DNA from: a virus
Length of the DNA: 64,000 nt
Direction: 5' to 3' (one strand)
Virus record (IMG/VR): IMGVR_UViG_3300029448_008324
Location: 1 to 64,000 of that record
Shown: one piece after another, positions 1-64,000 of the stretch
Position numbering within the stretch: the first letter of the stretch is position 1
How the letters are laid out: each line of letters starts with the position of its first letter
Program-made: the position numbers and the translations under genes
Notes under the pieces: model-generated
The model's input: only the letters and a program-made list of their open reading frames with translations
The model's database searches: none
What the model was told of the DNA's origin: nothing

Positions 1-112
1 CGTATACAATGTCATCTGATTCAAATGCAAATAATCGTTTGCTTAGAAATCCTAAAGTTTCTTGTCCTTGCCTTGTGGTGTGATAAGGAGAAGTTTTACT
101 ATACTGTGCCAT
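1..112 (-). CDS. 53: Baseplate wedge protein gp53 (N-terminal part, cut by window edge)
   Basis: Only the first 37 codons are inside the window, read leftwards from an ATG at 112-110. The start shares one base with the stop codon of the upstream tube-cap gene (TAATG), so the two are translationally coupled. The N-terminus (a YSKTSPYH stretch, then LGFL and a FESDDIVY stretch) resembles the start of gp53-type baseplate wedge proteins of marine T4-like phages. gp53 joins neighbouring baseplate wedges around the hub. The call rests on this short stretch and on position next to another baseplate gene. Confidence 0.6.
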   Translation of the reverse strand, partial: MAQYSKTSPYHTTRQGQETLGFLSKRLFAFESDDIVY

Positions 113-1035
113 TAAATGAATCCTTGTCCTCTTGTCAATTTACCTGATGCAAAGTCTTTGAGATTGAAATTGTTAGAAATCTTGTTGCGTGAGTATACAG
201 GCACTACTGTGATTGATATCAAAGAATCTGTTGGCACATAGTTTATGCCACCTGAACTTTCAACTGCCTGTAATGGATCTGATGCTAAGAAATCATCTGC
301 AAAGTTTCCATTCTGTGGTCCAACATTCCTTACATCAGCAAATCTATTTTGTCTAGGCACGTTATTTTGTGTGCTACCTGCAAGGTCATTGAGAGTGCTG
401 CCTGTGGACGCACCGACTCCAATATAATCAACCTGTTCTCTCAATTCCACAGTAAAGTTTGTAATGATGATGGGCACGTCTTTGTAAATCAAATCTCCAT
501 ATCCATTCAACCTACACACAGGAGGGGGGTTGCCTTGGTTGGCATCTCCTCCACCATAATACATCTTGGTCACTGTTCTTAAAAAGTGCAAAGATGCTAA
601 CCAATTTTGTCCATCTTTTTCATTGGCCACAGGAAAAGATCCTGCAATGGTCATTTGATCTACTTGGGAGTTTTGATATGCATAGTATGGATAATTGTTG
701 TGGACCACAGAACGTGCATCATAAGCCGCACTGTGAGACATATTAATAAAAGGTGTAACAGGAAATCTGATGCCTTTGTTTTTTTTAAAACTTGCAGGAA
801 ACACTGGTGATCCGGACATCAAATCAGCAAACACACTGTCTGACACAGTGACTTTGACTGCCCAATCCCCGGTGGCTGATGGCGCACCAACATTAGACTG
901 CAAACTGCTTTGTCTATTTGTGTTGAAAATTCCGCCAATAGGCAAACCTGCCTGCGATAGTCTGTTTGCTACAGATCCAACTGCTCCTGTTAAAAAATTG
1001 GATCCTTGATTCAAAAAGTTCGAAAACGATGCCAT
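112..1035 (-). CDS. Baseplate tail-tube cap / tube initiator (gp48/gp54-like)
   Basis: This 307-aa protein looks like the tube-cap proteins that sit on the baseplate hub and start tail-tube polymerisation. The N-terminus is rich in small residues and the middle is beta-rich (TNFTVELREQVDYIG at about 195-209). The C-terminus ends in an SITVVPVYSR stretch followed by a basic tail. The length is close to T4 gp54 (320 aa) and gp48 (364 aa). It is coupled to gp53 downstream, a normal baseplate neighbour. A late-type AATAAATA box lies 6 nt before its ATG. I cannot decide between gp48 and gp54 by eye. Confidence 0.6.
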   Translation of the reverse strand: MASFSNFLNQGSNFLTGAVGSVANRLSQAGLPIGGIFNTNRQSSLQSNVGAPSATGDWAVKVTVSDSVFADLMSGSPVFPASFKKNKGIRFPVTPFINMSHSAAYDARSVVHNNYPYYAYQNSQVDQMTIAGSFPVANEKDGQNWLASLHFLRTVTKMYYGGGDANQGNPPPVCRLNGYGDLIYKDVPIIITNFTVELREQVDYIGVGASTGSTLNDLAGSTQNNVPRQNRFADVRNVGPQNGNFADDFLASDPLQAVESSGGINYVPTDSLISITVVPVYSRNKISNNFNLKDFASGKLTRGQGFI

Positions 1036-1041
1036 TGCAAA

Positions 1042-1049
1042 TATTTATT
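1042..1049 (-). promoter_or_regulatory. Late promoter AATAAATA for the tube-cap gene
   Basis: The minus strand reads AATAAATA, one mismatch from the T4 late box TATAAATA. It ends 6 nt before the ATG at 1035. It overlaps the -35 box of the divergent gp55 promoter. Confidence 0.6.
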
Positions 1050-1076
1050 GCATAAATTAACTGTATAGTTTATAAT
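1048..1076 (+). promoter_or_regulatory. Host-type sigma70 promoter for gp55
   Basis: TTGCAT (1048-1053), a 17-bp spacer, then TATAAT (1071-1076). The gp55 ATG follows at 1084, so the mRNA leader would be only a few bases. It is back to back with a late promoter on the other strand. Confidence 0.7.
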
Positions 1077-1083
1077 AATACAC

Positions 1084-1869
1084 ATGGCCGTAAATTATCT
1101 TAACAACAGAGACATGTTGGCTGAAATACACAAGTCAAAAGTCACATACTGCTCTTACCTCACAGATGAAGATCGTGATTATGATCTGATTTTGCCATCT
1201 GTAGACAAAATCAATATCCGCACAGTGGCTCAAGCAAAAAGAGAACGTGCCAAAAGACTCACTAGAAGCACAGGCGAAGTCATCAAACCGCAAAACTTTG
1301 ACAAGCAGGATGTGGTGTTTAGAATCATGACATTTGATCATATTCCAAATTCCAACAGGAAAGCAAAACCAAAGACCATTGCTGATTCCAAAGTCAAAGT
1401 GAACTTTCCGCCATATCAACATTGGAGATACACCACAGACGGTGAACTGATTTGTGTTGGAAAATCACATTGGCGTGACGGATTGTCCAATGGTGTATTT
1501 TGTCCAGATCATGGCAAAATGACCAACAAATTGGCCAAGATGTTTTTGTTGCTCACACAAAGATATGGCACTAGAGGCAACTGGCGTGGTTACACATACA
1601 ATGATGAAATGCAAGGACAAGCACTCATGCAGTTGAGCCAAATTGGTTTGCAGTTTGACGAATCAAAATCTGACAATCCATTTGCTTACTACACAGCGGC
1701 CATAACAAATTCATTCACAAGAATACTAAATGTTGAAAAGAAAAATCAATCACTGCGTGATGACATACTGCAAGAAAATGGCATGACTCCTTCGCACACT
1801 AGACAAATGGAGTGGGAAATACAACAACGCAAAGAACGTGAGATTGATGCTAAAAACAAAAAGTTTTAA
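1084..1869 (+). CDS. 55: Late-transcription sigma factor gp55
   Basis: A 261-aa protein matching the T4-like late sigma factor, which directs host RNA polymerase to TATAAATA-type late promoters. The sigma region-2-like core is visible from about 165 to 225: an aromatic-rich RYGTRGNWRGYTYNDEM stretch, a helix ending QLSQIGLQFDES, then NPFAYYTAAITNSFTRILNVEKK, the usual gp55 pattern. It is longer than T4 gp55 (185 aa) because of an extended N-terminus. Its own promoter is host-type, which makes sense because it must be made before late transcription starts. The 3' end overlaps the convergent SGNH gene by 20 nt. Confidence 0.88.
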   Translation: MAVNYLNNRDMLAEIHKSKVTYCSYLTDEDRDYDLILPSVDKINIRTVAQAKRERAKRLTRSTGEVIKPQNFDKQDVVFRIMTFDHIPNSNRKAKPKTIADSKVKVNFPPYQHWRYTTDGELICVGKSHWRDGLSNGVFCPDHGKMTNKLAKMFLLLTQRYGTRGNWRGYTYNDEMQGQALMQLSQIGLQFDESKSDNPFAYYTAAITNSFTRILNVEKKNQSLRDDILQENGMTPSHTRQMEWEIQQRKEREIDAKNKKF

Positions 1870-2509
1870 TTGACCGTGCAAATGCCTTGTGAGCGCCTCT
1901 GCCGAAATGACCTCCATAATCACCTAAATCACGTGCATGATTTTCAAATGAATGCAAATACATATTTTCTAAATTTATATTGTGCTTGTTCAACAATTCA
2001 CAGTCATAACTGTTTGTGATAAAATGATAGCACTCTGAGCCCTTCCAATCACACCATTGTTCAACAAAAAACACTTGCTGTAAAAAATGGGCCACATTCA
2101 TTTCGTCAGTGTTTTGCACCAACAAACGTGTGTGTTCGTCTCCAGAGCCTGTGATTCTTGAAATGCTTTCAACATCCTGATAGTTTCTCCTTATCATGTT
2201 GGGCCACACCATGATAACTTTTTGCGGCGGGACCACTTGTCCAAATGAATACAGCAGTCTCACACATTCTTCTGGTGATGCTCCAGGATGGCCAATATTG
2301 AATATTTTATGATCCACTTGTCTTTCCAATTGTTCGCAAAATGTTTGTCCATCATCTAGTGTCACACCAAATGTGTTTGACTCTCCAAACACCAAACAAA
2401 AATGATTCCAGTCTTGAAATTCATGAGTGCGATAACCATGTGCATTGCATTTGTATCCTTCAAGTGGTCCAAAACTTATGATCGAGTTTGAGTAAAATCC
2501 GTATTGCAT
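1850..2509 (-). CDS. SGNH/GDSL-like hydrolase
   Basis: A 219-aa protein with an SGNH-hydrolase layout. Block I appears as VFGESNTFG (about 37-45, with ES in place of DS). A block-II-like glycine is in FNIGHPGAS, and a C-terminal DYGGHFGRGAH segment could supply the Asp-His pair. Such enzymes remove acyl or acetyl groups from glycans or lipids. It lies antisense between gp55 and gp47, overlaps the end of gp55, and looks like an inserted accessory gene. The nucleophile assignment is inference; an inactive homologue is possible. Confidence 0.55.
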   Translation of the reverse strand: MQYGFYSNSIISFGPLEGYKCNAHGYRTHEFQDWNHFCLVFGESNTFGVTLDDGQTFCEQLERQVDHKIFNIGHPGASPEECVRLLYSFGQVVPPQKVIMVWPNMIRRNYQDVESISRITGSGDEHTRLLVQNTDEMNVAHFLQQVFFVEQWCDWKGSECYHFITNSYDCELLNKHNINLENMYLHSFENHARDLGDYGGHFGRGAHKAFARSIKTFCF

Positions 2510-2532
2510 TATTCAAATAATTATCATATAAT
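2504..2532 (+). promoter_or_regulatory. Host-type sigma70 promoter for gp47-gp46
   Basis: TTGCAT (2504-2509), 17 bp, TATAAT (2527-2532), with the gp47 ATG at 2541. The -35 box overlaps the start codon of the antisense hydrolase gene. Confidence 0.7.
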
Positions 2533-2540
2533 AAAACTCA

Positions 2541-3551
2541 ATGCAAACTTTTAAACGTGCGGCTGTGTTTGCTGACATACACTTTGGCAACAAAGGCAAT
2601 TCACGCCAGTTCAATGAAGACTGTGATCGTTATGTGGACTGGTTCGTTGAACACGCCCAATCACAAAACTGTGACACTTGTATTTTCTTGGGTGATTGGC
2701 ATCATCAACGTGCCACACTAAACATTACCACACTGCAACATTCACTGCAAAACTTAGAAAAAATTGCAAATGCATTCGAAAACAATCATTTTATTGTTGG
2801 CAATCATGACTTATATTACAAAGATTCTCGTGCTGTAAATTCAATTGAATTTGCTAAACACATCAAAAATTTAAACCTAATTCTGGAACCATATTACACA
2901 GAGGATTGTGCGTTTATTCCGTGGTTGGTATCAGAGGAATGGAAGCAACTCAAAGACATGCCGGCAAAGCCGTACGTGTTCGGCCACTTTGAGTTGCCAC
3001 ACTTCCTTATGAATGCAATGGTGTCCATGCCTGACACAAATGAATTGAGCGGCAATGACTTGAATCATCATGGCTATGTGTTTTCAGGACACTTTCACAA
3101 AAGACAAATGAAAGGCAATATTCACTACATTGGCAACGCATTTCCACACAACTATTCAGATGCCAACGACTTTAGACGTGGTTATATGGTGCTGGAACAT
3201 GGTGGAGATCCTGTGTATCATGATTGGCCCAACATGCCTGTGTATCAAACACTTAAACTTAGTGAACTCCTACACAACGCATCCATACTTAAAAAACGTG
3301 CATATGTGAGAGTGGACATAGACACAGAGATTACATATGAAGAATCAAACTTTATAAAAGACACATTTATTGCACAACACACACTGCGTGAAATGACATT
3401 CATACAACAGCGTGACATCACACAGCATGACTCTACAGATTTAACACAAGCATTTGAGTCAATTGATGAAATTGTGCATTCACAACTAATGGCCGTTGAT
3501 TCTGAACACTATGACAGAAACTTGTTGCTAGAAATATACAAAAATTTATGA
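2541..3551 (+). CDS. 47: Recombination endonuclease subunit gp47 (SbcD/Mre11-like)
   Basis: A 336-aa metallophosphoesterase of the Mre11/SbcD type, the nuclease partner of gp46. Metal-binding motifs are in order: FADIHFG near 10-16, FLGDWHHQR near 50-58, VGNHDLYY near 91-98, FGHFELPH near 147-154 and SGHFHKRQ near 183-190. Length matches T4 gp47 (339 aa). The gp46 ATG overlaps its stop by 4 nt, the usual coupling of this pair. The complex makes recombinogenic ends during recombination-dependent replication and degrades host DNA. Confidence 0.93.
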   Translation: MQTFKRAAVFADIHFGNKGNSRQFNEDCDRYVDWFVEHAQSQNCDTCIFLGDWHHQRATLNITTLQHSLQNLEKIANAFENNHFIVGNHDLYYKDSRAVNSIEFAKHIKNLNLILEPYYTEDCAFIPWLVSEEWKQLKDMPAKPYVFGHFELPHFLMNAMVSMPDTNELSGNDLNHHGYVFSGHFHKRQMKGNIHYIGNAFPHNYSDANDFRRGYMVLEHGGDPVYHDWPNMPVYQTLKLSELLHNASILKKRAYVRVDIDTEITYEESNFIKDTFIAQHTLREMTFIQQRDITQHDSTDLTQAFESIDEIVHSQLMAVDSEHYDRNLLLEIYKNL

Positions 3552-5311
3552 TAAAATTTAAAACACTCACAGTAAAAAATTTTATGTCAGTGGGCAATGT
3601 CACACAAGCCATTAATTTTGAAGGACAAGATCTCACACTGGTGCTTGGGCAAAACATTGACTTAGGTGGGGATGATGCTGGATCAAGAAATGGAACTGGC
3701 AAAACAACCATACTCAATGCACTGTCATTTGCACTGTTCGGAGATGCATTAACCAACATCAAGCGAGACAATCTTGTCAACAAAACCAACGAACGTGGCA
3801 TGGTGGTGTCTTGTGAATTTGAGATCGATGGCAAAAACTACAAGATCGAAAGAGGCAGGAAGCCTGCCATTATAAAGTTTTATGTGGATGGCAAACAAGA
3901 TGAAGATGATGAAGCACAAGGCGACTCCAGAGAAACACAAAAAGACATTACAAAACTGCTGGGCATGAGTCACATCATGTTTCAAAACATTGTGGCACTG
4001 CACACATATGCTCCTCCGTTTTTTGGATTAAGAGCTGCTGAACAAAAAGACATCATTGAACAGCTGTTGGGCATCACTGTGCTGAGTGAAAAAGCAGAAG
4101 TGCTGAAAGAAGAATTAAAAGAAACCAAAGAGGTAATCAAAGAAGAAGAAATAAGACTAGATGAAATTGAACGCAACAATGAAAAAATACAGTCTTCAAT
4201 TGATGCACTAGAAACACGTCAGCGTGGTTGGAAGGCCCAACAAAAGACAGACATTGAAAAGTTGACGCTGTCATTGGAAGAACTAATGAAGGTAGACATC
4301 AAAGATGAAATTGCAAAACACAAAAAACTTGAAGCATACAGAGAAAACTTTGAAAAGAAACGCACATGGGAACGTGAACTTGCCACTGTGCAAACAGCAG
4401 TCAAACAATCAACCAAACAGTTGACTGAAATACTGGACTCCATTGACAAAACGCAAAACAAAACATGCCACACATGTGGTGGCCCAATGGAAGATGATCA
4501 GCATCAATCCATGGTTGATAAACTGCACAAAGATCGCAGTGACTTTGAAACATACATAGAAGACTTGGTATCACAGGAATCAGGTCTCACACAAAAGATA
4601 AAAAGTATTGGTGATCTAGAACAGCCGGAAACCTATTATGACACAGCACAGCAGGCTTATAAGCATGAAAACACTGTGGAATACTTGGGCGAACAACTAG
4701 GAACAAAAACAAAAGAACAAGATCCTTATCAAGAACAGATTGATGAATTAAAAACTTCTGCTGTGCAAGAACTGTCATATCACAAGATGAACAATCTACG
4801 CAAACTGCAAGATCATCAAGAGTTCCTATACAAACTGTTGACATCCAAAGATTCATTTGTGCGTAAACGTGTGATTGATCAAAACTTGACATATCTTAAT
4901 TCAAGGCTGGCTTTTTATTTGGACAAAACAGGACTGCCACATGAAGTAAAGTTTCAATCAGATCTCACTGTAGAAATCACTGAACTGGGGAGAGATCTTG
5001 ACTTTGATAATCTGTCCAGAGGTGAACGCAACAGACTGATCCTAAGTCTGTGTTGGGCATTCCGAGATGTGTGGGAAATGTTGTATCACAACATCAATAC
5101 CATGTTTATTGATGAACTTGTTGATTCAGGCATGGACACAGCAGGTGTTGAAAATGCCATTGGCATATTGAAACAGATTGCACGTGAACGTCACAAAAAC
5201 ATATATCTTATTTCACACAGAGATGAACTGCAGGGCAGAGTAAACAATGTATTGAAGGTAACCAAAGAAAATGGCTTTACTTCATATGCATTCACAGACA
5301 TGGTAGAATAA
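3548..5311 (+). CDS. 46: Recombination endonuclease subunit gp46 (SbcC/Rad50-like ATPase)
   Basis: A 587-aa SMC-like ATPase. The N-terminal Walker A segment SRNGTGKTT is at about 46-54. Long coiled coil flanks a CHTC zinc hook at about 307-310. The ABC signature LSRGERNRL and the Walker B stretch TMFIDELVD are in the C-terminal lobe, followed by the ISHRDEL switch. Length is close to T4 gp46 (560 aa). It forms the ATP-driven arm of the gp46/47 nuclease and is coupled to gp47 upstream and to a methyltransferase-like gene downstream. Confidence 0.93.
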   Translation: MIKFKTLTVKNFMSVGNVTQAINFEGQDLTLVLGQNIDLGGDDAGSRNGTGKTTILNALSFALFGDALTNIKRDNLVNKTNERGMVVSCEFEIDGKNYKIERGRKPAIIKFYVDGKQDEDDEAQGDSRETQKDITKLLGMSHIMFQNIVALHTYAPPFFGLRAAEQKDIIEQLLGITVLSEKAEVLKEELKETKEVIKEEEIRLDEIERNNEKIQSSIDALETRQRGWKAQQKTDIEKLTLSLEELMKVDIKDEIAKHKKLEAYRENFEKKRTWERELATVQTAVKQSTKQLTEILDSIDKTQNKTCHTCGGPMEDDQHQSMVDKLHKDRSDFETYIEDLVSQESGLTQKIKSIGDLEQPETYYDTAQQAYKHENTVEYLGEQLGTKTKEQDPYQEQIDELKTSAVQELSYHKMNNLRKLQDHQEFLYKLLTSKDSFVRKRVIDQNLTYLNSRLAFYLDKTGLPHEVKFQSDLTVEITELGRDLDFDNLSRGERNRLILSLCWAFRDVWEMLYHNINTMFIDELVDSGMDTAGVENAIGILKQIARERHKNIYLISHRDELQGRVNNVLKVTKENGFTSYAFTDMVE

Positions 5312-5955
5312 TGAATATTAAAATTTATGAAAAGCTCAAACAAATATGGCCATGCTCTGACACACTGCTGTCAACAACATTTGGCATGGAAATACATCAA
5401 GCAGGCATGGAGATTGACGAACTTGCATATTATATTGATGATCGCATCCTGCACAAATACTTTTCTGAAATATGGCAACCAAAATTAAAAAAATTCAAGT
5501 TTAGTGGCTTGCGTTTGATAGAGGAAGTCAATGCACTCAATCCAAGAAGTGTTTTGGATGTTGGCTGTGGTTACAACGAGTTCAAAGGCAAAATTAAAAA
5601 TTTAATTGGTCTTGATCCTTATAATAGACATGCTGATTTACAAATTAAAATTGAGGATTACAGCACCACAGAAAAATTTGATGTGATACTGTGTTTAGGA
5701 TCAATAAATTTTGGATCACATGACAAGATTCTCAAAGAACTCACAGTGTGTAAAAACTTACTTGCAGATGGAGGCAAAATGTTTTTTAGAGTGAACCCTG
5801 GACTAGATCATGAACCACCAGAATCAAAATACATTAATTTTTATCCATGGAATGTGTATCAAATCACACAGATAGCCAAACAATTAGATCTTGCTATACT
5901 TGATCTAAGACATGATTTCAATGATCGCATTTATTTTGTTTACGCTAAACTTTAA
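5311..5955 (+). CDS. SAM-dependent methyltransferase-like protein
   Basis: A 214-aa protein with a class I methyltransferase core. Motif I is VLDVGCGYNEF at about 80-90, an acidic strand-2 end is in LIGLDPYN, and motif IV-like ILCLGSINFGSHD follows. The substrate cannot be read. The start overlaps the gp46 stop by one base, so it may be co-expressed with gp46/47. It is not part of the T4 core and starts a block of accessory enzymes. Adjacency to a sulfotransferase-like gene fits a role in glycan or small-molecule modification, which is inference. Confidence 0.65.
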   Translation: MNIKIYEKLKQIWPCSDTLLSTTFGMEIHQAGMEIDELAYYIDDRILHKYFSEIWQPKLKKFKFSGLRLIEEVNALNPRSVLDVGCGYNEFKGKIKNLIGLDPYNRHADLQIKIEDYSTTEKFDVILCLGSINFGSHDKILKELTVCKNLLADGGKMFFRVNPGLDHEPPESKYINFYPWNVYQITQIAKQLDLAILDLRHDFNDRIYFVYAKL

Positions 5956-6519
5956 TTACAAATAGACATATACTTTTATATCATTGGATGTGTAATCTTT
6001 GTATGAGTTTTTAGGAAAACTAATTTCCAGCAGTTCGCATAATTGTAGTGAATCAACAACATTTACAACCTTTGATTGATTATCTTTAATGAACTGCATA
6101 ATATCTTTGTTTTGTTTTTGAATGTGATTCCACATGTTGCCTAATGGTTTGAAATAATTATAACTTGGATATGTGATGTCAAACCCGCCTGCATCGTTCC
6201 ACCATTTGTAACATTCAACGTCATTTCTGTATACCATCACAATTGGATATTTTAAAGTTTTTAACAAGTCAAGTTGATGTGCAAATGTATGTGATTTTAT
6301 AATTCTTATTCCAGTACCCGAAAAAGGTTTGTTCCAATTTTCTTGTTTATTGTCAAATTCCATGCCAGGATCAAAATAAGCACCCACGTGCTTTACTGTT
6401 TGGTTAAAGTAAGAACGTCCACTGGTGCTATCAGATTGATCAATATCAGGAGACTTGTGTATGCTTTCAGCAACACCACTCCACTTTGATCCTGGGGCAC
6501 CAGTGAATAAAATATACAC
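5956..6519 (-). CDS. Sulfotransferase-like protein
   Basis: A 187-aa protein resembling short phage and bacterial sulfotransferases. The N-terminal FTGAPGSKWSG could be the 5'-phosphosulfate-binding loop, and IVMVYRNDVECYKWW (about 93-107) resembles the strand-loop-helix that binds the 3'-phosphate of PAPS. It is shorter than typical family members (250-300 aa). It is the last gene of a minus-strand operon behind tctA and tctC, sharing one base with the tctC stop. The substrate is unknown and catalytic activity is not assured. Confidence 0.5.
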   Translation of the reverse strand: MYILFTGAPGSKWSGVAESIHKSPDIDQSDSTSGRSYFNQTVKHVGAYFDPGMEFDNKQENWNKPFSGTGIRIIKSHTFAHQLDLLKTLKYPIVMVYRNDVECYKWWNDAGGFDITYPSYNYFKPLGNMWNHIQKQNKDIMQFIKDNQSKVVNVVDSLQLCELLEISFPKNSYKDYTSNDIKVYVYL

Positions 6520-7565
6520 TATTGTGTCAGTTCTTGTTTGTATACAGCATTAAAGCCAAGTTGATTTTTGCCAAAATCTACCAAAGTTTGCAATGCGCCA
6601 GGAGTAATGAATGACTTGAGTGTTTGCACAGCTGCATCTCCTTCATCACCTGTTCTCCATTCATACTTGCCTACTTTCTTTTCAATAGCGGCAATAGATT
6701 CTGGATCTTGGATCATTTTGTTTAGTGCATCAACAAGTTTGTCCTTGTTTGGATTTCCTGCATTTACCCAAAATGCTTTTTGCAGTGCATCTCTCCAACT
6801 TTTTACAAGTTTGTATGCATCATAAAAATCGCCGCTGGGTGCAACACCATGCATTGATTCATACAGTGCTTCAAATGTTGGCTCTGTAAAATTAGGATCA
6901 ACATCATGTGCACCTGTGTCCACATTCAATAGTCCATGATGAAACCATGTGTATGCATCGCCTTTTTCAATCATAGGCACAACATGTTTTTTGTAGGCTG
7001 CTGGATTTTCTCTGGTTGCATTAAGATCTCCTCTAATAAATGCCAGTCTTCTTTCAGATCCTTTCATGCCTTTGACCCAAACAATTTTTTCTTCAAATGT
7101 TTCAATTGGATCACCATCTGGGCCTGCAAGTAACATCACAATGGCCATCACTTCTGGAGTCATTCCAGAACCTGATGAAAATTGTATTGGCCCGTTTTCA
7201 GTGTCCGCTTTGTTTCTTGCACCCACAATGATGTTGAGATTCATGTGTCCAATAGATTCCCAATCAAAATAATTGTAGTCCACTGGTTCAGTGAGATACG
7301 ATATTCCATTGCCACCATGCGATACCAGTATAGTTTTGTCATTAAATCTTAATTCATTTTGGAATTCATTTGGACCTAGTTGATCTCTAGCACCCGGCTT
7401 GTATGTCAAATTAATTTTTTCGCCAAGATGTTTTTCCCATTCTTGCACAACTATTTGTGCCCATACAGATGTTCCGCCTGATGGTTTTTGTGGCACGATC
7501 AAATTGTAATCTGCCAAAGCAGTTGTTGTCATCAACAACAATGCCATTATTGTTTTCTTAAGCAT
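6519..7565 (-). CDS. Tripartite tricarboxylate transporter, periplasmic binding protein TctC-like
   Basis: A 348-aa secreted protein. The first 18 residues form a classical signal peptide (basic start, LLLMTT core, ALA cleavage site). The mature part begins with an IVPQKPSGGTSV stretch, then LGEKINLTYKPGARDQLG, the ligand-loop pattern of the TctC/Bug family. These proteins capture organic acids in the periplasm and pass them to the TctA/TctB membrane unit. The gene overlaps the end of tctA by 8 nt, so the two are one operon. A secreted binding protein in a lytic-type phage is unusual. Ligand unknown. Confidence 0.75.
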   Translation of the reverse strand: MLKKTIMALLLMTTTALADYNLIVPQKPSGGTSVWAQIVVQEWEKHLGEKINLTYKPGARDQLGPNEFQNELRFNDKTILVSHGGNGISYLTEPVDYNYFDWESIGHMNLNIIVGARNKADTENGPIQFSSGSGMTPEVMAIVMLLAGPDGDPIETFEEKIVWVKGMKGSERRLAFIRGDLNATRENPAAYKKHVVPMIEKGDAYTWFHHGLLNVDTGAHDVDPNFTEPTFEALYESMHGVAPSGDFYDAYKLVKSWRDALQKAFWVNAGNPNKDKLVDALNKMIQDPESIAAIEKKVGKYEWRTGDEGDAAVQTLKSFITPGALQTLVDFGKNQLGFNAVYKQELTQ

Positions 7566-8994
7566 AGTTAAGTCTACTCCTTTTTTTAATTCCCCAATAC
7601 AGCAAAAACATCACACACATCATTATGACCAAAAAGATTGGTCTCGTGATGAGATCATTTACTGTGTGGAGAGTTGTTAATTGATAAGTGAGGCTATAAA
7701 TCCTATCACTCAACAAAAATCCTATCAGTAGTGCTGGCCTACTGACTTGATATTTTTTGCATGCCAATCCTAAAACTGAAAATGCAAACAAAACTGCAAG
7801 ATCTTCCCATCCCCCTGTGTATTGCAAGGTTGCCCACACAATCACAGCAAGCACAAAAGGAAAGTAATACACATAAGGAATGCGTGATACCCATCCTGCA
7901 AAATATGCCAGTCCATAACAAATGACAGCAGTGATCACAGTTCCTACAAGAAATGCAAATGACATGCTGTCAAATAATTTGTCATCATAAAATGTATCAG
8001 GCGATCCAAGATCAATGCCAAGATACAAAAACAATCCCATCAATATTGCGGCAAATGGAGCGCCTGGTATGCCAAACAACACAGTGGGAATAAACGAAGA
8101 TGCCTTCTGTGCATTGTTGGCGCCTTCTGCACCCACCACTCCACGCACATTACCTTCGCCAAACTTTTCTTTGGGATTAGCTGCTACTGTGGCTCCATAA
8201 GCCAACCAATCTGCCATGGCTCCTCCTAGTCCTGGCAATAATCCAATCACTGAACCAATGGCTCCGCCTCTAAGGCTGTCTTTCCAAAATTTTATAGTGT
8301 CTTTAATGCCTAGGATTAAGTCTTGCCAACTGCCATGATTAGTTTTGATGTTAGTGGTTTTATTCCTCTTGATCCAACCACTCCACAGTTCAGGTATAGC
8401 AAATAAACCTGCAACAAAAGGAAGGATCTGCACGCCATCTTCTAGATATCTCCAACCCATGGTAAATCTGGCCATAGCATTTGCATCTACCCCAACCAAT
8501 CCAACAACAACTCCTGTCACAATTGCAATTACACTTCGCACCCATTTATTAGTGGAAACAAATCCCACAGTAACAAATGCCAACAACACTAGTGCCCATA
8601 ATTCTGGAATACCCATATACATCACCACTTTAGTATACCATGGCAACAATAGGAATGTAAGTGATCCCCAAAACAATCCATTGCAGGTTGAGGATGTAAT
8701 TGCAGCTGATAGTGCCCGTGTGGCTTGTCCATTTTTGGCCATTGGAAATCCATCCACCATGGTTGCGGCCGCAGAGTTGGCTCCTGGTATGCCCAACAGC
8801 ACACCACTAAATGAATCACCGGTTGTAGATGAAGCCACCACTGCCACACAAAAAATCACACCAAGATAGGGGTCTCCTACAAAATAAGGCATGAATCCAA
8901 ACAGTGCGATAAGTCCAGTTGTTGCTCCTGCGGCGGGTATCAGGCCGATGATTAAGCCATACACAATACCTGCCAACAATATTGCAAGTTCCAT
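7558..8994 (-). CDS. Tripartite tricarboxylate transporter, large permease subunit TctA
   Basis: A 478-aa integral membrane protein with about 11-12 hydrophobic segments. It has the TctA hallmarks: GLIPAAGATTGLIAL near 17-31, LLGIPGANSAAATMVDG near 66-82, and the mirrored repeat GLLPGLGGAMADWLAYG near 250-266. Length is typical. TctA normally works with TctC and the small subunit TctB; no TctB-like gene lies next to it here. Its likely role is cation-coupled uptake of a carboxylate by the infected cell. The conserved repeats are intact, so it looks functional rather than decayed. Confidence 0.82.
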   Translation of the reverse strand: MELAILLAGIVYGLIIGLIPAAGATTGLIALFGFMPYFVGDPYLGVIFCVAVVASSTTGDSFSGVLLGIPGANSAAATMVDGFPMAKNGQATRALSAAITSSTCNGLFWGSLTFLLLPWYTKVVMYMGIPELWALVLLAFVTVGFVSTNKWVRSVIAIVTGVVVGLVGVDANAMARFTMGWRYLEDGVQILPFVAGLFAIPELWSGWIKRNKTTNIKTNHGSWQDLILGIKDTIKFWKDSLRGGAIGSVIGLLPGLGGAMADWLAYGATVAANPKEKFGEGNVRGVVGAEGANNAQKASSFIPTVLFGIPGAPFAAILMGLFLYLGIDLGSPDTFYDDKLFDSMSFAFLVGTVITAVICYGLAYFAGWVSRIPYVYYFPFVLAVIVWATLQYTGGWEDLAVLFAFSVLGLACKKYQVSRPALLIGFLLSDRIYSLTYQLTTLHTVNDLITRPIFLVIMMCVMFLLYWGIKKRSRLNYA

Positions 8995-9067
8995 AATAAA
9001 ATTTTATACTATTTTGAAGTTTGTGTCTATGAACTGTGCCAGAGGCACTGGGTTATGACTTGTGTAG

Positions 9068-9475
9068 TTAGCGTTTTTTAAACATATTGCCATGCACTCT
9101 GACACGAATGTGTCCGTTGTAGTAGGCATCGGATTCCAGCACTTTTCTAGCAAACTGTTCTCTGGCTTCTACGTAGGACAGTTCTGCTTTGTTTTTGCAG
9201 TAAAACAGTATTTCACGAGTAAATTTGTCACGACCCAACTGTTCAACATCTTCTGTGAGTGCATCTGACGATCCATAGTATTCGCGCCAGTCTGATTCCA
9301 CTTTGTATCTGCGTCTGTTTTTTCTGCCCTTGAGTGGAGGGCGGGACTTTTTGAACTCCACAAGTTTTTTGCCAATGTATTTCCTACCTGTTTGGTTGTT
9401 GGTGATTTCATACACAAATCCCACACATCCTTCAGGTATTTCATCAACAGTTTTGCCTTGGTATTGCCATGTCAT
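9068..9475 (-). CDS. GIY-YIG family endonuclease-like protein
   Basis: A 135-aa protein with a GIY-YIG module: GFVYEITN at 19-26 and KYIGKK at 32-37, a basic stretch, a YYGSS element, and a helix with the likely metal-binding glutamate in ELSYVEARE. A C-terminal basic tail ends FKKR. It lacks an obvious extra DNA-recognition domain, so it is a minimal nuclease like small phage Seg or repair-type proteins. It is divergent from the next gene with almost no intergenic space. A role in homing or host-DNA cutting is possible; neither is shown. Confidence 0.65.
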   Translation of the reverse strand: MTWQYQGKTVDEIPEGCVGFVYEITNNQTGRKYIGKKLVEFKKSRPPLKGRKNRRRYKVESDWREYYGSSDALTEDVEQLGRDKFTREILFYCKNKAELSYVEAREQFARKVLESDAYYNGHIRVRVHGNMFKKR

Positions 9476-9492
9476 TGTTAAGTATATACGCC

Positions 9493-9999
9493 ATGCACCA
9501 AGCCTCTCCCAACATAGTTGATTCCATTGTCAATTGGATGGAAACATTTGTGGAAGTGCCACATCCATCATTTGGCAACATGCCTCCCTGTCCATATGCT
9601 CGTCAGTTTAGACTGCAGAACAAAGTAAAAATTGTTGAATGTCATCAAGCAATATGGGATGAATGCAAATCACAAATGCGTGAATGGACAGACGAGTGGG
9701 AAGCAGTTATACTTGCGTCAACATTCAGAGAAATTTCCACAGGACTTTTGTCAGAACGCATTCAAAAGATAAACAAACATTTCAAACACTATGATCTCGT
9801 GGCTTTGGAAGATCATCCTGATAGTGCTGAATTCATTGATGGTGTCAAAATGAATCACGGTGAACTTGTGCTTGTGGTTGTGCAAAGACTTGCAAGACTA
9901 AACCAATTCAGCAAAAATCTACAAGCAACCAAATACTATCATCGCTGGAGTGAAGAAAATCTTGATGATGTGGTGAGTTGGCGTTTCAGCGATTCTTAG
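9493..9999 (+). CDS. Conserved hypothetical protein with PCPYARQ motif
   Basis: I chose ATG 9493 (168 aa) because an earlier in-frame ATG at 9469 lies inside the start region of the divergent gene, while a TATATA box sits just before 9493. The protein has a FGNMPPCPYARQFR segment near residue 30, a shape seen in small marine phage and bacterial proteins of unknown function, and a mostly helical C-terminal half. Its 3' end overlaps the convergent Ate1-like gene by 14 nt. I do not recognise a function. Confidence 0.6.
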   Translation: MHQASPNIVDSIVNWMETFVEVPHPSFGNMPPCPYARQFRLQNKVKIVECHQAIWDECKSQMREWTDEWEAVILASTFREISTGLLSERIQKINKHFKHYDLVALEDHPDSAEFIDGVKMNHGELVLVVVQRLARLNQFSKNLQATKYYHRWSEENLDDVVSWRFSDS

Positions 10000-10717
10000 G
10001 CTTGCTCAATCCACAGATGGATTGATAAACACTTTCTAAATCTTCTACATCCTCAACAAAACAGTCTGCACGGATGTGTTGCTCATACAGTGCAAGATCT
10101 TGGCTCCATTCACGGCCAGTCCACCATTCAAAAGCAGGAATTTTAGATTTGTATCGGCAAGACTCATCATAGGACGCCCCCAGATAAAACCAATTGTATC
10201 CTTTGGCATGTGCTGAGCGAATTTCATGGTCCATAGAAAATTTTCCCATGTGCAGTTGAGGATCTCGGTAGTCCCATGCATACTGCCAATTGTCAATGGA
10301 ATGTCCGTATTTGGTCCACACAGACCATGCTACCAATTTGTTATCATAATAGTAACAGTGGAATGTTTCCTTGTCTGATATGCCAAACTTGTTAAACATA
10401 AATGAATCATGGAATCCATTGTGCTGGATGAATTGATCATACACATCTTCTAGTAGGGTTTGATGTTTGATGGCAAACGATCCGGACCATTTTTCCACAG
10501 TCACTCCTTTGCGTTGTTTGAACTTAGGCGCTGTGTCGATGTATTTTTTGATGTTGATGCGAGATGACCTTACTTGTGACCAACGATCACCTATGTCAAT
10601 GTATCCTTGAGCCAGTGCTTGTTCTTGTTCTTCTGGTTCAACATCTGCAAACACCTTAACCCACTGCATGTCATACTTGTCTAATCTACCATATGGATGT
10701 TCAAACCAAATTTTCAT
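9986..10717 (-). CDS. GNAT-fold aminoacyl/acyltransferase resembling Ate1/Bpt
   Basis: A 243-aa protein whose C-terminal half looks like the GNAT fold of leucyl/arginyl-tRNA-protein transferases. CYYYDNKLVAWSVW is followed by DPQLHMGKFSMDHEIRSA and then by a FYLGASYDESCRYKSK-IPAFEWW segment, which parallels the LG.W...C..M.YK..F.P.E pattern of that family. The N-terminal cysteine cluster of true Ate1 is not evident, so the donor may differ. It has its own sigma70-type promoter inside the end of the upstream amidinotransferase gene and probably acts with it. Confidence 0.55.
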   Translation of the reverse strand: MKIWFEHPYGRLDKYDMQWVKVFADVEPEEQEQALAQGYIDIGDRWSQVRSSRINIKKYIDTAPKFKQRKGVTVEKWSGSFAIKHQTLLEDVYDQFIQHNGFHDSFMFNKFGISDKETFHCYYYDNKLVAWSVWTKYGHSIDNWQYAWDYRDPQLHMGKFSMDHEIRSAHAKGYNWFYLGASYDESCRYKSKIPAFEWWTGREWSQDLALYEQHIRADCFVEDVEDLESVYQSICGLSKPKNR

Positions 10718-10723
10718 TGCTTT

Positions 10724-10752
10724 ATTATAACACCAACACTATTTGTAGTCAA
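10724..10752 (-). promoter_or_regulatory. Host-type sigma70 promoter for the Ate1-like gene
   Basis: On the minus strand: TTGACT (10752-10747), 17 bp, TATAAT (10729-10724), ATG at 10717. The -35 box lies within the 3' end of the amidinotransferase gene. Confidence 0.65.
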
Positions 10753-11806
10753 TATAGGATTGACATTCACCTTCTCTGTATAGATCTTGCGTGACACAGT
10801 GAATTCCTCCATCAAAGAAAAATCTATGTCTCAAAGGACAAATAATGGGTACAATTTTGTGTTTTTTAAAAAAATCAAATACTTGTTTGTTGTAACTAGA
10901 TACCAACACAGTGTGTTCATTCAGCATCATACAATTGACATCAAACACAGTTTCTTCTACATACCCTAGCCAACTGTCTAACCATGAATTAACAAAGTCA
11001 AGCAATTCTTTGTTGTCTTCTTCTCCTGGTATCCAATATTTGCCGTAAGTTTTTTGTTTGGCTTGCATGAATTCAGGCAATTGGCCTATGTTACTGTCAT
11101 CCAAATAACACACTTCCCAGCCTGGAAATGTTTCTGTATATGTCATGATGTCATCTAATGATATGATAGCTCCTGGTTTCACAGTGTGGAAACACGAATC
11201 ATTATGGCCACCAATTTCAACCCAATGTATGTCAACTTCTGGCCACCATTTCTGTGCCCAGCGTTCGATGATGTTTCTTGAATTTGGATTGTATTCAACA
11301 AAATCATTCACTTCCCATTGATCGATATCAATAAACAAATCTTTGCCAACCAAAGTCCAACAAGGCGGATCTATAAATTTGATGTTATTTTTTATCAGCA
11401 AGTCATGCCACGGAGTGTTGCGTTGCAAAATATCTTCTGTGATAATTTCTGAAAAATAACCATCACTAGTTGCATGCTGATCAGAAAATATAAGATGTTG
11501 TCCTAACACAGAGAGTCGATTTCTTGGATATAACACTGGTTGAATGCCTTGAGCTTTTTGATCAGGATCAAGATACTTTGGGAATTTTTCTTTGTTGACT
11601 CTCACAACTTCAACACTCTGTTCACCACACACTTTGGCAATATTGTCTAGATCTTCTTGTGCTTCAATGACCAGTTGTTGTAATTTTTCTTTGATCTCAA
11701 TGTTTGCAACATGATCAAAATATTCAGGGGCAACACAATGACCAACCATTACTTTCTTGAGGTTATCCCATTTGGACCATACGTTGAAATCGTTTTGATT
11801 GGACAT
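10739..11806 (-). CDS. Amidinotransferase / pentein-fold enzyme
   Basis: A 355-aa protein of the pentein superfamily (glycine amidinotransferase and arginine deiminase relatives). The catalytic Cys is most likely in FFFDGGIHCVT near the C-terminus (about 337). GGHNDSCFHTVKPG near 200-213 supplies the conserved His region, and LYPRNRLSVLGQHLIF resembles the first substrate-binding segment. Length matches amidinotransferases (350-420 aa). Family members move an amidine group from arginine to an amine, or hydrolyse guanidines. It precedes the Ate1-like transferase by 21 nt. The substrate is unknown. Confidence 0.7.
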   Translation of the reverse strand: MSNQNDFNVWSKWDNLKKVMVGHCVAPEYFDHVANIEIKEKLQQLVIEAQEDLDNIAKVCGEQSVEVVRVNKEKFPKYLDPDQKAQGIQPVLYPRNRLSVLGQHLIFSDQHATSDGYFSEIITEDILQRNTPWHDLLIKNNIKFIDPPCWTLVGKDLFIDIDQWEVNDFVEYNPNSRNIIERWAQKWWPEVDIHWVEIGGHNDSCFHTVKPGAIISLDDIMTYTETFPGWEVCYLDDSNIGQLPEFMQAKQKTYGKYWIPGEEDNKELLDFVNSWLDSWLGYVEETVFDVNCMMLNEHTVLVSSYNKQVFDFFKKHKIVPIICPLRHRFFFDGGIHCVTQDLYREGECQSYIDYK

Positions 11807-11824
11807 AATAATTAAGTGTGTATA

Positions 11825-11832
11825 TATTTATA
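11825..11832 (-). promoter_or_regulatory. Late promoter TATAAATA upstream of the amidinotransferase gene
   Basis: A perfect T4-type late box on the minus strand, 18 nt before the ATG at 11806. The divergent DUF6614-like gene begins right beside it at 11836. Confidence 0.7.
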
Positions 11833-11835
11833 GAC

Positions 11836-12180
11836 ATGGACATTTACCATATTTTTGCTGATCACCATGACGGCACTGATGCATACACTTTTGTAAAAAA
11901 GATGAGTGTGTTTCTTGATGAGATGGTTGCACTTGGCAAAATGGAATCACATCGTATCATGAGAATGAAGTTGGGATTCCGATCAATGGATTTGCCAGAG
12001 TTTCACATCATGATGGAATTCAAAAACATGCAACAGTTGGATGATGCTATGACAGCTGTGATACGAAATGAAAAAAATATCGACGAATCCCATGTTACTT
12101 TTAATTCACTGGTCAACGTGGATACCATTCAACATTTCTTATACAGAGACTTTCCAGACCAGATCGACGACAGCAAATAA
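11836..12180 (+). CDS. DUF6614-like conserved protein
   Basis: I start it at ATG 11836 (114 aa) rather than the in-frame GTG at 11818, because the MDIYHIFADHHDG beginning matches the family start I recall. Features are a small alpha/beta fold, MRMKLGFRSMDLPEFHIMMEF in the centre, and a LYRDFPDQ signature at the C-terminus. Relatives occur in marine alphaproteobacteria. The function is unknown. It sits alone between the divergent amidinotransferase gene and a poorly coding stretch. The family name is from memory, so the name is less sure than the homology. Confidence 0.6.
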   Translation: MDIYHIFADHHDGTDAYTFVKKMSVFLDEMVALGKMESHRIMRMKLGFRSMDLPEFHIMMEFKNMQQLDDAMTAVIRNEKNIDESHVTFNSLVNVDTIQHFLYRDFPDQIDDSK

Positions 12181-12596
12181 TCTACTGACATAAAATAGTG
12201 TGCTAGGCAATCAAGGCAAACTTCAAAAACATTTAAGGCTTTCATAGCATCTTTGGTAATAGAGAACTACTCCATGAAGAATGGCGGCGAATCTCTTGAT
12301 GCACAAGGCAAAATGATGTGGCACTGGCAAGAAAAAGATCCACCCACAGTCTGTTTGTAAATTATTCAATCAAGGTGCAAACAGATCGCGTTGTATAGAA
12401 TGAGCTAACGGGCACAGCACAACCCCCCGACGTTGAGTAGCGAGATTGGATGACTGCGATACAAACGTGATGTATCAAAGTGATAGTTCTGCTTAACAGC
12501 AGAATTATGACTGCTCATCAACGTGATGACGACAAACTTTACTTCGTAAAAGAAATGCTTGAGCGCGAGCGACAAGCGATTGACGAAGTCAATCAA
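12181..12596 (+). other. Poorly coding interval with a small ORF and a hairpin
   Basis: No convincing gene fills this stretch. A 28-codon ORF from ATG 12274 to 12360 extends upstream without ATG to a TTG at 12253 and could be a remnant or microprotein. A perfect hairpin (TTCTGC / GCAGAA, 6-nt loop) lies at 12487-12504 without a T-run. A plus-strand ORF from ATG 12507 to 12671 runs into the 3' end of the opposing 69-aa gene. Local sequence around 12400-12600 is richer in CpG than its surroundings, as if of different origin. Confidence 0.35.
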
Positions 12597-12806
12597 TCAG
12601 CGATGTTGCTTGTGAAACTTTGTAATGAACTCTTGCAGTTCAACATCAGGACGCGAATCTTGACAGTGTGACTCTAAAAATGTACTCATCATTTCAGCAA
12701 CTGCTTTGGGTGAATGATTCATCAACATGGACTTGATTACCATGGTGCACTGTGAGTGTAGATCCTGTTTGTTGATCACAGCATGTTTTGATTTGACTAT
12801 TGCCAT
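12597..12806 (-). CDS. Small hypothetical protein (69 aa)
   Basis: A short, mostly helical protein with a Lys/His-rich start and two Cys (about 20 and 49). I recognise no domain. It lies on the minus strand with the tail genes that follow and begins 45 nt beyond the end of the next gene's coding region. A GTAAATC sequence lies just before its ATG, a poor match to the late box. An opposing plus-strand ORF overlaps its end; I favour this one because of strand and spacing. Confidence 0.45.
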   Translation of the reverse strand: MAIVKSKHAVINKQDLHSQCTMVIKSMLMNHSPKAVAEMMSTFLESHCQDSRPDVELQEFITKFHKQHR

Positions 12807-12854
12807 GCAGATTTACTTAATATAGTATAAGATTGTCATTAAACTGTGAGTTTA

Positions 12855-13289
12855 TTATGAGGTGGCGGCTCGTGCTCTAACACGTGGTTTGGCAGAATAT
12901 GGTTTTTTGCCTACACTTTTGGATCGTTTCTTTTGAGCATCAAAGATCTTTGCAAACACAGCTTTAATGTAACCAGCATCAGGTCTGCCACCCTTCACTG
13001 TTTTTGACACGTCTAACACACGATCAACGTATTTCTCCATGCTAGGATCTTCTTTGAATATGCCCTGTAACCAAGATTGCAGTGCTAAACCATATTTTTT
13101 TTTAGCGCCAGGATCTTTCTGCACAATCTTTGGCCATTCCTTATCCCATTGATCGACCATGGCATTAACAGCTGCCATTTTCTTGGTGGGAGGCACATCG
13201 AATATGTTCAACATAGCACTTGTGGCACCTGTCACAGCTGATGCAACAGCGGAACCTAAATCTTCATGAATGATATCTCTAATTCTCAT
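12855..13289 (-). CDS. Virion-associated hypothetical protein with capsid-targeting-like N-terminus
   Basis: A 144-aa basic protein. It opens MRIRDIIHED, similar in shape to short capsid-targeting peptides of T4-like internal head proteins that are cut after an (I/L)-x-E site, here IHE followed by D. Two helical blocks and a Lys/Arg-rich C-terminus (KKPYSAKPRVRARAA) follow, suited to DNA binding. A perfect late box lies 8 nt upstream of its ATG. It may be an internal head protein or a tail-associated one; the peptide match is short. Confidence 0.5.
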   Translation of the reverse strand: MRIRDIIHEDLGSAVASAVTGATSAMLNIFDVPPTKKMAAVNAMVDQWDKEWPKIVQKDPGAKKKYGLALQSWLQGIFKEDPSMEKYVDRVLDVSKTVKGGRPDAGYIKAVFAKIFDAQKKRSKSVGKKPYSAKPRVRARAATS

Positions 13290-13297
13290 TGTGCTGA

Positions 13298-13305
13298 TAT
13301 TTATA
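13298..13305 (-). promoter_or_regulatory. Late promoter TATAAATA for the 144-aa virion gene
   Basis: A perfect T4-type late box on the minus strand, 8 nt before the ATG at 13289. The TAA inside the box is also the stop codon of the frameshifted tail-chaperone extension. Confidence 0.75.
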
Positions 13306-13531
13306 GCAATGGCATTTTGGTCTTCTTGACTGTTTCAATGTTTTGTTTGATCAAAGTGTGCAACATGCGTCGATCATCATTGCACAAATTATAGGCTTCT
13401 GTCAAACTAACACTGCCTCTCATATACCAACAGATGCTATGCAGATCATCTTTGATCTGCTTGTTTTCATTATCTAGTTCTTTGAAGTATGCTACGAGGT
13501 CAGGTTCCGAGAGCGAGAGGATTTTGGCACG
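13301..13531 (-). CDS. Tail-chaperone extension read by -1 ribosomal frameshift (76 codons)
   Basis: Open frame without any ATG, GTG or TTG near its start. In this frame a TAA stop sits directly before the run TTTTTTC (13537-13531), which is the slippery heptamer T TTT TTC in the frame of the upstream gp26-like gene. A -1 slip there would give a 358-aa fusion (282 aa plus 76). The extension contains ICWYMRGSVSLTEAYNLC, then DDRRMLHTLIKQNIET, which resembles the second half of frameshifted tail assembly chaperones. Coding is clean to a TAA at 13303-13301. It is not expressible as a normal gene. Confidence 0.75.
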   Translation of the reverse strand, partial: RAKILSLSEPDLVAYFKELDNENKQIKDDLHSICWYMRGSVSLTEAYNLCNDDRRMLHTLIKQNIETVKKTKMPLL

Positions 13532-14376
13532 AAAAAATTAGAGTTGTCCATGGAAATTTGTGTTTGATACGATTTTGGTGCACCTTTTTCTATCAACTCT
13601 GCAGGTGTTACAATGTCCACAGGAGGAATAGTGCCTTTGTTTTTTTCACGATCAATGTGATCGCGAATCTCATTAGCATATTTGGTTTCAATGTTATGAA
13701 CCCATTCTTTAATAAACACAGGATCAATCACTGCTTCATCTTGGTCTGGCATCTTGATGCTGACAATCATGTCTGTAATGGCTTTCACAGAAAGTTCGCC
13801 TATTTTAGCAAAAATCTTGTTAAACTCTTCCAGCTTCTGCTGTTCGGTCATTGTCGAATCCTGCACAGTTCTAATAAGCCTTTGTTCTTCATAGCTTTTT
13901 AGATTCTGTTGACTGATGCCACGATAGTTCATAGGTTTCAAATTGACCACCAATCCATTGCTTAACTGCATGACATCACCCCAAGGTTCATATGAAATTC
14001 TTTCCAACATGGTACTGAGATGCACCTGGACCGTGTTACTTTCTTGTGTGTTGGGCACCGCTGTGGTGACATCCATCATCTCACCATAGGTAGCAATTCT
14101 AATTCCTACTAACAGTGTGTCAGTGTCCATGGAAGGCACATGCCAAGGATCTTTGATAGCGGGTATGCATGACTTGAACACATCCACAGTGGCCTGTCCG
14201 TTCATGAGAGCATCTGGCGTGCGAATGGTCATTTCGTCTTTTGCAGTCATGGGCATGATGCCCACTTCGCCTTGATCATTAAGTTCAATGCAACCTGGTG
14301 GATACCAACGTCCCTGTGATGGCAAACGAACATATACTGCTGGTTGCCTAAAGTATGTAGATAGTGGGTTTGTCAT
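13492..14376 (-). CDS. 26: Baseplate/tail assembly protein, gp26-like (T4_baseplate family)
   Basis: A 294-aa protein matching the T4 baseplate family typified by gp26. It shows YFRQPAVYVRLPSQGRWYPPG at 8-28, then PMTAKDEMTIRTPDALMNGQ and SCIPAIKDPWHVP, then RIATYGEMMDV. It is longer than T4 gp26 (208 aa) because of a helical C-terminal half. The last 12 residues after Phe282 lie beyond a T TTT TTC slippery site that can send ribosomes into a 76-codon extension. Position directly opposite the tape-measure gene fits a tail-assembly chaperone role, which is inference. Confidence 0.8.
   Translation of the reverse strand: MTNPLSTYFRQPAVYVRLPSQGRWYPPGCIELNDQGEVGIMPMTAKDEMTIRTPDALMNGQATVDVFKSCIPAIKDPWHVPSMDTDTLLVGIRIATYGEMMDVTTAVPNTQESNTVQVHLSTMLERISYEPWGDVMQLSNGLVVNLKPMNYRGISQQNLKSYEEQRLIRTVQDSTMTEQQKLEEFNKIFAKIGELSVKAITDMIVSIKMPDQDEAVIDPVFIKEWVHNIETKYANEIRDHIDREKNKGTIPPVDIVTPAELIEKGAPKSYQTQISMDNSNFFVPKSSRSRNLTS
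13531..13537 (-). promoter_or_regulatory. Slippery heptamer TTTTTTC for -1 frameshifting
   Basis: On the minus strand, T TTT TTC in the zero frame (codons Phe281-Phe282). A -1 slip re-pairs as TTT TTT and continues CGT GCC AAA in the open downstream frame. A zero-frame stop follows 12 codons later. Confidence 0.75.
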
Positions 14377-14384
14377 TCAATAAA

Positions 14385-14407
14385 TATTTAACGTAACAGT
14401 ATTTATA
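14385..14407 (-). promoter_or_regulatory. Tandem late promoter boxes for the gp26-like gene
   Basis: A perfect TATAAATA on the minus strand at 14407-14400 and a second TAAATA at 14390-14385, the latter 8 nt before the ATG at 14376. The interval also serves the divergent tape-measure gene. Confidence 0.65.
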
Positions 14408-14417
14408 GCAGTATAAA

Positions 14418-16526
14418 ATGGACATACAAGACCTAGAAACAGCACTTAAACAAGGTAATATTCCTGCCTGGGCCACAGAAGAAACCTTGGCAAAAGTGGC
14501 AAAGGCCCTCAATGTCAAAGGTGGTATAGGTGATTTATCCAAGACTATTGGCAAAACTGGAGACACCAGCCCCAAGACATTTATTGGCGGATTGAATGCT
14601 GCCAGTAGTAGCACTAGAAAACTTTCAAAATCAGCCGACATTGCCAACAAAGCATTTTCCAGCATTCAATCAGTGACATCTGGTGCCGCAGGCATCGTGG
14701 GTGCATTGGCTCAAAGCAAAGGATCATTTTCAGATCTTAACCCCATCATAGACACTGTAGCCGATGGCATGGGCGAGTTGGCAGGAGCAATCCCCATTGT
14801 GGGAGGATTTTTTAAAGCACTGATTGGTTTCTCAGCAGAAATTGCCAAACTCAACAATGTGGTCTTGGACGATCTTATCGACAACTTTATGGCATTGAGC
14901 AAATCAGGATTAGGCCTATCATTTGACCTACAAACTATTCAATTGCGAGCATTGGAGGCAGGTGTGGGGTTTGAGACACTCACCAGTGCTGTGCTGAACA
15001 ATTTTGCAGGCATGATTGCGTTTGGCGGAAGCGTGGAAAATGCCACCAAACGATTTGCTGCCAGTCTCGACTTTCTCACTAACCCCAACAACCCAGAAGG
15101 ATTTGCATATGCCATGCAGTCTTTAGGATACGGTTCAGAACAAGCGGCAGAGTTCCTAGGACAATTTATTGAGCAAAACAGAAATTCACTGCGCCTACAA
15201 GGCTTGTCAGACAAAGAAGTGGCTGGAGTTGCTTTTGAGTATGCAAAAAGTCTTCAGGTGCTGTCCGAACTCACTGGTGTGCAGGTGGATGAAATCAGAG
15301 CCAATCAGTTGGCTCAAGTCACTGACGGTGCTTTCCAGGCCAAACTGCAACAGATGAGAAATGCCAACATGGCAGAAGAAGCCGATGCCACGCAGAAGTT
15401 TGCAGGAACCATGAGGGGCCTGAGTCCAGTTGTCGAAAAAGGATTCAAAGATGTCACAGCAGGTTTAATGACTCAGCAAACTGCTCTGTTACTAAGAACA
15501 GTGCCGGGTTTAGAAGAAGCATTCTTAGCCAGAGATGCTGAAGCTGTGCGGAATTTGTTGGCTGGATTAGCCAAGGATGGCGATGCACTGGAAATTGGTA
15601 CACTTGGTCTATTGGATGCAAGCAATCCTCTATCTCAATTGATCAATGATCTATTGCCAGCTGCACAGCGATTGTTAGGCATTGTGACAGCAGGACCTAC
15701 ACAGGAGGAACTAGAAAATCAACAACAGATACAAATGGATCGAATGACACAAAGCAACATTAATTTTGAAAGTTTCAATGACAATTTGGTGTTTGCTGGC
15801 AAACAGTTGGATATAGCAGGAAAGTCTATTCAGGCAGCCGTTATTGAGAAACTGATACCTGCCATGGAGGCACAACTGGCATTAACCGCAGAAGCATTAA
15901 GCAAGCTGACATCATTTATTAAGGATCCTTCAAGTATCTTCGAAACGGGAGATGGCCTAGGATTTTTTGACTTTGATCTTAAACCAAACGACCCTAACAA
16001 CGAGCCTGTCAATCTTTTGGATTTACTTTTAAATAGGAACACTAAACCTAAATTTGGCGGAGGTTCTGCAGGACAAGGTTTATATGTTGTGGGCGAACGT
16101 GGTCCGGAACTGTTGGCTCTGGAACAAGGATCCATGGGCCATGTGTATAACAATGGTCAAATGAAATCTATGTTGGGCAAACGTGAAAACGGAGGTCCAG
16201 TGCAAGGCATGCCTAGTATGGCAATGTTAGATTATTTAACAAGTGAAGGTATTGAAGGATCACGCAAATATGATGATGGCTTTGAGATTGCATACACTAA
16301 CACTCTAAATATGCCAAAAATAGATGAAGCAACTATGAAGGAATTCATAAAATACCAGAACAGTAAAAAAAATCTCAAATTTTCAGATACTCCGCAAATG
16401 GAAGATATAATATCTGACGTAGAATTCAAAGGTAATGGAGGTGCAGTGGTTGGAGAGATCAGAAACCTCAACAAAATGCTGAAAAGTTATATGGGCAAAA
16501 TCACATCAGGATCCAGTTATTTTTAA
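14418..16526 (+). CDS. Tail tape-measure protein
   Basis: A 702-aa, largely helical protein, somewhat longer than T4 gp29 (590 aa). It has a hydrophobic central segment (IPIVGGFFKALIGFSAEI near 123-140) as in tape measures that cross the membrane, long Ala/Gln/Leu-rich helices, and a LYVVGERGPELLALEQG motif near 555-571, the C-terminal signature common in phage tape measures. It lies next to the predicted frameshifted chaperone gene, the normal partner of a tape measure. It sets tail length during tube assembly. Equivalence to gp29 is by role rather than clear similarity. Confidence 0.8.
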   Translation: MDIQDLETALKQGNIPAWATEETLAKVAKALNVKGGIGDLSKTIGKTGDTSPKTFIGGLNAASSSTRKLSKSADIANKAFSSIQSVTSGAAGIVGALAQSKGSFSDLNPIIDTVADGMGELAGAIPIVGGFFKALIGFSAEIAKLNNVVLDDLIDNFMALSKSGLGLSFDLQTIQLRALEAGVGFETLTSAVLNNFAGMIAFGGSVENATKRFAASLDFLTNPNNPEGFAYAMQSLGYGSEQAAEFLGQFIEQNRNSLRLQGLSDKEVAGVAFEYAKSLQVLSELTGVQVDEIRANQLAQVTDGAFQAKLQQMRNANMAEEADATQKFAGTMRGLSPVVEKGFKDVTAGLMTQQTALLLRTVPGLEEAFLARDAEAVRNLLAGLAKDGDALEIGTLGLLDASNPLSQLINDLLPAAQRLLGIVTAGPTQEELENQQQIQMDRMTQSNINFESFNDNLVFAGKQLDIAGKSIQAAVIEKLIPAMEAQLALTAEALSKLTSFIKDPSSIFETGDGLGFFDFDLKPNDPNNEPVNLLDLLLNRNTKPKFGGGSAGQGLYVVGERGPELLALEQGSMGHVYNNGQMKSMLGKRENGGPVQGMPSMAMLDYLTSEGIEGSRKYDDGFEIAYTNTLNMPKIDEATMKEFIKYQNSKKNLKFSDTPQMEDIISDVEFKGNGGAVVGEIRNLNKMLKSYMGKITSGSSYF

Positions 16527-16528
16527 GG

Positions 16529-16557
16529 TTGCAATATTAAAAAAAGATACATATAAT
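16529..16557 (+). promoter_or_regulatory. Host-type sigma70 promoter for gp20
   Basis: TTGCAA (16529-16534), 17 bp, TATAAT (16552-16557), ATG at 16566. A host-type promoter in front of a structural operon suggests that head genes can start before late transcription. Confidence 0.65.
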
Positions 16558-16565
16558 AATAAGTC

Positions 16566-18293
16566 ATGAGTTGGAAAAAATATTTTAATTTAGTAACACC
16601 CGATGGCACCATGTCCCCGGTGTCAGGTGCCAACACAGCATCCAATCCGATGAGTGCTGTGGGACGCAGAAACTACACATCCTATTTGCCAGAAGTCTAC
16701 ACAGGTCATCCCAACAGGATGGAGCGTTACTTTCAATATGATCAAATGGATCAAGATTCAGAAGTCAATGCCGCACTGGACATCATTGCTGAATTCTGCA
16801 CACAACCCAACAAGCAAACTGAAACTCCTTTTGACCTACGCTACAAAGACAAACCCACAGAATCAGAAGCACTCATCTTAAGAGATGCACTCAAACAGTT
16901 TTCCACCATCAACGAATGGAACCGCAGAGCATTCAGAATGTTCCGCAACACACTCAAGTATGGTGATTCATTTTTTATTCGTGATCCAGAAACACAAGAA
17001 CTAATTCATGTTGCCGCATCCAAATGTGACAAAGTGATTGTGAATGAATCACAAGGCAAGCGACCAGAACAGTATGTGTTCAGAGATCTAAACTTAAATT
17101 TAGAATCGCTCAGTGCATCACAGGTGGCAGCCAATGTGACATATTCATCACCAGGATCATCTGCTGTGGCCGATTCAAACTATGGCGGTGGTCAACGTGG
17201 CATGGGCGGCGGTGCTGGCTTTGGAGGATCATATGGACAACAAGGAGGCAGATTTGAAACCACAGTTAATCAATATGCCATTGATGCCAATCATGTGTGT
17301 CACATCAGTCTCAGTGAAGGACTTGATTCAAACTTTCCATTTGGCACATCCACATTAGAGACTGTGTTTAAAACTTTTAAACAAAAAGAATTACTAGAAG
17401 ATGCAATTATAATTTACAGAGTGCATCGTGCTCCTGAAAGAAGAGTGTTCTACATTGATGTAGGCAACATGCCCACACACATGGCCATGGGATTTGTGGA
17501 ACGTGTGAAAAATGAAATACACCAAAGACGTATTCCTTCCATATCAGGTGGATCCAATTCAATCGATGCCACATACAATCCACTGTCAATCAACGAAGAC
17601 TACTTCTTTCCACAGACAGCAGAAGGCAGAGGTTCAAAAGTTGAAACACTACCAGGTGGAACCAACCTTGGTGAGATTGATGATCTAAGATATTTCACAA
17701 ACAAATTGTATCGTGCATTGAGGATTCCAAGTTCTTACTTGCCCACTGGTCCAGATGATGGAGCCAATCCACAGTATTCAGACGGCAGAGTTGGCACAGC
17801 ATACATCCAAGAGTTGAGATTCAACAAATACTGTGAAAGACTGCAGGAAATTGTGGTGCCATCCATTGATGTTGAGTTTAAAGTGTTCTTAAAAAACAGA
17901 GGCATCAACATAGACACATCTCTGTTTGATTTAAAATTTAACACACCACAAAACTTTGCCGCATACAGACAGATTGAACTTGACAATCAGCGGGTGCAGG
18001 CATTCACACAGATTGAGCAAGTGCCATATCTATCAAAAAGATTTGCACTCAAGCGTTTCTTAGGCTTGTCAGAAGAAGAAATGGCACAGAATCAAAAGAT
18101 GTGGTCAGAAGAAAAAGGCGAAAGCAAAGACGATGCTGTGCAGGGTGCTGATCTTAGAAACGTTGGCGTCACTGGAGGAGGCATTGCAGCCGATCTTGAT
18201 GCTCAGACTGGAGAAGTAGAACCAGAAGGCGACATTGAAGCAGGTGAAGAAGGTGAAGGCATCGGCGGCGACGAGGGCGACGTTGAAGTGTGA
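16566..18293 (+). CDS. 20: Portal vertex protein gp20
   Basis: A 575-aa portal protein, near the T4 length of 524 aa. Recognisable segments are QDSEVNAALDIIAEFC near 60-75, FRNTLKYGDSFFIRDPE near 120-136, and DDLRYFTNKLYRALRIPSSYL near 368-388. A Gly-rich insertion lies around residues 205-225 and the C-terminus is very acidic. The dodecameric portal starts head assembly and forms the DNA channel and terminase docking site. The next gene starts in an overlapping GTGA. Confidence 0.93.
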   Translation: MSWKKYFNLVTPDGTMSPVSGANTASNPMSAVGRRNYTSYLPEVYTGHPNRMERYFQYDQMDQDSEVNAALDIIAEFCTQPNKQTETPFDLRYKDKPTESEALILRDALKQFSTINEWNRRAFRMFRNTLKYGDSFFIRDPETQELIHVAASKCDKVIVNESQGKRPEQYVFRDLNLNLESLSASQVAANVTYSSPGSSAVADSNYGGGQRGMGGGAGFGGSYGQQGGRFETTVNQYAIDANHVCHISLSEGLDSNFPFGTSTLETVFKTFKQKELLEDAIIIYRVHRAPERRVFYIDVGNMPTHMAMGFVERVKNEIHQRRIPSISGGSNSIDATYNPLSINEDYFFPQTAEGRGSKVETLPGGTNLGEIDDLRYFTNKLYRALRIPSSYLPTGPDDGANPQYSDGRVGTAYIQELRFNKYCERLQEIVVPSIDVEFKVFLKNRGINIDTSLFDLKFNTPQNFAAYRQIELDNQRVQAFTQIEQVPYLSKRFALKRFLGLSEEEMAQNQKMWSEEKGESKDDAVQGADLRNVGVTGGGIAADLDAQTGEVEPEGDIEAGEEGEGIGGDEGDVEV

Positions 18294-19237
18294 AGACGTG
18301 CTCAGTCTTTTGGAAGCACATAAACATTCGTGGAGACAACAGAATATTCCCATGTTGCCGTTTCAAAAAACCTGTTGCAACTTACACAGGTGATCTCGAT
18401 CACCTATTAACATCCAAAACATTCCAAGATCTCAGAAACACAGACGTCAGCACAATGCCAGAATGTGCCAAGTGCATGTATGAAGAAGACAACGGCATAA
18501 CCAGTTTTAGACAAAAATTCAATCAACAATTAGACACTGCCACAGTTGGATTAGAATACTTGGAAATTGGGTTTGACAACATTTGTAACCTTACCTGTGA
18601 TGGTTGTTACCCAGAATTCAGTTCAGCATGGAGTAAAAAATTAAATCCACACGCACACAAAAGCACACACTACACATCGATCAACGAAATCACAGCCATA
18701 CCTGACACAGTCAACAAGATCATGTTCCTTGGTGGCGAACCATTGATGACTTCACGCCATAAAAAAGTGCTGGAGATGATTGCTGATCCAAGCAAAGTCA
18801 AAATATCATACAACACCAATGCAACTTTCCTGCTTGATAATGATTTGATCAATATTCTAAAACAATTCAAGCATGTACACTTCATAGTGAGCATTGATGG
18901 ATACAAAGAACTCAATGAAAAGGTCAGAACAGGAACAAAATGGAGTGATGTTGAAGCATTTATCAAACAGATCCAAGAGAACGGATTTGAAATGAGTGTA
19001 AACAGTGTGATACACTTGAACAATTGGCAAGGAATGCCAGATCTTGAACGATTTGTGGAGACACTGGACCTCACAGCACCACACTACGGCACTGGACTAG
19101 CACCTTGGTACGTGAACATACTGACTTATCCTTTGCATCTTGATATCAGGAATGCAAAAAACAAACAAGAAATTGTTGATGTCATTGCAAAAACAGATAT
19201 CCCCAACAAAGAATATGTGCTCAATCACTTGTCCTAA
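18290..19237 (+). CDS. Twitch-domain radical SAM protein (copy A)
   Basis: A 315-aa radical SAM protein starting with GTG that overlaps the gp20 stop. The 4Fe-4S motif is CNLTCDGC (C99, C103, C106). An N-terminal FPCC (C22, C23) and a CAKC pair (C59, C62) look like an auxiliary twitch cluster placed before the SAM domain. IMFLGGEPL and FIVSIDG segments continue the barrel. Architecture matches the radical SAM gene at 59328. It splits the conserved gp20-gp21 head block, so it is a late-expressed insertion. Substrate unknown; peptide or sugar modification is plausible. Confidence 0.8.
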   Translation: MKTCSVFWKHINIRGDNRIFPCCRFKKPVATYTGDLDHLLTSKTFQDLRNTDVSTMPECAKCMYEEDNGITSFRQKFNQQLDTATVGLEYLEIGFDNICNLTCDGCYPEFSSAWSKKLNPHAHKSTHYTSINEITAIPDTVNKIMFLGGEPLMTSRHKKVLEMIADPSKVKISYNTNATFLLDNDLINILKQFKHVHFIVSIDGYKELNEKVRTGTKWSDVEAFIKQIQENGFEMSVNSVIHLNNWQGMPDLERFVETLDLTAPHYGTGLAPWYVNILTYPLHLDIRNAKNKQEIVDVIAKTDIPNKEYVLNHLS

Positions 19238-19251
19238 ACGATCAAAACAGG

Positions 19252-19259
19252 TTTAAATA
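19252..19259 (+). promoter_or_regulatory. Late promoter TTTAAATA, 5 nt before a start codon
   Basis: TAAATA core at 19254-19259, then CACAC, then the ATG at 19265. The spacing leaves almost no leader. Confidence 0.5.
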
Positions 19260-19264
19260 CACAC

Positions 19265-19501
19265 ATGCAATTGTTTGAATTTTTTGACTCGCTTGATGCA
19301 GACACCAGACACAGCATGGACCAAGACCAAACTGTGTATGACATGAACAATGACACCAGGAAGTCAAGACTCACACTTGAGATGATCAATCAACTGCGTA
19401 ATCAAATGCAACAGAGACGCGAAGAACAAAGACAAGATCGCGAACTGTATCAAAAAATGTATGGTGGATCAGTTGCAGACTCGGCCCAACCCACTCTATA
19501 A
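19265..19501 (+). CDS. Small head-operon protein (78 aa)
   Basis: Opens MQLFEFFDSLD and has a Gln/Arg-rich helix (LRNQMQQRREEQRQDREL). It occupies the position where T4 has its small prohead-core genes between gp20 and gp21 and resembles conserved short proteins at this place in marine T4-like phages. A prohead core or internal-protein role is inferred from place only. A late-type box is 5 nt before its ATG. Confidence 0.6.
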   Translation: MQLFEFFDSLDADTRHSMDQDQTVYDMNNDTRKSRLTLEMINQLRNQMQQRREEQRQDRELYQKMYGGSVADSAQPTL

Positions 19502-19516
19502 TATATAACTTCATAC

Positions 19517-20401
19517 ATGGCAGGCAGACGTACACTCATGAGAATTGGAGCTTACAAAGCCTATCTTGCTGGACAAGACAAATTTAATTGTCTCAACAAA
19601 CAAAACATTGACATTAATGCTTATCTTGATGCAGGTATGAAGACAAATGCCAAAGAAAATCTTGCAAAATTAGAAACATCTAAACTAACCCCACAAACAC
19701 AGAATCGCAAAACCAATGTGGTCAAAGCACCACCTATACCCAAAAAAGACACAGACTACAAACCCAAAGGCGAAGTGTGCTTCATAATTGCCAATGGTGA
19801 GTCACGTAGAGGCTTTGATCTACACCAGTTGTCCAGCAAAGGCTATGTGATAGGCATGAATGTGTTGCCAGTGGTTGAAGATTTTTGGCCAGATGCTCTT
19901 GTGTCTGTGGATATTGCCACTGTGAAATGGATCTGTGAAAAAAATGTGCCTGACAAACTTGAAATGTGGTCATACCCTCGAGGCGGTGTAAAAGATCAAC
20001 GTGTGAATAGACTTGCCAAAGATTGGGGATGGTCATCTGGGCCAACAGCCACAAGACTAGCACTGGAATACAAAAAATATCAGACAATTTACATCTTGGG
20101 CATGGATTTTTTCGGCATCACAGAAAAGGGCGTAATTGATGAAAAGGATGGCAGAAAGATTAACAACATGTTCAAGGGCAAAGAGAGATATCGTAAGCCA
20201 GGTTCAGATAGAACCTATTTTGGCAACTGGCTCAATCAAATGATTACAAATACAAGCAGTCATCCTAATGTAAATTTTTATCATGTGATACGTGAAGGAC
20301 AGCGATCTCCCAATAAACTAGCACAAAAAACCAATTGGATCGACATTACATATAATATGTTTCAAGAGCATTTGAGTAAAATGCCTAAAAAGAGCTCTTA
20401 A
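19517..20401 (+). CDS. DUF115/GT42-like putative glycosyltransferase or nucleotide-binding protein
   Basis: A 294-aa protein. The central Rossmann-like part has VCFIIANGESRRGFDL near 87-102 followed by a KGYVIGMNV strand, the pattern of DUF115 and GT42-like proteins (FVGNGPSL...G...N). IYILGMDFFG near 193-202 is a second such strand. Its substrate cannot be told from sequence. It sits within the head operon between a small protein and the prohead protein genes, so it should be made with the capsid. It could decorate the virion or act on cell glycans; both are speculation. Confidence 0.5.
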   Translation: MAGRRTLMRIGAYKAYLAGQDKFNCLNKQNIDINAYLDAGMKTNAKENLAKLETSKLTPQTQNRKTNVVKAPPIPKKDTDYKPKGEVCFIIANGESRRGFDLHQLSSKGYVIGMNVLPVVEDFWPDALVSVDIATVKWICEKNVPDKLEMWSYPRGGVKDQRVNRLAKDWGWSSGPTATRLALEYKKYQTIYILGMDFFGITEKGVIDEKDGRKINNMFKGKERYRKPGSDRTYFGNWLNQMITNTSSHPNVNFYHVIREGQRSPNKLAQKTNWIDITYNMFQEHLSKMPKKSS

Positions 20402-20423
20402 AAGGGCTGTGTTTCCCAATTTT

Positions 20424-20431
20424 GTTAAATA
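20424..20431 (+). promoter_or_regulatory. Late promoter GTTAAATA upstream of the acidic prohead gene
   Basis: TAAATA core at 20426-20431, 24 nt before the ATG at 20456. A strong AAGGAGG ribosome site lies between, unlike the many late genes with no room for a leader. Confidence 0.5.
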
Positions 20432-20455
20432 TCTGCCTTAAAGGAGGCAATTATC

Positions 20456-21355
20456 ATGTCTAAATTTGAAAAACTCCTTGACTTGCTGGTTAACGAGCAG
20501 AAGGACGAAGCTGAAAAGCTGTTCCACGAAATTGTTGTGGAAAAATCACGTTCTATCTACGAAGGTATCCTAGCAGACGAGGAAGCAGAAACAACTGAAG
20601 AATCAGCTGACAAAGATGACGCTGATGAAGTTGATGAAGCAATGCACAAAGATAAAATGAAGTCCAAAAAGGACAAAGAAAAAATGAAAGAAGAATCTGA
20701 TGAAGATGCAGAAGAAGAAGTTGAAGAAACTGAAGAGCCTGCAGAATCTACAGACGAAACAATTGAAGAAATCGGTGGCGACGCAACTGATGATCTAATT
20801 TCAGACATCGAAGCAGAAGCACAAGGCATGGACATGGACATGGACGATGAAGAAGGCATGGATCATGACGGTGATTTTGATGATGATGGCGATCAAGATG
20901 GCGAGACAGAAGAAATGTTTGAACCATTAGAAAAAGAACTTGACCAATTAAAGGCTGAGTTTGCAAAGATGATGGACTCAGATGATGACAAGCCAGAAGA
21001 ATCATTAGAAGTTGAAGAGTCAAAAGACGCTGATTCAATTGTCAAAGAATATGCAGAAATGGTCAAAACAGGCCACGGTGCAGAAAAAATGGGCAAAGAA
21101 GCAGGTGCAGATCAAAAGAAATCACCTGTAGCCGGCAAAAACAAGCCAATGAACGATGCTAGAGCACACTCAATGGGTGGCGGCGCAGAAGAAAAAGGCG
21201 GCGTAGGCAAAGCATTAGCAGGCGATACTGCAAAGCCTATGGGCAAGACATATAAAAACGCAGGTGGTTCAAAATCACAAAAGTTAGATATGGCTCCTAA
21301 GGCAATGGAAAAAGAAGGTTCAGTAGACGGTAAGTCTCCTGTGGCTTCTAAATAA
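20456..21355 (+). CDS. Acidic prohead core-type protein
   Basis: A 299-aa protein of extreme composition: residues 40-190 are mostly Asp and Glu with runs such as MDMDMDDEEGMD, and the C-terminal third is Gly/Lys-rich with repeated KSPVAGKN / KSPVASK motifs. It lies directly before the gp21 protease and the gp22 scaffold, where T4 encodes minor prohead core proteins gp67 and gp68. Such proteins are usually degraded or cleaved by gp21. A core or scaffold role is likely; exact orthology is not claimed. Confidence 0.65.
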   Translation: MSKFEKLLDLLVNEQKDEAEKLFHEIVVEKSRSIYEGILADEEAETTEESADKDDADEVDEAMHKDKMKSKKDKEKMKEESDEDAEEEVEETEEPAESTDETIEEIGGDATDDLISDIEAEAQGMDMDMDDEEGMDHDGDFDDDGDQDGETEEMFEPLEKELDQLKAEFAKMMDSDDDKPEESLEVEESKDADSIVKEYAEMVKTGHGAEKMGKEAGADQKKSPVAGKNKPMNDARAHSMGGGAEEKGGVGKALAGDTAKPMGKTYKNAGGSKSQKLDMAPKAMEKEGSVDGKSPVASK

Positions 21356-21366
21356 GGAAATAGGAT

Positions 21367-21993
21367 ATGCAAGTACTATCAGAACACTTAACATTTGATC
21401 AAGCAAAGGTTGTTGTTGAGTCTTCCAACGAAGGTAAGGATCTGTACATGAAAGGTATTTGTATTCAAGGTAATGTAAAGAACGCAAACCAGAGAGTGTA
21501 TCCTACTTTCGAAATCAACAAAGCAGTGCAAAAAATATCCGACACTATCTCCGGGGGCCAATCAGTTCTCGGAGAAGTTGATCATCCAGAAGATCTCAAA
21601 ATTAATTTGGATAGAGTATCACACATGTTAACAAACATGTATATGGAAGGCAACAACGGATATGGAAAATTAAAAATTTTACCTACTCCAATGGGTAAAC
21701 TTGTAGAAACAATGCTACAATCAGGCGTAAAACTAGGCGTATCATCAAGGGGATCAGGCAACGTAGACGAAGGAACAGGTAATGTGTCAGATTTTGACAT
21801 TATTACCGTAGATGTAGTGGCTCAACCATCAGCTCCAAATGCTTATCCAACTCCAATTTATGAAAGTCTTCTTAACATGAAGCATGGACATAAAGTTTTG
21901 GAAGTGGCAAAAGCAGTAAAAGAAGATGCAAGAGCACAACGACATCTAAAAGATGGAGTGATCCGATTAATTCAGGATCTGAAAATAGGCTAA
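21367..21993 (+). CDS. 21: Prohead core maturation protease gp21
   Basis: A 208-aa serine protease of the T4 prohead type. LGEVDHPED (His73) and LGVSSRGSG (Ser126/127) are the expected catalytic segments, followed by FDIITVDVVAQPSAPNA. Length equals T4 gp21 (212 aa). It cleaves scaffold and capsid precursors after (I/L)-x-E sites before DNA packaging. Flanked by the core protein and gp22 genes. Confidence 0.92.
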   Translation: MQVLSEHLTFDQAKVVVESSNEGKDLYMKGICIQGNVKNANQRVYPTFEINKAVQKISDTISGGQSVLGEVDHPEDLKINLDRVSHMLTNMYMEGNNGYGKLKILPTPMGKLVETMLQSGVKLGVSSRGSGNVDEGTGNVSDFDIITVDVVAQPSAPNAYPTPIYESLLNMKHGHKVLEVAKAVKEDARAQRHLKDGVIRLIQDLKIG

Positions 21994-22005
21994 AGGAGAC
22001 TAAAC

Positions 22006-23073
22006 ATGCTAGACATTATCAAACAACTCCTTGACAAAGACCTGGTAACAGAAGATACCCGTGCGGAAATACAAGAAGCATGGGATTCTAAAATATCAGA
22101 AGTCAAAGAAGAAGCAAAGACAGAAGTTAGGGAAGAGTTTGCCAAGCGTTATGAACATGATAAGTCTGTAATGGTAGAAGCAATGGACCGATTAGTTAAT
22201 GAATCTCTCAAAAAAGAGGTTTCTGAATTCGTAGAAGACAGAAAACAACTAGCGGCTCAAAGAGTGATGTACAAAAAGGGCGTTAAACCACACATGGAAA
22301 TGCTACAGAAGTTCATCACAAAGCAACTTGCCAACGAGATGGCCGAGTTACAAGCAGACAGAAAGCAGATGGCAGAACAAGTGGCAACACTTGAGTCATT
22401 TGTGACTTCATCTCTTGCAAAAGAACTCAATGAGTTCGAATCTGACAAGAGATCTGTAGTAGAAACTCGTGTGAAACTTGTGAAGGAAGCAAAAGAAAAA
22501 TTTGCTGAGATCAGAAGTGCATTCATCAAGAAGGCAAGCAAAATTGTTGAATCAGTGGTTAGTGAGAATATCACAAAAGAGATGACTCAATTCAAAGAGG
22601 ACATCAAAACTGCAAGAGAAAACAATTTTGGCAGAAAGATATTTGAAGCATATTCTTCAGAGTATCTAACTTCATACCTTAACGAGACTTCAGAAGTTCG
22701 CAAGATGCAGAAGCAACTCGCAGAAGCCCAAACACAAATCGATGAAAAATCAAAACTTTATGAGTCAACAAAGATCGAAAAAAATAAGATCGAGTCAAGA
22801 CATCGTAGAGATAAGATTTTAAACGAAATGTTACAGCCTCTGTCAGGCGACAAAAAAGAAGTTATGTCAAATCTGTTAGAAACAGTGCAGACTGACAATT
22901 TAAAAACAGCTTTCAACAAGTATCTTCCACACGTAATGAAAGATGCTAGAAAGTCAACGATTATATCTGAATCAAAAACAGAAAAAACAGGCGACAAACC
23001 AAAGGCACACACACAGGCAAAACAAACAGACGAAGATGTAATAAACATCCGCAAATTAGCAGGTATTAATTAA
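22006..23073 (+). CDS. 22: Prohead scaffold protein gp22
   Basis: A 355-aa, almost entirely helical, Lys/Glu-rich coiled-coil protein between the gp21 and gp23 genes. Repeated helices of the form EFVEDRKQLAAQR, MAELQADRKQMAEQ and LNEFESDKRSVVE are visible. The C-terminus has a conserved DEDVINIRKLAGIN ending. It is longer than T4 gp22 (269 aa). It forms the transient core around which gp23 assembles. A good AAGGAGA ribosome site precedes it. Confidence 0.88.
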   Translation: MLDIIKQLLDKDLVTEDTRAEIQEAWDSKISEVKEEAKTEVREEFAKRYEHDKSVMVEAMDRLVNESLKKEVSEFVEDRKQLAAQRVMYKKGVKPHMEMLQKFITKQLANEMAELQADRKQMAEQVATLESFVTSSLAKELNEFESDKRSVVETRVKLVKEAKEKFAEIRSAFIKKASKIVESVVSENITKEMTQFKEDIKTARENNFGRKIFEAYSSEYLTSYLNETSEVRKMQKQLAEAQTQIDEKSKLYESTKIEKNKIESRHRRDKILNEMLQPLSGDKKEVMSNLLETVQTDNLKTAFNKYLPHVMKDARKSTIISESKTEKTGDKPKAHTQAKQTDEDVINIRKLAGIN

Positions 23074-23090
23074 GAGAGGAAAATACAAAA

Positions 23091-24266
23091 ATGACATCCC
23101 AATTGCTAGAAAGTAAATGGCAAGAAACTAAAGGCGCTTTAATGGAAGGCGTTGAAGGTACTAAAGCCAAATCACTGGATGTGGTCCTTGAGAACACACG
23201 CAAATACCTGTCAGAGCAAGCAACATCAGGCGCAACATCAGCCGGTAATGTAGCAACTCTGAACAGAGTTATTTTGCCTGTAATCAGAAGGGTCATGCCA
23301 ACTGTGATCGCCAACGAATTAGTTGGTGTTCAACCTATGACAGGTCCAGTTGGACAAATCCATACACTAAGAGTTAGATATGCTGACGCAACAACAGGCG
23401 GTGCAACAAACATCGCAGCTGGTGACGAAGCTCTATCTCCATTTAAAATCGCATCATCTTATTCAGGTAACGACAGTGATCCTGCAAAAGGTAGTGCAAC
23501 AGCAACACTTGAAGGAGCTGCAGGTAAGAAATTAAACGTGCAGATCTTAAAGCAGGTGGTTGAAGCCAAATCAAGAAAGCTATCAGCAAGATGGACTTTT
23601 GAAGCGGCTCAAGATGCACAAGCACAGCAAGGCATCGACATCGAAGCAGAAATCATGGCCGCATTGGCACAAGAGATTACTGCTGAGATCGATCAAGAGA
23701 TCTTAACATCATTAAGAAGCCTAGCTGGTTCAGCTGCAGCTGCATTTGATCAGTCTGCTGTTTCAGGAACAGCAACATTCGTAGGTGACGAGCACGCCGC
23801 ATTAGCAGTGCTTATCAACCAGCAAGCAAACTTGATCGCACAGCGAACAAGAAGAGGTGCAGGTAACTACGCAGTTGTATCATCAGAAGCATTAACAATA
23901 CTTCAATCAGCAACAACTTCAGCGTTCGCAAGATCAACTGAGGGTGTATTTGAAGCACCAACAAACACAAAGTTTGTAGGTACTTTAAACAACTCAATGA
24001 GAGTATATGTTGATGGTTATGCATCAACAGGAACAGACGTGCTTGTAGGTTACAAAGGTTCATCAGAAGCAGATGCACCAGCATTCTACTGCCCATACAT
24101 TCCGTTAATGTCATCAGGTGTGGTCCTTGATCCGTCTACATTCGAGCCAGTAGTAAGCTTTTTAACAAGATATGGTTATGTTGAGTTATCAAACACAGCA
24201 TCATCACTTGGTAATGCAGCTGACTATCTTGCTAGAATTAGCATTTCAAACGTATCATTCAAGTAA
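23091..24266 (+). CDS. 23: Major capsid protein gp23
   Basis: A 391-aa HK97-fold capsid protein, shorter than T4 gp23 (521 aa). Family segments include VIRRVMPTVIANELVGVQPMTGP near 64-86, SRKLSARWTFEAAQDAQAQQGID near 161-183, and YCPYIPLMSSGVVLDPSTFEPVVSF. It follows gp22 and is closed by a strong G6/C5 terminator, so transcription of the head operon ends here. An AGAGGAAAA ribosome site precedes the ATG. Confidence 0.95.
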   Translation: MTSQLLESKWQETKGALMEGVEGTKAKSLDVVLENTRKYLSEQATSGATSAGNVATLNRVILPVIRRVMPTVIANELVGVQPMTGPVGQIHTLRVRYADATTGGATNIAAGDEALSPFKIASSYSGNDSDPAKGSATATLEGAAGKKLNVQILKQVVEAKSRKLSARWTFEAAQDAQAQQGIDIEAEIMAALAQEITAEIDQEILTSLRSLAGSAAAAFDQSAVSGTATFVGDEHAALAVLINQQANLIAQRTRRGAGNYAVVSSEALTILQSATTSAFARSTEGVFEAPTNTKFVGTLNNSMRVYVDGYASTGTDVLVGYKGSSEADAPAFYCPYIPLMSSGVVLDPSTFEPVVSFLTRYGYVELSNTASSLGNAADYLARISISNVSFK

Positions 24267-24276
24267 TATACAAATC

Positions 24277-24307
24277 AAAAGGGGGGATTTTATGTCCCCC
24301 TTTTTTT
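24277..24307 (+). terminator. Rho-independent terminator after gp23
   Basis: AAAAGGGGGGA and TCCCCCTTTTTTT arms around a short ATTTTATG loop region, ending in seven T. The clearest intrinsic terminator in the window. Confidence 0.9.
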
Positions 24308-24313
24308 ATGACC

Positions 24314-24321
24314 GATAAATA
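24314..24321 (+). promoter_or_regulatory. Late promoter GATAAATA for the 121-aa virion gene
   Basis: The box ends 6 nt (TCACAC) before the ATG at 24328 and begins only 7 nt after the gp23 terminator. Confidence 0.65.
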
Positions 24322-24327
24322 TCACAC

Positions 24328-24693
24328 ATGGCAAAGATAATTAGAGACTCACAAAAGATCGAAATACAAGATTCGTTTGGAGCAAACACAGCCGGCACGT
24401 TTGGCACATTTAGTTCCTCGGATACCACTCCTTCTGTATTGGGAGGCAATCTGTGGAAAACACACGCATCAGGACAAACACTTACTACATTCGACGACGG
24501 CGTTGTAGGACAAATAATCACAGTAATTTCAACTGCCGCAGTTGTGTTTGATGTAACAAGCACAACACTTAAAGGTGGCTCAACCAATATTACCACAGCA
24601 TCAGGAGATGTAACCAATTGGGTGTATGATGGCACCAACTGGTATCTAATTAACTTTATGGATGTATCAGCTAACTTGAGTGGCGGACACTAA
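24328..24693 (+). CDS. Virion structural protein, fibre/decoration type (121 aa)
   Basis: A small Gly/Thr/Ser-rich beta protein with a VTNWVYDGTNWYLINF segment near 94-109, a motif common at the ends of marine phage structural and fibre proteins. It is expressed from its own late box between gp23 and the two fibre genes. It might decorate the capsid or act in the fibre complex; nothing in the sequence decides this. Confidence 0.55.
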   Translation: MAKIIRDSQKIEIQDSFGANTAGTFGTFSSSDTTPSVLGGNLWKTHASGQTLTTFDDGVVGQIITVISTAAVVFDVTSTTLKGGSTNITTASGDVTNWVYDGTNWYLINFMDVSANLSGGH

Positions 24694-24728
24694 ACTCCAA
24701 ACCTAAAATTTTTAGTCTTACACAACCA

Positions 24729-24736
24729 AATAAATA
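24729..24736 (+). promoter_or_regulatory. Late promoter AATAAATA for fibre gene 1
   Basis: TAAATA core at 24731-24736, 10 nt before the ATG at 24747. Confidence 0.55.
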
Positions 24737-24746
24737 TCATTACTAA

Positions 24747-27700
24747 ATGACAAAACAAAGAATTTTTGTAGGATCGGGAATCAATACAGGCGACGGCGAT
24801 ACACTTCGCGAAGCCATGATCAAATCAAACAATAACTTTGATGAACTGTATGATTTGATTGGTCAAGACTCCTCAGGCAAGTCTATTGATATTTCAGGCA
24901 ACATCATTTCATCTACTTTTACAAACACAGACATAATCATTGAACCAAACGGCACAGGCGACATTGTGATGAGTGGCGACCTAGTGGCCAACATTATTAA
25001 GTCAGATGACTCCACTGGCATTGTGATTGATGACAATCTCATCCTCACTGGCATAATCAAAGCAGACAGTTCTTCAGTGGTCAGAATCGGAGAAGACGTT
25101 GATGTCGACGGCACTGTGACTGCACAAGCATTTGCAGGTGATGGATCTGGTTTGACTGGCATCACAGCTGAAGGCACTGGTGTAGCTGTTCAAGACAATG
25201 GAGCTTCATCGGGCACAGCTGCAACAATAAATTTTGCTGATGGACTCAGTGTTGACTTCAGTGGCGGCACTGCCACAGTAACATTTGGCGGAGCAGGTGA
25301 TTCGACTGAAACATACACCAACGTGTTGCGATCAAATGATTCTACTGAGGTGCAAGTTGCAGACAATCTTGTGCCACAAACAGACAACGCATTCAGTTTA
25401 GGCACTGCTGATAAAAGATGGTCAGGACTATATGTTGCAGGCTCATCCATTCACATTGGCAATATTATTTTACAAGATAGTGGATCAGGAACTTTACAAA
25501 TTGTTAACGCAGATGATTCAAGTCTAGCTTCATTGCAAAGTCAAAGCAACACATTAAATGTTGTAGGTGATGACTCCACTGATATGGAAATTGCTATTGG
25601 CATTGATAGATTTTATGTGCAGGGTGGCACAAACATCACAACATCCACCAACAGCAGTTTAGAACTTAACATATCAGTTGATGATGCTCCTACGTTCAGT
25701 GGCGTTGTGACAGCCGGTGGGTTAACAATAGGGTCCGCAGTCATCAATGAATCTGACCTAGAGCAAATTGATGATCTCACAGCAGGCACTGTGGCAGCTT
25801 CCAAAGCTGTGGTTGTTGATGCCAACAGAGATATTGCTACACTGCGAAACATTACATCAGACGGCACTGTTCAATTTGGTTCACTAAGCGACGGCACTAT
25901 CACTGCCACTGCATTTGCAGATGAAGATGATATGTCTTCCAATTCAGCCACACTTATTCCTACACAACAATCAGTTAAAGCATATGTTGATACTCAAATT
26001 AGTGCCAACAACACACTTGTTTTAGGCGATGATGCTTCATCAGAAATCAGTATGGTGCTCAGTGATACACTAAATGTCAAAGGCGGTAATTCAATCACAT
26101 CATCAGTGACAGGGGATGGCTTAACATTTGCATTGGACGATAAAATTACAGTTGATGAAATATCAGCAAAAGATTCAAGTGCTGTGTCAATTCAGTCAGC
26201 ATTACAATTAGATTCAACATTATCAGTGGTAGGCGGTGCCAACTTTGAAGGCACACTGACTGTGAACACAATTAACTCTGCAGATTCAACAGCAGTGACG
26301 ATCAATGATGCTTTACAAGTCAACGGAAACTTTGGATTTAATGAAGGAGTTGTAGTATCAACCATAGTTGATGAAGATGACATGTCATCCAACTCAGACA
26401 CAGCACTGGCCACACAACAGTCAATCAAAGCATATGTAGACAGTGAAATTAGTTCAGGCACAACGCTGACAATTGGTGCAGACGATTCGACCAACATGCA
26501 ATTGGCAATCAGTGTGGATTCATTCTTCATACAAGGCGGCACCAATGTAACCACATCAACAGACAGCGGCAGCCAACTTACTATATCTGTAGATGATGCT
26601 CCAACGTTCAGTGGTGTTGTTACAGCAGCTGGATTTACCATTGGATCAGCTGTGATTAACGAAGCAGAACTTGAAGCAATTGATGTCACTGCTGGCACAG
26701 TGTCAGCATCCAAAGCACTGGTGGTTGATGCCAACAGAGACATTGCCACACTTAGAAATTTAACATCAGACGGCACGATTCAGTTTGGTTCATTGTCGGA
26801 TGGCACCATCACTGCCACTGCATTTGTAGATGAAGATAACATGATATCAAATTCAGCCACACTGATTCCAACACAACAATCAGTGAAAGCATATGTTGAT
26901 TCTGTAGTAGGTATACAGACTACAGGCATACAAGTTGCTGATTCATCAAGCACAGTGATCGATGTTTTCGATGGAGATTTATTAAATGTGCTTGGCACAG
27001 GAGGCATAACTGCGTCAGTAGTGGATGGCGGCAATACATTAACAATTGCCATGGATGCTTCTCCATCATTCACAAATGTTCAGATTGATGGCGACTTAAC
27101 TGTGTCTGGTACAACCACGTCAGTCAACACAACCAACTTAGAAATTAGCGATGCACTATTAGAACTTAACAAAAACAATTCAGGCGGTGCTGATAAAGAT
27201 GCAGGACTTGTAATACAAAGAGGATCTGCTGGCAACAATGCAGCCTTGTATTGGAACGAAGGCGATGACAAATTCAAAGCAGTGCTGACCACTTCAGAGG
27301 CCACAGCCACATCAGTCACAGATTCGTCCAAAGCCACTATAATAGCAAATTTTGAAGGCGACACTGCAACCATAACAACTATTTCTACCAACCAAATATC
27401 ATCTGGAGATTCAAGTGCGGTACAAGTTAATGATGGACTTAATGTGTCAGGCACACTTTCAGCAAACATCATTGATGCAAACACAATTTCTTCAAGTGAT
27501 TCCACAGCACTAACAATCAATGACGGAGTAATTGTTGTTGGCAACTTTAGTTTCGATGGCGGTGCATCTGTTAGCACAATCCTTGATGAAGATGCAATGT
27601 CATCCAACTCAGACACTGCACTGGCCACACAACAATCAATCAAAGCATACGTGGACTCAGTAGCAGGCGGCACAATACAACTTGGCGATGATGCATCCAA

Positions 27701-28532
27701 TGCCGGTGCAGTGGACATAAACGCCAACGAAGAATTAATGTTCCATAACGGTGATTCTATTACACCAGTGGTTAGTGCAAATGGCATAACATTCAACTTA
27801 AATGAAGCAATCACAGTTGACCAAATTGACGCAGGCGATTCAAGTGTAATAACAATTAATTCAGCAACAAAATTAAATTCAACATTCTCGTTCAACGGTG
27901 ATGGCACAGTAGCAGTTTCTTCTGTAAAAGATGAAGACGATCTAACATCAAATTCAGCCACTGCTCTTGCTACCCAGCAATCCATAAAAGCTTATGTAGA
28001 CAGTCAAGCAGGAGGCACACTTTCACTTGGCGATGATGCATCAAACTCTGGCAATGTTGATGTCAATGGAGGCCAAGATTTAGAGTTTCAAGCAGGCAAC
28101 TCAATTACACCTACTGTAGCAGGCAACGGAGTAACCTTTGCACTGAATGATGACATCTCGGTTAACCAAATAGGTGCTAAGGATTCTACGAGTATTTCTA
28201 TTACATCACCATTACAAGTGGCATCAAATGTGCAAGTAACTGGTGTAGTGACACAACGTACTGCACCAACTGAAAGAACTCATCTTGTAACCAAAGGTTT
28301 TTTCGACGACAATGCAGGGCTAGGGGGATTTACTAATTCAACAATATCTGATTTTCCTATTACGCAAGATTCATCAGCAACTGATTTCCATGAAGGTTCT
28401 GATGCAGTAGGAAGTGTAGCCGCCATAGATGCATTTGGTGTTGCAATTAGTACCTTATTCGACTGTATGGAACCAGTAGGACGCTTACAGGCAACTGACT
28501 TAGGAGAGAGTGAGACTCATGTCGGAGCTTAA
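24747..28532 (+). CDS. Large repeat-built tail-fibre/virion protein 1
   Basis: A 1261-aa Ser/Thr/Asp/Gly-rich beta protein made of recurring modules: SSDSTAVTINDAL-type strands, DEDDMSSNSDTALATQQSIKAYVDS (four or more copies), and a GSAVINE..LE..D.TAGTV.ASKA block (two copies). About 110 residues near 780-890 are nearly the same as a block in the next gene. The sequence suits a trimeric fibrous protein for host recognition. No adhesin tip domain is obvious. It is the largest gene in the window. Confidence 0.75.
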   Translation: MTKQRIFVGSGINTGDGDTLREAMIKSNNNFDELYDLIGQDSSGKSIDISGNIISSTFTNTDIIIEPNGTGDIVMSGDLVANIIKSDDSTGIVIDDNLILTGIIKADSSSVVRIGEDVDVDGTVTAQAFAGDGSGLTGITAEGTGVAVQDNGASSGTAATINFADGLSVDFSGGTATVTFGGAGDSTETYTNVLRSNDSTEVQVADNLVPQTDNAFSLGTADKRWSGLYVAGSSIHIGNIILQDSGSGTLQIVNADDSSLASLQSQSNTLNVVGDDSTDMEIAIGIDRFYVQGGTNITTSTNSSLELNISVDDAPTFSGVVTAGGLTIGSAVINESDLEQIDDLTAGTVAASKAVVVDANRDIATLRNITSDGTVQFGSLSDGTITATAFADEDDMSSNSATLIPTQQSVKAYVDTQISANNTLVLGDDASSEISMVLSDTLNVKGGNSITSSVTGDGLTFALDDKITVDEISAKDSSAVSIQSALQLDSTLSVVGGANFEGTLTVNTINSADSTAVTINDALQVNGNFGFNEGVVVSTIVDEDDMSSNSDTALATQQSIKAYVDSEISSGTTLTIGADDSTNMQLAISVDSFFIQGGTNVTTSTDSGSQLTISVDDAPTFSGVVTAAGFTIGSAVINEAELEAIDVTAGTVSASKALVVDANRDIATLRNLTSDGTIQFGSLSDGTITATAFVDEDNMISNSATLIPTQQSVKAYVDSVVGIQTTGIQVADSSSTVIDVFDGDLLNVLGTGGITASVVDGGNTLTIAMDASPSFTNVQIDGDLTVSGTTTSVNTTNLEISDALLELNKNNSGGADKDAGLVIQRGSAGNNAALYWNEGDDKFKAVLTTSEATATSVTDSSKATIIANFEGDTATITTISTNQISSGDSSAVQVNDGLNVSGTLSANIIDANTISSSDSTALTINDGVIVVGNFSFDGGASVSTILDEDAMSSNSDTALATQQSIKAYVDSVAGGTIQLGDDASNAGAVDINANEELMFHNGDSITPVVSANGITFNLNEAITVDQIDAGDSSVITINSATKLNSTFSFNGDGTVAVSSVKDEDDLTSNSATALATQQSIKAYVDSQAGGTLSLGDDASNSGNVDVNGGQDLEFQAGNSITPTVAGNGVTFALNDDISVNQIGAKDSTSISITSPLQVASNVQVTGVVTQRTAPTERTHLVTKGFFDDNAGLGGFTNSTISDFPITQDSSATDFHEGSDAVGSVAAIDAFGVAISTLFDCMEPVGRLQATDLGESETHVGA

Positions 28533-28552
28533 TAAATATAATATAGGAGCGA

Positions 28553-28560
28553 AATAAATA
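28553..28560 (+). promoter_or_regulatory. Late promoter AATAAATA for fibre gene 2
   Basis: TAAATA core at 28555-28560, only 4 nt before the ATG at 28565. A second TAAATA core at 28533-28538 abuts the stop codon of fibre gene 1. Confidence 0.55.
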
Positions 28561-28564
28561 TACG

Positions 28565-31354
28565 ATGCCAACAACAGTCCAATTTAGAAGAGGAACAACT
28601 GCTCAAAACAATGCTTTTACTGGTTCAAACGGTGAGATATCTGTTGATACAGATGACGGCAGACTTGTTGTTCACGACGCCAGCACAGCAGGTGGAACAA
28701 GACAAGCACTTGCAAGTGAAACCATATTCAGAGTAATAGCAGACGATTCCACAGGAATATATCTACAAGGTGGCACTGATGAACTTAGAATATCAGGCGG
28801 CAATGGTATATCCACATCAACAGACTCCGGTGGTTCATTAACAGTTTCATTAGATTCAACAGATTCAGCAACATTTAACGGTGGTGTCATTATTGACAAC
28901 ATCACCATAGACGGCACAGAAATTGACCTGTCATCAGGCGACCTAACAGTTGACGTGGCAGGCGACATCATACTTGATGCCGGTGGTGACGAAATCATTT
29001 TCAAAGACGGTAGCGCCAATATTGGTCATGTGTCCCTAGACAGTGACAATTTAACAATTAAATCATTAGTGTCAGACAAAGATATTATATTTCAAGGTAA
29101 TGATGATGGAGCAGGCATAACTGCATTGACATTAGATATGTCAGCGGCAGGAGCTGCGGCATTCAATTCAACAGTGACAGCAACAGGATTCATTATTGGT
29201 TCAGCAGACATCAATGAAACTGACTTAGAAAAGATTGATGGCATCACAAACGGAGCCGGTGCGGCAAACAAAGCGTTGGTGCTTGATAGCTCTGCAAACG
29301 TGGCATCAGGTTTAGCTGCCTTGACAGCATCAGGTGTTGTTACAGCGGCAGGATTTACTATTGGATCAGCAGTGATTAATGAAGCTGATTTAGAAAAAAT
29401 TGACGGGATCACCGATGGCGCTGGAGCTGCCAATAAAGCAGTGGTGTTAGATGGAGATGCTGATGTGGCATCTGGACTTAGAAACCTAACAGCAAGTGGA
29501 ACATTAACATCAGCGGCTGTGGTTACAGAAACTATTTCATCTGCAGATTCAACTAGTGTATTTTTTAATGATGGTATTACATTATCAGGACCAATCAAAT
29601 CAGATGCTTCTGCGACAATCAACATTGATGATGCACTTGATGTTGAAGGTGCAATTACATCAGGAGGTGTTGTAACTGCCACAGGATTTACAATCGGTTC
29701 AGCAGTGATAAATGAAACTGATTTAGAAAAACTTGATGGCATCACAAATGGAGCAGGAGCTGCCAACAAAGCATTAGTGCTTGATGGCTCAGCCGATGTT
29801 GCATCAGGCCTAGCTGCCTTGACAGCATCAGGAGTCATTACTGCCGCTGGATTTACCATTGGCTCTGCGGCAATCAATGAAGCAGAATTAGAAACTATAG
29901 ACGGTGTAACAGCAGGCACGGTGGCAGCCTCCAAGGCAGTGGTAGTTGATTCAGACAAAGATATTGCTTCATTTAGAAACCTTACTGCCACAGGCACAAT
30001 CACCACAGCAGACATAGCTGCAACAGGTAACATTCAAATTGACGGCAATTTGACAGTGTCAGGCACAACCGTTTCCGTCAACACAACAAATTTAGAAATT
30101 CAAGATGCACTGTTAGAACTAAGCAAAAACAATTCAGGTGGTGCAGATGTTGATGCTGGTATTTTCATTCAAAGAGGATCAGCTGGCAACAATGCGGTGT
30201 TCTATTGGAACGAAGGCGATGACAAGTTCAAAGCAGTGCTTTCAAACTCAGTAGCCACAGCCACAGCAGTCACAGACTCGTCAACCGCAACCATAGTGGC
30301 AACCTTCGAGGGAGACTTGACAGGCACTACTGTGACATGTAATGAGATAGTTTCAAGTGATTCATCTTTTGTTAACATTAATGACGGATTAAATGTAGAC
30401 GGCAACATTCAAACAACATCAGGCGACATCACAGCAGGCGGATCATTCATAATTGGCTCAGCTGATATGAATGAAACTGATCTAGAAAAACTTGATGGAA
30501 TCACCAACGGAACTGCGGCAGCTAATAAAGCAGTTGTGTTAGATGGTTCTAAAAATATTGGCACATTAGGTGCAGTGACTGCCACATCAATTGTATTAGG
30601 AAGTGCAGACATCAATGAAGCTGACCTAGAACAAATTGACGGATTAACAGCAGGCACAGTTACAGCTTCAAAAGCAGTGGTAGTCGATTCAGACAAAGAT
30701 GCCGGCGACTTTAGAAACGTAACACTTTCTGGCACTTTACATTGCACAACACTTGATGTGAGAGAAATCGAATCAACAGACAGTTCAGTCATCACTGTTA
30801 ACGAAGGCCTAGAAGTATTAGGCACACTGCAAGTAAATGAAATTGTTGCCAGTGATTCTTCCGAAGTTGTGATCAATAACTTGAGAACACAGGTGATCAC
30901 AGCAAACGATTCAACAGAAATATTGGTTAATGATGCGATGCGTGTGTCAGGACTTATTACAGGAACTGCAACACAGGCACAATACGCTGACTTAGCTGAG
31001 ATATTTCCAACAGACGATCTAGGCCTTGAGCCTGGCGATGTGGTCAAGTTTAGCGGTGAAAACAAAATTGCCAAAAGTGATCAAGAAGCACAGACATCAG
31101 TGGCAGGCGTTGTATCCACTGAACCAGGCTTCCTACTAAATGAAGGCGGCACTGGCGTAAAACTTGCTATGACAGGGCGTGTGCCATGTAAGATTCAAGG
31201 CATAATCGAAGCTGGAGATTTATTAGTGTCAGCAGGCAATGGCAGAGCAAAAGCACAATCAAATCCTGCTGTAGGCACTGTGATTGGTAAAGCAATTGAA
31301 TCACACAACAGCACAGATGATGGTGTAATCAACATTATGATTACATTGATGTAA
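28565..31354 (+). CDS. Repeat-built tail-fibre protein 2 with adhesin-type N-terminus
   Basis: A 929-aa fibre. The N-terminus (PTTVQFRRGTTAQNNAFTGSNGEISVDTD) is the tropism-determinant-like capping module found at the start of many phage fibres. Six blocks of the form GSA..NE..LE..DG.T.G...A.KA.V.D follow, together with a long block shared with fibre gene 1. The C-terminal 120 residues (ADLAEIFPTDDLGLEPGDVVKFSG, later VIGKAIES) resemble a terminal knob or trimerisation domain. Likely a receptor-binding fibre; gene conversion between the two fibre genes is probable. Confidence 0.78.
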   Translation: MPTTVQFRRGTTAQNNAFTGSNGEISVDTDDGRLVVHDASTAGGTRQALASETIFRVIADDSTGIYLQGGTDELRISGGNGISTSTDSGGSLTVSLDSTDSATFNGGVIIDNITIDGTEIDLSSGDLTVDVAGDIILDAGGDEIIFKDGSANIGHVSLDSDNLTIKSLVSDKDIIFQGNDDGAGITALTLDMSAAGAAAFNSTVTATGFIIGSADINETDLEKIDGITNGAGAANKALVLDSSANVASGLAALTASGVVTAAGFTIGSAVINEADLEKIDGITDGAGAANKAVVLDGDADVASGLRNLTASGTLTSAAVVTETISSADSTSVFFNDGITLSGPIKSDASATINIDDALDVEGAITSGGVVTATGFTIGSAVINETDLEKLDGITNGAGAANKALVLDGSADVASGLAALTASGVITAAGFTIGSAAINEAELETIDGVTAGTVAASKAVVVDSDKDIASFRNLTATGTITTADIAATGNIQIDGNLTVSGTTVSVNTTNLEIQDALLELSKNNSGGADVDAGIFIQRGSAGNNAVFYWNEGDDKFKAVLSNSVATATAVTDSSTATIVATFEGDLTGTTVTCNEIVSSDSSFVNINDGLNVDGNIQTTSGDITAGGSFIIGSADMNETDLEKLDGITNGTAAANKAVVLDGSKNIGTLGAVTATSIVLGSADINEADLEQIDGLTAGTVTASKAVVVDSDKDAGDFRNVTLSGTLHCTTLDVREIESTDSSVITVNEGLEVLGTLQVNEIVASDSSEVVINNLRTQVITANDSTEILVNDAMRVSGLITGTATQAQYADLAEIFPTDDLGLEPGDVVKFSGENKIAKSDQEAQTSVAGVVSTEPGFLLNEGGTGVKLAMTGRVPCKIQGIIEAGDLLVSAGNGRAKAQSNPAVGTVIGKAIESHNSTDDGVINIMITLM
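29190..30720 (+). repeat. Six tandem-like protein repeats in fibre gene 2
   Basis: Six coding repeats of about 45-60 codons with the pattern GSA..NE.(D/E)LE..DG.T.G...A.KA.V.D..., separated by short linkers. Copies differ at silent sites, so they are old enough to have diverged. Two more copies lie in fibre gene 1 near 25725 and 26640. Confidence 0.7.
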
Positions 31355-31777
31355 TCATACAATTAAATCTAAAATAGTTTGAAGTTTTGTTTTTATTGTT
31401 TTATTCTGTAGAGTTTTTCTCACTCCATCATGCAAAGGCATTGGCCAAGAATTAATTGACACCCAAGCATAACCTGAGTGTTCAGCATTTAATCTGGGCA
31501 AAAATTCCTGTTCTACTACACACACAAACGTATGAAACTTGAAGCGTGTGTCTTTGCTCACAAAAAGTTCTAAAGGTATTGTTTTTTGTATGGTTGGCTG
31601 AAATCCAATTTCTTCGACAATCTCTCTTTGCAATCCTTGCCATGGAGTTTCTGTTGCTACTGACTTGCCACCCACCATGCCCCAAGTGCCTTTTTGTTTG
31701 GCAGAACGATTGAGGAATAAAAATCGCTTGGTTGACTTGGCATAGAACAAACAGCCGCTGGCAGTGATTTGACTCAT
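31355..31777 (-). CDS. NUDIX hydrolase
   Basis: A 140-aa NUDIX protein with a full box: G37, then E43, then REIVEEIG at 51-58, matching GX5EX7REUXEEXGU. The N-terminus SQITASGCLFYAKSTKRFLFLNR resembles NUDIX proteins encoded by T4-like phages, which hydrolyse nucleoside-diphosphate derivatives. It lies on the minus strand between the fibre genes and gp15. The exact substrate (ADP-ribose, Ap4A, dinucleotides or capped RNA) cannot be read. Confidence 0.85.
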   Translation of the reverse strand: MSQITASGCLFYAKSTKRFLFLNRSAKQKGTWGMVGGKSVATETPWQGLQREIVEEIGFQPTIQKTIPLELFVSKDTRFKFHTFVCVVEQEFLPRLNAEHSGYAWVSINSWPMPLHDGVRKTLQNKTIKTKLQTILDLIV

Positions 31778-31795
31778 TGTATATTATTTTATACT

Positions 31796-33310
31796 CTAAA
31801 ATTTAATAGACCAAGTGCCTGGCGCATAAAAACCTTCGTATGATTTCACCCAAAATCCTTGATCAGGTAACCACTTGAATTGAATACCAGTGGTTTCATT
31901 TGTGACATATTGTGTTTCTAGATAGGATGATGAATCAGAAAACAAAGTGTTTTCGTCTGCATCAAATCGTCTCACCCAATTGCCTGATGCATCTTTTTCA
32001 ATGATGTCATTGGCTGAAGCAATTGTGGTGCCCCAGGCTTCTGCATAGTTGGGCACAGTGTCTGCTGACGGATTGCCATCATCGTCTGATGCTCTGGTAT
32101 CAGTTTCAGATGCAGTCTTGCCATCTGTGTTTTTCTTATTGCCAATATCTTCTGTGATGAGATATCTAGTGCCAACAGGCGCTCCATCTGGATTAAATGT
32201 GAGTGGATTAATCACAGCATCAACAGAGTTCAAGGTGTTGGTTGGAATTGAATCTTGATCAACATCCAGCAGTAGACTGAATTGATCCTGCGGATCAATA
32301 CTCACGGTGCCTGTGACATTTACAATTATGTCATCACCATTTACATCAGTGGTAGACTGTTGCAACTTGATGGTTGATAATCCATTTGTGATTGATTTGC
32401 TGTACAATGCCTCAAATCTGTGCCAATTGATTTTGTTACCAAACTGACTTTGTGATTGGAACACACGGTTTTCTCTGTTGTTAGCGTGTGTGGAATTACC
32501 CGCACGTTGTTCACCCAACAACGATATCCTATTGCCTAACACCAGTACCGCATAGTTGCCAGGCGTTACAGTTTGACGTGACAGCAAGTCAGTGCCTAGT
32601 ATGCCGTCCACATCAACTTTGCCCGCATCTTCATCATATATGCTCATGACAATTTTTTCAATGACACCAAGTTTTTTAAGTTTAGCAGGCGGTGAAATAA
32701 AGATTGGTGTTCTGAATGTGAGAGTGGCGACATCAATATCGTCAGCTACTCCTTGTGGAATTGCTCGTGATGTAAAGTTTACATTTGTGAGTTCAACAAA
32801 TGACAGTGAAGTCCAATCAAGATAGTTGTCTGTGGTTTGTAGTTCCAGTGCTGGATTGAACAGCACAAGGATTTGCTCTAGCATCTGTAATTTTTGATCT
32901 GTGTTGGTGCTGAAAATGTCTGCGTTAAACGTCAACTCAAAAGGTGTAGGCATGATTCTTTCAATGGTGTGTGATTGACCTGGTGCACCTGTATAAGCAT
33001 TTGCCGTTGGATCAAACTCTCTTTCACGTATGTGCTTTTTGTCTACGTGATAAGGATTGTACATCCTGTCTCTGTCATAACTCAAGTTGGTTATGTAGCA
33101 TGATATTTGAGGCGCAGTGATCAATGTGTTTTCTGATCCTTTCTTGAGAATTTGTGCCACCTGTCTTGACATGTCTCCATACTTGACTGGCACTTGCAGT
33201 GTTTCTGATTCGCCTTTGGAATTTTTACCTGTGATGTAAGAAAAGTTTGACATCATACGAATAAACTGTAGAATGTATCTTCTTATTTGGGCGTCATAAA
33301 AATGTTCCAT
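31796..33310 (-). CDS. 15: Tail sheath stabiliser/completion protein gp15 (extended)
   Basis: A 504-aa protein whose first 110 residues match the gp15 pattern: FYDAQIRRYILQFIRMMSNF, then VPVKYGDMSRQVAQI, then APQISCYITNLSYDRDRM. gp15 forms the last tail ring that joins tail to neck. T4 gp15 has 272 aa, so this protein carries a large extra C-terminal part with a WLPDQGFWVKSYEG-type ending common in marine phage structural proteins. It is followed closely by gp14 on the same strand. Confidence 0.75.
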   Translation of the reverse strand: MEHFYDAQIRRYILQFIRMMSNFSYITGKNSKGESETLQVPVKYGDMSRQVAQILKKGSENTLITAPQISCYITNLSYDRDRMYNPYHVDKKHIREREFDPTANAYTGAPGQSHTIERIMPTPFELTFNADIFSTNTDQKLQMLEQILVLFNPALELQTTDNYLDWTSLSFVELTNVNFTSRAIPQGVADDIDVATLTFRTPIFISPPAKLKKLGVIEKIVMSIYDEDAGKVDVDGILGTDLLSRQTVTPGNYAVLVLGNRISLLGEQRAGNSTHANNRENRVFQSQSQFGNKINWHRFEALYSKSITNGLSTIKLQQSTTDVNGDDIIVNVTGTVSIDPQDQFSLLLDVDQDSIPTNTLNSVDAVINPLTFNPDGAPVGTRYLITEDIGNKKNTDGKTASETDTRASDDDGNPSADTVPNYAEAWGTTIASANDIIEKDASGNWVRRFDADENTLFSDSSSYLETQYVTNETTGIQFKWLPDQGFWVKSYEGFYAPGTWSIKF

Positions 33311-33311
33311 T

Positions 33312-34460
33312 CTAATTATCCGCCTTTGGTTTTAGTAGTTTGCTGAGGGAAACTCTTTCAGGTGTGGTGGACGAACCATCTGCTAATGTGGTCTGGGTTG
33401 TGTTGTTGATAAAGCCACTTTTTTGTGTTTCTTTTGTATCTGTGTTTGTCATTGTTTGTCTTACATCATCTTCTATTTTCACAAATCTTCTGCCATCAAA
33501 TCTGAATAACCTGTTTGGCGAATAGTCTGTTCTCAACACAAACATTCCTTCCACAGGATTACGTGGAAATTTGGTTGACGCTGTGAAAGTTTCACCATTG
33601 GCTGGTATGCCATCTCCTGTGAGATATCCTTCGATATAACCATTGGTTTGTGGATTAGCAAAAATTTTATCTACACTTAGGTGACCAGTGTCTGTGTTCA
33701 CATCTGAGTCAACAGTGACCAATGCCACACGTCCATCTTCTTCGGTTGGCATCACATATAATTGTTTGGTATTGTAACCAGACTTTGGTGCATCTTGTTC
33801 TGCTTGATCAACAATTGCTTCGTTGATTTCTAAATCTTTATCTCTAGTCTTTTGATGTGTGTTTTCATCTTTGTCGCCCAGTATGTCTCTAAACTCTTGT
33901 GCATCTGTGATGCCTTTCACTCTCACTCTGTATAAATGTGGCCACCAAGTTTTGGAAAATCCTTCAGCCGCTCTTACCACATCATCCACCACATAGTAGC
34001 GTTTAAGCGTTTCGGTGTCATTGGTATCCAAAGAATAATCATCTACAAGATGAGGTAATTCAATGACATCACCTGCCATAATTTTTCTACCCAGTGCTTC
34101 AACAATATCACGTATGTGAAAAGTCATAAACAGTTGATCATTTTGTAGAAACAATCCGAACTGCGATAAGTCAAAGTCTATGTCTGACACATTGTAGATC
34201 ACACGAGCGTGATAAACATCTGGATCATATTTGCGATCTCTGTTTTCTAGGAACAAAAGATCTTGTATGGCCAACTCATCTTGTGTGTCACCTGTGCGTT
34301 GTGGTTGTGTGATGTCATTTGTGTCGCCTTGTTGATTAGGTGAAACATATTTGTGTATGTAGGCGTCTGTACCGCCCACTTGAAACATCTCGCCCACGTT
34401 GCGATCGATGAAATTAAAATCATTTCCCTTTTCAGGTTTGAATAATGAGAGTCTTGGCAT
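33312..34460 (-). CDS. 14: Neck protein gp14-like
   Basis: A 382-aa protein placed between the gp13 and gp15 genes. The central part (LFMTFHIRDIVEALGRKIMAGDVIELPHL near 129-157, then YYVVDDVVRAAEGFSKTWWPHLYRVRVK) resembles the G-K-I-x-x-G-D-V-I-x-L-P region of gp14 neck proteins. The C-terminal third has a structural-protein insertion and a LFRFDGRRFVKIEDD element. It is longer than T4 gp14 (256 aa). The neck connects head to tail and closes the DNA exit. Confidence 0.7.
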   Translation of the reverse strand: MPRLSLFKPEKGNDFNFIDRNVGEMFQVGGTDAYIHKYVSPNQQGDTNDITQPQRTGDTQDELAIQDLLFLENRDRKYDPDVYHARVIYNVSDIDFDLSQFGLFLQNDQLFMTFHIRDIVEALGRKIMAGDVIELPHLVDDYSLDTNDTETLKRYYVVDDVVRAAEGFSKTWWPHLYRVRVKGITDAQEFRDILGDKDENTHQKTRDKDLEINEAIVDQAEQDAPKSGYNTKQLYVMPTEEDGRVALVTVDSDVNTDTGHLSVDKIFANPQTNGYIEGYLTGDGIPANGETFTASTKFPRNPVEGMFVLRTDYSPNRLFRFDGRRFVKIEDDVRQTMTNTDTKETQKSGFINNTTQTTLADGSSTTPERVSLSKLLKPKADN

Positions 34461-34466
34461 TTTACA

Positions 34467-34474
34467 TATTTATG
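34467..34474 (-). promoter_or_regulatory. Late promoter CATAAATA for gp14-gp15
   Basis: The box on the minus strand ends 6 nt (TGTAAA) before the ATG at 34460. It is back to back with the gp13 late box. Confidence 0.65.
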
Positions 34475-34476
34475 GT

Positions 34477-34484
34477 GTTAAATA
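34477..34484 (+). promoter_or_regulatory. Late promoter GTTAAATA for gp13
   Basis: TAAATA core at 34479-34484, then CACAC, then the ATG at 34490. Both late promoters of this divergent pair fit into 29 bp. Confidence 0.6.
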
Positions 34485-34489
34485 CACAC

Positions 34490-35275
34490 ATGCCAGACAC
34501 AGGACTATCTTCTACTACAAATGCTCAAATCAACACCGCCAAACAGGAAATCTTTGATTATGTAAGACTACGACTAGGTGACGGCATGATTGAAGTTGAA
34601 CTTGATCCTGCACACTACGAAATGGCATTCACCACTGCTGTGGACAAGTTCAGACAAAGATCATCCAATTCAGTAGAAGAATCATATGGATTTTTAGAAC
34701 TGCAAAAAGACCAAACTTCATACACTCTGCCAGCAGAAGTGATCAATGTAACCAGAATTTACAGAAGAACTGTGGGAGGTGCTTCATCATCAGAAGGTGG
34801 CACTGCATTTGATCCATTCGAATTGGCCTATACCAACGTGTATCTACTACAGACAGGCAGAATAGGCGGATTGGCCACATATGATATGTTTGCTGGATAT
34901 CAAGAGTTGGTTGCTCGTATGTTTGGAGGATTCATCAACTTCAAGTTTGATCAACCCACCAGACGTTTACAAATATTTAGAAGGCAGAGATCAAAAGAAG
35001 TTGTGCTAATTGAACAGTACAATTATCGTCCTGACTTTATATTACTGAGTGACATCTATGCAAAACCGTGGATTAGAGAATACACATTAGCAATTAGCAA
35101 ATTTACTTTGGGCGAAGCAAGATCAAAATTTCAAACCATTGCAGGTCCACAAGGTGGCACCGGCCTCAATGGTGATGCTCTTAAGAATGAAGGCCTCAAT
35201 GAAATGCAGAAGTTGGAACAAGAAATTGGCAACTATGCAGAAGGCGGCACACCTTTATCTTTTACTATCGGTTAG
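34490..35275 (+). CDS. 13: Neck protein gp13
   Basis: 261 aa from ATG 34490. I prefer this to the in-frame ATG at 34445 because the late box lies just before it and the extra 15 residues would overlap the gp14 start. It matches gp13: SSTTNAQINTAKQEIFDYVRLRLGDGMIEVELDP at the N-terminus, KFRQRSSNSVEESYGFLEL, and DIYAKPWIREYTLAISKFTLGEARSKF near the C-terminus. It forms the neck ring with gp14. Confidence 0.85.
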   Translation: MPDTGLSSTTNAQINTAKQEIFDYVRLRLGDGMIEVELDPAHYEMAFTTAVDKFRQRSSNSVEESYGFLELQKDQTSYTLPAEVINVTRIYRRTVGGASSSEGGTAFDPFELAYTNVYLLQTGRIGGLATYDMFAGYQELVARMFGGFINFKFDQPTRRLQIFRRQRSKEVVLIEQYNYRPDFILLSDIYAKPWIREYTLAISKFTLGEARSKFQTIAGPQGGTGLNGDALKNEGLNEMQKLEQEIGNYAEGGTPLSFTIG

Positions 35276-35278
35276 ATT

Positions 35279-35902
35279 ATGAAAGACATTTTTTTTACCT
35301 GGCAAGGTGGGGAAGGTGGAGATTTTATATTGTCTTGCCTAAATTATTTTGTTACAAAGCAATTGCCAATATTTGATTCTAATACTAGGTGTGAACAACC
35401 ACCTGATATTTTGCACGATGATTGGAAATTTTATAAAAGTCACAAACTATGGCTGGACCACAATTTTGCAAATAGCAGATTGCCCAATGTAGTATTGATA
35501 ACAAACCCTAATCAGCAATACTTTTACAAAAAGAAGATAGTCAAAATGTTTCAGTTTTATGATAATTTTATGACCGGAATATCGGCTCTCGATAAAAAAG
35601 TTTCAAAGTTTTTAAAAGATAAAAATTTTAAACAAGTCTATTTTTATTCATACCAATCATTTCTTGCATCACATCAAACATATATTGAAAAAACCATGCA
35701 CACAATCAAAGATTTACATTATACTGAAATCGAAACAGAAATGAAAACCTTTGAAGACGTTAAAAACACAATTGAGCATATTTTATCATTCCTAAACTTA
35801 GATTATACAATTGACGAAAACTTAACACAAAACATAGAAACATTTTTATACAGGCAACAGAGTTTGATTCCAAGTGAGCATTGGCCACATCTGTCTTATT
35901 GA
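35279..35902 (+). CDS. Hypothetical protein, possibly sulfotransferase-like
   Basis: A 207-aa Lys/Phe/Tyr-rich protein starting 3 nt after the gp13 stop. The start (IFFTWQGGEGGDFILSCLNY) has a Gly-rich loop where sulfotransferases have their phosphate loop, and the C-terminal helices (ILSFLNLDYTIDENLTQNIE) resemble the end of that family. The central 3'-phosphate motif is not clear. It has a lower GC content than the gp13 gene. I would not assign a function. Confidence 0.5.
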   Translation: MKDIFFTWQGGEGGDFILSCLNYFVTKQLPIFDSNTRCEQPPDILHDDWKFYKSHKLWLDHNFANSRLPNVVLITNPNQQYFYKKKIVKMFQFYDNFMTGISALDKKVSKFLKDKNFKQVYFYSYQSFLASHQTYIEKTMHTIKDLHYTEIETEMKTFEDVKNTIEHILSFLNLDYTIDENLTQNIETFLYRQQSLIPSEHWPHLSY

Positions 35903-35927
35903 CTTTAGATCAGATTATCTGTATAAT
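35899..35927 (+). promoter_or_regulatory. Host-type sigma70 promoter for gp1
   Basis: TTGACT (35899-35904), 17 bp, TATAAT (35922-35927), ATG at 35935. Suits early expression of a nucleotide-metabolism gene amid late genes. Confidence 0.75.
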
Positions 35928-35934
35928 TGTTTAA

Positions 35935-36531
35935 ATGATCATAGGCATATGTGGACTTATAGGCTCTGGCAAAGGCACAGTGGCTGACTATCTCATAGAT
36001 CAACACTCATTCCAAAAGATATCGTTTGCTGACAAACTTAAAGATGCTGTGGCAGAATTGTTTGATTGGCCTAGACCGATGCTGGAAGGCGTTACTCCAC
36101 AATCACGTGGTTGGCGTGAACGTCCAGATGTGTTTTGGAGCAATGAACTTGGACGTGAAATAACTCCTAGGTATGTGCTACAGGTTTTTGGTACAGAGTG
36201 TATGCGACAGGGATTTTATGATGGCATATGGGTGAGTCTTGTGAAGAAAAAAATACAAGATAATCCAACAATTAATTGGGTGATTCCCGACACAAGATTT
36301 CCAAATGAAGTTGATATGATTAAAACGATCGGAGGCTCGGTGTGGTGTGTCCAACGTGGTGATAATCCACAATGGTTCAACGAATACAAAAATAATAACG
36401 TAGAACCAAAAGATATACATCCATCAGAATGGGCATGGGCACATTCTAACTTTGATCATACCATAGTAAATGACAGCACAGTGGATGATCTACGCAGTGC
36501 GATTGCTGATAAAATTAATAGTCCGCGGTAA
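35935..36531 (+). CDS. 1: Deoxynucleoside monophosphate kinase gp1
   Basis: A 198-aa kinase of the T4 gp1 type. The P-loop GLIGSGKGT is at 7-15, a KISFADKLKDAVAELFDW helix follows, and DTRFPNEVDMIK plus a GGSVWCVQR strand complete the nucleotide-binding fold. It phosphorylates dNMPs (in T4 including hydroxymethyl-dCMP) to feed replication. It has its own host-type promoter, and its 3' end overlaps the convergent HNH-like gene by 17 nt. Confidence 0.88.
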   Translation: MIIGICGLIGSGKGTVADYLIDQHSFQKISFADKLKDAVAELFDWPRPMLEGVTPQSRGWRERPDVFWSNELGREITPRYVLQVFGTECMRQGFYDGIWVSLVKKKIQDNPTINWVIPDTRFPNEVDMIKTIGGSVWCVQRGDNPQWFNEYKNNNVEPKDIHPSEWAWAHSNFDHTIVNDSTVDDLRSAIADKINSPR

Positions 36532-36880
36532 GATCGCCTTGGCGCCAGCCAGACTTTTTGGCATGCATTAACCTGTTACAGTTTGCACACACAGTTTTAA
36601 GATTTGATTGATTGTTGTTGTTCATGTTGGCATCAATGTAATACACATCCAATTGATAAGGATGCAATGCAGTGAAGCCACACATCTCACATGATTTCTT
36701 TTTGTTGTAACCTGCTCGTTGCCATGCTGGTGTTGTAATGGTCGAAGTGTTCGACTTTCTAATACACGAATCACATTTTTTTCTATAATAAACTTTATTG
36801 CCACGTCTGTAATTGTAGGCAGCTGGCTTGCTGTTGCATTCTTGACACAGGGGCCGCTTGTTTCCGTTTCCATTATACAC
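36515..36880 (-). CDS. HNH-like zinc-ribbon protein with altered catalytic motif
   Basis: About 121 aa from GTG 36880. I chose this start because a CATAAATA late box ends 5 nt before it, the same spacing as other late genes, and the open frame further upstream is gp18 antisense. Four Cys pairs are visible: CQEC, CDSC, CEMC and CANC. The core LDVYYIDANMNNNNQSNLK has Tyr-Tyr where active HNH nucleases have His-His, followed by CANCNRLMH. It may bind DNA without cutting, or use other residues. In T4-like phages such genes are often homing or packaging-related. Confidence 0.65.
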   Translation of the reverse strand: MYNGNGNKRPLCQECNSKPAAYNYRRGNKVYYRKKCDSCIRKSNTSTITTPAWQRAGYNKKKSCEMCGFTALHPYQLDVYYIDANMNNNNQSNLKTVCANCNRLMHAKKSGWRQGDLTADY

Positions 36881-36885
36881 GCATA

Positions 36886-36893
36886 TATTTATG
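36886..36893 (-). promoter_or_regulatory. Late promoter CATAAATA for the HNH-like gene
   Basis: The box on the minus strand ends 5 nt (TATGC) before the GTG at 36880. The fit helps to fix that start codon. Confidence 0.55.
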
Positions 36894-36943
36894 TATACCT
36901 TTTTGGTGCTCTTTAAAATGATTGTAATAATCAGCCCACAAGT

Positions 36944-36951
36944 GGTAAATA
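36944..36951 (+). promoter_or_regulatory. Late promoter GGTAAATA for gp18
   Basis: TAAATA core at 36946-36951, 24 nt before the ATG at 36976, with an AAGGAG ribosome site between. The abundant sheath gene keeps a normal leader. Confidence 0.55.
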
Positions 36952-36975
36952 TTTCTAACAAGGAGTAACGAACAA

Positions 36976-39900
36976 ATGGCACTAATATCACCAGGAGTAG
37001 AGGTAACCGTAGTAGACGAATCATTTTACGTCCCCGGTATACCTGGAGCAGTCCCACTAGTAGTGGTTGCAACCGAACAAGACAAAACATCAGGAACTGG
37101 CACAGGCACAGCCTCCGGCACCCTGAGCACAAATTCAAATTCAATATTTTTAATTTCGTCACAAAGAGAATTAACACAAACATTTGGTAATCCAAGTTTT
37201 GTGACTGACGCATCAGGCACACCAATTCAGGGATCTGAATTGAATGAATACGGTCTCCAAGCTGCTTACTCCTTCTTGGGCATCGCGAACAGAGCCTTTG
37301 TGATCAGAGCCAATGTAGACACAGCAGAATTATCCGGATCAGCAGGCGCACCTGGTGGTAGACCTAATGACGGATTTTACTGGTGGGATCTTGCTTCATC
37401 ATCTTTTGGAATTAAAGAGTGGAGTGAAGGCACACAATCATTCACAGTGAAAACACCAATCTTCATTACATCAACTGACGATGTGACAGGCAATGCGCCA
37501 AAGGCAACCAAAGGATCAATTGGTGATTATGCTGTGGTGGCAACAAACCCTTTCAATAGATTATACTACAAAACACGTTCAAACACATGGGTGCAGGTTG
37601 GATCAGCTTCATCTGCAACAAAAGATGCTTCATGGTCATCATCACACCCAACAATCAAAGGCACAGCAACTAATCCAACCCTACAAGATGGATCCATTAC
37701 AATTAACGGCAATGATGTTGCAAGCCTTGGCCAAACTGTGACAGATGCGGCGGCAGCTATCAATGCAGCTGGCATCGCAGGCGTGGCAGCCGCGGCAGTG
37801 GACGGAAAACTTGAAATTTATGGTATAGCACAAGCATCAGGTGATGACTCATCCACAGCTGCTGTTGTATCCTCAATCATTATTGCTTCATTAGATGACT
37901 CAACAGTAAACGAACTCACTGCTTTAGGAATCACAGCAGGAAGATACAATGTGCCAAAACTATTCATTGGACAGCACACACAAGACCATGGTTTTAGAAC
38001 AGCTGACACACTATCAAGACCATCAGGATCAGTGTTTATTCAAACAACTTCACCAAACGGTGGTGCAGATATTTCATTAAAAAAATATTCTGACACAGCA
38101 GGACAATTTGAAAGCGTTGATGCTCCAGTTTTTATCACACAAGAACAAGCATTACAACAACTTGACAAATCCGGCGGTGGAAAAAACTTAACCACTAACG
38201 ATGTGTTTGTACAAGTTAACATTGGCGAATCAGAATGGGACGATTCAACACAAGATTCAGGCGAAATCGTAGACTATGTTGCATTCCAAAGAGCAGTTGG
38301 TGTTGGTTCAACCACACAAATTGTTTCAAACAAAATTGCAACCAAGTCAGCTGCTGTAGACAACGGTGACACAATAAGAATGGCAGAAACCATTTTAGAT
38401 CCAGATACAACAGCTAACACAGCTGCAAATAAGTTAAACACCAAAACAGTAACAATTGGTGGCGACGATGCAGATGATTTTGTGGCTGCTATATCAGCTG
38501 CAGGCTTCCAACATATATCTGCAGAATATAATGCAACAACAAAAAGAATCACTGTATCACACGCACTTGGTGGCAACATCTACTTCACAGACACCAGCGG
38601 AACTGCGATGAGTGACTTAGGATTCAATGCAACATTTGCCAACGCATACGGTGGCAACTCTGATCTTACAGCAGAGAAAATTGCAAACCTATACGTTGCA
38701 CCAGCAGGCGACAAAGATGACTTTTCAACATCCGATGATCAAACAGAAGCTAATAGAACTTTTGCTTTCTTGGCATCAAACTGGACACCAGTTGAGAACA
38801 CTCCGGATTCAGGCACAACATACACAGCAATACAAAGTGTAAACGAGCCATCCAAAGATCCAGCAGACAACCAATTATGGTATCACACAACTGTTGACGA
38901 AGTTGATATACTAATACACAACGGAACAACATGGACTGGATATCAGAATGTTTCATCAGACGCTAGAGGATTTAATTTATCATCAACAGATCCAAAAGGT
39001 CCTATCATTTCAGCAAGTGAGCCAACAACACAATCAGATGGCACAGCACTTGTTGATGGAGACATTTGGGTAAGCACAGCAGATCTTGAAGAGTATCCAA
39101 ATTTATACAGATATGATTCATCACAACCAGATGGACAAAATTTTGTTCAAATTGACAACACTGACCAAACATCACAAGATGGTATATTGTTTGCTGATTT
39201 CCGTTTCCATTCAGATGGAACAAAAGATGTTATCAACGAGGAAACATTAATCACAGACTTGTTAACTTCAACATATCTTGACATAGACAAGCCAGATCCA
39301 GCACTGTATCCAAAAGGTATGCTTGGATTTAACTTAAGAAGATCAGGTTATGCTGTGAAGAAGTTTAGAAAAAATTACTTCACAAGAACAAACTTTGCAT
39401 CAACAACTGTGTATGCAACACTGCCAACTGAAAAGGATGCTTGGGTAAATGCATCTGGCTTAAAAACAGATGGTTCACCTTTCATGGGAAGAAAAGCACA
39501 GAGAAACGTTATTGTTGAAGCAATGAAATCAACTGTGGAATCAAGCACAGCACTAAGAGAAGAGCAGAGAGAGTTCAACTTACTTGCATGTCCTGGTTAT
39601 CCAGAACTGATCACAAACTTAGAAACATTGAACGCAGACAGAAAAGAAACTGCATTTGTTATTGGTGATACTCCATTTAGATTAGAACCAAACTCAACAG
39701 CAGTCACAAACTATGCTAACAACACAGCAGGAGCTGCCGACAATGGCGAAGATGGATTGCTTACAACCAACGGATTCACAGGTGTCTATTATCCATCAGG
39801 ATTTACAACAGACCTAGCAGGCGAATCAGTTGTTGTTCCAGCATCACACATGATGTTAAGAACAATTGCATTTAATGACCAAGTGGCATTTCCATGGTTT

Positions 39901-40431
39901 GCACCAGCAGGTGTAAGACGTGGTGCTATAGACAATGCTTCATCAGTTGGTTTTGTCAACTCAGAAGGTGAGTTCGAAACCACAGCAGTAGCAGAAGGTC
40001 TTAGAGATGCATTATACTCAGTAAACATCAACCCAATTTCATTTGTTACAGGTGCAGGATTAGTTGCATTTGGACAAAAGACAAGACAACTTACTGCTTC
40101 TGCACTAGACAGAATCAATGTTGCAAGACTTGTTGCGTTTACTAGATTACAATTAGATAAAATAGCAAGACCGTTTATCTTTGAGCCAAACGATGCACTT
40201 ACAAGAAATGAAATAAGACAAGCAATTGAATCATTCTTGTTAGAACTTACAGCTCAAAGAGCACTGTTTGACTTTGCTGTTGTTTGTGATGAAACCAACA
40301 ACACAGCGGCAAGAATAGACAGAAGCGAACTGTATGTTGATGTGGCAATTGAGCCAGTCAAAGCAGTTGAGTTTATCTTTATTCCAATCAGATTAAAGAA
40401 CACCGGAGAAATAGCAGCTTCAGGCCTTTAA
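36976..40431 (+). CDS. 18: Tail sheath protein gp18 (enlarged)
   Basis: A 1151-aa contractile sheath protein, far longer than T4 gp18 (659 aa). The N-terminus (ALISPGVEVTVVDESFYVPG) and the C-terminal third (FRKNYFTRTNFASTTVYATLP, WFAPAGVRRGAID, LDRINVARLVAFTRLQLDKIARPFIFEPND) are typical. The excess lies in the middle, about residues 160-770, as Ser/Thr/Asp-rich beta modules including an INGNDVASLGQTVTDAAAAINA-type repeat unit. These probably form outward-facing domains on the tail. Followed by the tube gene gp19. Confidence 0.9.
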   Translation: MALISPGVEVTVVDESFYVPGIPGAVPLVVVATEQDKTSGTGTGTASGTLSTNSNSIFLISSQRELTQTFGNPSFVTDASGTPIQGSELNEYGLQAAYSFLGIANRAFVIRANVDTAELSGSAGAPGGRPNDGFYWWDLASSSFGIKEWSEGTQSFTVKTPIFITSTDDVTGNAPKATKGSIGDYAVVATNPFNRLYYKTRSNTWVQVGSASSATKDASWSSSHPTIKGTATNPTLQDGSITINGNDVASLGQTVTDAAAAINAAGIAGVAAAAVDGKLEIYGIAQASGDDSSTAAVVSSIIIASLDDSTVNELTALGITAGRYNVPKLFIGQHTQDHGFRTADTLSRPSGSVFIQTTSPNGGADISLKKYSDTAGQFESVDAPVFITQEQALQQLDKSGGGKNLTTNDVFVQVNIGESEWDDSTQDSGEIVDYVAFQRAVGVGSTTQIVSNKIATKSAAVDNGDTIRMAETILDPDTTANTAANKLNTKTVTIGGDDADDFVAAISAAGFQHISAEYNATTKRITVSHALGGNIYFTDTSGTAMSDLGFNATFANAYGGNSDLTAEKIANLYVAPAGDKDDFSTSDDQTEANRTFAFLASNWTPVENTPDSGTTYTAIQSVNEPSKDPADNQLWYHTTVDEVDILIHNGTTWTGYQNVSSDARGFNLSSTDPKGPIISASEPTTQSDGTALVDGDIWVSTADLEEYPNLYRYDSSQPDGQNFVQIDNTDQTSQDGILFADFRFHSDGTKDVINEETLITDLLTSTYLDIDKPDPALYPKGMLGFNLRRSGYAVKKFRKNYFTRTNFASTTVYATLPTEKDAWVNASGLKTDGSPFMGRKAQRNVIVEAMKSTVESSTALREEQREFNLLACPGYPELITNLETLNADRKETAFVIGDTPFRLEPNSTAVTNYANNTAGAADNGEDGLLTTNGFTGVYYPSGFTTDLAGESVVVPASHMMLRTIAFNDQVAFPWFAPAGVRRGAIDNASSVGFVNSEGEFETTAVAEGLRDALYSVNINPISFVTGAGLVAFGQKTRQLTASALDRINVARLVAFTRLQLDKIARPFIFEPNDALTRNEIRQAIESFLLELTAQRALFDFAVVCDETNNTAARIDRSELYVDVAIEPVKAVEFIFIPIRLKNTGEIAASGL

Positions 40432-40461
40432 AGGTACAAGTTGAAAAAAGGAGAAACAAGT

Positions 40462-40469
40462 AGTAAATA
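40462..40469 (+). promoter_or_regulatory. Late promoter TAGTAAATA region for gp19
   Basis: TAAATA core at 40464-40469, 22 nt before the ATG at 40492, with a TAGGAG ribosome site between, as for gp18. Confidence 0.55.
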
Positions 40470-40491
40470 ACATTACTAGGAGAAAAATAAA

Positions 40492-41118
40492 ATGGCAGTA
40501 TCAACACTATCAAAATTTACAGTACCACTAGCAAGTGATCAATCATCAGCCTCACAAGGCTTATTGATGCCTAAATTACAGTATAGATTTAGAATCATAC
40601 TTGAGAACTTTGGTATATCAACTCCTAGATCAGAACTCACCAAACAAGTTGTTGACGTGACTCGTCCAAACTTAACATTTGATCAAATCACATTAGATGC
40701 TTACAACTCAAGAGTGTATATGGCAGGAAAACACACATGGGATCCTATCACACTTAATGTAAGAGACGATGTTAACAACGAAGTTACAAAACTAACAGGT
40801 GAGCAACTACAAAAACAATTTGACTTTTTTGAACAATCATCTGCCGCATCAGGACAAGACTACAAATTTACAGGTAGAATTGAAATGCTTGATGGTGGTA
40901 ATGGTGCTAACACTCCTACTGTGTTGGAAACCTATGAACTATATGGTTGTTATCTTGACAACGTGCAGTATGGCACACTTGCTTATGCAACATCAGAGCC
41001 TGTTCAGATTACAATGTCTATTAGATATGACAATGCAATCCAAACACCTAGAGGCACAGGCATAGGCACAGCAGTTGCAAGAACAATTTCAACAGCAGCT
41101 ACAGGCGGCGGTATCTAA
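40492..41118 (+). CDS. 19: Tail tube protein gp19
   Basis: A 208-aa tube protein directly after the sheath gene. It shows LMPKLQYRFRIILENFG near 23-39, VDVTRPNLTFDQITLDAYNSRVYMAGKHTWDPITLNVRDD near 57-96, and QITMSIRYDNAIQ near the end, all typical of gp19. It stacks as hexameric rings inside the sheath. Length is slightly above T4 gp19 (163 aa). Confidence 0.92.
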   Translation: MAVSTLSKFTVPLASDQSSASQGLLMPKLQYRFRIILENFGISTPRSELTKQVVDVTRPNLTFDQITLDAYNSRVYMAGKHTWDPITLNVRDDVNNEVTKLTGEQLQKQFDFFEQSSAASGQDYKFTGRIEMLDGGNGANTPTVLETYELYGCYLDNVQYGTLAYATSEPVQITMSIRYDNAIQTPRGTGIGTAVARTISTAATGGGI

Positions 41119-41129
41119 TCAACTAACTG

Positions 41130-41594
41130 ATGCTTTTTAAGTTTGGCAACAACCAAACTCTTGTTTCACAAATTAATGAAATATTTTTGTCTCTTAAAAA
41201 ACAGAGAGGCGGTGTAAGTTCTGCCAAACCAAGACTTAAACTTGAATCAAGAGACTGTTTTGTATACACTGTGCATGACACACACATACACAATCAAATT
41301 AACGCTCTGCTAGGATGTGAACAATCATCCATACACGTGATGGAATATGGTGTAAATCAACACTTTCAATCATGGCACCAAGACAATTCTGGAAAAACAA
41401 ATGATCACAGAAAAGTATCAATGTCTTTGCTACTCAACAACAATTTTCAAGGTGGAGAACTTGAATTCGAAACACAATCTGCCAATCTAATAAATGTTGG
41501 CGACTATGTTATATTCGACAGTATGATGCGACACAGAGTGACCAAAGTTACCCAAGGCACTAGAAAGACTCTTGTGTGTTGGGGACACGCATAA
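41130..41594 (+). CDS. 2-oxoglutarate/Fe(II)-dependent oxygenase
   Basis: A 154-aa PKHD/P4H-type dioxygenase. Iron ligands are His83 and Asp85 in SWHQDNSG and His135 in MMRHRVTKV. Arg145 in GTRKTLVCW binds 2-oxoglutarate. An FQGGELEF strand lies between, as usual. Marine T4-like phages often carry such genes, sometimes linked to DNA or protein hydroxylation. It is expressed with the tail genes, 11 nt after gp19. The substrate is unknown. Confidence 0.85.
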   Translation: MLFKFGNNQTLVSQINEIFLSLKKQRGGVSSAKPRLKLESRDCFVYTVHDTHIHNQINALLGCEQSSIHVMEYGVNQHFQSWHQDNSGKTNDHRKVSMSLLLNNNFQGGELEFETQSANLINVGDYVIFDSMMRHRVTKVTQGTRKTLVCWGHA

Positions 41595-41603
41595 TTTTAT
41601 CAC

Positions 41604-41611
41604 CATAAATA
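41604..41611 (+). promoter_or_regulatory. Late promoter CATAAATA, 6 nt before the start of the 462-aa gene
   Basis: TAAATA core at 41606-41611, then TTACAA, then the ATG at 41618. Confidence 0.65.
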
Positions 41612-41617
41612 TTACAA

Positions 41618-43006
41618 ATGGTCTGGCGTAATAACTTTTTAAAACAATTGATTGGCGGAGACACCATGAAAGATTATCAGCATGCCGCCAGATTGTATAC
41701 AGACCAAACATTTAGACTAGCACCAAAAAATAGGTTTTTATATCATGTAGTATTTGATATCAATCCATTGGCAGTAGGCAAATCAATCAATCAAACAGAA
41801 CAACTTGAACTTGGCATGATTGTAAAACGCTGTGACTTGCCTTCATACAATTTCAATGTCGAACAAAAAAACAAATACAACTTCAAAACTTATGTGCAAA
41901 CAGGCATACAATATCAGCCAGTGTCTATTGTGTTGCATGATGACATGGGCGATGTTGCAACGGCATTTTGGAAGTCATATTATCAACATTATATTGTAGA
42001 CACTAATCAATCTGAAAGAGCATACAAAGCTGGTTACAATGATACTGGCGGAATGAAAAGATTTGGTCTTGACACAGGCAACAAAGAAAAGTTTTTTACT
42101 TCTATTTCTATTTTCCAATTAAGCAGAGGACTGTTTACAGAATATAAAATGATGAATCCAATTGTTAACGATTGGGCAAACGGATCAATGGACCAGGGAG
42201 ATGGTGCAGGAGTAAACGAACATGCATTTTCTATCTCCTATTCAGGCGTGTTGATGCGTAATGGTGAGATAGGTGTTGATCCGGCAGGCTTTGCACAGTT
42301 TCATTATGATAAAACTCCATCTCCAAATTCAACAGGAGGGGATAGTGTATTTGGTGTGCTTGGCGGTATAACAAAAACAGCAAGTCTGTTAGGATCAGGC
42401 AACATATTCGGAGCTGGCTTGTCAGCACTTAACACATATGAAAAAATAAAATCAGGTAGAGCAACAAGGGGACTTAACGAGGAAATCATAGGCATAGCCA
42501 AAGACGCCATAAAAGCAGGCACAAACAACATTGGCGCTACCTCTAAGCCTGGTGTATCTTTTCCAAAAAATTTAAAACAAAAAAGAGCAAACGACAAACA
42601 GACTGTCAAAGCAGTGGGCCAAACCATTGTGTCTGATGAAAACATATTGCTGAATTCAACACAAGCAAAAATTTATCTCGAAAATAATTTTGATGCAAAA
42701 CAAAAATTTGCAAAATTTACAAGTTTTAGAATTGATTCGAACTTAGACGTAAATGATGTAGACACTGAATGGAGTCAGTTGACTGAATCCGAACAAAATT
42801 CATATCTAAATAATGCTGGCAATATAATAGGAGTGCTTATCAACAGTGAGCAACTGAAGTATCAAGTGAATAGAAATGAATATCAAAAATTTGTAGAAGC
42901 TCCGCTTGCTGAACAAACAGTGGCCACAGTGAATCTTAACAATTCCGGTTCTGACAAAGGACTTTCAGCAAATACCTTGACAGGAGCAAAAGGTTACACA
43001 TACTAA
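41618..43006 (+). CDS. Tail tube-related virion structural protein (462 aa)
   Basis: The N-terminal 200 residues (RLAPKNRFLYHVVFDIN, then MIVKRCDLPSYNFNVEQKNKYNFKTYVQTG, then QYQPVSIVLHDDMGDV) look like the tube/tube-cap beta fold of the gp19/gp48/gp54 kind. The C-terminal half is Ser/Asn/Lys-rich and less structured. It follows gp19 in the tail block, so it is probably a baseplate-tube or tail-terminator component of marine T4-like phages. I cannot name a T4 orthologue with confidence. Confidence 0.6.
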   Translation: MVWRNNFLKQLIGGDTMKDYQHAARLYTDQTFRLAPKNRFLYHVVFDINPLAVGKSINQTEQLELGMIVKRCDLPSYNFNVEQKNKYNFKTYVQTGIQYQPVSIVLHDDMGDVATAFWKSYYQHYIVDTNQSERAYKAGYNDTGGMKRFGLDTGNKEKFFTSISIFQLSRGLFTEYKMMNPIVNDWANGSMDQGDGAGVNEHAFSISYSGVLMRNGEIGVDPAGFAQFHYDKTPSPNSTGGDSVFGVLGGITKTASLLGSGNIFGAGLSALNTYEKIKSGRATRGLNEEIIGIAKDAIKAGTNNIGATSKPGVSFPKNLKQKRANDKQTVKAVGQTIVSDENILLNSTQAKIYLENNFDAKQKFAKFTSFRIDSNLDVNDVDTEWSQLTESEQNSYLNNAGNIIGVLINSEQLKYQVNRNEYQKFVEAPLAEQTVATVNLNNSGSDKGLSANTLTGAKGYTY

Positions 43007-43434
43007 TGGCTGAATACAGTGCAAACAACAGCAATGGGCAACTTGGTAATAGTTCTTCAGCAACCAGGACCCCTGTCAGCAATTTAGGTGTTGGAAGTTC
43101 TAACACTGAATCATTGGTCCAGTTTTTAAGCGGAATAGAAAGAGATCGCACAGAACTTAATGGAGCACAATATGATGCTGTGCAGGCATTTTTTAGTAAT
43201 AGAGGTTACGCCGTTGAGTCCAGTAAGTCAATTGCTTATGTGTTAATGAAACAAGCCAAAGTTGATGGAGCCAATGTTTTTGATGTTATAGACACATTGC
43301 AAGGATCAACTGATCTTGAACTTTCGCAACTGGTAGCAGAAATATTGAATGCCTACAGATATAAAACTTCAGTGTTAGGGTTTAAAAATGATAGAACCAC
43401 ACAGAGTCATGTCACAAGAAACATAAAGGCATAA
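43006..43434 (+). CDS. Conserved virion-cluster hypothetical protein (142 aa)
   Basis: Starts in a TAATG overlap with the upstream gene. It has a Ser/Asn-rich flexible N-terminus and a helical C-terminal half (LVQFLSGIERDRTEL, SIAYVLMKQAKVDGANVFDVIDTL, LSQLVAEILNAYRYKTSVLG). The last segment is similar to small tail-module proteins that sit before gp4 in marine T4-like phages. It is probably a tail or baseplate assembly factor, by context only. Confidence 0.6.
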   Translation: MAEYSANNSNGQLGNSSSATRTPVSNLGVGSSNTESLVQFLSGIERDRTELNGAQYDAVQAFFSNRGYAVESSKSIAYVLMKQAKVDGANVFDVIDTLQGSTDLELSQLVAEILNAYRYKTSVLGFKNDRTTQSHVTRNIKA

Positions 43435-43857
43435 ATGAACCGTTGGTCCCAAGGATTGTTCCAACCAAAAAATACAAACAAATATGTTGGTAAAAAAACA
43501 CCAAAATATAGATCTTCTTGGGAGTTTGCATTTATGCGATTCTGCGACAACAATCCAGGAGTCATGCAATGGGCATCTGAATCAATACAAATTCCATACC
43601 GTAATCCTTTGAATGGTAAAAACACGATATATGTGCCTGATTTTTTTGTTGTGTATCAAGACAAGACAGGCAAAAGACAAGGTGAATTGATTGAAGTTAA
43701 ACCAAATAATCAAGCCAAACTAGAAAGTGTAGGCAAAAATAAACAAAATCAAGCCGCATACATTGTGAATCGAGCCAAATGGGAAGCTGCCAACAAATGG
43801 GCCAAAGGAAAAGGTATTCGGTTTAGGGTGATCACTGAGAGCGATATCTTTAAATAA
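43435..43857 (+). CDS. 4: Head completion protein gp4
   Basis: A 140-aa protein of the T4 gp4 (gp50) type with a TnsA-like nuclease fold. SSWEFAFMRFCDNNPGV near 27-43 holds the first Glu, VPDFFVVY near 70-77 the Asp, and ELIEVKPNNQAKL near 85-97 the Glu-x-Lys. It is needed to finish heads before tail joining, possibly by trimming DNA ends. It starts directly after the upstream stop. Length agrees with T4 (150 aa). Confidence 0.88.
   Translation: MNRWSQGLFQPKNTNKYVGKKTPKYRSSWEFAFMRFCDNNPGVMQWASESIQIPYRNPLNGKNTIYVPDFFVVYQDKTGKRQGELIEVKPNNQAKLESVGKNKQNQAAYIVNRAKWEAANKWAKGKGIRFRVITESDIFK
43849..43856 (+). promoter_or_regulatory. Late-type box TTTAAATA at the end of gp4
   Basis: TAAATA core at 43851-43856 overlaps the gp4 stop codon and lies 5 nt before the ATG at 43862. 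Confidence 0.45.
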
Positions 43858-43861
43858 GATT

Positions 43862-44023
43862 ATGCCAGTGGAATACATACAACTTACACGCTTGCAAAAA
43901 CTAGAAATATTAGAAGCACAAGAAGTCACAAATGATAGAAGACAGGCTCGCAAGAAGAAACATGTAGCCAAACGCAAAGGGAGATTCGATTGCAGGACTG
44001 GGAGACCAGGCAAATCAAAATGA
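43862..44023 (+). CDS. Small basic protein before terminase (53 aa)
   Basis: A 53-aa ORF: VEYIQLTRLQKLEILEAQE helix, then a strongly basic tail (RRQARKKKHVAKRKG). Its stop overlaps the gp16 ATG in ATGA, which argues that it is translated and coupled. It could bind DNA or RNA, or be a gp16 accessory factor. I recognise no family. Confidence 0.6.
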   Translation: MPVEYIQLTRLQKLEILEAQEVTNDRRQARKKKHVAKRKGRFDCRTGRPGKSK

Positions 44024-44517
44024 CCAAAAAATTAGAAGATCTTTTCAACTTAGATGCAACTGAAGACACTGTAGAATCAATGAAAGATAAGATTGAACTT
44101 GAACAAGACTCAAAGGATGATAAACAAGCCAACGAAATGATACAACAAAAACTTGGACTAGACAAGATCGACGCAGCTTTACCACAAGTGGATGGACTGC
44201 AAGATGACAAAGAAATTGATTCATATGCAGAAGAATCCTTCAAAGCGTATCAAGATCTCATGGACTTAGGCATGAACATAGAGCCTAGATTAGCGGGTAG
44301 AATAATGGAGGTAGCATCTTCTATGATGGGCAATGCTATAAATGCCAAAAATTTAAAGGTTGATAAAAAACTTAAAATGATTGAATTACAACTTAAAAAA
44401 ATGAAACTGGATCAAAATTCAGGAGATGACGAAGCAGTCACCGGCACAGGCACTGTGGTTGCAGATCGCAATGAACTTATAAAACAGATACTTGCATCTA
44501 AGAACAAAACTAAATAA
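44020..44517 (+). CDS. 16: Terminase small subunit gp16
   Basis: 165 aa from ATG 44020, in an ATGA overlap with the small basic gene; this start gives the KKLEDLFNLDAT beginning seen in gp16 proteins. The protein is helical, with a central EESFKAYQDLMDLGMNIEPRLAGRIMEVASSMMGNAINAKN region (oligomerisation core) and a basic coiled coil after it. Length equals T4 gp16 (164 aa). It recognises DNA and regulates the gp17 motor encoded 640 nt downstream. Confidence 0.85.
   Translation: MTKKLEDLFNLDATEDTVESMKDKIELEQDSKDDKQANEMIQQKLGLDKIDAALPQVDGLQDDKEIDSYAEESFKAYQDLMDLGMNIEPRLAGRIMEVASSMMGNAINAKNLKVDKKLKMIELQLKKMKLDQNSGDDEAVTGTGTVVADRNELIKQILASKNKTK
44509..44516 (+). promoter_or_regulatory. Late-type box at the end of gp16
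   Basis: TAAATA core at 44511-44516, 7 nt before the ATG at 44524; it overlaps the gp16 stop codon. Confidence 0.45.
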
Positions 44518-44523
44518 TACACT

Positions 44524-45141
44524 ATGAAAACATTCAAAGAATATCTTGCAGAAGCAGTTAAAACTTACATGGCCCGCATCAAAGTTGCTGGCGAATTACC
44601 AGAAAATTTTGAAACAAATCTTAAAAATTACATGACAAAATACGAAACAGTTGAATTTAAAAAGGTTGCTTCAACACCAGTGCAAGAACATCCACATGAA
44701 TTTACAAGACTCAAGAATGTTGAAGTCAGCATATTTGACGTTGAAACAGAATACCCTGTTGGCTATCAGCAGTTAGAATCAGTGTTGCAAGACGCATTTG
44801 GCATTGCTGGCGATCATATTAGAGTGAAACATCCAACAGATCCAACAGAAATTAAGCCTGAAGAAAAAGAGTATGAGCCTAAACTGACAGACGCTGAATA
44901 CAAAGATGACACTGCGGCTGACAAGCCATTGTATGGTGACGAATACAACATGTCCATGTTTAAGGAACTTATGGCTGATCGCAAAACTCCTGATACGGAG
45001 TTTGACAATGAGGCAAACAAAGGCACTGGCGACATAATACAACCAAAAGAAGAATCTCCAAAAGATACATTTCACAAAGGCTTTGAACTGAAACAGTCAG
45101 ATGGTTATTCAGGTTCTTCACTTACCAACCACTCCAAATAA
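44524..45141 (+). CDS. Putative internal head protein with capsid-targeting sequence
   Basis: A 205-aa acidic protein. The first residues MKTFKEYLAEA are strikingly close to the capsid-targeting peptide of T4 internal proteins (MKTYQEFIAEA), including an L-A-E site for gp21 cleavage before Ala11. Residues 15-90 form a small alpha/beta part (TYMARIKVAGELPENFETNLKNY, LESVLQDAFGI); the rest is Asp/Glu/Lys-rich and disordered. It lies between gp16 and gp17. It may be packaged into the prohead and injected with DNA, or be a core component. Confidence 0.65.
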   Translation: MKTFKEYLAEAVKTYMARIKVAGELPENFETNLKNYMTKYETVEFKKVASTPVQEHPHEFTRLKNVEVSIFDVETEYPVGYQQLESVLQDAFGIAGDHIRVKHPTDPTEIKPEEKEYEPKLTDAEYKDDTAADKPLYGDEYNMSMFKELMADRKTPDTEFDNEANKGTGDIIQPKEESPKDTFHKGFELKQSDGYSGSSLTNHSK

Positions 45142-45146
45142 TAATC

Positions 45147-45154
45147 CGTAAATA
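45147..45154 (+). promoter_or_regulatory. Late promoter CGTAAATA for gp17
   Basis: TAAATA core at 45149-45154, then CAAGT, then the ATG at 45160. Confidence 0.6.
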
Positions 45155-45159
45155 CAAGT

Positions 45160-46740
45160 ATGGGACAGAGTCTTCAAGGTAATCTTACCAAAAAAGCACA
45201 CGCAAAAATAAAATTTACTGAACAGCAGATTCTTGAACTTAATAAATGCATGGATCCAAAAACAGGTCCTCTATACTTTTGCAAAAATTATTGTATGATT
45301 CAACATCCAACTAAAGGCTCGATGAAGTTTGAAATGTACAAATATCAAGAAGGATTAGTTGCAACATATCACGACAACAGGTTTGCAATTGCAATGTTAC
45401 CAAGACAAACAGGCAAAACAACTTGTGCCGCGGCATATCTTGTGTGGTATGCAATGTTTGTGCCTGATTCACAAATACTAATTGCCGCACATAAATTTAC
45501 AGGCGCACAAGATATTATGAATAGAGTGCGTTATACATATGAAGCACTGCCTGATTTTCTAAGAGCAGGTGCATATTCTTACAATAGAAACACACTTGAA
45601 TTCGACAACGGTTCAAGAATAAAAGCAACCACAACAACAGAAAACACAGGTAGAGGTATGTCTCTTTCTGTAATTTACTGTGATGAGTTTGCGTTTGTGC
45701 AACCGCCTAGCAAGGCATCTGAGTTTTGGACTTCATTGGCTCCAACACTGGCCACAGGTGGTAAGTGTATCATCACATCAACGCCCAACTCAGACGAAGA
45801 TCAGTTTGCACTGATATGGAAAGAAGCTAACAAACGCATGGACGATTATGGCAACGAATTGGCTGTGGGCAAAAACGGATTTGCTCCATTCAGAGCATCA
45901 TGGAGTGAACATCCTGAACGCACAGAAAAATGGGCACGTGAAGAAAGAGCAAGAATAGGAGAAGAAAGATTTAGACGTGAGCATGACTGCGAATTTTTGA
46001 TATATGACGAAACATTGATCAAAGCAACTAAATTGGCAGACTTACAAGGCGTCGAACCAATGGAAAGACACGGCCATGTGCGGTGGTATAAAAAGATTCA
46101 AAAAAGCAAAGCATACATTGTGTCACTAGATCCATCCATGGGCACAGGTGGCGACTATGGTGCCATTCAGGTGTATGAATTACCCACTATGACTCAGGTT
46201 GCTGAATGGCAACACAATTCAACACCTATACAAGGACAAGTCAGGATCTTGAAAACAATCATTGACAAAATTAGCGAAGACTTAAAAGCTGATGGCATTG
46301 TGCAACCTGAAATATATTATTCAATTGAAAACAACTCTATAGGAGAAGCAGGATTAGTTGCTATATCTGACATTGGTGAAGAAAACATTCCCGGACAGAT
46401 GTTGTCAGAAACCATTAAGAAAGGACATGTGCGTAGATTTAGAAAAGGTTACAACACCACACACAACTCCAAAATGAGTGCTTGTGCCAAACTTAAACAG
46501 ATGGTTGAAAACGATTCTATGGTAATACAATCCAAGAATCTTGTGTCAGAACTTAAAAATTTTGTGGCATCTGGCAATTCCTTCAAAGCAAAACCCGGTG
46601 AGCATGACGATCTTGTGATGTCCACCATACTTGCTGTGCGTATGGCGTCAACAATATCATCTTGGGACCAAAAATTGTTCGAAAGACTGCGTGATTCTGA
46701 GGAAGAACTGATCATGCCCATGCCTATTGTGATGTCATAA
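45160..46740 (+). CDS. 17: Terminase large subunit gp17
   Basis: A 526-aa packaging motor. Walker A LPRQTGKTT ends at residue 88, Walker B VIYCDEF is at 171-177, and the coupling motif TSTPN is near 207-210. The RNase H-like nuclease domain starts with VSLDPSMGTGGDYG (Asp324), with Glu in YYSIENNSIG and Asp in PGEHDDLVMS. Shorter than T4 gp17 (610 aa) but complete. It translocates DNA through the gp20 portal and cuts concatemers. Confidence 0.95.
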   Translation: MGQSLQGNLTKKAHAKIKFTEQQILELNKCMDPKTGPLYFCKNYCMIQHPTKGSMKFEMYKYQEGLVATYHDNRFAIAMLPRQTGKTTCAAAYLVWYAMFVPDSQILIAAHKFTGAQDIMNRVRYTYEALPDFLRAGAYSYNRNTLEFDNGSRIKATTTTENTGRGMSLSVIYCDEFAFVQPPSKASEFWTSLAPTLATGGKCIITSTPNSDEDQFALIWKEANKRMDDYGNELAVGKNGFAPFRASWSEHPERTEKWAREERARIGEERFRREHDCEFLIYDETLIKATKLADLQGVEPMERHGHVRWYKKIQKSKAYIVSLDPSMGTGGDYGAIQVYELPTMTQVAEWQHNSTPIQGQVRILKTIIDKISEDLKADGIVQPEIYYSIENNSIGEAGLVAISDIGEENIPGQMLSETIKKGHVRRFRKGYNTTHNSKMSACAKLKQMVENDSMVIQSKNLVSELKNFVASGNSFKAKPGEHDDLVMSTILAVRMASTISSWDQKLFERLRDSEEELIMPMPIVMS

Positions 46741-46743
46741 ATA
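46736..46743 (+). promoter_or_regulatory. Late promoter CATAAATA at the end of gp17
   Basis: TAAATA core at 46738-46743 includes the gp17 stop codon; the next ATG is at 46749, 5 nt further. Confidence 0.55.
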
Positions 46744-46748
46744 CTGTA

Positions 46749-48350
46749 ATGGACCTCAATCTAGTTTCCCAAGATCTATTTGATGAATTAAAATCACGAT
46801 ACAGTCACCTTACAATTGGTGATGAAGAAGCAATGACCACAACAGATCCACAAGTGGCACGTTTTTTCAAGTTTGATTGGAACAATAACGCTGTCAGCAT
46901 ATCAATTGACGAAGAAAATTTGCGTTTGGTATACAACAAAGATCTTGCAAATGAACTAGATGAAGAAGGACAACAGTCATGGTATGATTTTGCACGCACT
47001 ATGCGTGAATTTGCTGTGACCCATAATTTAGGATTCAAGCCACAAGACATTGAAAAAGTTGATTTAGAACAAGGAGACTTTGAATTCTTATCTCAAGTAA
47101 ATACAGTGAAGGAAAGCACAATGCACGGCACATCAAAATCATCTTACAACAAACTAGACAAAACCAAAATGATCATTCGTCACAGCAAAGCAGTAGACGA
47201 AAGCATTCCTGGAGCAAGATCAAGAAACATTGATTGCATATTCATTGAAAATGCACAAGGTGAGCGTTTCCGTTTTCCTTTCAACTATCTACATGGTGCA
47301 AGAGCCATGCAGATGCACGTGGCCAAAGGCGGCAATCCATATGATGGCATTGGTGAATCCATTGTAGAACAAGTGGCCAACATTGCTTTATTGAGAAAAT
47401 TCACATCATATGCCAACAAGATGAACATGGTCGACGAAAACACAGAACCATATCTCACAGGCGCTAATCAAAAAATTAAAGACACCAAAAAACTTTTAAC
47501 AAGATTACAAAACAACAACACTTATGAATCAGCCACTGAGGAACTTGAAAGTGGCAACAAACTGCACGAAGATGATGTGCAACCATTGGTAAAGTTGTTC
47601 ACCAAAGAAGTGTTTGATGAGGATTTGATCGAAGCATTCAAATTGTTGCCTGTTGTTGAATTTGATGACGAAGACAGCAAAGACAGAAAAGATATTATGA
47701 CGCAGGCATCAACAGCATCAAGATATGCTGAGTATGTTGACAACTGGGTGTCAGATCCAAAATCAACATTGATTCTTAAAAAAGATGATTCCTATGATGC
47801 ACTGCAAAACAATTTAAGATCACAACAAAAAGAGACTGATCTAAAATTAATGACCATACTGAGAGACATTGCTACAAGATTTATATCAGCAGATCCACAG
47901 GATGATTCTATTGTAAACTTTGCTTCAGACATGGAGTCACAGATTTCACAAGCAGGCGAATTGTTTGCCAAGCCAGATCCTGAAACAAAGAGATTGAAAG
48001 GCACTGCTATTAAATTGGCCAACAAGTATCTACAAGATATGAAACGTATTAAACAAGACGATGCCTACAAAGATGAAGTGAGAAAATCACCAGAGGACAT
48101 CAAAGCATTTAAAAACATCAAAGGCCAGGATGTAGCAAAAGGCAAACTTGCCAAACAATACAAAAGAAAATACAAAGATGAGTCCGAACAGTTCGAAGCA
48201 TGGGCAATAGCACAAACTGAAATGTTGGAGAGCACCCTAGATGAAGAAGACATTAAGCAGTCTGAATATCAAGATGCTTTTGCAAAACCACAGAAAAGTG
48301 CTGACACCAATAACATAATCAACCTCCATAGAAAATTAGCAGACATATAA
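46749..48350 (+). CDS. Virion-cluster protein conserved in marine T4-like phages (533 aa)
   Basis: A 533-aa protein. An N-terminal 100-residue part ends FGFKPQD-like (HNLGFKPQDIEKV), and a central IIRHSKAVDESIPGARSRNIDCIFIENAQGERFRFPFNYLHGARAM stretch reads like an enzyme or nucleotide-binding surface. Long acidic helices make up the C-terminal half. I know this type only as a conserved hypothetical or virion protein of marine T4-like phages. It follows gp17 under a late box and is coupled to the next gene (TAATG). No function assigned. Confidence 0.6.
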   Translation: MDLNLVSQDLFDELKSRYSHLTIGDEEAMTTTDPQVARFFKFDWNNNAVSISIDEENLRLVYNKDLANELDEEGQQSWYDFARTMREFAVTHNLGFKPQDIEKVDLEQGDFEFLSQVNTVKESTMHGTSKSSYNKLDKTKMIIRHSKAVDESIPGARSRNIDCIFIENAQGERFRFPFNYLHGARAMQMHVAKGGNPYDGIGESIVEQVANIALLRKFTSYANKMNMVDENTEPYLTGANQKIKDTKKLLTRLQNNNTYESATEELESGNKLHEDDVQPLVKLFTKEVFDEDLIEAFKLLPVVEFDDEDSKDRKDIMTQASTASRYAEYVDNWVSDPKSTLILKKDDSYDALQNNLRSQQKETDLKLMTILRDIATRFISADPQDDSIVNFASDMESQISQAGELFAKPDPETKRLKGTAIKLANKYLQDMKRIKQDDAYKDEVRKSPEDIKAFKNIKGQDVAKGKLAKQYKRKYKDESEQFEAWAIAQTEMLESTLDEEDIKQSEYQDAFAKPQKSADTNNIINLHRKLADI

Positions 48351-48949
48351 TGAATTTAAATGAATTTTTCCACACACTTGATTTACAAGTTAACGAAGAG
48401 ATTCCATCAAGTGGAACATACATACACACACCGCAGAACTTGATTCTGAAACCAGATGGCGACAGCATATATGACGATGACAAAAATAATCCATCAGAGG
48501 TCAATGTATCAAAAATTGAAATTGGATTAGACAACGACGGCCCAGATAACATTTATCATTTTATGGGTGTGTATCATGATGCAGGCACTTGGGAACTTTA
48601 CACAGACAACGGTATTACAAGACAGTTAGCAGAATATTTTGGTGTTAGAGATGGCGACATTGACTGGTCAGAACAGGGCGAGCAACAAGAAGATATGATG
48701 CATTTTGACATAGCATCTGATCAAATTGCTGGACAACTAATCACATCAATGAACAAAAAGTTCACAGCTGAAAGTGGCATCATGTACAGGGCAGGAGTGA
48801 AAAAATACGGCAAAGAAGGCATGAGGAAAATACAAAGTGCCGCGGGCAAAGGTGCAAGTGCAGAAGAAATTGGTGCTATCAAAGATAAGCACAATAAGAA
48901 AAAAGTAAAAGAACTGGATGATCTATTAAGATTATCAGGCATAAAATAA
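48350..48949 (+). CDS. Virion-cluster hypothetical protein (199 aa)
   Basis: A 199-aa acidic protein starting in TAATG with the upstream stop. The N-terminus MNLNEFFHTLD recalls the MQLFEFFDSLD start of the 78-aa head-operon gene, and the C-terminus is a basic helix ending KKVKELDDLLRLSGIK. A two-part fold with FMGVYHDAGTWELYTDNG in the centre suggests a small beta domain. It is the last gene before the early recombination block. Unknown role. Confidence 0.55.
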   Translation: MNLNEFFHTLDLQVNEEIPSSGTYIHTPQNLILKPDGDSIYDDDKNNPSEVNVSKIEIGLDNDGPDNIYHFMGVYHDAGTWELYTDNGITRQLAEYFGVRDGDIDWSEQGEQQEDMMHFDIASDQIAGQLITSMNKKFTAESGIMYRAGVKKYGKEGMRKIQSAAGKGASAEEIGAIKDKHNKKKVKELDDLLRLSGIK

Positions 48950-48952
48950 TTC

Positions 48953-48981
48953 TTGACAGAATAAACAAGTTTGTGTATTAT
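48953..48981 (+). promoter_or_regulatory. Host-type sigma70 promoter for gp32
   Basis: TTGACA (48953-48958), 17 bp, TATTAT (48976-48981). The ATG at 49029 is preceded by a strong AAAAGGAGG site, so gp32 has a longer leader of about 40 nt, room for translational control as known for T4 gp32. Confidence 0.85.
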
Positions 48982-49028
48982 ACAAACTACAGTGATACAC
49001 ACTAGGCAAACAAAAGGAGGCTTACATT

Positions 49029-50018
49029 ATGGCAACACTGGCTGATATAAGAGCCAAACTCCAGGCTCAAAGTTCTAAACCACAAGGTGAAGGACAAATT
49101 GGAGACAACGCAATATATCCACATTGGAATATTCCCGAAAACACAGAAGCAGTACTTAGGTTCTTACCAGACAAGGATCCAAACAATACTTTTTTCTGGA
49201 CTGAAAGAGCAATGATTAAACTGCCTTTCAATTCAATCAAAGGAGATGCAACATCAGGTCCTGTAATGGTGCAAATACCATGCATGGAAATGTATGGTGA
49301 TGCATGTCCGATACTTGCAGAAGTAAGACAATGGTTCAAAGACAAATCATTAGAAGACTTAGGCAGGAAATATTGGAAGAAGCGTTCTTACATCTTCCAA
49401 GGATTTGTATCTACATCTCCACTACAAGAAGATGCACCAGAAAATCCAATTAGAAGATTTATCATTGGTCCACAGATCTTTAACATTATAAAGTCTGCAT
49501 TAATGGATCCTGAGATGGAAGATCTTCCAACAGACTACACCAGAGGTGTTGACTTTAGAATCAACAAAACTACAAAAGGTGGTTATGCTGACTATTCAAC
49601 ATCAAAATGGTCAAGAAAAACTTCTCCATTGACTGAAGAACAAAACAAATCCATTGAAACACATGGTTTACACAATCTTGGTGACTTCCTTCCTAAGAAG
49701 CCAGGCGAAGTGGAAATTAAAGTGATGGAAGAAATGTTCCGAGCATCAGTGGATGGTGAGCCCTATGACGCAGAAAAGTATTCACAGTACTTTAGGCCTG
49801 CAGGACTTAAAGCGCCTGTCACAGGCAGTGGCACAGTGGCACAGCCACAGCCACAAGCAGTAAAAGTAGAAACTGCACAACCAACTGTGACTGCGACACC
49901 CGAGCCTGCTCCGGCTCCACAACCAGAACAACCTTTAGAACAACCTGCCGCAACAAACGGTAGTAATTCCAAAGCAGAAGATATTCTGGCAATGATCAGA
50001 GCAAGACAACAAAAATAA
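49029..50018 (+). CDS. 32: Single-stranded DNA-binding protein gp32
   Basis: A 329-aa SSB. The N-terminal cooperativity region is short. The OB-fold core includes WNIPENTEAVLRFLPDKDPNNTFFW and a zinc-binding-type segment IPCMEMYGDACPI (C85, C93) followed by EVRQWFKDKSLEDLGRKYWKKRSYIFQGFV. A Gln/Pro/Ala-rich linker leads to the C-terminal tail EDILAMIRARQQK, less acidic than in T4. It coats ssDNA and organises replication and UvsX/UvsY recombination, whose genes follow directly. Confidence 0.93.
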   Translation: MATLADIRAKLQAQSSKPQGEGQIGDNAIYPHWNIPENTEAVLRFLPDKDPNNTFFWTERAMIKLPFNSIKGDATSGPVMVQIPCMEMYGDACPILAEVRQWFKDKSLEDLGRKYWKKRSYIFQGFVSTSPLQEDAPENPIRRFIIGPQIFNIIKSALMDPEMEDLPTDYTRGVDFRINKTTKGGYADYSTSKWSRKTSPLTEEQNKSIETHGLHNLGDFLPKKPGEVEIKVMEEMFRASVDGEPYDAEKYSQYFRPAGLKAPVTGSGTVAQPQPQAVKVETAQPTVTATPEPAPAPQPEQPLEQPAATNGSNSKAEDILAMIRARQQK

Positions 50019-50023
50019 AGCAT

Positions 50024-50045
50024 ATGGGGGTAGCAATACCCCCAT
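50024..50045 (+). terminator. Hairpin terminator after gp32
   Basis: Perfect 9-bp stem ATGGGGGTA / TACCCCCAT with a GCAA tetraloop. There is no T-run; its last base is the first base of the next promoter's -35 box, so termination and restart are packed together. It could also act as an mRNA 3' stabiliser. Confidence 0.7.
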
Positions 50046-50073
50046 TGACACAAAGTTGTTTAGAACATATAAT
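50045..50073 (+). promoter_or_regulatory. Consensus sigma70 promoter for uvsX
   Basis: TTGACA (50045-50050), 17 bp, TATAAT (50068-50073): a perfect consensus. The uvsX ATG is at 50091 with a GGAGAGGA ribosome site. Confidence 0.9.
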
Positions 50074-50090
50074 ACAGGAGAGGAACAAAC

Positions 50091-51203
50091 ATGGTCAAAC
50101 CATTTGATGTAACAAAATTTAGAAAGTCAATTACAAAGTCAATTGACGGATTAGGCATAGGATTCAATGATCCTACAGATTGGATTTCAACAGGAAATCA
50201 TGCACTTAACTATCTAATTTCTGGTGATTTTTATAAAGGAATTCCACTTGGCAAAGTGACTGTGTTTGCAGGCGAATCAGGATCTGGCAAATCATACATT
50301 TGCTCAGGCAATATTATTAGAGAAGCACAAAAACAAGACATATTTGTAATACTTGTTGATTCCGAAAATGCACTTGATGAAGCATGGCTCAAAGCAGTTG
50401 GCGTAGACACAGCAGAAGACAAACTGCTAAGATTGGGCATGAGCATGATAGATGATGTTGCAAAGACTATATCCAACTTTGTAAAAGAATATAAGACAGA
50501 TTATGGTGACAAAGAACCTGAAGACAGACCAAAAGTATTATTTGTGCTTGATTCATTAGGCATGATGATGACTCCTACTGATGTTGACCAGTTTAACAAA
50601 GGTGACATGAAAGGTGACTTAGGTAGAAAACCCAAAGCCTTAACAGCACTTGTAAGAAATTGTGTAAACATGTTTGGTTCTTTGAATGTAGGCATGGTAG
50701 CAACCAATCATACATATGCATCACAAGACATGTTTGATCCAGATGATAAGATATCCGGCGGACAAGGATTTGTTTATGCATCTTCAATTGTGGTTGCAAT
50801 GAAAAAACTTAAATTAAAAGAAGATGAAGCAGGCAATAAAATTACAGATGTAAGAGGAATCAGAGCCGCCTGTAAAGTAATGAAAACAAGATTTGCAAAA
50901 CCGTTCGAAGGAGTGCAACTTAAGATTCCATATGAAACAGGAATGGATCCTTATTCCGGATTATTAGACCTTTTTGAAAAGAAAGGCCTAATTCAACAGC
51001 AAGGTAACCGTTTGAAATACATAACAGCAACTGGAAAAGAGTTGCTTGACTATAGAAAAGCATGGGGCAAGGACAATCTTGAAATTGTCATGCAAGAGGT
51101 AAGTAATCAGGTTACATTAGATGAACATGCAACACCAGAAATAAACTTAAATGAAGAAGAAGCAACACAAAAAATAGACAATGGAGACACAGATGCTAAT
51201 TGA
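50091..51203 (+). CDS. uvsX: RecA-like recombinase UvsX
   Basis: A 370-aa strand-exchange protein. Walker A GESGSGKS is at 61-68, a VDSENALDEAWLKAVGVD segment follows, Walker B is VLFVLDSLG near 151-159, and the DNA-binding loop region contains NHTYASQDMFDPDDKISGGQGFVYAS. The C-terminus is acidic. Length is near T4 UvsX (391 aa). It drives recombination-dependent replication with gp32 and UvsY. A small gene overlaps its 3' end in another frame. Confidence 0.93.
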   Translation: MVKPFDVTKFRKSITKSIDGLGIGFNDPTDWISTGNHALNYLISGDFYKGIPLGKVTVFAGESGSGKSYICSGNIIREAQKQDIFVILVDSENALDEAWLKAVGVDTAEDKLLRLGMSMIDDVAKTISNFVKEYKTDYGDKEPEDRPKVLFVLDSLGMMMTPTDVDQFNKGDMKGDLGRKPKALTALVRNCVNMFGSLNVGMVATNHTYASQDMFDPDDKISGGQGFVYASSIVVAMKKLKLKEDEAGNKITDVRGIRAACKVMKTRFAKPFEGVQLKIPYETGMDPYSGLLDLFEKKGLIQQQGNRLKYITATGKELLDYRKAWGKDNLEIVMQEVSNQVTLDEHATPEINLNEEEATQKIDNGDTDAN

Positions 51204-51402
51204 TGTTTGGGGTTTGATGAAATCATACGTGTCTGCAAAGGACAAATCGATTGTTGCAGAAAAATTTGTTGACATTGCCATGGACAATGGTGTGCAAGAC
51301 GAAGAACTTAAAGAACTAATTGGACATGACGACGAACTAGATGAAGCAATCCGTTACAATCTAGACATAGAAGAAGACGAAGAAGACTATGAGGACGCAT
51401 GA
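51193..51402 (+). CDS. Small acidic protein between uvsX and uvsY (69 aa)
   Basis: Reads from ATG 51193 (an in-frame ATG at 51181 is the alternative), overlapping the end of uvsX. MLIDVWGLMKSYVSAKD starts it, followed by FVDIAMDNGVQDEELKELIGHDDELDEAIRYNLD and an acidic tail. Similar short proteins occur at this place in marine T4-like phages. Its stop overlaps the uvsY ATG (ATGA), so the three genes form one operon. Probably a recombination-linked accessory factor; unproven. Confidence 0.65.
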   Translation: MLIDVWGLMKSYVSAKDKSIVAEKFVDIAMDNGVQDEELKELIGHDDELDEAIRYNLDIEEDEEDYEDA

Positions 51403-51854
51403 ATTGGTTCTCAATAGTTACACAAGATGTCACTAAAATTGCAGATGCAATTGCATACTACGAAAAAGAACTTAATTCAGCATCCATAGAAGTTAAACTA
51501 CACGGAAATCTTGAAAAACAATCAGCATCTATGCCTGGTGTTGTAGAAGCACGTTTTAGACAACTGCAAGAAATCGAAGGCATACTCAAACACCTTGAAA
51601 TACAAGCACGTAGACTCAAAACAAAACACTACAAAAAATATCTAGAAAACTATCAAAGAGCACTAACATCTCGCGATGCAGAAAAGTATGCAGAAGGTGA
51701 AGATGAAGTGTGTGACTATGAAGCCATTGTGAATGAATGGGCACTGCTCCGCAACAAGTGGCTGGGTGTGATCAAAGCACTGGATCAAAAACAATGGCAC
51801 ATCACCAACATAGTAAAACTTAGAGTTGCTGGCATGGAAGATGCCAATCTCTAG
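51399..51854 (+). CDS. uvsY: Recombination mediator UvsY
   Basis: A 151-aa helical protein right after uvsX. The LTSRDAEKYAEGEDEVCDYEAIVNEWALLRNKWLGVIKAL stretch (about 89-128) and the C-terminal KQWHITNIVKLRVAGMEDA match marine-phage UvsY; T4 UvsY has 137 aa. It loads UvsX on gp32-coated ssDNA. ATGA overlap with the upstream gene; its 3' end overlaps the convergent radical SAM gene by 4 nt. Confidence 0.78.
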   Translation: MNWFSIVTQDVTKIADAIAYYEKELNSASIEVKLHGNLEKQSASMPGVVEARFRQLQEIEGILKHLEIQARRLKTKHYKKYLENYQRALTSRDAEKYAEGEDEVCDYEAIVNEWALLRNKWLGVIKALDQKQWHITNIVKLRVAGMEDANL

Positions 51855-53857
51855 GCAATAAGTTTTTGTTTTAATTCTTGTTGTAGACTTTCATCTTTTA
51901 ATTCTTCCCATATCACACTTGGAATAAATTGAACCTTTTTAAGTCCTAGAGTCAAATTATACACATCTTCTTTGGGCCATTTGAACTGCCAAATGCTTTT
52001 GTAATACTTTTCATCTTGATTAAAAGCAACATCGTCAAAATTGTAACTGATAATTTTGTTCATTCTTTGTTTGTGGCCAGTATCAAAATTCATAATTTTG
52101 GCTCTTTGCCATCTAAACAAATCTTTGATGTTAGGATCTTTTTGGACATTAATAAGACTGTGGAAGATGTTGCTAAAGATTGTCATAAAATCGTCTGGAC
52201 TTGCATGAAATCTGTATTGACTTACTCTCCTTGGATTGATAGGATATGTGCCTGTGTTGTCATAGCGTTGATACAATTTGTTTTTACCTGTCAGCCAATG
52301 CACATACAACTCAAGATCTAATCTAAAACTGTCAGGTAAGTTTTTCCAATTGGATGGATGGAATTGACGTGTGTAAGCTTTGATGAATTCGTGACTGCTG
52401 ACGCCATGATGATTTTCAAGATAATTTATTGGAGTCCTCATCCAACCCAAAAAGCCATATGTGTGACACATCATAGTCCAGTGATACCAAGATGCAGCTA
52501 ATTCTTCAGTGGTCAATGTTTCTGTTTCTATCATATGGTTGAATGTGATTTGTGCTGAGTCACCTGGTTGATCCAATAATGATCTTGAATAATGCCTTTC
52601 TGATCTGATGTAATTTTTGTTGCTTTTGAATTGATATGTGTTGCCAGGACTGGTCAGCACTGTGTTTGGAAATATCAGATACCAAAAAGGTAAAAAATGA
52701 GACAGTAAATCGTTTTTTTGAAGTTCATGCAAACTGTCTGTGAGTGTGTTATATGATTGACCAGGCATACCAAGGATGATTTCAATTTGCCCTGTTTTGT
52801 GTTCATCATTTTTTGTGAATGCTTGGAATGCTTTGATTTTTTCATATTCTTTATTGAATGGACGACCGTTCATCTTTACAATTTCAGGATTAGGATCTTG
52901 CAGAGTAATTTTGCCATAATTTCCAGCTTCGTCGTCATCATATATGCCACTGTCTTCCATCTTTTGCATCAAGTATGTGGTGAATTCAACTTGATTTTTT
53001 GCCAATGGTGGTTTTCTAAATGACAACTTGCCTTGTGCATTTTCAATGACATAATCTAGTATGTCTTCATATTCTGGCACTATCCCAAAATTTGCATCAG
53101 CAAATTCATACACACAATTGTTGTATTCTGCTAGTAGATCAATTTCTTTGTAGAGTTTTGTGATGTCACGTTTGTGAATTTTAGTCCACAAACTTGTGCC
53201 CTGTTCACAAAAACTACAACTGTAAGGACAGCCTTGTATGTACATGGTCAGAAAGACAACTTTGTTGTAGTCTTTGGTGTATTGATCCAACAGCGTTCTA
53301 ACTTCATCATTGAAATTGGTGACATAGTCAAGCACCAAAGGATCTTCACTGCGTGGCACGGGACTGTTACGCACACAACTATGACCGTTCCAATGATTAA
53401 CACCTGCCACCTTTGTGATGTTGCCGCCCACTAAATGGGTGTCTACAATAAGCCTAAATGTTTCAGCAGCTGGGCCTGGGACAACAGCATCAATGTAATG
53501 GTGTTCACGCATCCAAGCTTCTCTTGTGTCAGCGTTAGGGCCTCCTGCCACAATGATGCATTTGGGAAAATTTTGTTTGATCCATTCAGCATTTTCTAAC
53601 AACACAGATTCGTTCCACAGATATAAACTGAACCCAACTATGTCAGGTGGTGTGTTGAATAATTGCTGTTGTAGTGCAGGATTGTCCTTGATAGGAGTTG
53701 GATCATCGCTGAAACTCCAATCTTTAATTTTTGCGAAATTGCCAGGACTACGTTGAAAGTAATAATCTTTCAACCAAAAATAAATCAATGGAAAGCGTTT
53801 TTCAGCACCTTTTGTAGTGATGTCAGTGTGATAAATGGTGTTGATAAAGATGTTCAT
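51851..53857 (-). CDS. B12-binding-domain radical SAM protein (copy B)
   Basis: A 668-aa protein. Residues 60-145 form a cobalamin-binding-like Rossmann domain (PDIVGFSLYLWNE, IIVAGGPNAD, DAVVPGPAAETF) but lack the DxHxxG cobalt ligand. The radical SAM motif is CPYSCSFC (C210, C214, C217), followed by YEFADANFGIVPEYEDIL and GMPGQSYNTLTDSL strands. The long C-terminal region of about 280 residues matches nothing I know. Family members methylate or rearrange lipids, antibiotics, hopanoids or peptides. A perfect late box lies upstream. Substrate unknown. Confidence 0.82.
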   Translation of the reverse strand: MNIFINTIYHTDITTKGAEKRFPLIYFWLKDYYFQRSPGNFAKIKDWSFSDDPTPIKDNPALQQQLFNTPPDIVGFSLYLWNESVLLENAEWIKQNFPKCIIVAGGPNADTREAWMREHHYIDAVVPGPAAETFRLIVDTHLVGGNITKVAGVNHWNGHSCVRNSPVPRSEDPLVLDYVTNFNDEVRTLLDQYTKDYNKVVFLTMYIQGCPYSCSFCEQGTSLWTKIHKRDITKLYKEIDLLAEYNNCVYEFADANFGIVPEYEDILDYVIENAQGKLSFRKPPLAKNQVEFTTYLMQKMEDSGIYDDDEAGNYGKITLQDPNPEIVKMNGRPFNKEYEKIKAFQAFTKNDEHKTGQIEIILGMPGQSYNTLTDSLHELQKNDLLSHFLPFWYLIFPNTVLTSPGNTYQFKSNKNYIRSERHYSRSLLDQPGDSAQITFNHMIETETLTTEELAASWYHWTMMCHTYGFLGWMRTPINYLENHHGVSSHEFIKAYTRQFHPSNWKNLPDSFRLDLELYVHWLTGKNKLYQRYDNTGTYPINPRRVSQYRFHASPDDFMTIFSNIFHSLINVQKDPNIKDLFRWQRAKIMNFDTGHKQRMNKIISYNFDDVAFNQDEKYYKSIWQFKWPKEDVYNLTLGLKKVQFIPSVIWEELKDESLQQELKQKLIA

Positions 53858-53869
53858 TTGCTTTTTAAA

Positions 53870-53877
53870 TATTTATA
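53870..53877 (-). promoter_or_regulatory. Late promoter TATAAATA for the B12 radical SAM gene
   Basis: A perfect T4-type late box on the minus strand, 12 nt before the ATG at 53857. Confidence 0.7.
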
Positions 53878-53994
53878 GGACGTCTAATACGCATTTAAAG
53901 TTTCTGTAACTTTTCTGCACATCTCCTGTAGCCTATTAACACTGTATTTTATGATTTTAATTGTATAAATTAATATTGAAAACAAGGAAACAAA

Positions 53995-54108
53995 ATGAAA
54001 AAGATTTTTAAACTCATACTATCAATAACAACACTAACAATGTTAGGCCAAAAGAAAAACGTTAAAGAGGCATACACATATGTGTCAACTAACGGAGACA
54101 AATGGTAA
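53995..54108 (+). CDS. Small protein with hydrophobic N-terminus (37 aa)
   Basis: Begins KKIFKLILSITTLTML, which looks like a signal or membrane anchor, then a short polar end. An AAGGAAAC ribosome site precedes the ATG. First of a chain of very small genes up to 55125, a layout typical of early accessory regions. Function unknown. Confidence 0.45.
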   Translation: MKKIFKLILSITTLTMLGQKKNVKEAYTYVSTNGDKW

Positions 54109-54112
54109 ACAC

Positions 54113-54304
54113 ATGCACAAATTATTTGAAAACACAACAAAGAATATTAATAAATTCACTAATTTTGTTAGCCGTATGTTTAGTGATGGCGACAAAAATC
54201 TCATTAAGTTTTGCAGAATTGAATACGGAAATGATTGGCAGTGGGCGTACCTTAGGTATAAAAAGCAAGGACAATTCCCTAATACCCTTAGAAAAGTGGC
54301 CTAG
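54113..54304 (+). CDS. Small hypothetical protein (63 aa)
   Basis: Contains LIKFCRIEYGNDWQWAYLRYKKQGQFP in the C-terminal half, a motif type (EY-x-x-DW-x-x-AY) that I have seen in short phage proteins. The stop overlaps the next GTG (TAGTG). An overlapping +1-frame ORF (54102-54311) also encodes a signal-peptide-like sequence, so which frame is used, or whether both are, is open. Confidence 0.45.
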   Translation: MHKLFENTTKNINKFTNFVSRMFSDGDKNLIKFCRIEYGNDWQWAYLRYKKQGQFPNTLRKVA

Positions 54305-54474
54305 TGCCTGAACCACAAATTTGGTTCTTTATTATTACGGCACTGATGCTGGTGATCGGTGCAATCATAATGATGATAAAGATTACACCAACACCAGAAG
54401 AAGACGAACGACGCTGGAATTGGATGCTTGGAAAAGGTCCAGATCCATATAGAAAGGAAAAGAAATATGAGTAG
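54304..54474 (+). CDS. Single-pass membrane protein (56 aa)
   Basis: Starts with GTG in overlap with the previous stop. IWFFIITALMLVIGAIIMMI is a clear transmembrane helix, followed by a TPTPEEDERRWNWMLGKGPDPYRK cytoplasmic tail. The next small ORF starts at 54467 inside its end (ATGAGTAG). Confidence 0.55.
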   Translation: MPEPQIWFFIITALMLVIGAIIMMIKITPTPEEDERRWNWMLGKGPDPYRKEKKYE

Positions 54475-54544
54475 AATTACAGTTAACATATTAAAAGACA
54501 GCACAAATACCGATAGTTACAAGTATTCAAATTTGAATCTTTTG
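54467..54544 (+). CDS. Very small ORF (25 aa)
   Basis: A 25-codon ORF overlapping the end of the membrane-protein gene. Only the tight overlap supports it. Another 15-codon ORF (54553-54600) follows. Either may be non-coding. Confidence 0.25.
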
Positions 54545-54605
54545 AGAATTGTAATGGCCGGCAACAACAAAGCAAAAAACATCAGCAGGAGATACAAATA
54601 AAAAA

Positions 54606-54746
54606 ATGCAATATCTTAAAAACTTACTGAACGCACTTAGACCACAATCCAAACAAGAATGGATTGAAGAATACCTATCAAAGTCTGTGGATAGATATGA
54701 TCTTGAAGCACGACAACTTGAACTGACCAGAAAAGGCATTTACTAG
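54606..54746 (+). CDS. DUF3563-like small protein (46 aa)
   Basis: The segment WIEEYLSKSVDRYDLEARQLEL fits the short DUF3563 pattern (YL..S.D.YDLE.R...L) of proteobacterial small proteins. Family function is unknown. Spaced 1 nt from the next gene. The resemblance to a host-type family suggests acquisition from bacteria. Confidence 0.5.
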   Translation: MQYLKNLLNALRPQSKQEWIEEYLSKSVDRYDLEARQLELTRKGIY

Positions 54747-54747
54747 T

Positions 54748-54927
54748 ATGATCAATCATAGACTAGAAGAATGGGCAACGAAGTTTAGAGCGTCCAAACT
54801 CTATCTTCGTGCTCTAAGCCGCAAAAAACAAGAAAAAAAACCCCATTACACCACACATCAACATGCACATACTATAAACAAAAAAGTTTTAGAAGCATCG
54901 AGATTCACCCAATATACTTCATTTTAG
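54748..54927 (+). CDS. Small basic hypothetical protein (59 aa)
   Basis: A basic, His-rich 59-aa ORF (RALSRKKQEKKPHYTTHQHAHT in the middle). It is packed between the previous stop and the next ATG without gaps, which supports translation. No family recognised. Confidence 0.45.
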   Translation: MINHRLEEWATKFRASKLYLRALSRKKQEKKPHYTTHQHAHTINKKVLEASRFTQYTSF

Positions 54928-54954
54928 ATGCCTACCACAACAGGAGATTACATC

Positions 54955-55125
54955 ATGTTGTTTTTCATGATCTTAGCTGCCCTGATGGTAATTGTAGGCG
55001 TGATATTAATGGCAGTCAACAATCAATACAATAAAAAATATTCAAACCAACTTATGCAAGCAAGAGTTATGTTTCAAGGAATAGCACTTGCAGTGTTATT
55101 TGTGGTGGTTTGGTTATCCACATAA
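54955..55125 (+). CDS. HIG1-type twin-transmembrane protein
   Basis: 56 aa from ATG 54955, chosen because AGGAG sits 8 nt before it; an in-frame ATG at 54928 lacks a site. Two membrane helices flank a YNKKYSNQLMQARVMFQGIAL loop, the HIG1 (hypoxia-induced protein) signature SN-x-LM-x-x-RV-x-x-Q. In alphaproteobacteria and mitochondria HIG1 proteins associate with cytochrome oxidase or respiratory supercomplexes. In a phage it may tune host respiration, which is inference. Confidence 0.7.
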   Translation: MLFFMILAALMVIVGVILMAVNNQYNKKYSNQLMQARVMFQGIALAVLFVVVWLST

Positions 55126-55139
55126 TTCTAATCATTTCA

Positions 55140-55168
55140 TTGCAATAAGCGGACAGATTTGCTAAAAT
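55140..55168 (+). promoter_or_regulatory. Host-type sigma70 promoter for the purine permease gene
   Basis: TTGCAA (55140-55145), 17 bp, TAAAAT (55163-55168). The ATG at 55201 is preceded by AGAGGAG. Confidence 0.65.
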
Positions 55169-55200
55169 ATTGTATCCAATAATTAGAGGAGATAACAAAT

Positions 55201-56496
55201 ATGTTAGAAAAACTGTTTGGCCTATCAAAGGCCGGCACTTCTGTGAAAACGGAAATCATGGCTGGTGTGGCCACATTCTTAACAATGGCATACATCACTG
55301 TGGTTAACCCGGCTATACTTTCAACAGAAGGTACCGGCATGGCATTTGGAGCTGTGTTTACAGCAACAATCATTGCCGCTGTGATAGGTACATTAATCAT
55401 GGGACTGTGGGCCAAGTGGCCTGTGGCTCTCGCACCCGGCATGGGACTCAATGCATTTTTTACATTTGGTGTAATTTTTGGCATGGGGTACACATACAGT
55501 CAGGCGTTGGCAGCTGTGTTTGTGGCAGGACTTGTGTTCTTGTTACTTTCAGTGACGCCAGCAAGACGTTATATTATTAATTCAATTCCGCGTTCAATGA
55601 AACTTGGCATTGGTGCAGGAATTGGTTTGTTCCTTGCAATCATCGGCTTTAAGAATGCCGGCATTGTAGTAGACAATCCAGCCACCCTTGTAGGTTTAGG
55701 TGATATTTCATCATGGCCTGTATTGTTGGCAGGTCTTGGATTTGCAATAATGGCAATCCTTGACAAACGCAAAATACCTGGTGCAATCATCATTGGTATC
55801 CTAGCAACAAGTATTATTGCTTGGGTGTTTGGTGTTGCAGATATATCTGGAGTGGTAGGAGCAATCCCGTCACCAACACATGCTTTCTCACTTGACTTTT
55901 CATTGTTAGCAACAGCAGGCTTCATAGGCACTGCATTTGCATTCTTGTTTGTTGACTTTTTTGACACAGCAGGGACATTAACTTCTGTGGCAAATCTCAC
56001 AGGCAAAGTTAATAAAAAAACAGGAGAAGTTGAAGGCATAGACAAGGCATTACTGGCTGATTCAACTGCGACAACTGTTGGTGCATTGATGGGAACATCA
56101 AACACAACATCATATATTGAATCAGGTGCAGGTATTAAAGAAGGCGGAAAAACAGGACTGACTGCGGTAACAGTGGCAGTGCTGTTCTTAGCATGTCTTA
56201 TTTTTGCTCCATTGGCACAAAGCATACCTGCTTTTGCTACTGGTCCTGCTTTGGTGTTTATTGCCACATACTTCCTTAGAAATCTCAAAGATATCGACTG
56301 GGAAGATGTATCAGAATATGCTCCGGCGGTGTTGGCGGCAATCATCATGCCATTAACATTTTCCATTGCATATGGTATTGCACTTGGTTTTATTGCTTAT
56401 GTGTTGATCAAAGCACTGAGTGGTAGAACATCAGATCTAAACGGTGGCTCATTGGCCATTGCGGCGGTAAGTGTTTTATACTTTGTAGCGGTATAA
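55201..56496 (+). CDS. AzgA-type purine (adenine/guanine/hypoxanthine) permease
   Basis: A 431-aa membrane protein with about 12-14 hydrophobic segments. It matches the AzgA branch of nucleobase permeases: EIMAGVATFLTMAYITVVNPAIL near 18-40, WPVALAPGMGLNAFFTFGV near 72-90, FLFVDFFDTAGTLTSVA near 250-266, and GTSNTTSYIESGAGIKEGGKTGLTA near 299-323, the substrate-site loop. Length is typical of the family. Own host-type promoter, own ribosome site and own terminator make it an independent early unit. It should raise uptake of purine bases for phage DNA synthesis. Confidence 0.88.
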   Translation: MLEKLFGLSKAGTSVKTEIMAGVATFLTMAYITVVNPAILSTEGTGMAFGAVFTATIIAAVIGTLIMGLWAKWPVALAPGMGLNAFFTFGVIFGMGYTYSQALAAVFVAGLVFLLLSVTPARRYIINSIPRSMKLGIGAGIGLFLAIIGFKNAGIVVDNPATLVGLGDISSWPVLLAGLGFAIMAILDKRKIPGAIIIGILATSIIAWVFGVADISGVVGAIPSPTHAFSLDFSLLATAGFIGTAFAFLFVDFFDTAGTLTSVANLTGKVNKKTGEVEGIDKALLADSTATTVGALMGTSNTTSYIESGAGIKEGGKTGLTAVTVAVLFLACLIFAPLAQSIPAFATGPALVFIATYFLRNLKDIDWEDVSEYAPAVLAAIIMPLTFSIAYGIALGFIAYVLIKALSGRTSDLNGGSLAIAAVSVLYFVAV

Positions 56497-56508
56497 TTTT
56501 ACTTTGAT

Positions 56509-56530
56509 GGGGGTGTGTTTGCACCCCCTT
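56509..56530 (+). terminator. Hairpin terminator after the permease gene
   Basis: GGGGGTG / CACCCCC stem with a 6-nt loop (56509-56528), followed only by TTAAAT. Its 3' end overlaps the late box of the next gene. Confidence 0.7.
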
Positions 56531-56535
56531 AAATA
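56528..56535 (+). promoter_or_regulatory. Late-type box CTTAAATA for radical SAM copy C
   Basis: TAAATA core at 56530-56535, 6 nt before the ATG at 56542. Confidence 0.5.
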
Positions 56536-56541
56536 CCCTTT

Positions 56542-57444
56542 ATGCTCAATCCTACATCATGGCACATAGAACCAACATCAAGATGCACACTTGAATGTCC
56601 TGGTTGCGATCGAACATGGTATAGGAACACATTTGGCAAACAGATCATCCAAGATATTGATGTTGCGGCATTAACCAATTTTTTCTCTGTGAATAACTTT
56701 TTAGGTTCACAAATTAGATTGTGTGGCAACAACGGGGATCCCATCTATCATCCAAAATTTATCAGTTTGCTTGAGTCACTCAAATCACAAAATCACAGTG
56801 TGAGAATACACACAAACGCCTCAGCAAAAACTGATCGATTTTGGCAACAAGTTTGTGATTGTTTAGACCACAAAGATCAAATTGTTTTTGCAATTGATGG
56901 ACTTCAAGATACCAATCACTTGTATAGAAAAAATTCAAACTGGCAACAAATCATGATGGCAGTCAACACTGTGGTGGGATGTGGCATTAACACAGAATGG
57001 CAATTTATTGTGTTCAAACAAAATCAACATCAAATCCAACAAGCACAAACATTATCTAAACAGTTGGGTATCAACAATTTTAGAGTGCATAAATCTCATC
57101 GATGGATTGACGACAGTCTTGATCAATATATGCCTGACAAAGAATACGTTGAAGAAATATATTTTGATCATCAGGAGATAGTTGATGGTGTTGTGTCCAA
57201 AGGCACCATGGAACCCATGTGTGGTATGAATAGAGAAACATTCATTGATTCTAATGGTAATATTTTTCCATGCTGTTGGACAGCAACATATCGATTTCAA
57301 TACAAACATGCCTTTGGAAAACAGCCAATCAACATTGCAATGGGCAAATACCAACTGCCTGAGGCACACTCAGATTATATTGAAAGCACTAAAACGTGGC
57401 AAACAGCACAATTAGTATGTAGGTTGCATTGTGCAAAAAATTAA
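56542..57444 (+). CDS. Radical SAM protein with SPASM-like C-terminus (copy C)
   Basis: A 300-aa radical SAM protein. Motif CTLECPGC (C15, C19, C22), RLCGNNGDPIYHPKF, and IVFAIDGLQDTNHLYRKN near 110-127 follow the barrel. The C-terminus has MCGMNRETFIDSNGNIFPCCW plus a final CRLHC, a SPASM-like auxiliary cluster region. It shares long segments with copy E (DGL.DTNH.YR.N, FIVF..NQHQ), so the two are paralogues. A 23-codon peptide ORF follows after 15 nt. SPASM enzymes often modify peptides. Confidence 0.82.
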   Translation: MLNPTSWHIEPTSRCTLECPGCDRTWYRNTFGKQIIQDIDVAALTNFFSVNNFLGSQIRLCGNNGDPIYHPKFISLLESLKSQNHSVRIHTNASAKTDRFWQQVCDCLDHKDQIVFAIDGLQDTNHLYRKNSNWQQIMMAVNTVVGCGINTEWQFIVFKQNQHQIQQAQTLSKQLGINNFRVHKSHRWIDDSLDQYMPDKEYVEEIYFDHQEIVDGVVSKGTMEPMCGMNRETFIDSNGNIFPCCWTATYRFQYKHAFGKQPINIAMGKYQLPEAHSDYIESTKTWQTAQLVCRLHCAKN

Positions 57445-57459
57445 TATATATTATCAATA

Positions 57460-57531
57460 ATGAATACTAATACTAAAGATACAAAAGAAAAACCAATAAT
57501 TATTATTGAAGATGATGGTTATTGTGACTAA
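57460..57531 (+). CDS. Putative 23-aa peptide next to a radical SAM gene
   Basis: ATG 57460 to TAA 57531. The peptide has a polar Lys/Thr/Asn-rich first half and a hydrophobic-acidic C-terminus (PIIIIEDDGYCD) with one Tyr and one Cys. It lies 15 nt after the radical SAM gene and 2 nt before a tRNA gene. Short precursors beside radical SAM/SPASM genes are usual in peptide-modification systems, but a chance ORF of this size cannot be excluded. No strong ribosome site is visible. Confidence 0.35.
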   Translation: MNTNTKDTKEKPIIIIEDDGYCD

Positions 57532-57533
57532 AT

Positions 57534-57609
<76 letters not shown>

Positions 57610-57611
57610 TT

Positions 57612-57687
57612 GGGGGATTAGCTCAGTTGGGAGAGCGCCTCGTTTGCAACGAGGAGGTCGCAGGTTCGACCCCTGTATCCTCCACCA
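57612..57687 (+). tRNA. tRNA-Ala (anticodon TGC)
   Basis: Acceptor GGGGGAT / ATCCTCC, anticodon stem CCTCG / CGAGG with loop TTTGCAA, a T arm with TTCGACC-type loop, encoded CCA at 57685-57687. Two nt behind tRNA-Thr. Confidence 0.92.
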
Positions 57688-57699
57688 AAAGGAGATAAA

Positions 57700-57909
57700 A
57701 TGGAAAAAACTATAATTAATGCCTTAAAAAAACATGCTGAAGGTCAAATTGCCAAGCACAGAGTCAACGTAGAAATCTACATGCAAAATGCTGTTGGTGT
57801 AGGAGAACACACTGACATATTAGAAAGCATAGAGAAGGAACTTAATTCAATAGGTAAGTATGAAGAACAAATTGAGGTTTTGAAAAAACACTTTTCTAAT
57901 GAAGATTAA
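57700..57909 (+). CDS. Small conserved protein of marine T4-like phages (69 aa)
   Basis: Helical 69-aa protein (TIINALKKHAEGQIAKHRVNVEIYMQN, then GVGEHTDILESIEKELNSIGKYEEQIEVLKKHFS). I recall near-identical short proteins in cyanophages and related marine myoviruses, all without known function. AAGGAG before its ATG; its end overlaps the ferredoxin start by 11 nt, so the two are coupled. Confidence 0.7.
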   Translation: MEKTIINALKKHAEGQIAKHRVNVEIYMQNAVGVGEHTDILESIEKELNSIGKYEEQIEVLKKHFSNED

Positions 57910-58213
57910 AGTCATAGACAGAAGTGGCAACGGTTCTGAAATCCCCGCTGAAGTTGGAATGTCTATCGAATCTGCAATCACACAGGCAGGCGTAGAAGAC
58001 AGTTTCGGCATATGCGGGGGTGCTTGTGCTTGTGCATCTTGTCAAGTGTATGTTGCCAAAGAAGACTATGACAAATTGACAGCACCAGATGAAGGAGAAA
58101 CTGCTGTGTTGGAAGACATGGCATATGAACTGCAACCAACATCAAGACTCAGTTGTCAAATGGAAGTGACTCCAAATATGGAAGGCATGACTTTTACCAT
58201 TGCTCCATATTAA
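57899..58213 (+). CDS. 2Fe-2S ferredoxin, adrenodoxin type
   Basis: A 104-aa ferredoxin with cluster ligands C39, C45, C48 and C86 (CGGACACASC and RLSCQ), the Cx5Cx2C...C spacing of adrenodoxin/FdxB-type rather than plant-type proteins. LTAPDEGETAVLEDM precedes the last Cys as in that family. It opens a tight operon with an AsnB-like enzyme (2-nt gap) and a radical SAM protein, and may deliver the electrons the radical SAM enzymes need. That link is inference from context. Confidence 0.9.
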   Translation: MKIKVIDRSGNGSEIPAEVGMSIESAITQAGVEDSFGICGGACACASCQVYVAKEDYDKLTAPDEGETAVLEDMAYELQPTSRLSCQMEVTPNMEGMTFTIAPY

Positions 58214-58215
58214 GC

Positions 58216-59331
58216 ATGTTTTTTTCTTTATCACAAAAACAAGAGCATAATTTTCCTTTTCATTATGAATTGCCTAACGGTCTTGTGCTGAGCACAGATG
58301 ACGGCTGGCGTGTATTCAACATCAAAAATTTTAAAATAATATTCAAAGGCTATGCCAACAATTTACCTTGTCATAAACTAGTAGAGCAATTGCTGGATAA
58401 TACCCAACCGCATGCAAAAGGTAATTTTTGTGCATTTATTTCAGACTCCAACAGCACAAGATTGTTGCATGACACAGACAGAAGTTTTCCATTATGGGTC
58501 AATCAAAATACAATAACAAATCTACAACATTTAGATGAACAGATATGGGCCGACTGTGTGTTGACTGTAGACAACCATTTTAAAATTACAAAAGATCATT
58601 ATAATTGTTATGCCAAAAATACTAACAACTTTTCAGATGACAAAATAGTGGATCAAATACATCATACTATTCTTGAAACATACGAACAGTTTTTAACACA
58701 CAATACTAAACCATTAAAAATATTTTTAACTGGCGGGTTGGACACCATAACCAGTTGGGCATATCTTGATCACTTTACAAAAAACTATGAGATTGTTGAT
58801 TATGAATATATGAAGTATACAGATTTTTATAAAAAAAATTCAACATTAGTAAGAAAACATTGGGGCTATCTACAAATACATCTGTGGGATCAAGATTGTG
58901 TGTTAGTGTCTGGCGCTAATGGCGATGAAAATTTTTTAAGAGGCCCTTACACACTCGCAATGATGTTGAAAAAACATGGCATCGAATTTAAAGACATATT
59001 ACAAAAAGATGACTATCATTACACTTACTTGATCAAAAAAGATATCAGCAACAATGTAAACGATTGGTATGCACAGACTAATGATGTAGTAGATTGGATT
59101 TTAAATAGGAATATTAATGATCATCAACATTGGCATCTTGATAATACTATTACATTCACTCCATTCAAAGACATCAGTATACTTGCGTCCGTTTTAACCT
59201 TGGGCAAGGATATGTTAATCAAACAAGCTAGACGTGGTGAAGTTAATAGGCAACTGATTACAAAATTAGATGCCAACAAATTGGTGAAAATTAGTAAACA
59301 AAAGAACTATAATCCTATGGAGCATGTATGA
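58216..59331 (+). CDS. Asparagine-synthetase-like (PP-loop) enzyme without glutaminase Cys
   Basis: 371 aa from ATG 58216. The C-terminal half has the ATP-pyrophosphatase loop FLTGGLDTITSW (172-177 core) and the downstream SGANGDENFLRGPY motif of the AsnB superfamily. The N-terminal part looks like the degenerate amidohydrolase domain (AKGNFCAFISDSNSTRLLHDTDRSFPLW) but the protein starts MFF, so the catalytic Cys2 is absent. That is the state of lasso-peptide cyclases and beta-lactam synthetases, which adenylate a carboxylate and form an amide. The ATGA overlap with the next radical SAM gene implies joint function. Confidence 0.72.
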   Translation: MFFSLSQKQEHNFPFHYELPNGLVLSTDDGWRVFNIKNFKIIFKGYANNLPCHKLVEQLLDNTQPHAKGNFCAFISDSNSTRLLHDTDRSFPLWVNQNTITNLQHLDEQIWADCVLTVDNHFKITKDHYNCYAKNTNNFSDDKIVDQIHHTILETYEQFLTHNTKPLKIFLTGGLDTITSWAYLDHFTKNYEIVDYEYMKYTDFYKKNSTLVRKHWGYLQIHLWDQDCVLVSGANGDENFLRGPYTLAMMLKKHGIEFKDILQKDDYHYTYLIKKDISNNVNDWYAQTNDVVDWILNRNINDHQHWHLDNTITFTPFKDISILASVLTLGKDMLIKQARRGEVNRQLITKLDANKLVKISKQKNYNPMEHV

Positions 59332-60443
59332 AGTGTAAATTTTTAGAACATGGTGTTGTGCTCCAATATGAAAAATCAGTTAAGCCTTGTTGTGTATGGA
59401 AGACCGATGATTGGCATCATCCTATAGCAAACACTGACTTAACCAAATGGTTTGATTTGCCACAACTAGAGCAAGCAAGAAATAAACTAGCACAAGGCAT
59501 TTGGCCAAAAAATTGTTCTAAATGCGAACGACAAGAATCATCAGGCAGAGGCGACAGCATGAGGTTAAATGGTAAAAGTGCATATGGTGATTATAGCAAT
59601 GATGAAATTACACTAGAAATAAGACCAGGTAATACTTGTAATTTTTCCTGTCAAAGTTGTTGGCCTGAAGCAAGTAGTCGTGTGGCAAGTCATCATCGAC
59701 AAGCATTTGGGATTGGAAATGTTGTTAGTGAACGTTATACTGATTACAGCATTTTAGACTCTGTTGCTCATCGCATCCGAGACATTGTGGTGTTGGGCGG
59801 TGAACCGTTTTATGACAAAAGTTGTTTGAAGTTTTTTGAATGGCTACAAGAAAAAAATTTAGACGCAGGTTTACTAGTTTTTACAAATGCAAGTATGATC
59901 GACTTTGACTTTGTCGAATCATATCAAGGAAAACTGACCATGCATGTAAGTTTGGATGCATTTGGGCGAGTGGCTGAATACGTCAGACAAGGCACAGAAT
60001 GGGACACTGTAAAAAGAAATTATGACAGATTAATGGACACACCCAACGTGGATGTTAGGGTAAACATCACAGCAAGTGTTTACAACTATCCTTTTATATC
60101 AGAACTTGTTGAATGGCTGGCACAGGATTGGCCTGGCATTGTAACTTTTGGCACAGCGTTCCAGCCATATCTACAAGAATCTGTTGTGCCCAAACACCTT
60201 GTAGAAAAAATTGCCCAAGACCTTGAACGCACAACAAAAATCATATGGCAATCAAAGATTCCAGAGCATCAACAACACAATGCATCAAATGCCTTGCAAG
60301 ACATTGCCAACAAACTGCTGACCAAAGAGTTTGATGCCACACTGCATGACCAATTTGTCAATCATTGCACAAAGTTGGATGAGGTTAAGAATTTGTATGG
60401 TGAAGATTATGATGAATATTTTGCACGGGTAAAAATAAAATGA
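59328..60443 (+). CDS. Twitch-domain radical SAM protein (copy D)
   Basis: A 371-aa radical SAM protein. Motif CNFSCQSC is C104, C108, C111. The N-terminal auxiliary region has C21-C22 (KPCCVW) and C63/C66 (CSKC), the same layout as copy A. IVVLGGEPFYD and MHVSLDAFG continue the barrel. ATGA overlaps at both ends tie it to the AsnB-like gene and to a small membrane protein. It probably acts on a substrate activated by the AsnB-like partner, with ferredoxin as reductant; this is inferred. Confidence 0.82.
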   Translation: MKCKFLEHGVVLQYEKSVKPCCVWKTDDWHHPIANTDLTKWFDLPQLEQARNKLAQGIWPKNCSKCERQESSGRGDSMRLNGKSAYGDYSNDEITLEIRPGNTCNFSCQSCWPEASSRVASHHRQAFGIGNVVSERYTDYSILDSVAHRIRDIVVLGGEPFYDKSCLKFFEWLQEKNLDAGLLVFTNASMIDFDFVESYQGKLTMHVSLDAFGRVAEYVRQGTEWDTVKRNYDRLMDTPNVDVRVNITASVYNYPFISELVEWLAQDWPGIVTFGTAFQPYLQESVVPKHLVEKIAQDLERTTKIIWQSKIPEHQQHNASNALQDIANKLLTKEFDATLHDQFVNHCTKLDEVKNLYGEDYDEYFARVKIK

Positions 60444-60718
60444 ACGCAATAGCAAAATTTTGGAAGGAGTCTTACACTTCTAATCCATTGGCATTTTACA
60501 TCGAGGCAGTATCAGCTGTGTCTGTGATCATTGGATCAGCAATCCTAACATACACAGTGTTAGACCCAAGACCTGATATATTTGTGCCTTTTTACTTTGT
60601 GGGCAGTTCAACAGGACTATGGGGTGCTGTGCTTAGAAAAACAGCATGGATTGTTGTATTGACTGCTTGGTTTACAACTATGAACACAATTGCACTGTAT
60701 CAATTGTTTTTAACTTAG
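60440..60718 (+). CDS. Small integral membrane protein (92 aa)
   Basis: About three transmembrane helices (VSVIIGSAILTYTVL, IFVPFYFVGSSTGLWGAVL, AWIVVLTAWFTTMNTIALYQLF). ATGA overlap with radical SAM copy D. The stop codon's last base is the first base of the tRNA-Ser gene. It might export or anchor a product of the operon. No family recognised. Confidence 0.6.
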   Translation: MNAIAKFWKESYTSNPLAFYIEAVSAVSVIIGSAILTYTVLDPRPDIFVPFYFVGSSTGLWGAVLRKTAWIVVLTAWFTTMNTIALYQLFLT

Positions 60719-60807
60719 GAGGGATGGCAGAGTGGTTGATTGCACTGGTCTTGAAAACCAGCATAGGCGCAAGTCTATCGAGAGTTCGAATCTCTCTCCC
60801 TCCGCCA
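60718..60807 (+). tRNA. tRNA-Ser (anticodon TGA)
   Basis: Class II tRNA of 90 nt: acceptor GGAGGGA / TCCCTCC, anticodon loop CTTGAAA with stem CTGGT / ACCAG, a long variable arm, T loop TTCGAAT, encoded CCA at 60805-60807. Reads UCA/UCG. Confidence 0.9.
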
Positions 60808-60808
60808 C

Positions 60809-61072
60809 ATGACCAGTCAGACTCCGCATACTGAAAAAGATTTTGATAGTCAATACAAATGGAAAATTTACATACCCACAACCAAAGGTTGGCCACAAGG
60901 CATGAGTAAAGCATTCAAGATTAAATCACAGTATGATGCATGGCTGTCAGAAAACAACATCAAAGGCATATCATTTTACAATATGCTATACTTGACACGT
61001 GACCAAGATGTTGTATACTTTAAGTTGAGTTGGCCTGGCGAACAAGAATACAATGTGGTGCAACTGAGATAG
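60809..61072 (+). CDS. Hypothetical protein (87 aa)
   Basis: Starts right after the tRNA-Ser CCA. Soluble, with YKWKIYIPTTKGWPQGMSKAFKIKSQYDAWL and a VVYFKLSWPGE strand near the C-terminus. I recognise no domain. It ends just before a tRNA 3'-end fragment. Confidence 0.5.
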   Translation: MTSQTPHTEKDFDSQYKWKIYIPTTKGWPQGMSKAFKIKSQYDAWLSENNIKGISFYNMLYLTRDQDVVYFKLSWPGEQEYNVVQLR

Positions 61073-61083
61073 TGTCTACTTTT

Positions 61084-61111
61084 ACGGGTTCGATTCCCGT
61101 AGGGGATGCCA
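61084..61111 (+). other. Orphan tRNA 3' fragment (T arm, acceptor strand and CCA)
   Basis: ACGGG-TTCGATT-CCCGT forms a perfect T arm, followed by AGGGGAT, discriminator G and CCA. No matching 5' half (an ATCCCCT start, D arm, anticodon arm) exists upstream; the 87-aa gene is there instead. It looks like a tRNA remnant or a copy of a host tRNA end, as used for attachment sites. Confidence 0.6.
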
Positions 61112-61119
61112 AATTTAAT

Positions 61120-61127
61120 TTTAAATA
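61120..61127 (+). promoter_or_regulatory. Late-type box TTTAAATA before the RmlC-like gene
   Basis: TAAATA core at 61122-61127, then TCTTT, then GTG at 61133, the same spacing as other late genes. Confidence 0.45.
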
Positions 61128-61132
61128 TCTTT

Positions 61133-61663
61133 GTGAAAATCCATACTGTTACTGATATATCGCAACTGGCAGATCACAACATTCATGTGTTTGATCCGTT
61201 GTTGTTCAAAGATTCAAGAGGACAAATAACTGTGAGAGCTGAAGACACCATTTCTAAAGATTTTCCTTACAGCAATTACTTTTCTTACAAATTATCCACT
61301 TCAGAAGCTGGTGTAGCAAGGGGCTTACATTGGCAACGCACAACCACTCCAATCATCAAATACATAGATCTACGCAAAGGCAGTCTTTACACAGTGCTTG
61401 TTGATACACGTACTGAAGAAGGAATAATTTTCAAATGGACCTCAGATATTGGCAAAATAATTAAAGTGTCTGAACATCATGCACATGGATTTTACTGCAC
61501 ACAAGATACAGAATTCAGTTATATCTGCAAGGGCAAATACGATCCTCAAGAAGAAACAACATTCAATGTATTTCCATCTATTTGCAGACAAATAAAATTG
61601 CCCGAACCATTGCTTTCACACAAAGATGCTGGTTATCCAGAAATTGAAGTTCAACTAAGATAG
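61133..61663 (+). CDS. RmlC-like sugar 3,5-epimerase (cupin)
   Basis: 176 aa from GTG 61133; I prefer it to ATG 61106, which lies inside the tRNA fragment. Motifs of dTDP-4-dehydrorhamnose 3,5-epimerases are present: GVARGLHWQ (His base region), SLYTVLVDTRT, EHHAHGFYCTQD and YICKGKYDP. The family makes activated deoxysugars for surface polysaccharides. Its end overlaps the convergent radical SAM copy E by 9 nt. With a GT8-like protein nearby it hints at glycan alteration; the exact sugar is unknown. Confidence 0.78.
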   Translation: MKIHTVTDISQLADHNIHVFDPLLFKDSRGQITVRAEDTISKDFPYSNYFSYKLSTSEAGVARGLHWQRTTTPIIKYIDLRKGSLYTVLVDTRTEEGIIFKWTSDIGKIIKVSEHHAHGFYCTQDTEFSYICKGKYDPQEETTFNVFPSICRQIKLPEPLLSHKDAGYPEIEVQLR

Positions 61664-62656
61664 ATACTTGCCGCAATAATGCACGCACTTAGGCATTGGT
61701 TTGTGTTTGAGACTTTGAGGCAGTGTATCAACATAGAACTGGCTATTAAATATTTCCTCCACATTGTGATAGTTCAAATTGATTGATCTTGCACCTCCTT
61801 TTTTCAACAAATGAAAAAGATTTTTAGTGTTAAAAGTGTTGTTCCACCAATCTTGACTAAGCATACAGCAAGGAATAATGTTGCCATCATAGTCCATGTA
61901 TACTTCATTGTTTTCATGTTTTGGACACGTGATAGGAAGTTTTAATTTTTTTCCTTTGTCAGATATGTCCTGTGATAAATTTGTGTGATCGCTTTCAAGT
62001 TTTTCACCTGCTTGTTCCAACACCACAGTGGATGGTTTCAAATCAAACTTGTAGACACCTTTGTTATAAACCGGCCAAGAACTGCCATGATACCAACTGC
62101 GATCACTTTGCACAGGCCAAAACTTTTCAAACCCCATCTGTTGCGACAGTGTTCTAACTTGATCAAGTTGATGCTGATTATGTTCAAACACAATAAATTT
62201 CCATGTGGCCCGTCCACCTGCAGAAATGAATGCTTGGGCATTTGCCATTATCTTATCGAAATTCGTGTTTTGTCTATACATGTGATTTGTGTCTTTTAAT
62301 CCGTCTACACTGAAAACCATAGAGAAATTTTTAAGGCCTGCAAGTGATTCAAAAAATTTAGGATTCCTTACACTTGCATTGGTAAAAAAAGTTACATTTT
62401 CTACCCATTCAAATGATCGTGCAATTTCCAATGCATCTGGATGATTGAGCACGTCACCTGTGTCACCTTCAAATATCACTTCTTTGAGATTGGGCATTGT
62501 GTCTTGGTTAATTTTTTTCATCACATCCAATGACAAATGTTTGGGTCTGACAATCACATTATTTTTTTCATCAAAACGATTGCATTGAGGACAACGAGCA
62601 TTGCAAAAACTGGTCACTTCGATTGTAATAATTTCGATTGTTTTAGCATCATACAT
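61655..62656 (-). CDS. Radical SAM protein with SPASM-like C-terminus (copy E)
   Basis: A 333-aa radical SAM protein. Motif CNARCPQC (C18, C22, C25), VIFEGDTGDVLNHPD, and FSVDGLKDTNHMYRQN near 115-130. The C-terminal Cys set ITCPKHENNEVYMDYDGNIIPCCM plus CVHYC suggests an auxiliary cluster. Strong similarity to copy C, including the FIVFEHNQHQLDQ segment, but encoded on the other strand. A TATAAT-like box lies 6 nt upstream of the ATG. Substrate unknown. Confidence 0.8.
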   Translation of the reverse strand: MYDAKTIEIITIEVTSFCNARCPQCNRFDEKNNVIVRPKHLSLDVMKKINQDTMPNLKEVIFEGDTGDVLNHPDALEIARSFEWVENVTFFTNASVRNPKFFESLAGLKNFSMVFSVDGLKDTNHMYRQNTNFDKIMANAQAFISAGGRATWKFIVFEHNQHQLDQVRTLSQQMGFEKFWPVQSDRSWYHGSSWPVYNKGVYKFDLKPSTVVLEQAGEKLESDHTNLSQDISDKGKKLKLPITCPKHENNEVYMDYDGNIIPCCMLSQDWWNNTFNTKNLFHLLKKGGARSINLNYHNVEEIFNSQFYVDTLPQSLKHKPMPKCVHYCGKYLS

Positions 62657-62672
62657 GTATTATAATTATAAA

Positions 62673-62747
62673 GCGGCGGTGCTGGAATGGTTAGACAGGC
62701 ACAACTTAATTGTGATTTTGTGAGTTCGAGTCTCACCCACCGTACCA
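62673..62747 (+). tRNA. tRNA-like gene with aberrant anticodon arm (Leu TAA-like)
   Basis: Acceptor GCGGCGG / CCACCGT (one C-A mismatch, one G-T pair), Leu-type D arm, perfect T arm GTGAG-TTCGAGT-CTCAC, discriminator A and encoded CCA. The anticodon arm folds either as 5 bp with a 5-nt loop CTTAA, or as 4 bp with a loop ACTTAAT (apparent anticodon TTA). The variable region is only 4-5 nt, unlike a true Leu tRNA. It may be decayed, or a special tRNA. Confidence 0.65.
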
Positions 62748-62760
62748 TTAATCCTAGTTG

Positions 62761-62781
62761 GGGGGTGTACTAGGCGCCCCC
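62761..62781 (+). terminator. G5/C5 hairpin after the aberrant tRNA
   Basis: GGGGGTGT pairs with GGCGCCCCC (8 bp with two G-T pairs) around a 5-nt loop; no T-run. It closes the tRNA unit before the HAD gene. Confidence 0.55.
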
Positions 62782-62795
62782 TGATAATTAGAAAG

Positions 62796-63359
62796 ATGAC
62801 AGAACAAAAATATATTCTCACAGACATCGACGGAGTTTGCTTAGATTGGCAAAAACAATTTGAAAAATTTTTAGAATTTTACTACCCTGACAAAGATCCA
62901 ACATCAGATCCAACAGCAAGACATGTCACATTAGAAAAAGAAATGGAAGAGTTTATAGTATCTGCTTGGCAAGGTTGGTGTGAACCATTGAGAGATGCTG
63001 TTGACATACTGACAAAATTTAAAAAACAAGGCTATCAGGTGCATGGATGCACAGCAATGGGATTCGATCCATATGCAATTTCACTGAGAAAAATAAATCT
63101 TGAAAGACATTTCCCCAACGTGTTTGACAAATTAGACACCACGTTGGGAGGCCCAGGCCCACAGAAAGAAGCCTGGCTAGAACAGTATCGAGGCAAAGAC
63201 TGTGTATGGGTTGAAGACAAATGGGAAAATGCACTGAGTGGTGCCAACATGGGCATTAAAACTTTTTTGATGAAACAACACTACAACGCACACAACAATG
63301 ATGACAGAATAACCAAGGTTGACAATTGGCAACAGATATATTATTATATTAACAAATGA
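62796..63359 (+). CDS. HAD-superfamily hydrolase/phosphatase
   Basis: A 187-aa HAD protein. Motif I is LTDIDGVCLDW (Asp10, Asp12), motif II-like VHGCTAMG, and CVWVEDKWENALSGANMGIKTFLM the acidic motif III/IV region. A small helical cap lies between residues 25 and 80. Phage HAD proteins of this size include nucleotidases and polynucleotide or sugar phosphatases; none can be singled out. Its stop overlaps the next ATG (ATGA), so it is coupled to a glycosyltransferase. Confidence 0.75.
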   Translation: MTEQKYILTDIDGVCLDWQKQFEKFLEFYYPDKDPTSDPTARHVTLEKEMEEFIVSAWQGWCEPLRDAVDILTKFKKQGYQVHGCTAMGFDPYAISLRKINLERHFPNVFDKLDTTLGGPGPQKEAWLEQYRGKDCVWVEDKWENALSGANMGIKTFLMKQHYNAHNNDDRITKVDNWQQIYYYINK

Positions 63360-64000
63360 CGCAAATGAAAGTATTCGTTGGCTGGGATTCAAGAGAGGAC
63401 ATTGCCTTTCAAGTGGCCAAACATTCAATACAAAAACACAATCCCGATGTTGAAGTATATCCACTAAAATTACCAACACTGCAAGAACTTGGAATATACA
63501 CAAGAGGTGTTGATGCCAAAGCATCTACTGAATTTACATTCTCTAGATTTTTTGTGCCCATGCTGACTGGATACAAAGGTTGGGCATTGTTCATTGACTG
63601 TGACTTTCTTTGCAGAGCAGACATAAAAGAATTATTCAATCAAGCCAATGACAACTATGCAGTAATGGTTGCAAAGCATGATTATACTCCTAAAGAAGGA
63701 ACCAAAATGGATGGCAAACAACAATTACAATATCCAAGAAAAAATTGGTCATCTTGCATGTTGTGGAACTGTGAACATCCTGCAAACAAACTGCTTGATG
63801 CAAATTCCATGAACACTAATGATGGACTATGGCATCATAGATTTGTTTGGTTGGCTGATCATGAGATAGGCGAAATATCACATGAATGGAACTGGCTTAC
63901 TGATTGGTACACTGCCCCTGAAGACGGTGAACCAAAAATGCTTCACTACACAGAAGGTGGTCCATGGTTTGAACATCTACAGGATGTGCCATATGCACAG
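63356..64000 (+). CDS. GT8-like glycosyltransferase (C-terminus beyond window)
   Basis: 215 codons visible, open to the window end. It starts at ATG 63356 (ATGA with the HAD stop) or 63365. KVFVGWDSREDIAFQVAKHSI at the N-terminus and a WALFIDCDFLCRADI DxD-type motif (Asp81, Asp83) fit the GT8/glycogenin-like nucleotide-sugar binding fold. Later segments (YPRKNWSSCMLWNC, WNWLTDWYT, MLHYTEGGPWF) match a marine-phage subgroup. The acceptor is unknown; phage DNA, virion proteins and host surface glycans are all possible. Confidence 0.72.
   Translation, partial: MTQMKVFVGWDSREDIAFQVAKHSIQKHNPDVEVYPLKLPTLQELGIYTRGVDAKASTEFTFSRFFVPMLTGYKGWALFIDCDFLCRADIKELFNQANDNYAVMVAKHDYTPKEGTKMDGKQQLQYPRKNWSSCMLWNCEHPANKLLDANSMNTNDGLWHHRFVWLADHEIGEISHEWNWLTDWYTAPEDGEPKMLHYTEGGPWFEHLQDVPYAQ

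What the first reader, a model, noticed from the sequence alone, without database searches (positions are those of the whole stretch)
13301..14376. Programmed -1 frameshift in the gp26-like tail gene
The zero frame holds T TTT TTC at Phe281-282. In the -1 frame a stop lies just before this heptamer, then 76 clean codons follow with no usable start codon, ending at the late box of the next gene. The extension looks like the second half of gpG-T type tail chaperones, and the gene sits beside the tape measure. Frameshifted tail chaperones are established in many siphoviruses and P2-like phages; I am not sure this has been described for T4-like phages, where gp26 and gp51 are separate genes.
Basis: partly seen in the sequence, partly recalled or inferred. 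Interest (0 to 1): 0.78.

Follow-up and report, generated by a model that had tools for sequence, protein, structure and literature searches.

The report
Frameshifted tail chaperone in T4-related phage
A gene of this marine T4-related virus ends in a slippery site, kept letter for letter in hundreds of relatives, where ribosomes should slip back one base to make a second, longer version of a tail-building helper protein; T4 itself makes the two versions from two separate genes instead.

Summary
On the minus strand a 294-codon gp26-like gene (13492-14376) carries T TTT TTC at 13537-13531, and a 76-codon -1 frame follows, ending at 13301. It is not chance. All 80 loci of a scan made with the N-terminal half only keep the heptamer. 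The codon before Phe-Phe changes residue but always ends in T. The extension evolves as -1-frame protein (third-position changes, 7881 synonymous against 3422 non-synonymous) and folds confidently in AlphaFold2.

The site occurs in most named jumbo relatives checked (RaK2, GAP32, Atu_ph07, 121Q and others), in cyanophages (77/77 metagenomic loci), KVP40-type and Aeromonas AS-zj phages. Their genomes hold one PF12322 gene; T4 holds two. In T4, gp26 has lost the heptamer and gp51 carries the extension in frame. Best reading: a lambda G/GT-type tail assembly chaperone pair made by -1 programmed frameshifting, with T4's gp26/gp51 split probably derived.

Frameshifted tail chaperones are well known, and a 2022 Virology paper on T4-like chaperones, which I could not read, may already mention poly-T sites. 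A sister clade (67 loci) carries its extension in the +1/-2 frame at TTTTTTTGGCCT, which looks less expected. No protein-level evidence exists.

The parts
13492..14376 (-). gp26-like gene, zero frame, 294 aa: short chaperone form (TAC-N), Pfam T4_baseplate PF12322
   Evidence: Pfam E 8.7e-9; phrog_150 baseplate hub E 3.9e-15; AlphaFold2 pLDDT 87, disordered only at 284-294, after the shift site
13531..13537 (-). slippery heptamer T TTT TTC, codons 281-282
   Evidence: direct sequence; present in 80/80 relatives from an N-terminal-only scan
13538..13540 (-). TAA stop of the -1 frame directly before the heptamer, so the -1 frame cannot be entered from upstream
13301..13531 (-). -1 frame extension, 76 codons plus TAA (C-terminal part of the long form TAC-NC; fusion 358 aa)
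   Evidence: open frame; homologous -1 extensions of about 65-77 codons in all relatives examined; invariant R1 W35 M37 R38 G39 R54; purifying selection; AlphaFold2 pLDDT 93, four helices
13492..13530 (-). zero-frame tail after the shift site (12 codons plus stop), predicted disordered and of variable length in relatives (1-12 codons)
14400..14407 (-). T4-type late promoter box TATAAATA upstream of the gp26-like gene
   Evidence: a TATAAATA within 150 nt upstream in 34 of 62 relatives
13298..13305 (-). late promoter box of the next gene (12855-13289), overlapping the stop of the -1 frame
14418..16526 (+). divergently transcribed 702-aa gene, candidate tape measure protein
   Evidence: position next to the chaperone in 59 of 62 relatives; profile match to the RaK2/GAP32/Phosso counterpart (hhalign 99.3%, hmmsearch 2e-37 to 3e-7); the CBB counterpart CBB_251 is a virion protein with 29 peptides; tape-measure role itself inferred
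16566..18293 (+). portal protein gp20 (T4-like context)
   Evidence: Pfam PF07230 E 2e-105

Best explanation
The gene makes two tail assembly chaperones from one message. Most ribosomes read to the zero-frame stop and make the 294-aa short form (TAC-N, gp26-like). A minority slip back one base at U UUU UUC (tRNA-Phe re-pairs from UUU/UUC to UUU/UUU) and make a 358-aa long form, 282 shared residues plus a 76-residue helical C-terminal domain (TAC-NC), which corresponds to the C-terminal part of T4 gp51. By analogy with lambda gpG/gpGT, the common part should coat the tape measure protein and the extension should recruit tube subunits. Shown here: the site, its strict conservation, coding selection on the -1 frame, and homology of both parts to T4 gp26/gp51 (for the extension, through intermediate families). 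Inferred: that slippage occurs, its efficiency, and the chaperone role. In T4 the same pair is encoded by two paralogous genes, most likely a derived arrangement.
For: Heptamer in 80/80 loci found with residues 1-185 only and in 80/80 from the full-length query. In 64 representatives the preceding codon varies (N, H, S, D, T, Y, R) but always ends in T, and the Phe codons are always TTT TTC although TTT:TTC elsewhere in the gene is 427:208; none of 12 other Phe-Phe pairs gives T TTT TTC. Extension changes by codon position 3510/1503/9541, syn 7881 vs non 3422 against a random expectation of about 1:3; no such pattern after its stop. The pattern starts at the first extension codons. Named phages Atu_ph07, Phosso, BF, Ps 30-3, Vibrio 2.275, RaK2, GAP32, CBB, XaC1, SCTP-2, Munch, 121Q, XbC2, Kaldavass all have TTTTTTC plus a 70-77 aa -1 extension; so do cyanophage loci 77/77 and P-SSM7, KVP40-type VH1_2019, AS-zj, PhiW-14. 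Cyanophage extension vs T4 gp51 C-terminus: hhalign 96.5%, E 9e-10. Genomes with the site hold one PF12322 gene where the model detects any (SCTP-2: none detected); T4 and a Klebsiella T4-type phage hold two. T4 gp26 keeps the Phe-Phe but as G TTC TTT. Tree: -1 state on both sides of the midpoint root.
Against: No protein-level evidence for the fusion. No Shine-Dalgarno-like stimulator (1 of 64) and no conserved downstream hairpin (window z +1.2; mean z -0.8). The gene is divergent from, not upstream of, the candidate tape measure, unlike the classical operon order. Direct profile match of the window-type extension to gp51 is weak (9.6%, E 0.003) and is carried by intermediates. PDB fold searches found nothing. 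The CBB virion list lacks the short form, but the RaK2 paper does not list gp087 among predicted structural proteins missed by MS, which may mean it was seen in virions.
Confidence: 0.9

Rival explanations
1. The extension is a separate small gene (a 'gp51') started inside the -1 frame, for example at the conserved Met37, as GenBank annotates in several phages.
For: Small ORFs of 32-71 aa are annotated there in many phages; M37 is invariant.
Against: Conservation and third-position bias begin at extension codon 1 (R1 and W35 invariant; codons 1-12: 223/40/839, codons 13-36: 1373/712/3275). Only 4 of 64 loci have an SD-like motif before any start codon in the first 36 codons. It does not explain the strictly conserved heptamer.
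Confidence: 0.04
2. The frame change arises by RNA polymerase slippage on the T6 run, not by the ribosome.
For: A run of six T is present in every case.
Against: The run is held at exactly T6C in one codon phase in all 80 relatives, although slippage would favour longer runs and not require the C. In the sister clade the T run is held in another phase, with the preceding base never T. Six T are few for bacterial RNA polymerase slippage (general knowledge).
Confidence: 0.03
3. The frameshift is real, but the two products are structural baseplate-hub isoforms, as the 'baseplate hub' annotations say, not tape-measure chaperones.
For: The Pfam/PHROG names and older T4 genetics place gp26 in the hub; RaK2 MS may have seen the short form in virions.
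Against: T4 gp26 and gp51 are listed as hub assembly chaperones and gp51 is absent from the final particle (PMC3004832); the CBB virion list lacks the protein; its neighbour is the candidate tape measure in 59/62 loci.
Confidence: 0.1
4. Sequencing error or decaying gene.
For: A single metagenome-derived record.
Against: The same arrangement in about 80 independent contigs and over a dozen cultured phages, under purifying selection.
Confidence: 0.003

Closest known systems
Lambda gpG/gpGT tail assembly chaperones (Levin 1993; Xu 2004, 2013, 2014)
   Same: One gene, -1 heptamer close to its 3' end, a short conserved C-terminal extension in the -1 frame, next to the tape measure.
   Different: Different protein family (PF12322), heptamer U UUU UUC instead of lambda's, gene divergent from the candidate tape measure; ratio and binding untested.
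T4 gp26 and gp51 (tail assembly chaperones of T4-like phages, Vladimirov et al. 2022, Virology 566:9; not readable here)
   Same: Homologous short and long forms; gp51 is a gp26-like domain plus an extension related to the -1 extension.
   Different: T4 has two separate genes and no heptamer in gp26; this lineage has one gene and a frameshift.
Pakpunavirus Adele / Andersonviridae TAC frameshift at GTTTTT (PMC12846349)
   Same: Myovirus TAC with a poly-T -1 site, extension unannotated in GenBank records.
   Different: Another TAC lineage and another slippery motif; only a weak fold resemblance seen (Moogle tape measure chaperone, TM 0.48, E 3.7).
RaK2-like jumbo phages (RaK2, GAP32, CBB, 121Q), Atu_ph07, Phosso
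   Same: Same gene, same heptamer, same extension; portal / tape measure / chaperone order shared by RaK2, GAP32, CBB, 121Q and Phosso.
   Different: Extension annotated as separate tiny hypothetical ORFs or not at all; the CBB, RaK2, Atu_ph07 and jumbo-capsid papers checked do not mention frameshifting.

Membership tests
[quoted passage not shown]
   T TTT TTC at codons 281-282 of 294; 80/80 relatives
Frameshift-encoded tail assembly chaperone pair (lambda G/GT kind) | Extension in the -1 frame conserved as protein, without its own translation start | tested here: met
   Codon-position and syn/non-syn pattern, conservation from codon 1, almost no SD-like motifs
Frameshift-encoded tail assembly chaperone pair (lambda G/GT kind) | Adjacent to the tape measure gene | tested here: met
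   Adjacent in 59/62 relatives, but divergently transcribed rather than directly upstream; tape-measure identity by position and by a profile link to a virion protein
Frameshift-encoded tail assembly chaperone pair (lambda G/GT kind) | Neither product in the finished virion | tested here: inconclusive
   Absent from the CBB virion list; RaK2 text does not list gp087 among the undetected proteins
Frameshift-encoded tail assembly chaperone pair (lambda G/GT kind) | Short and long products made in a fixed ratio; binding to tape measure and tube protein | not testable with these tools
   Needs protein experiments
T4-type chaperones gp26/gp51 (PF12322) | Homology of the short form to PF12322 / gp26 | tested here: met
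   Pfam E 8.7e-9; hhalign with the cyanophage gp26 family 97.8% and of that with T4 gp26 97.0%
T4-type chaperones gp26/gp51 (PF12322) | Two separate paralogous genes | tested here: not met
   One PF12322 gene in the 108-kb record, which may be a fragment; one in the heptamer-bearing named genomes where the model detects any (none detected in SCTP-2), two in T4
T4-type chaperones gp26/gp51 (PF12322) | Extension homologous to the gp51 C-terminal part | tested here: inconclusive
   Direct match weak (E 0.003); linked through Mel-clade (95.2%) and cyanophage (96.6%) extensions, the latter to gp51 at 96.5%, E 9e-10

The most novel reading that the evidence does not exclude
Across the T4 superfamily, -1 frameshifting at U UUU UUC is the ancestral and commonest way to make the gp26/gp51 chaperone pair. 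T4's two-gene pair is a late replacement by gene duplication, and a large sister clade (Microcystis phage Mel-JY01 type) has switched to a +1 (or -2) shift at an almost invariant TTTTTTTGGCCT, holding the base before the run away from T (never T, against always T in the -1 clades).
Probability: 0.5. Interest if true: 0.75.

Novelty: new member of a known kind. Interest (0 to 1): 0.6.

Why it matters
T4 is the textbook contractile phage and is cited as the exception to frameshifted tail chaperones (PMC5009743: conserved 'except T4'). The data suggest that T4 is an exception within its own superfamily, and they explain the puzzling tiny 'gp51' genes annotated in marine phages as pieces of a frameshift product. 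They give a clean natural series (-1 shift, +1/-2 shift, two genes) in one protein family for studying how a fixed protein ratio is kept when its decoding mechanism changes. Annotation of jumbo phage and cyanophage genomes should be corrected accordingly.

Tried and rejected
Selection bias: one pattern of the first scan (MDNSNFFV) covered the site, so the scan was repeated with residues 1-185 only; the result was the same, 80/80. Stimulatory elements: an upstream SD-like motif (1/64) and a downstream hairpin (window z +1.2) are not conserved. Structure comparison: the zero-frame model has no PDB match below E 0.6; the extension model has none in the PDB and only unnamed small phage proteins in BFVD (E about 0.1, TM up to 0.81). 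Tape measure: direct BLASTP of the 702-aa neighbour with CBB_251 and the Phosso counterpart gave nothing; only profiles linked them. Direct homology of the window-type extension to gp51 is weak and rests on intermediates. Literature: the 2022 T4-like chaperone paper is not held; searches for TTTTTTC, gp26 plus frameshift, and cyanophage plus chaperone plus frameshift gave no paper describing this site, as far as titles, abstracts and the passages read show. A separate gp51 was sought in the window's own record with T4 gp51: nothing, but a match that distant might be missed.

Full report
Observation. On the minus strand of the window a gp26-like gene runs from 14376 to 13492 (294 codons plus stop). 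Codons 281-282 are Phe-Phe, written T TTT TTC (13537-13531). In the -1 frame a TAA stands directly before the heptamer (13540-13538); after it come 76 sense codons and a TAA at 13303-13301. By composition an open run of 76 codons has p about 0.009; of 122 zero-frame heptamers in 84 window ORFs only four have a -1 frame that clearly passes the stop, and I judge the other three to be an ordinary gene overlap and two spurious ORFs. That alone would be suggestive. Conservation makes it firm.

Conservation of the site. A scan of IMG/VR with the whole protein gave 80 relatives at 34-49% identity; all 80 have TTTTTTC at the same place and a homologous -1 extension of 75-77 codons where the contig does not end first. 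One search pattern covered the site itself, so I repeated the scan with residues 1-185 only: again 80 of 80. In 64 representatives less than 85% identical, the residue before Phe-Phe varies (Asn, His, Ser, Asp, Thr, Tyr, Arg) but its codon always ends in T, and the Phe codons are always TTT then TTC, although the gene elsewhere uses TTT 427 times and TTC 208 times. None of 12 other Phe-Phe pairs reads T TTT TTC. The chance per sequence is about 0.12.

Selection on the extension. Between related loci the substitutions in the extension fall 3510/1503/9541 on the three codon positions of the -1 frame, with 7881 synonymous against 3422 non-synonymous codon changes; random changes would give about one to three. 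The 150 bases after its stop show no such pattern. The pattern is already there in the first 12 codons, and R1, W35, M37, R38, G39 and R54 are invariant. AlphaFold2 gives the extension a confident four-helix fold (pLDDT 93); in the zero-frame model (pLDDT 87) only residues 284-294, those after the shift site, are disordered. The extension is therefore a protein domain joined to the first 282 residues.

Named phages. The same heptamer and extension are present in Agrobacterium phage Atu_ph07, Sinorhizobium phage Phosso, Serratia BF, Pseudomonas 30-3, Vibrio 2.275, RaK2, GAP32, CBB, XaC1, SCTP-2, Munch, 121Q, XbC2 and Kaldavass, where the extension is annotated as tiny hypothetical ORFs or not at all. 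In cyanophages 77 of 77 deduplicated IMG/VR loci carry TTTTTTC just before the gp26 stop, with a -1 extension of mostly 50-61 codons beyond it; the preceding codon again always ends in T. P-SSM7, KVP40-type VH1_2019, Aeromonas AS-zj and Delftia PhiW-14 have it too; HTVC008M and phiM7 read T TTT TTT. The annotated 'gp51' genes of P-SSM7, HTVC008M and phiM7 lie inside this extension.

Relation to T4. Profile comparison links the window-type and cyanophage short forms (97.8%), the latter with T4 gp26 (97.0%) and gp51 (93.7%), T4 gp26 with gp51 (97.6%), and the cyanophage extension with the last 43 residues or so of gp51 (96.5%, E 9e-10). The window-type extension is linked through the Mel-clade extensions (95.2%) and those with the cyanophage ones (96.6%); its direct match to gp51 is weak (E 0.003). 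PF12322 ends at the Phe-Phe. Named genomes with the heptamer carry one PF12322 gene where the model detects any (none was detected in SCTP-2); T4 and a Klebsiella T4-type phage carry two; the window's 108-kb record carries one. In T4 gp26 the Phe-Phe is kept but written G TTC TTT, so the heptamer is gone. A quick tree puts the -1 state on both sides of its midpoint root, with the two-gene and the +1 states on few branches. The simplest reading is that frameshifting is the older state and T4's pair replaced it. Rooting and deep branches are uncertain.

Function. Tail assembly chaperones of long-tailed phages are made as a short and a frameshifted long form in a fixed ratio (lambda gpG/gpGT; reviewed in PMC5009743, which names T4 as the exception). 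T4 gp26 and gp51 are listed as hub assembly chaperones, and gp51 is not in the final particle (PMC3004832). The gene beside ours, divergently transcribed in 59 of 62 relatives, matches by profile the 'structural protein' of RaK2-like phages that is found in CBB virions with 29 peptides, while the CBB list lacks the gp26-like protein. The RaK2 paper is ambiguous on this point. I therefore infer a chaperone pair acting on the tape measure; binding, ratio and slippage itself are untested. No stimulatory hairpin or Shine-Dalgarno element was found, so the efficiency could be low, as in lambda; that is inference.

A side finding. Relatives of Microcystis phage Mel-JY01 (67 deduplicated loci) have no TTTTTTC. 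Their short gene has TTT TTT TGG CCT (62 of 67; two read TTT TTT TAC CCT, three CTT TTT TGG CCT), and the homologous extension, mostly 60-78 codons beyond the stop, is in the +1 (equally -2) frame. The base before the first TTT codon is never T, the opposite of the -1 clades, and the extension again shows coding selection. The direction of the shift therefore seems to have changed within one family.

Novelty. Frameshifted chaperones are a known kind. For T4-like phages, Vladimirov et al. [quoted passage not shown] PMC10885494 reports from it a separate short gene and long fusion gene, whereas PMC12846349 credits it with poly-T sites in T4-like phages. I could not read it, so I file the finding as a new member of a known kind and put the broader evolutionary reading under the novel case.

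Noticed in passing
L154:3734-3760 and L241-L320 (Mel-JY01-type loci): Sister clade of the gp26-like gene: almost invariant TTTTTTTGGCCT, extension in the +1 or -2 frame in 67 loci, base before the run never T; coding selection on the extension.
   Followed up: partly
L327:3301-3396, L321:3253-3390, L324:3214-3375: The 'gp51 baseplate hub assembly catalyst' genes annotated in P-SSM7, HTVC008M and phiM7 are pieces of the gp26 -1 extension, not separate genes.
   Followed up: yes
L090:3803-4429: T4 gp26 keeps the Phe-Phe motif but as G TTC TTT, so the slippery site is lost in the phage that has a separate gp51.
   Followed up: yes
L323:3161-3320: Salmonella phage SFP10 (Ackermannviridae) has a gp51-like -1 open frame after gp26 but no canonical heptamer (...GAG ATT TTC ATT TAA); how it is reached is unclear.
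   Followed up: no
L153:3741-3747: Stenotrophomonas phage CM1 has T TTT TTT instead of T TTT TTC, with an 80-codon -1 extension.
   Followed up: no
L160:3735-3790: Uncultured 484-kb phage LR756508: homologous extension in the +1 frame near TTTCTATTCCCTACC, without a T run.
   Followed up: no
window 10739-11806 (-) and 18290-19237 (+): Two unusual genes near the structural region, by eye an amidinotransferase-like and a radical-SAM-like protein; not tested.
   Followed up: no

Follow-up and report, generated by a model that had tools for sequence, protein, structure and literature searches.

A putative glutaminase-deficient amide synthetase family and its twitch radical SAM partner in large uncultured phages

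The closest described counterparts of the AsnB-like protein reported here belong to the AsnB superfamily. Among them, the beta-lactam and carbapenam synthetases lack the glutaminase Cys and form amides without ammonia, and both Cys-less AsnB relatives and twitch/SPASM radical SAM enzymes are employed in RiPP pathways. AS-like enzymes are able to amidate, and even to nitrilate, peptides (PMC13060819). Here, an AsnB-like gene and its neighbours were analysed in a 64,000-nucleotide stretch (the window), with which a virus record of 108,411 bases (IMGVR_UViG_3300029448_008324) begins. The portal, sheath, terminase and UvsX genes on this 108-kb record indicate a T4-like phage.

The five tightly joined ORFs claimed in the first-pass annotation were all found, each on the plus strand. 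They encode a small protein of 69 aa with a match to phrog_1811 (57700-57909), an adrenodoxin/putidaredoxin-type [2Fe-2S] ferredoxin of 104 aa identified by a PDB sequence match (57899-58213), the putative AsnB-like amide synthetase of 371 aa, which was assigned from its relatives and an AlphaFold model and is without the glutaminase Cys (58216-59331), the radical SAM protein D of 371 aa, with an N-terminal twitch domain according to NCBIfam (NF033640; 59328-60443), and a small hydrophobic membrane protein of 92 aa (60440-60718). The first two overlap by 11 nt, a 2-nt gap separates the ferredoxin from the AsnB-like gene, and the last two junctions are 4-nt ATGA overlaps. Plus-strand tRNA genes, detected by ARAGORN and Rfam, flank the operon: tRNA-Thr (TGT, 57534-57609) and tRNA-Ala (TGC, 57612-57687) lie just 5' of it, and tRNA-Ser (TGA, 60718-60807) begins at the stop codon of the membrane protein. 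When the ferredoxin, AsnB-like and D genes were compared with those of a sibling locus, L004, dN was 0.11-0.22 and dS 0.8-2.2; with dN so far under dS, these are real genes and not chance ORFs.

The gene order had been read as suggesting electron supply, carboxylate activation, radical chemistry and export. Its conservation is limited: four of the genes occur in the same order in L004 (a contig that ends inside D), but elsewhere the AsnB-like and D genes alone stay together, and a conserved five-gene pathway was rejected. The small protein (phrog_1811, E 5e-30) was present in 162 phages in GenBank, the majority of them cyanophages and pelagiphages, and the membrane protein is widespread in viruses, with 112 confirmed relatives in viral contigs; among the best 80 of these 112, none had an AsnB-like gene within 4 kb. 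Both proteins are therefore common elsewhere and probably outside the module. A simple hydropathy scan gave one clear hydrophobic segment in the membrane protein and so lends no support to the three helices described initially.

The ferredoxin, which resembles putidaredoxin (PDB match, E 4.6e-19) and carries the [2Fe-2S] pattern Cys39-x5-Cys45-x2-Cys48...Cys86, was found in the window and in L004 only, had no match in GenBank phages and is thus a lineage-specific neighbour. Lipoyl synthase belongs to the radical SAM enzymes. Adrenodoxin-type FDX1 is reported to be required for lipoylation in human cells (PMC10470009), so that by analogy electron donation from this ferredoxin to D is possible.

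For the AsnB-like protein, the ATG at 58216 was taken as the start and a longer ORF beginning with TTG was rejected. The sequence (M/L)FF opens all 65 full-length family members, so there is no missed N-terminus. A Cys anywhere in the first 12 residues was seen in one of the 65, bearing out the earlier statement that the glutaminase Cys nucleophile is missing. Invariant across the 65 members are G173, G174 and D176 of the ATP loop (SGG-D[ST]), G236, D237 and E238 (GDE), and R242, D302, Q304, H305, H307 and K363, which include a motif of the family's own, D-x-Q-H-x-H. The position matching Glu348 of E. coli AsnB in the motif alignment is occupied by Ala, Gly, Ser, Thr or Cys and never by Glu (65/65). 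With the ATP, GDE and Lys residues kept, the Cys absent and the Glu348 site small, it appears that the adenylation machinery has been retained, while the glutaminase seems to have been lost and the acyl-substrate pocket to differ from that of AsnB.

The structural model agrees with this assignment. Built on a 33-row alignment, it reached a pLDDT of 94 and contained both the class II amidotransferase fold and the PP-loop synthetase domain of the AsnB superfamily, together with its ATP/Mg motif (SGG-x-D) and GDE-type motif. Fold matches to asparagine, beta-lactam and carbapenam synthetases extended over residues 1-369, covering both domains, with VIA Z scores of 16-20.5; the likeness to beta-lactam synthetases suggested at first reading was therefore recovered at the level of the modelled fold. 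The individual scores were 20.5 for the hydroxyamidotransferase TsnB9, 19.3 for E. coli AsnB, 19.1 for beta-lactam synthetase and 17.3 for carbapenam synthetase.

The phage also carries a true AsnB at 64723-66441 (TIGR01536, 276.5 bits against a cut-off of 267.1), which makes it unlikely that the operon protein is a second asparagine synthetase. The operon protein had no NCBIfam match to TIGR01536 above cut-off, and a profile comparison of the two proteins aligned the ATP loop alone. A plain asparagine synthetase with a missed N-terminus, the alternative raised in the first-pass annotation, fails on the conserved start, the model fold and this second, true AsnB. One could still imagine that the protein makes asparagine from free ammonia, which is usable in principle since the ATP-binding residues are kept, or that it is a dead regulator. 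Against this stand the missing Glu at the Glu348 position in the motif alignment, the distinct D-x-Q-H-x-H motif, the AsnB already present in the genome and the purifying selection on the gene, and we regard the idea as scarcely credible.

Judged by its sequence, the AsnB-like protein is a member of an undescribed, almost exclusively viral family. Degenerate-pattern scans of viral contigs gave 24 loci and later 96, of which 80 were kept; pooling the scan loci with those retrieved through D resulted in 68 distinct AsnB-like sequences. Neither Pfam nor PHROGs nor NCBIfam contained a match to the window protein, and PDB sequence searches returned nothing relevant, whether the query was this protein alone or a profile of the family. 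When 33 relatives were scanned singly, nine matched PF00733 weakly (best E 2e-4), and their PHROG matches were marginal. No relative was detected by tblastn in 50,697 GenBank phage records. In bacterial genomes, a first pattern scan found none and a second, using a wider alignment, found one; two bacterial relatives are now known from a single order, L177/L276 (Bacteriovoracaceae) and L275, and the genes around L177 look chromosomal.

Radical SAM protein D matches the curated N-terminal-twitch subfamily NF033640 (N_Twi_rSAM) with 198.9 bits against a cut-off of 170; no function was found for this subfamily. In an 18-row alignment, the CxxxCxxC motif (Cys104-x3-Cys108-x2-Cys111) was invariant, and Cys3, Cys21, Cys22, Cys63 and Cys66 were conserved in the manner of an N-terminal auxiliary cluster. 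The D model, with a pLDDT of 82, had Z scores of 10.6-11.1 to BlsE (11.1), SkfB (10.8) and MoaA; as differences below 1 count as ties, these are about equally near and the fold names no substrate.

The connection of the AsnB-like gene with a radical SAM gene, noticed initially in this one genome, was seen in many phages. A retrieval based on D only gave 24 contigs with 42-80% identity to D, and in 23 of them an AsnB-like gene touches D, the exception being L035, which ends at D. Of 17 distinct full pairs that were measured, four are tandem and overlap by 4 nt, and 13 are convergent with 3' overlaps of 9 to 86 nt; L004, truncated within D, adds one more tandem arrangement. The occurrence of both tandem and convergent pairs indicates that the adjacency has outlived a rearrangement. 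The tree of AsnB-like proteins shows one change of orientation and about 14 changes in the presence of D, as would fit an old pair that has often lost D since. The protein distances of the two families correlate (r 0.76, with 0 of 5000 permutations as high), although shared phage ancestry would also give this, and the dN/dS near 0.1 against L004 for both genes supports function.

The roughly 14 switches in D presence, and the fact that the small and membrane proteins encoded in this gene run are common ones unrelated to the pair, could also mean that the two genes are loosely associated accessory genes sharing insertion points, with the operon appearance produced by compact packing. However, all complete D relatives touch an AsnB-like gene, in two genomic contexts and two orientations, which leaves a loose association improbable. 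Our confidence in the enzyme class and in the partnership is fairly high.

Seen from the AsnB-like side, the partnership is less regular. An adjacent D-type gene was present at 21 of the 68 loci (20 and L004) and a twitch radical SAM of other type, up to three genes away, at 11, while 36 had no radical SAM within that distance, some of their contigs ending nearby. The non-D partners tested also match NF033640, with L014 under the cut-off. The 117-kb record of L011 contained nothing matching the D profile, which, together with the 36 loci, suggests that the AsnB-like enzyme does not always depend on a radical SAM. The commonest neighbour families across the 68 loci were twitch radical SAM (33), ClpP (25, the identity confirmed by family scan for the L006 neighbour) and a single-strand-binding protein (15), which we take to be gp32-like from recognition of the sequence and not from a family scan.

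The recurrence of the pair in many uncultured viruses means that these viruses probably build or decorate some molecule in their hosts. We tentatively propose, at a little under an even chance, that an undescribed, almost exclusively viral, glutaminase-dead AsnB branch with its own pocket and a dedicated twitch radical SAM form a two-enzyme pathway by which large uncultured phages make an amide in the course of infection. Slightly more tentative is the fuller reading, that a glutaminase-dead, AMP-forming amide synthetase and a radical SAM tailor a carboxylated substrate, perhaps a surface-glycan building block. Going by its fold and the conserved ATP/Mg residues, the AsnB-like enzyme would activate the substrate carboxylate with ATP to give an acyl-AMP, which would then be joined to an amine; because the glutaminase Cys is gone, this amine should be other than glutamine-derived ammonia. 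D may modify this molecule, or a precursor of it, by radical chemistry before or after amide formation, and in the lineage of the window the ferredoxin could reduce its radical SAM cluster.

The likeliest substrate class, though a weak candidate, is a carboxylated sugar or another building block of surface glycans. The window phage has a glycan-type sugar gene cluster from about 61 kb onward. The bacterial locus L177/L276 presumably holds, in what resembles a polysaccharide cluster, two radical SAMs, glycosyltransferases, an epimerase, UDP-galactopyranose-mutase-like and aminotransferase-like genes and a second AsnB-like gene, as read from the sequence rather than by family scans; at the other bacterial locus, L275, no radical SAM lies beside the AsnB-like gene. 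A nucleotide-sugar dehydrogenase was found in 20 of 27 genomes with an AsnB-like gene compared to 6 of 24 others. Genome size and kinship confound this contrast, which among genomes above 80 kb was 17/22 against 4/11 (p 0.05), and the enrichment is no more than suggestive. In most phages, the AsnB-like gene adjoins the gp32-like or ClpP genes, not glycan genes, and our confidence in a glycan target is low.

Neighbouring genes also raise other substrates. The tRNA-Thr, tRNA-Ala and tRNA-Ser genes around the window operon, and a tRNA-Thr at the matching place in L004, could point to modification of tRNA or other nucleic acid by the pair. However, among the 41 other AsnB-like loci scanned, tRNA genes occurred in L012 and L143 only, kilobases away, and two more had a tmRNA. 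The lack of tRNAs at nearly all other loci weakens this idea, which we now hold to be very unlikely.

The product might instead, though this is rather unlikely, be neither glycan nor ribosomal peptide but a cofactor or a small molecule able to diffuse, such as an inhibitor derived from a nucleoside or an amino acid that affects the host or a rival phage. In L115 and L120, the AsnB-like gene lies among several radical SAM genes, directly behind a nucleoside-phosphorylase-family gene, and L120 also carries an S-adenosylmethionine synthetase gene. The AsnB relatives of like type include the beta-lactam and carbapenam synthetases, and D finds its best fold match in BlsE (Z 11.1), an enzyme from the blasticidin S pathway. 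However, fold similarity gives no substrate, the Z gaps of less than 1 being ties, and around most copies there is no larger conserved biosynthetic cluster.

The same near-equal scores of D to SkfB and BlsE (10.8 and 11.1) could equally be taken to support RiPP maturation, with the AsnB-like enzyme forming a lactam or amide on a phage or host peptide, after the manner of lasso peptides or of amidation by AS-like enzymes, and the radical SAM cross-linking it, and the general use of both enzyme types in RiPP pathways adds to this. The peptide amidation and nitrilation by AS-like enzymes (PMC13060819) was also counted for it. However, no small conserved gene was found beside the pair in either context across the 68 loci, where a very short or distant precursor could escape, only about 80-140 nt separate the pair from the gp32-like gene in L007, L008, L011 and L030, and the lasso cyclase models NF033535 and NF033561 gave no match. 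Maturation of a peptide is therefore considered unlikely.

Borrowed metabolic genes are known in phages, whereas the enzyme family described here was found almost only in uncultured viruses; it is missed or marginally matched by family libraries, yet in phages that differ widely it has kept a radical SAM partner. Should the amide prove to be formed on a sugar or metabolite, this would be virus-owned natural-product or glycan chemistry. The parts come from known superfamilies, while a literature search, covering few subscription journals, found no description of the AsnB-like branch, its near-viral restriction or its radical SAM pairing. The initial impression that no phage system with this set had been described also holds for the 50,697 GenBank phage records, from which AsnB-like relatives are absent.

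Compared with AsnB (PF00733; TIGR01536), the AsnB-like protein agrees in its two-domain fold, in the ATP loop (SGG-D), in the GDE motif and in a Lys near the C-terminus, but it is shorter, is without the glutaminase Cys and has the pocket motif D-x-Q-H-x-H. With the beta-lactam and carbapenam synthetases it shares the missing Cys and the modelled fold (Z 19.1 and 17.3), but only about 14% identity, and the position of their catalytic Tyr (of the Tyr-Glu dyad), as placed by motif alignment, appears to be Ala, Gly, Ser, Thr or Cys in this family. Lasso peptide cyclases (NF033535), the analogy drawn at first, are likewise AsnB-like and glutaminase-inactive, but the protein does not match their model, and no precursor or protease gene was seen among its conserved neighbours, where very short genes may be missed. 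The AS-like amidating and nitrile synthetases PesC, TsrC and AsnO resemble the predicted activity in that an AsnB-type protein adenylates a carboxylate at the expense of ATP, whereas PesC is proposed to use glutamine-derived ammonia and the family described here is without the glutaminase Cys (PMC13060819). D is above the cut-off of NF033640, its relatives constitute a high-scoring set tied to the AsnB-like gene, and this large subfamily gains in that gene a first testable partner.

At a number of viral loci, the gene for the AsnB-like protein that lacks the glutaminase cysteine is accompanied by ClpP. In the viral locus L006, a ClpP gene (10337-10924, minus strand) lies immediately ahead of the AsnB-like gene, and the same is seen likewise at 22 loci. 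Throughout a large clade the end of the ClpP gene meets or overlaps the start of the AsnB-like gene, and in this clade a second ClpP-like gene is often present two genes farther upstream.

Permuted (beta-type) tmRNA genes were found in two phages close to the pair formed by the AsnB-like gene and radical SAM D, at L044:4582-4989 and L046:2354-2795, both on the minus strand (Rfam RF04321, 120.5 and 101 bits, respectively, cut-off 47), and their predicted tag is identical. In the window, 61084-61112 resembles the 3'-terminal part of a tRNA, with T-arm and acceptor but nothing of the remainder, and neither ARAGORN nor Rfam called a tRNA there.

In the Bacteriovoracaceae locus L177, the relative of the AsnB-like protein has another AsnB-like protein beside it (541 aa; 2304-3929, minus strand), which was recognised by reading; a Pfam scan returned no match for it, and it has weak relatives within the same bacterial family. 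The phage record itself carries a true AsnB beyond the window (L098:723-2441), which heads a long series of sugar-nucleotide genes and glycosyltransferase-like genes, named by reading, that extends to about L098:17200 (64.7-81 kb of the record).

A further radical SAM of the N-terminal twitch subfamily to which D belongs is located at L098:18759-19715 (180.6 bits, cut-off 170). Additional radical SAM genes in the window are at 51851-53857 and 61655-62656 (both minus strand), 56542-57444 and 18290-19237; one of these is of a B12-binding type, two are SPASM-like and one belongs to NF033640 (201 bits). In single records of large phages, G020 and G005 among them, the twitch profile gave up to 19 matches.

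Two transporter-family genes are also phage-borne: a xanthine/uracil permease-family gene (55201-56496; PF00860, E 2.5e-51), placed by PHROGs in the 'tail protein' family phrog_27398 and 98% identical to its copy in the sibling phage locus L004, and a TctA tricarboxylate transporter-family gene (7558-8994, minus strand; PF01970, E 1.4e-92).

A proteobacterial-type FdxA, a second ferredoxin of this phage, is encoded at L099:3451-3777 (about 87451-87777 of the record; 143.6 bits, cut-off 135). Farther along the same stretch lies the gene for a SufB Fe-S assembly protein of full length (L099:16430-17887, about 100430-101887; 890.7 bits, cut-off 717), which fits the presence of several Fe-S enzymes in the same phage.
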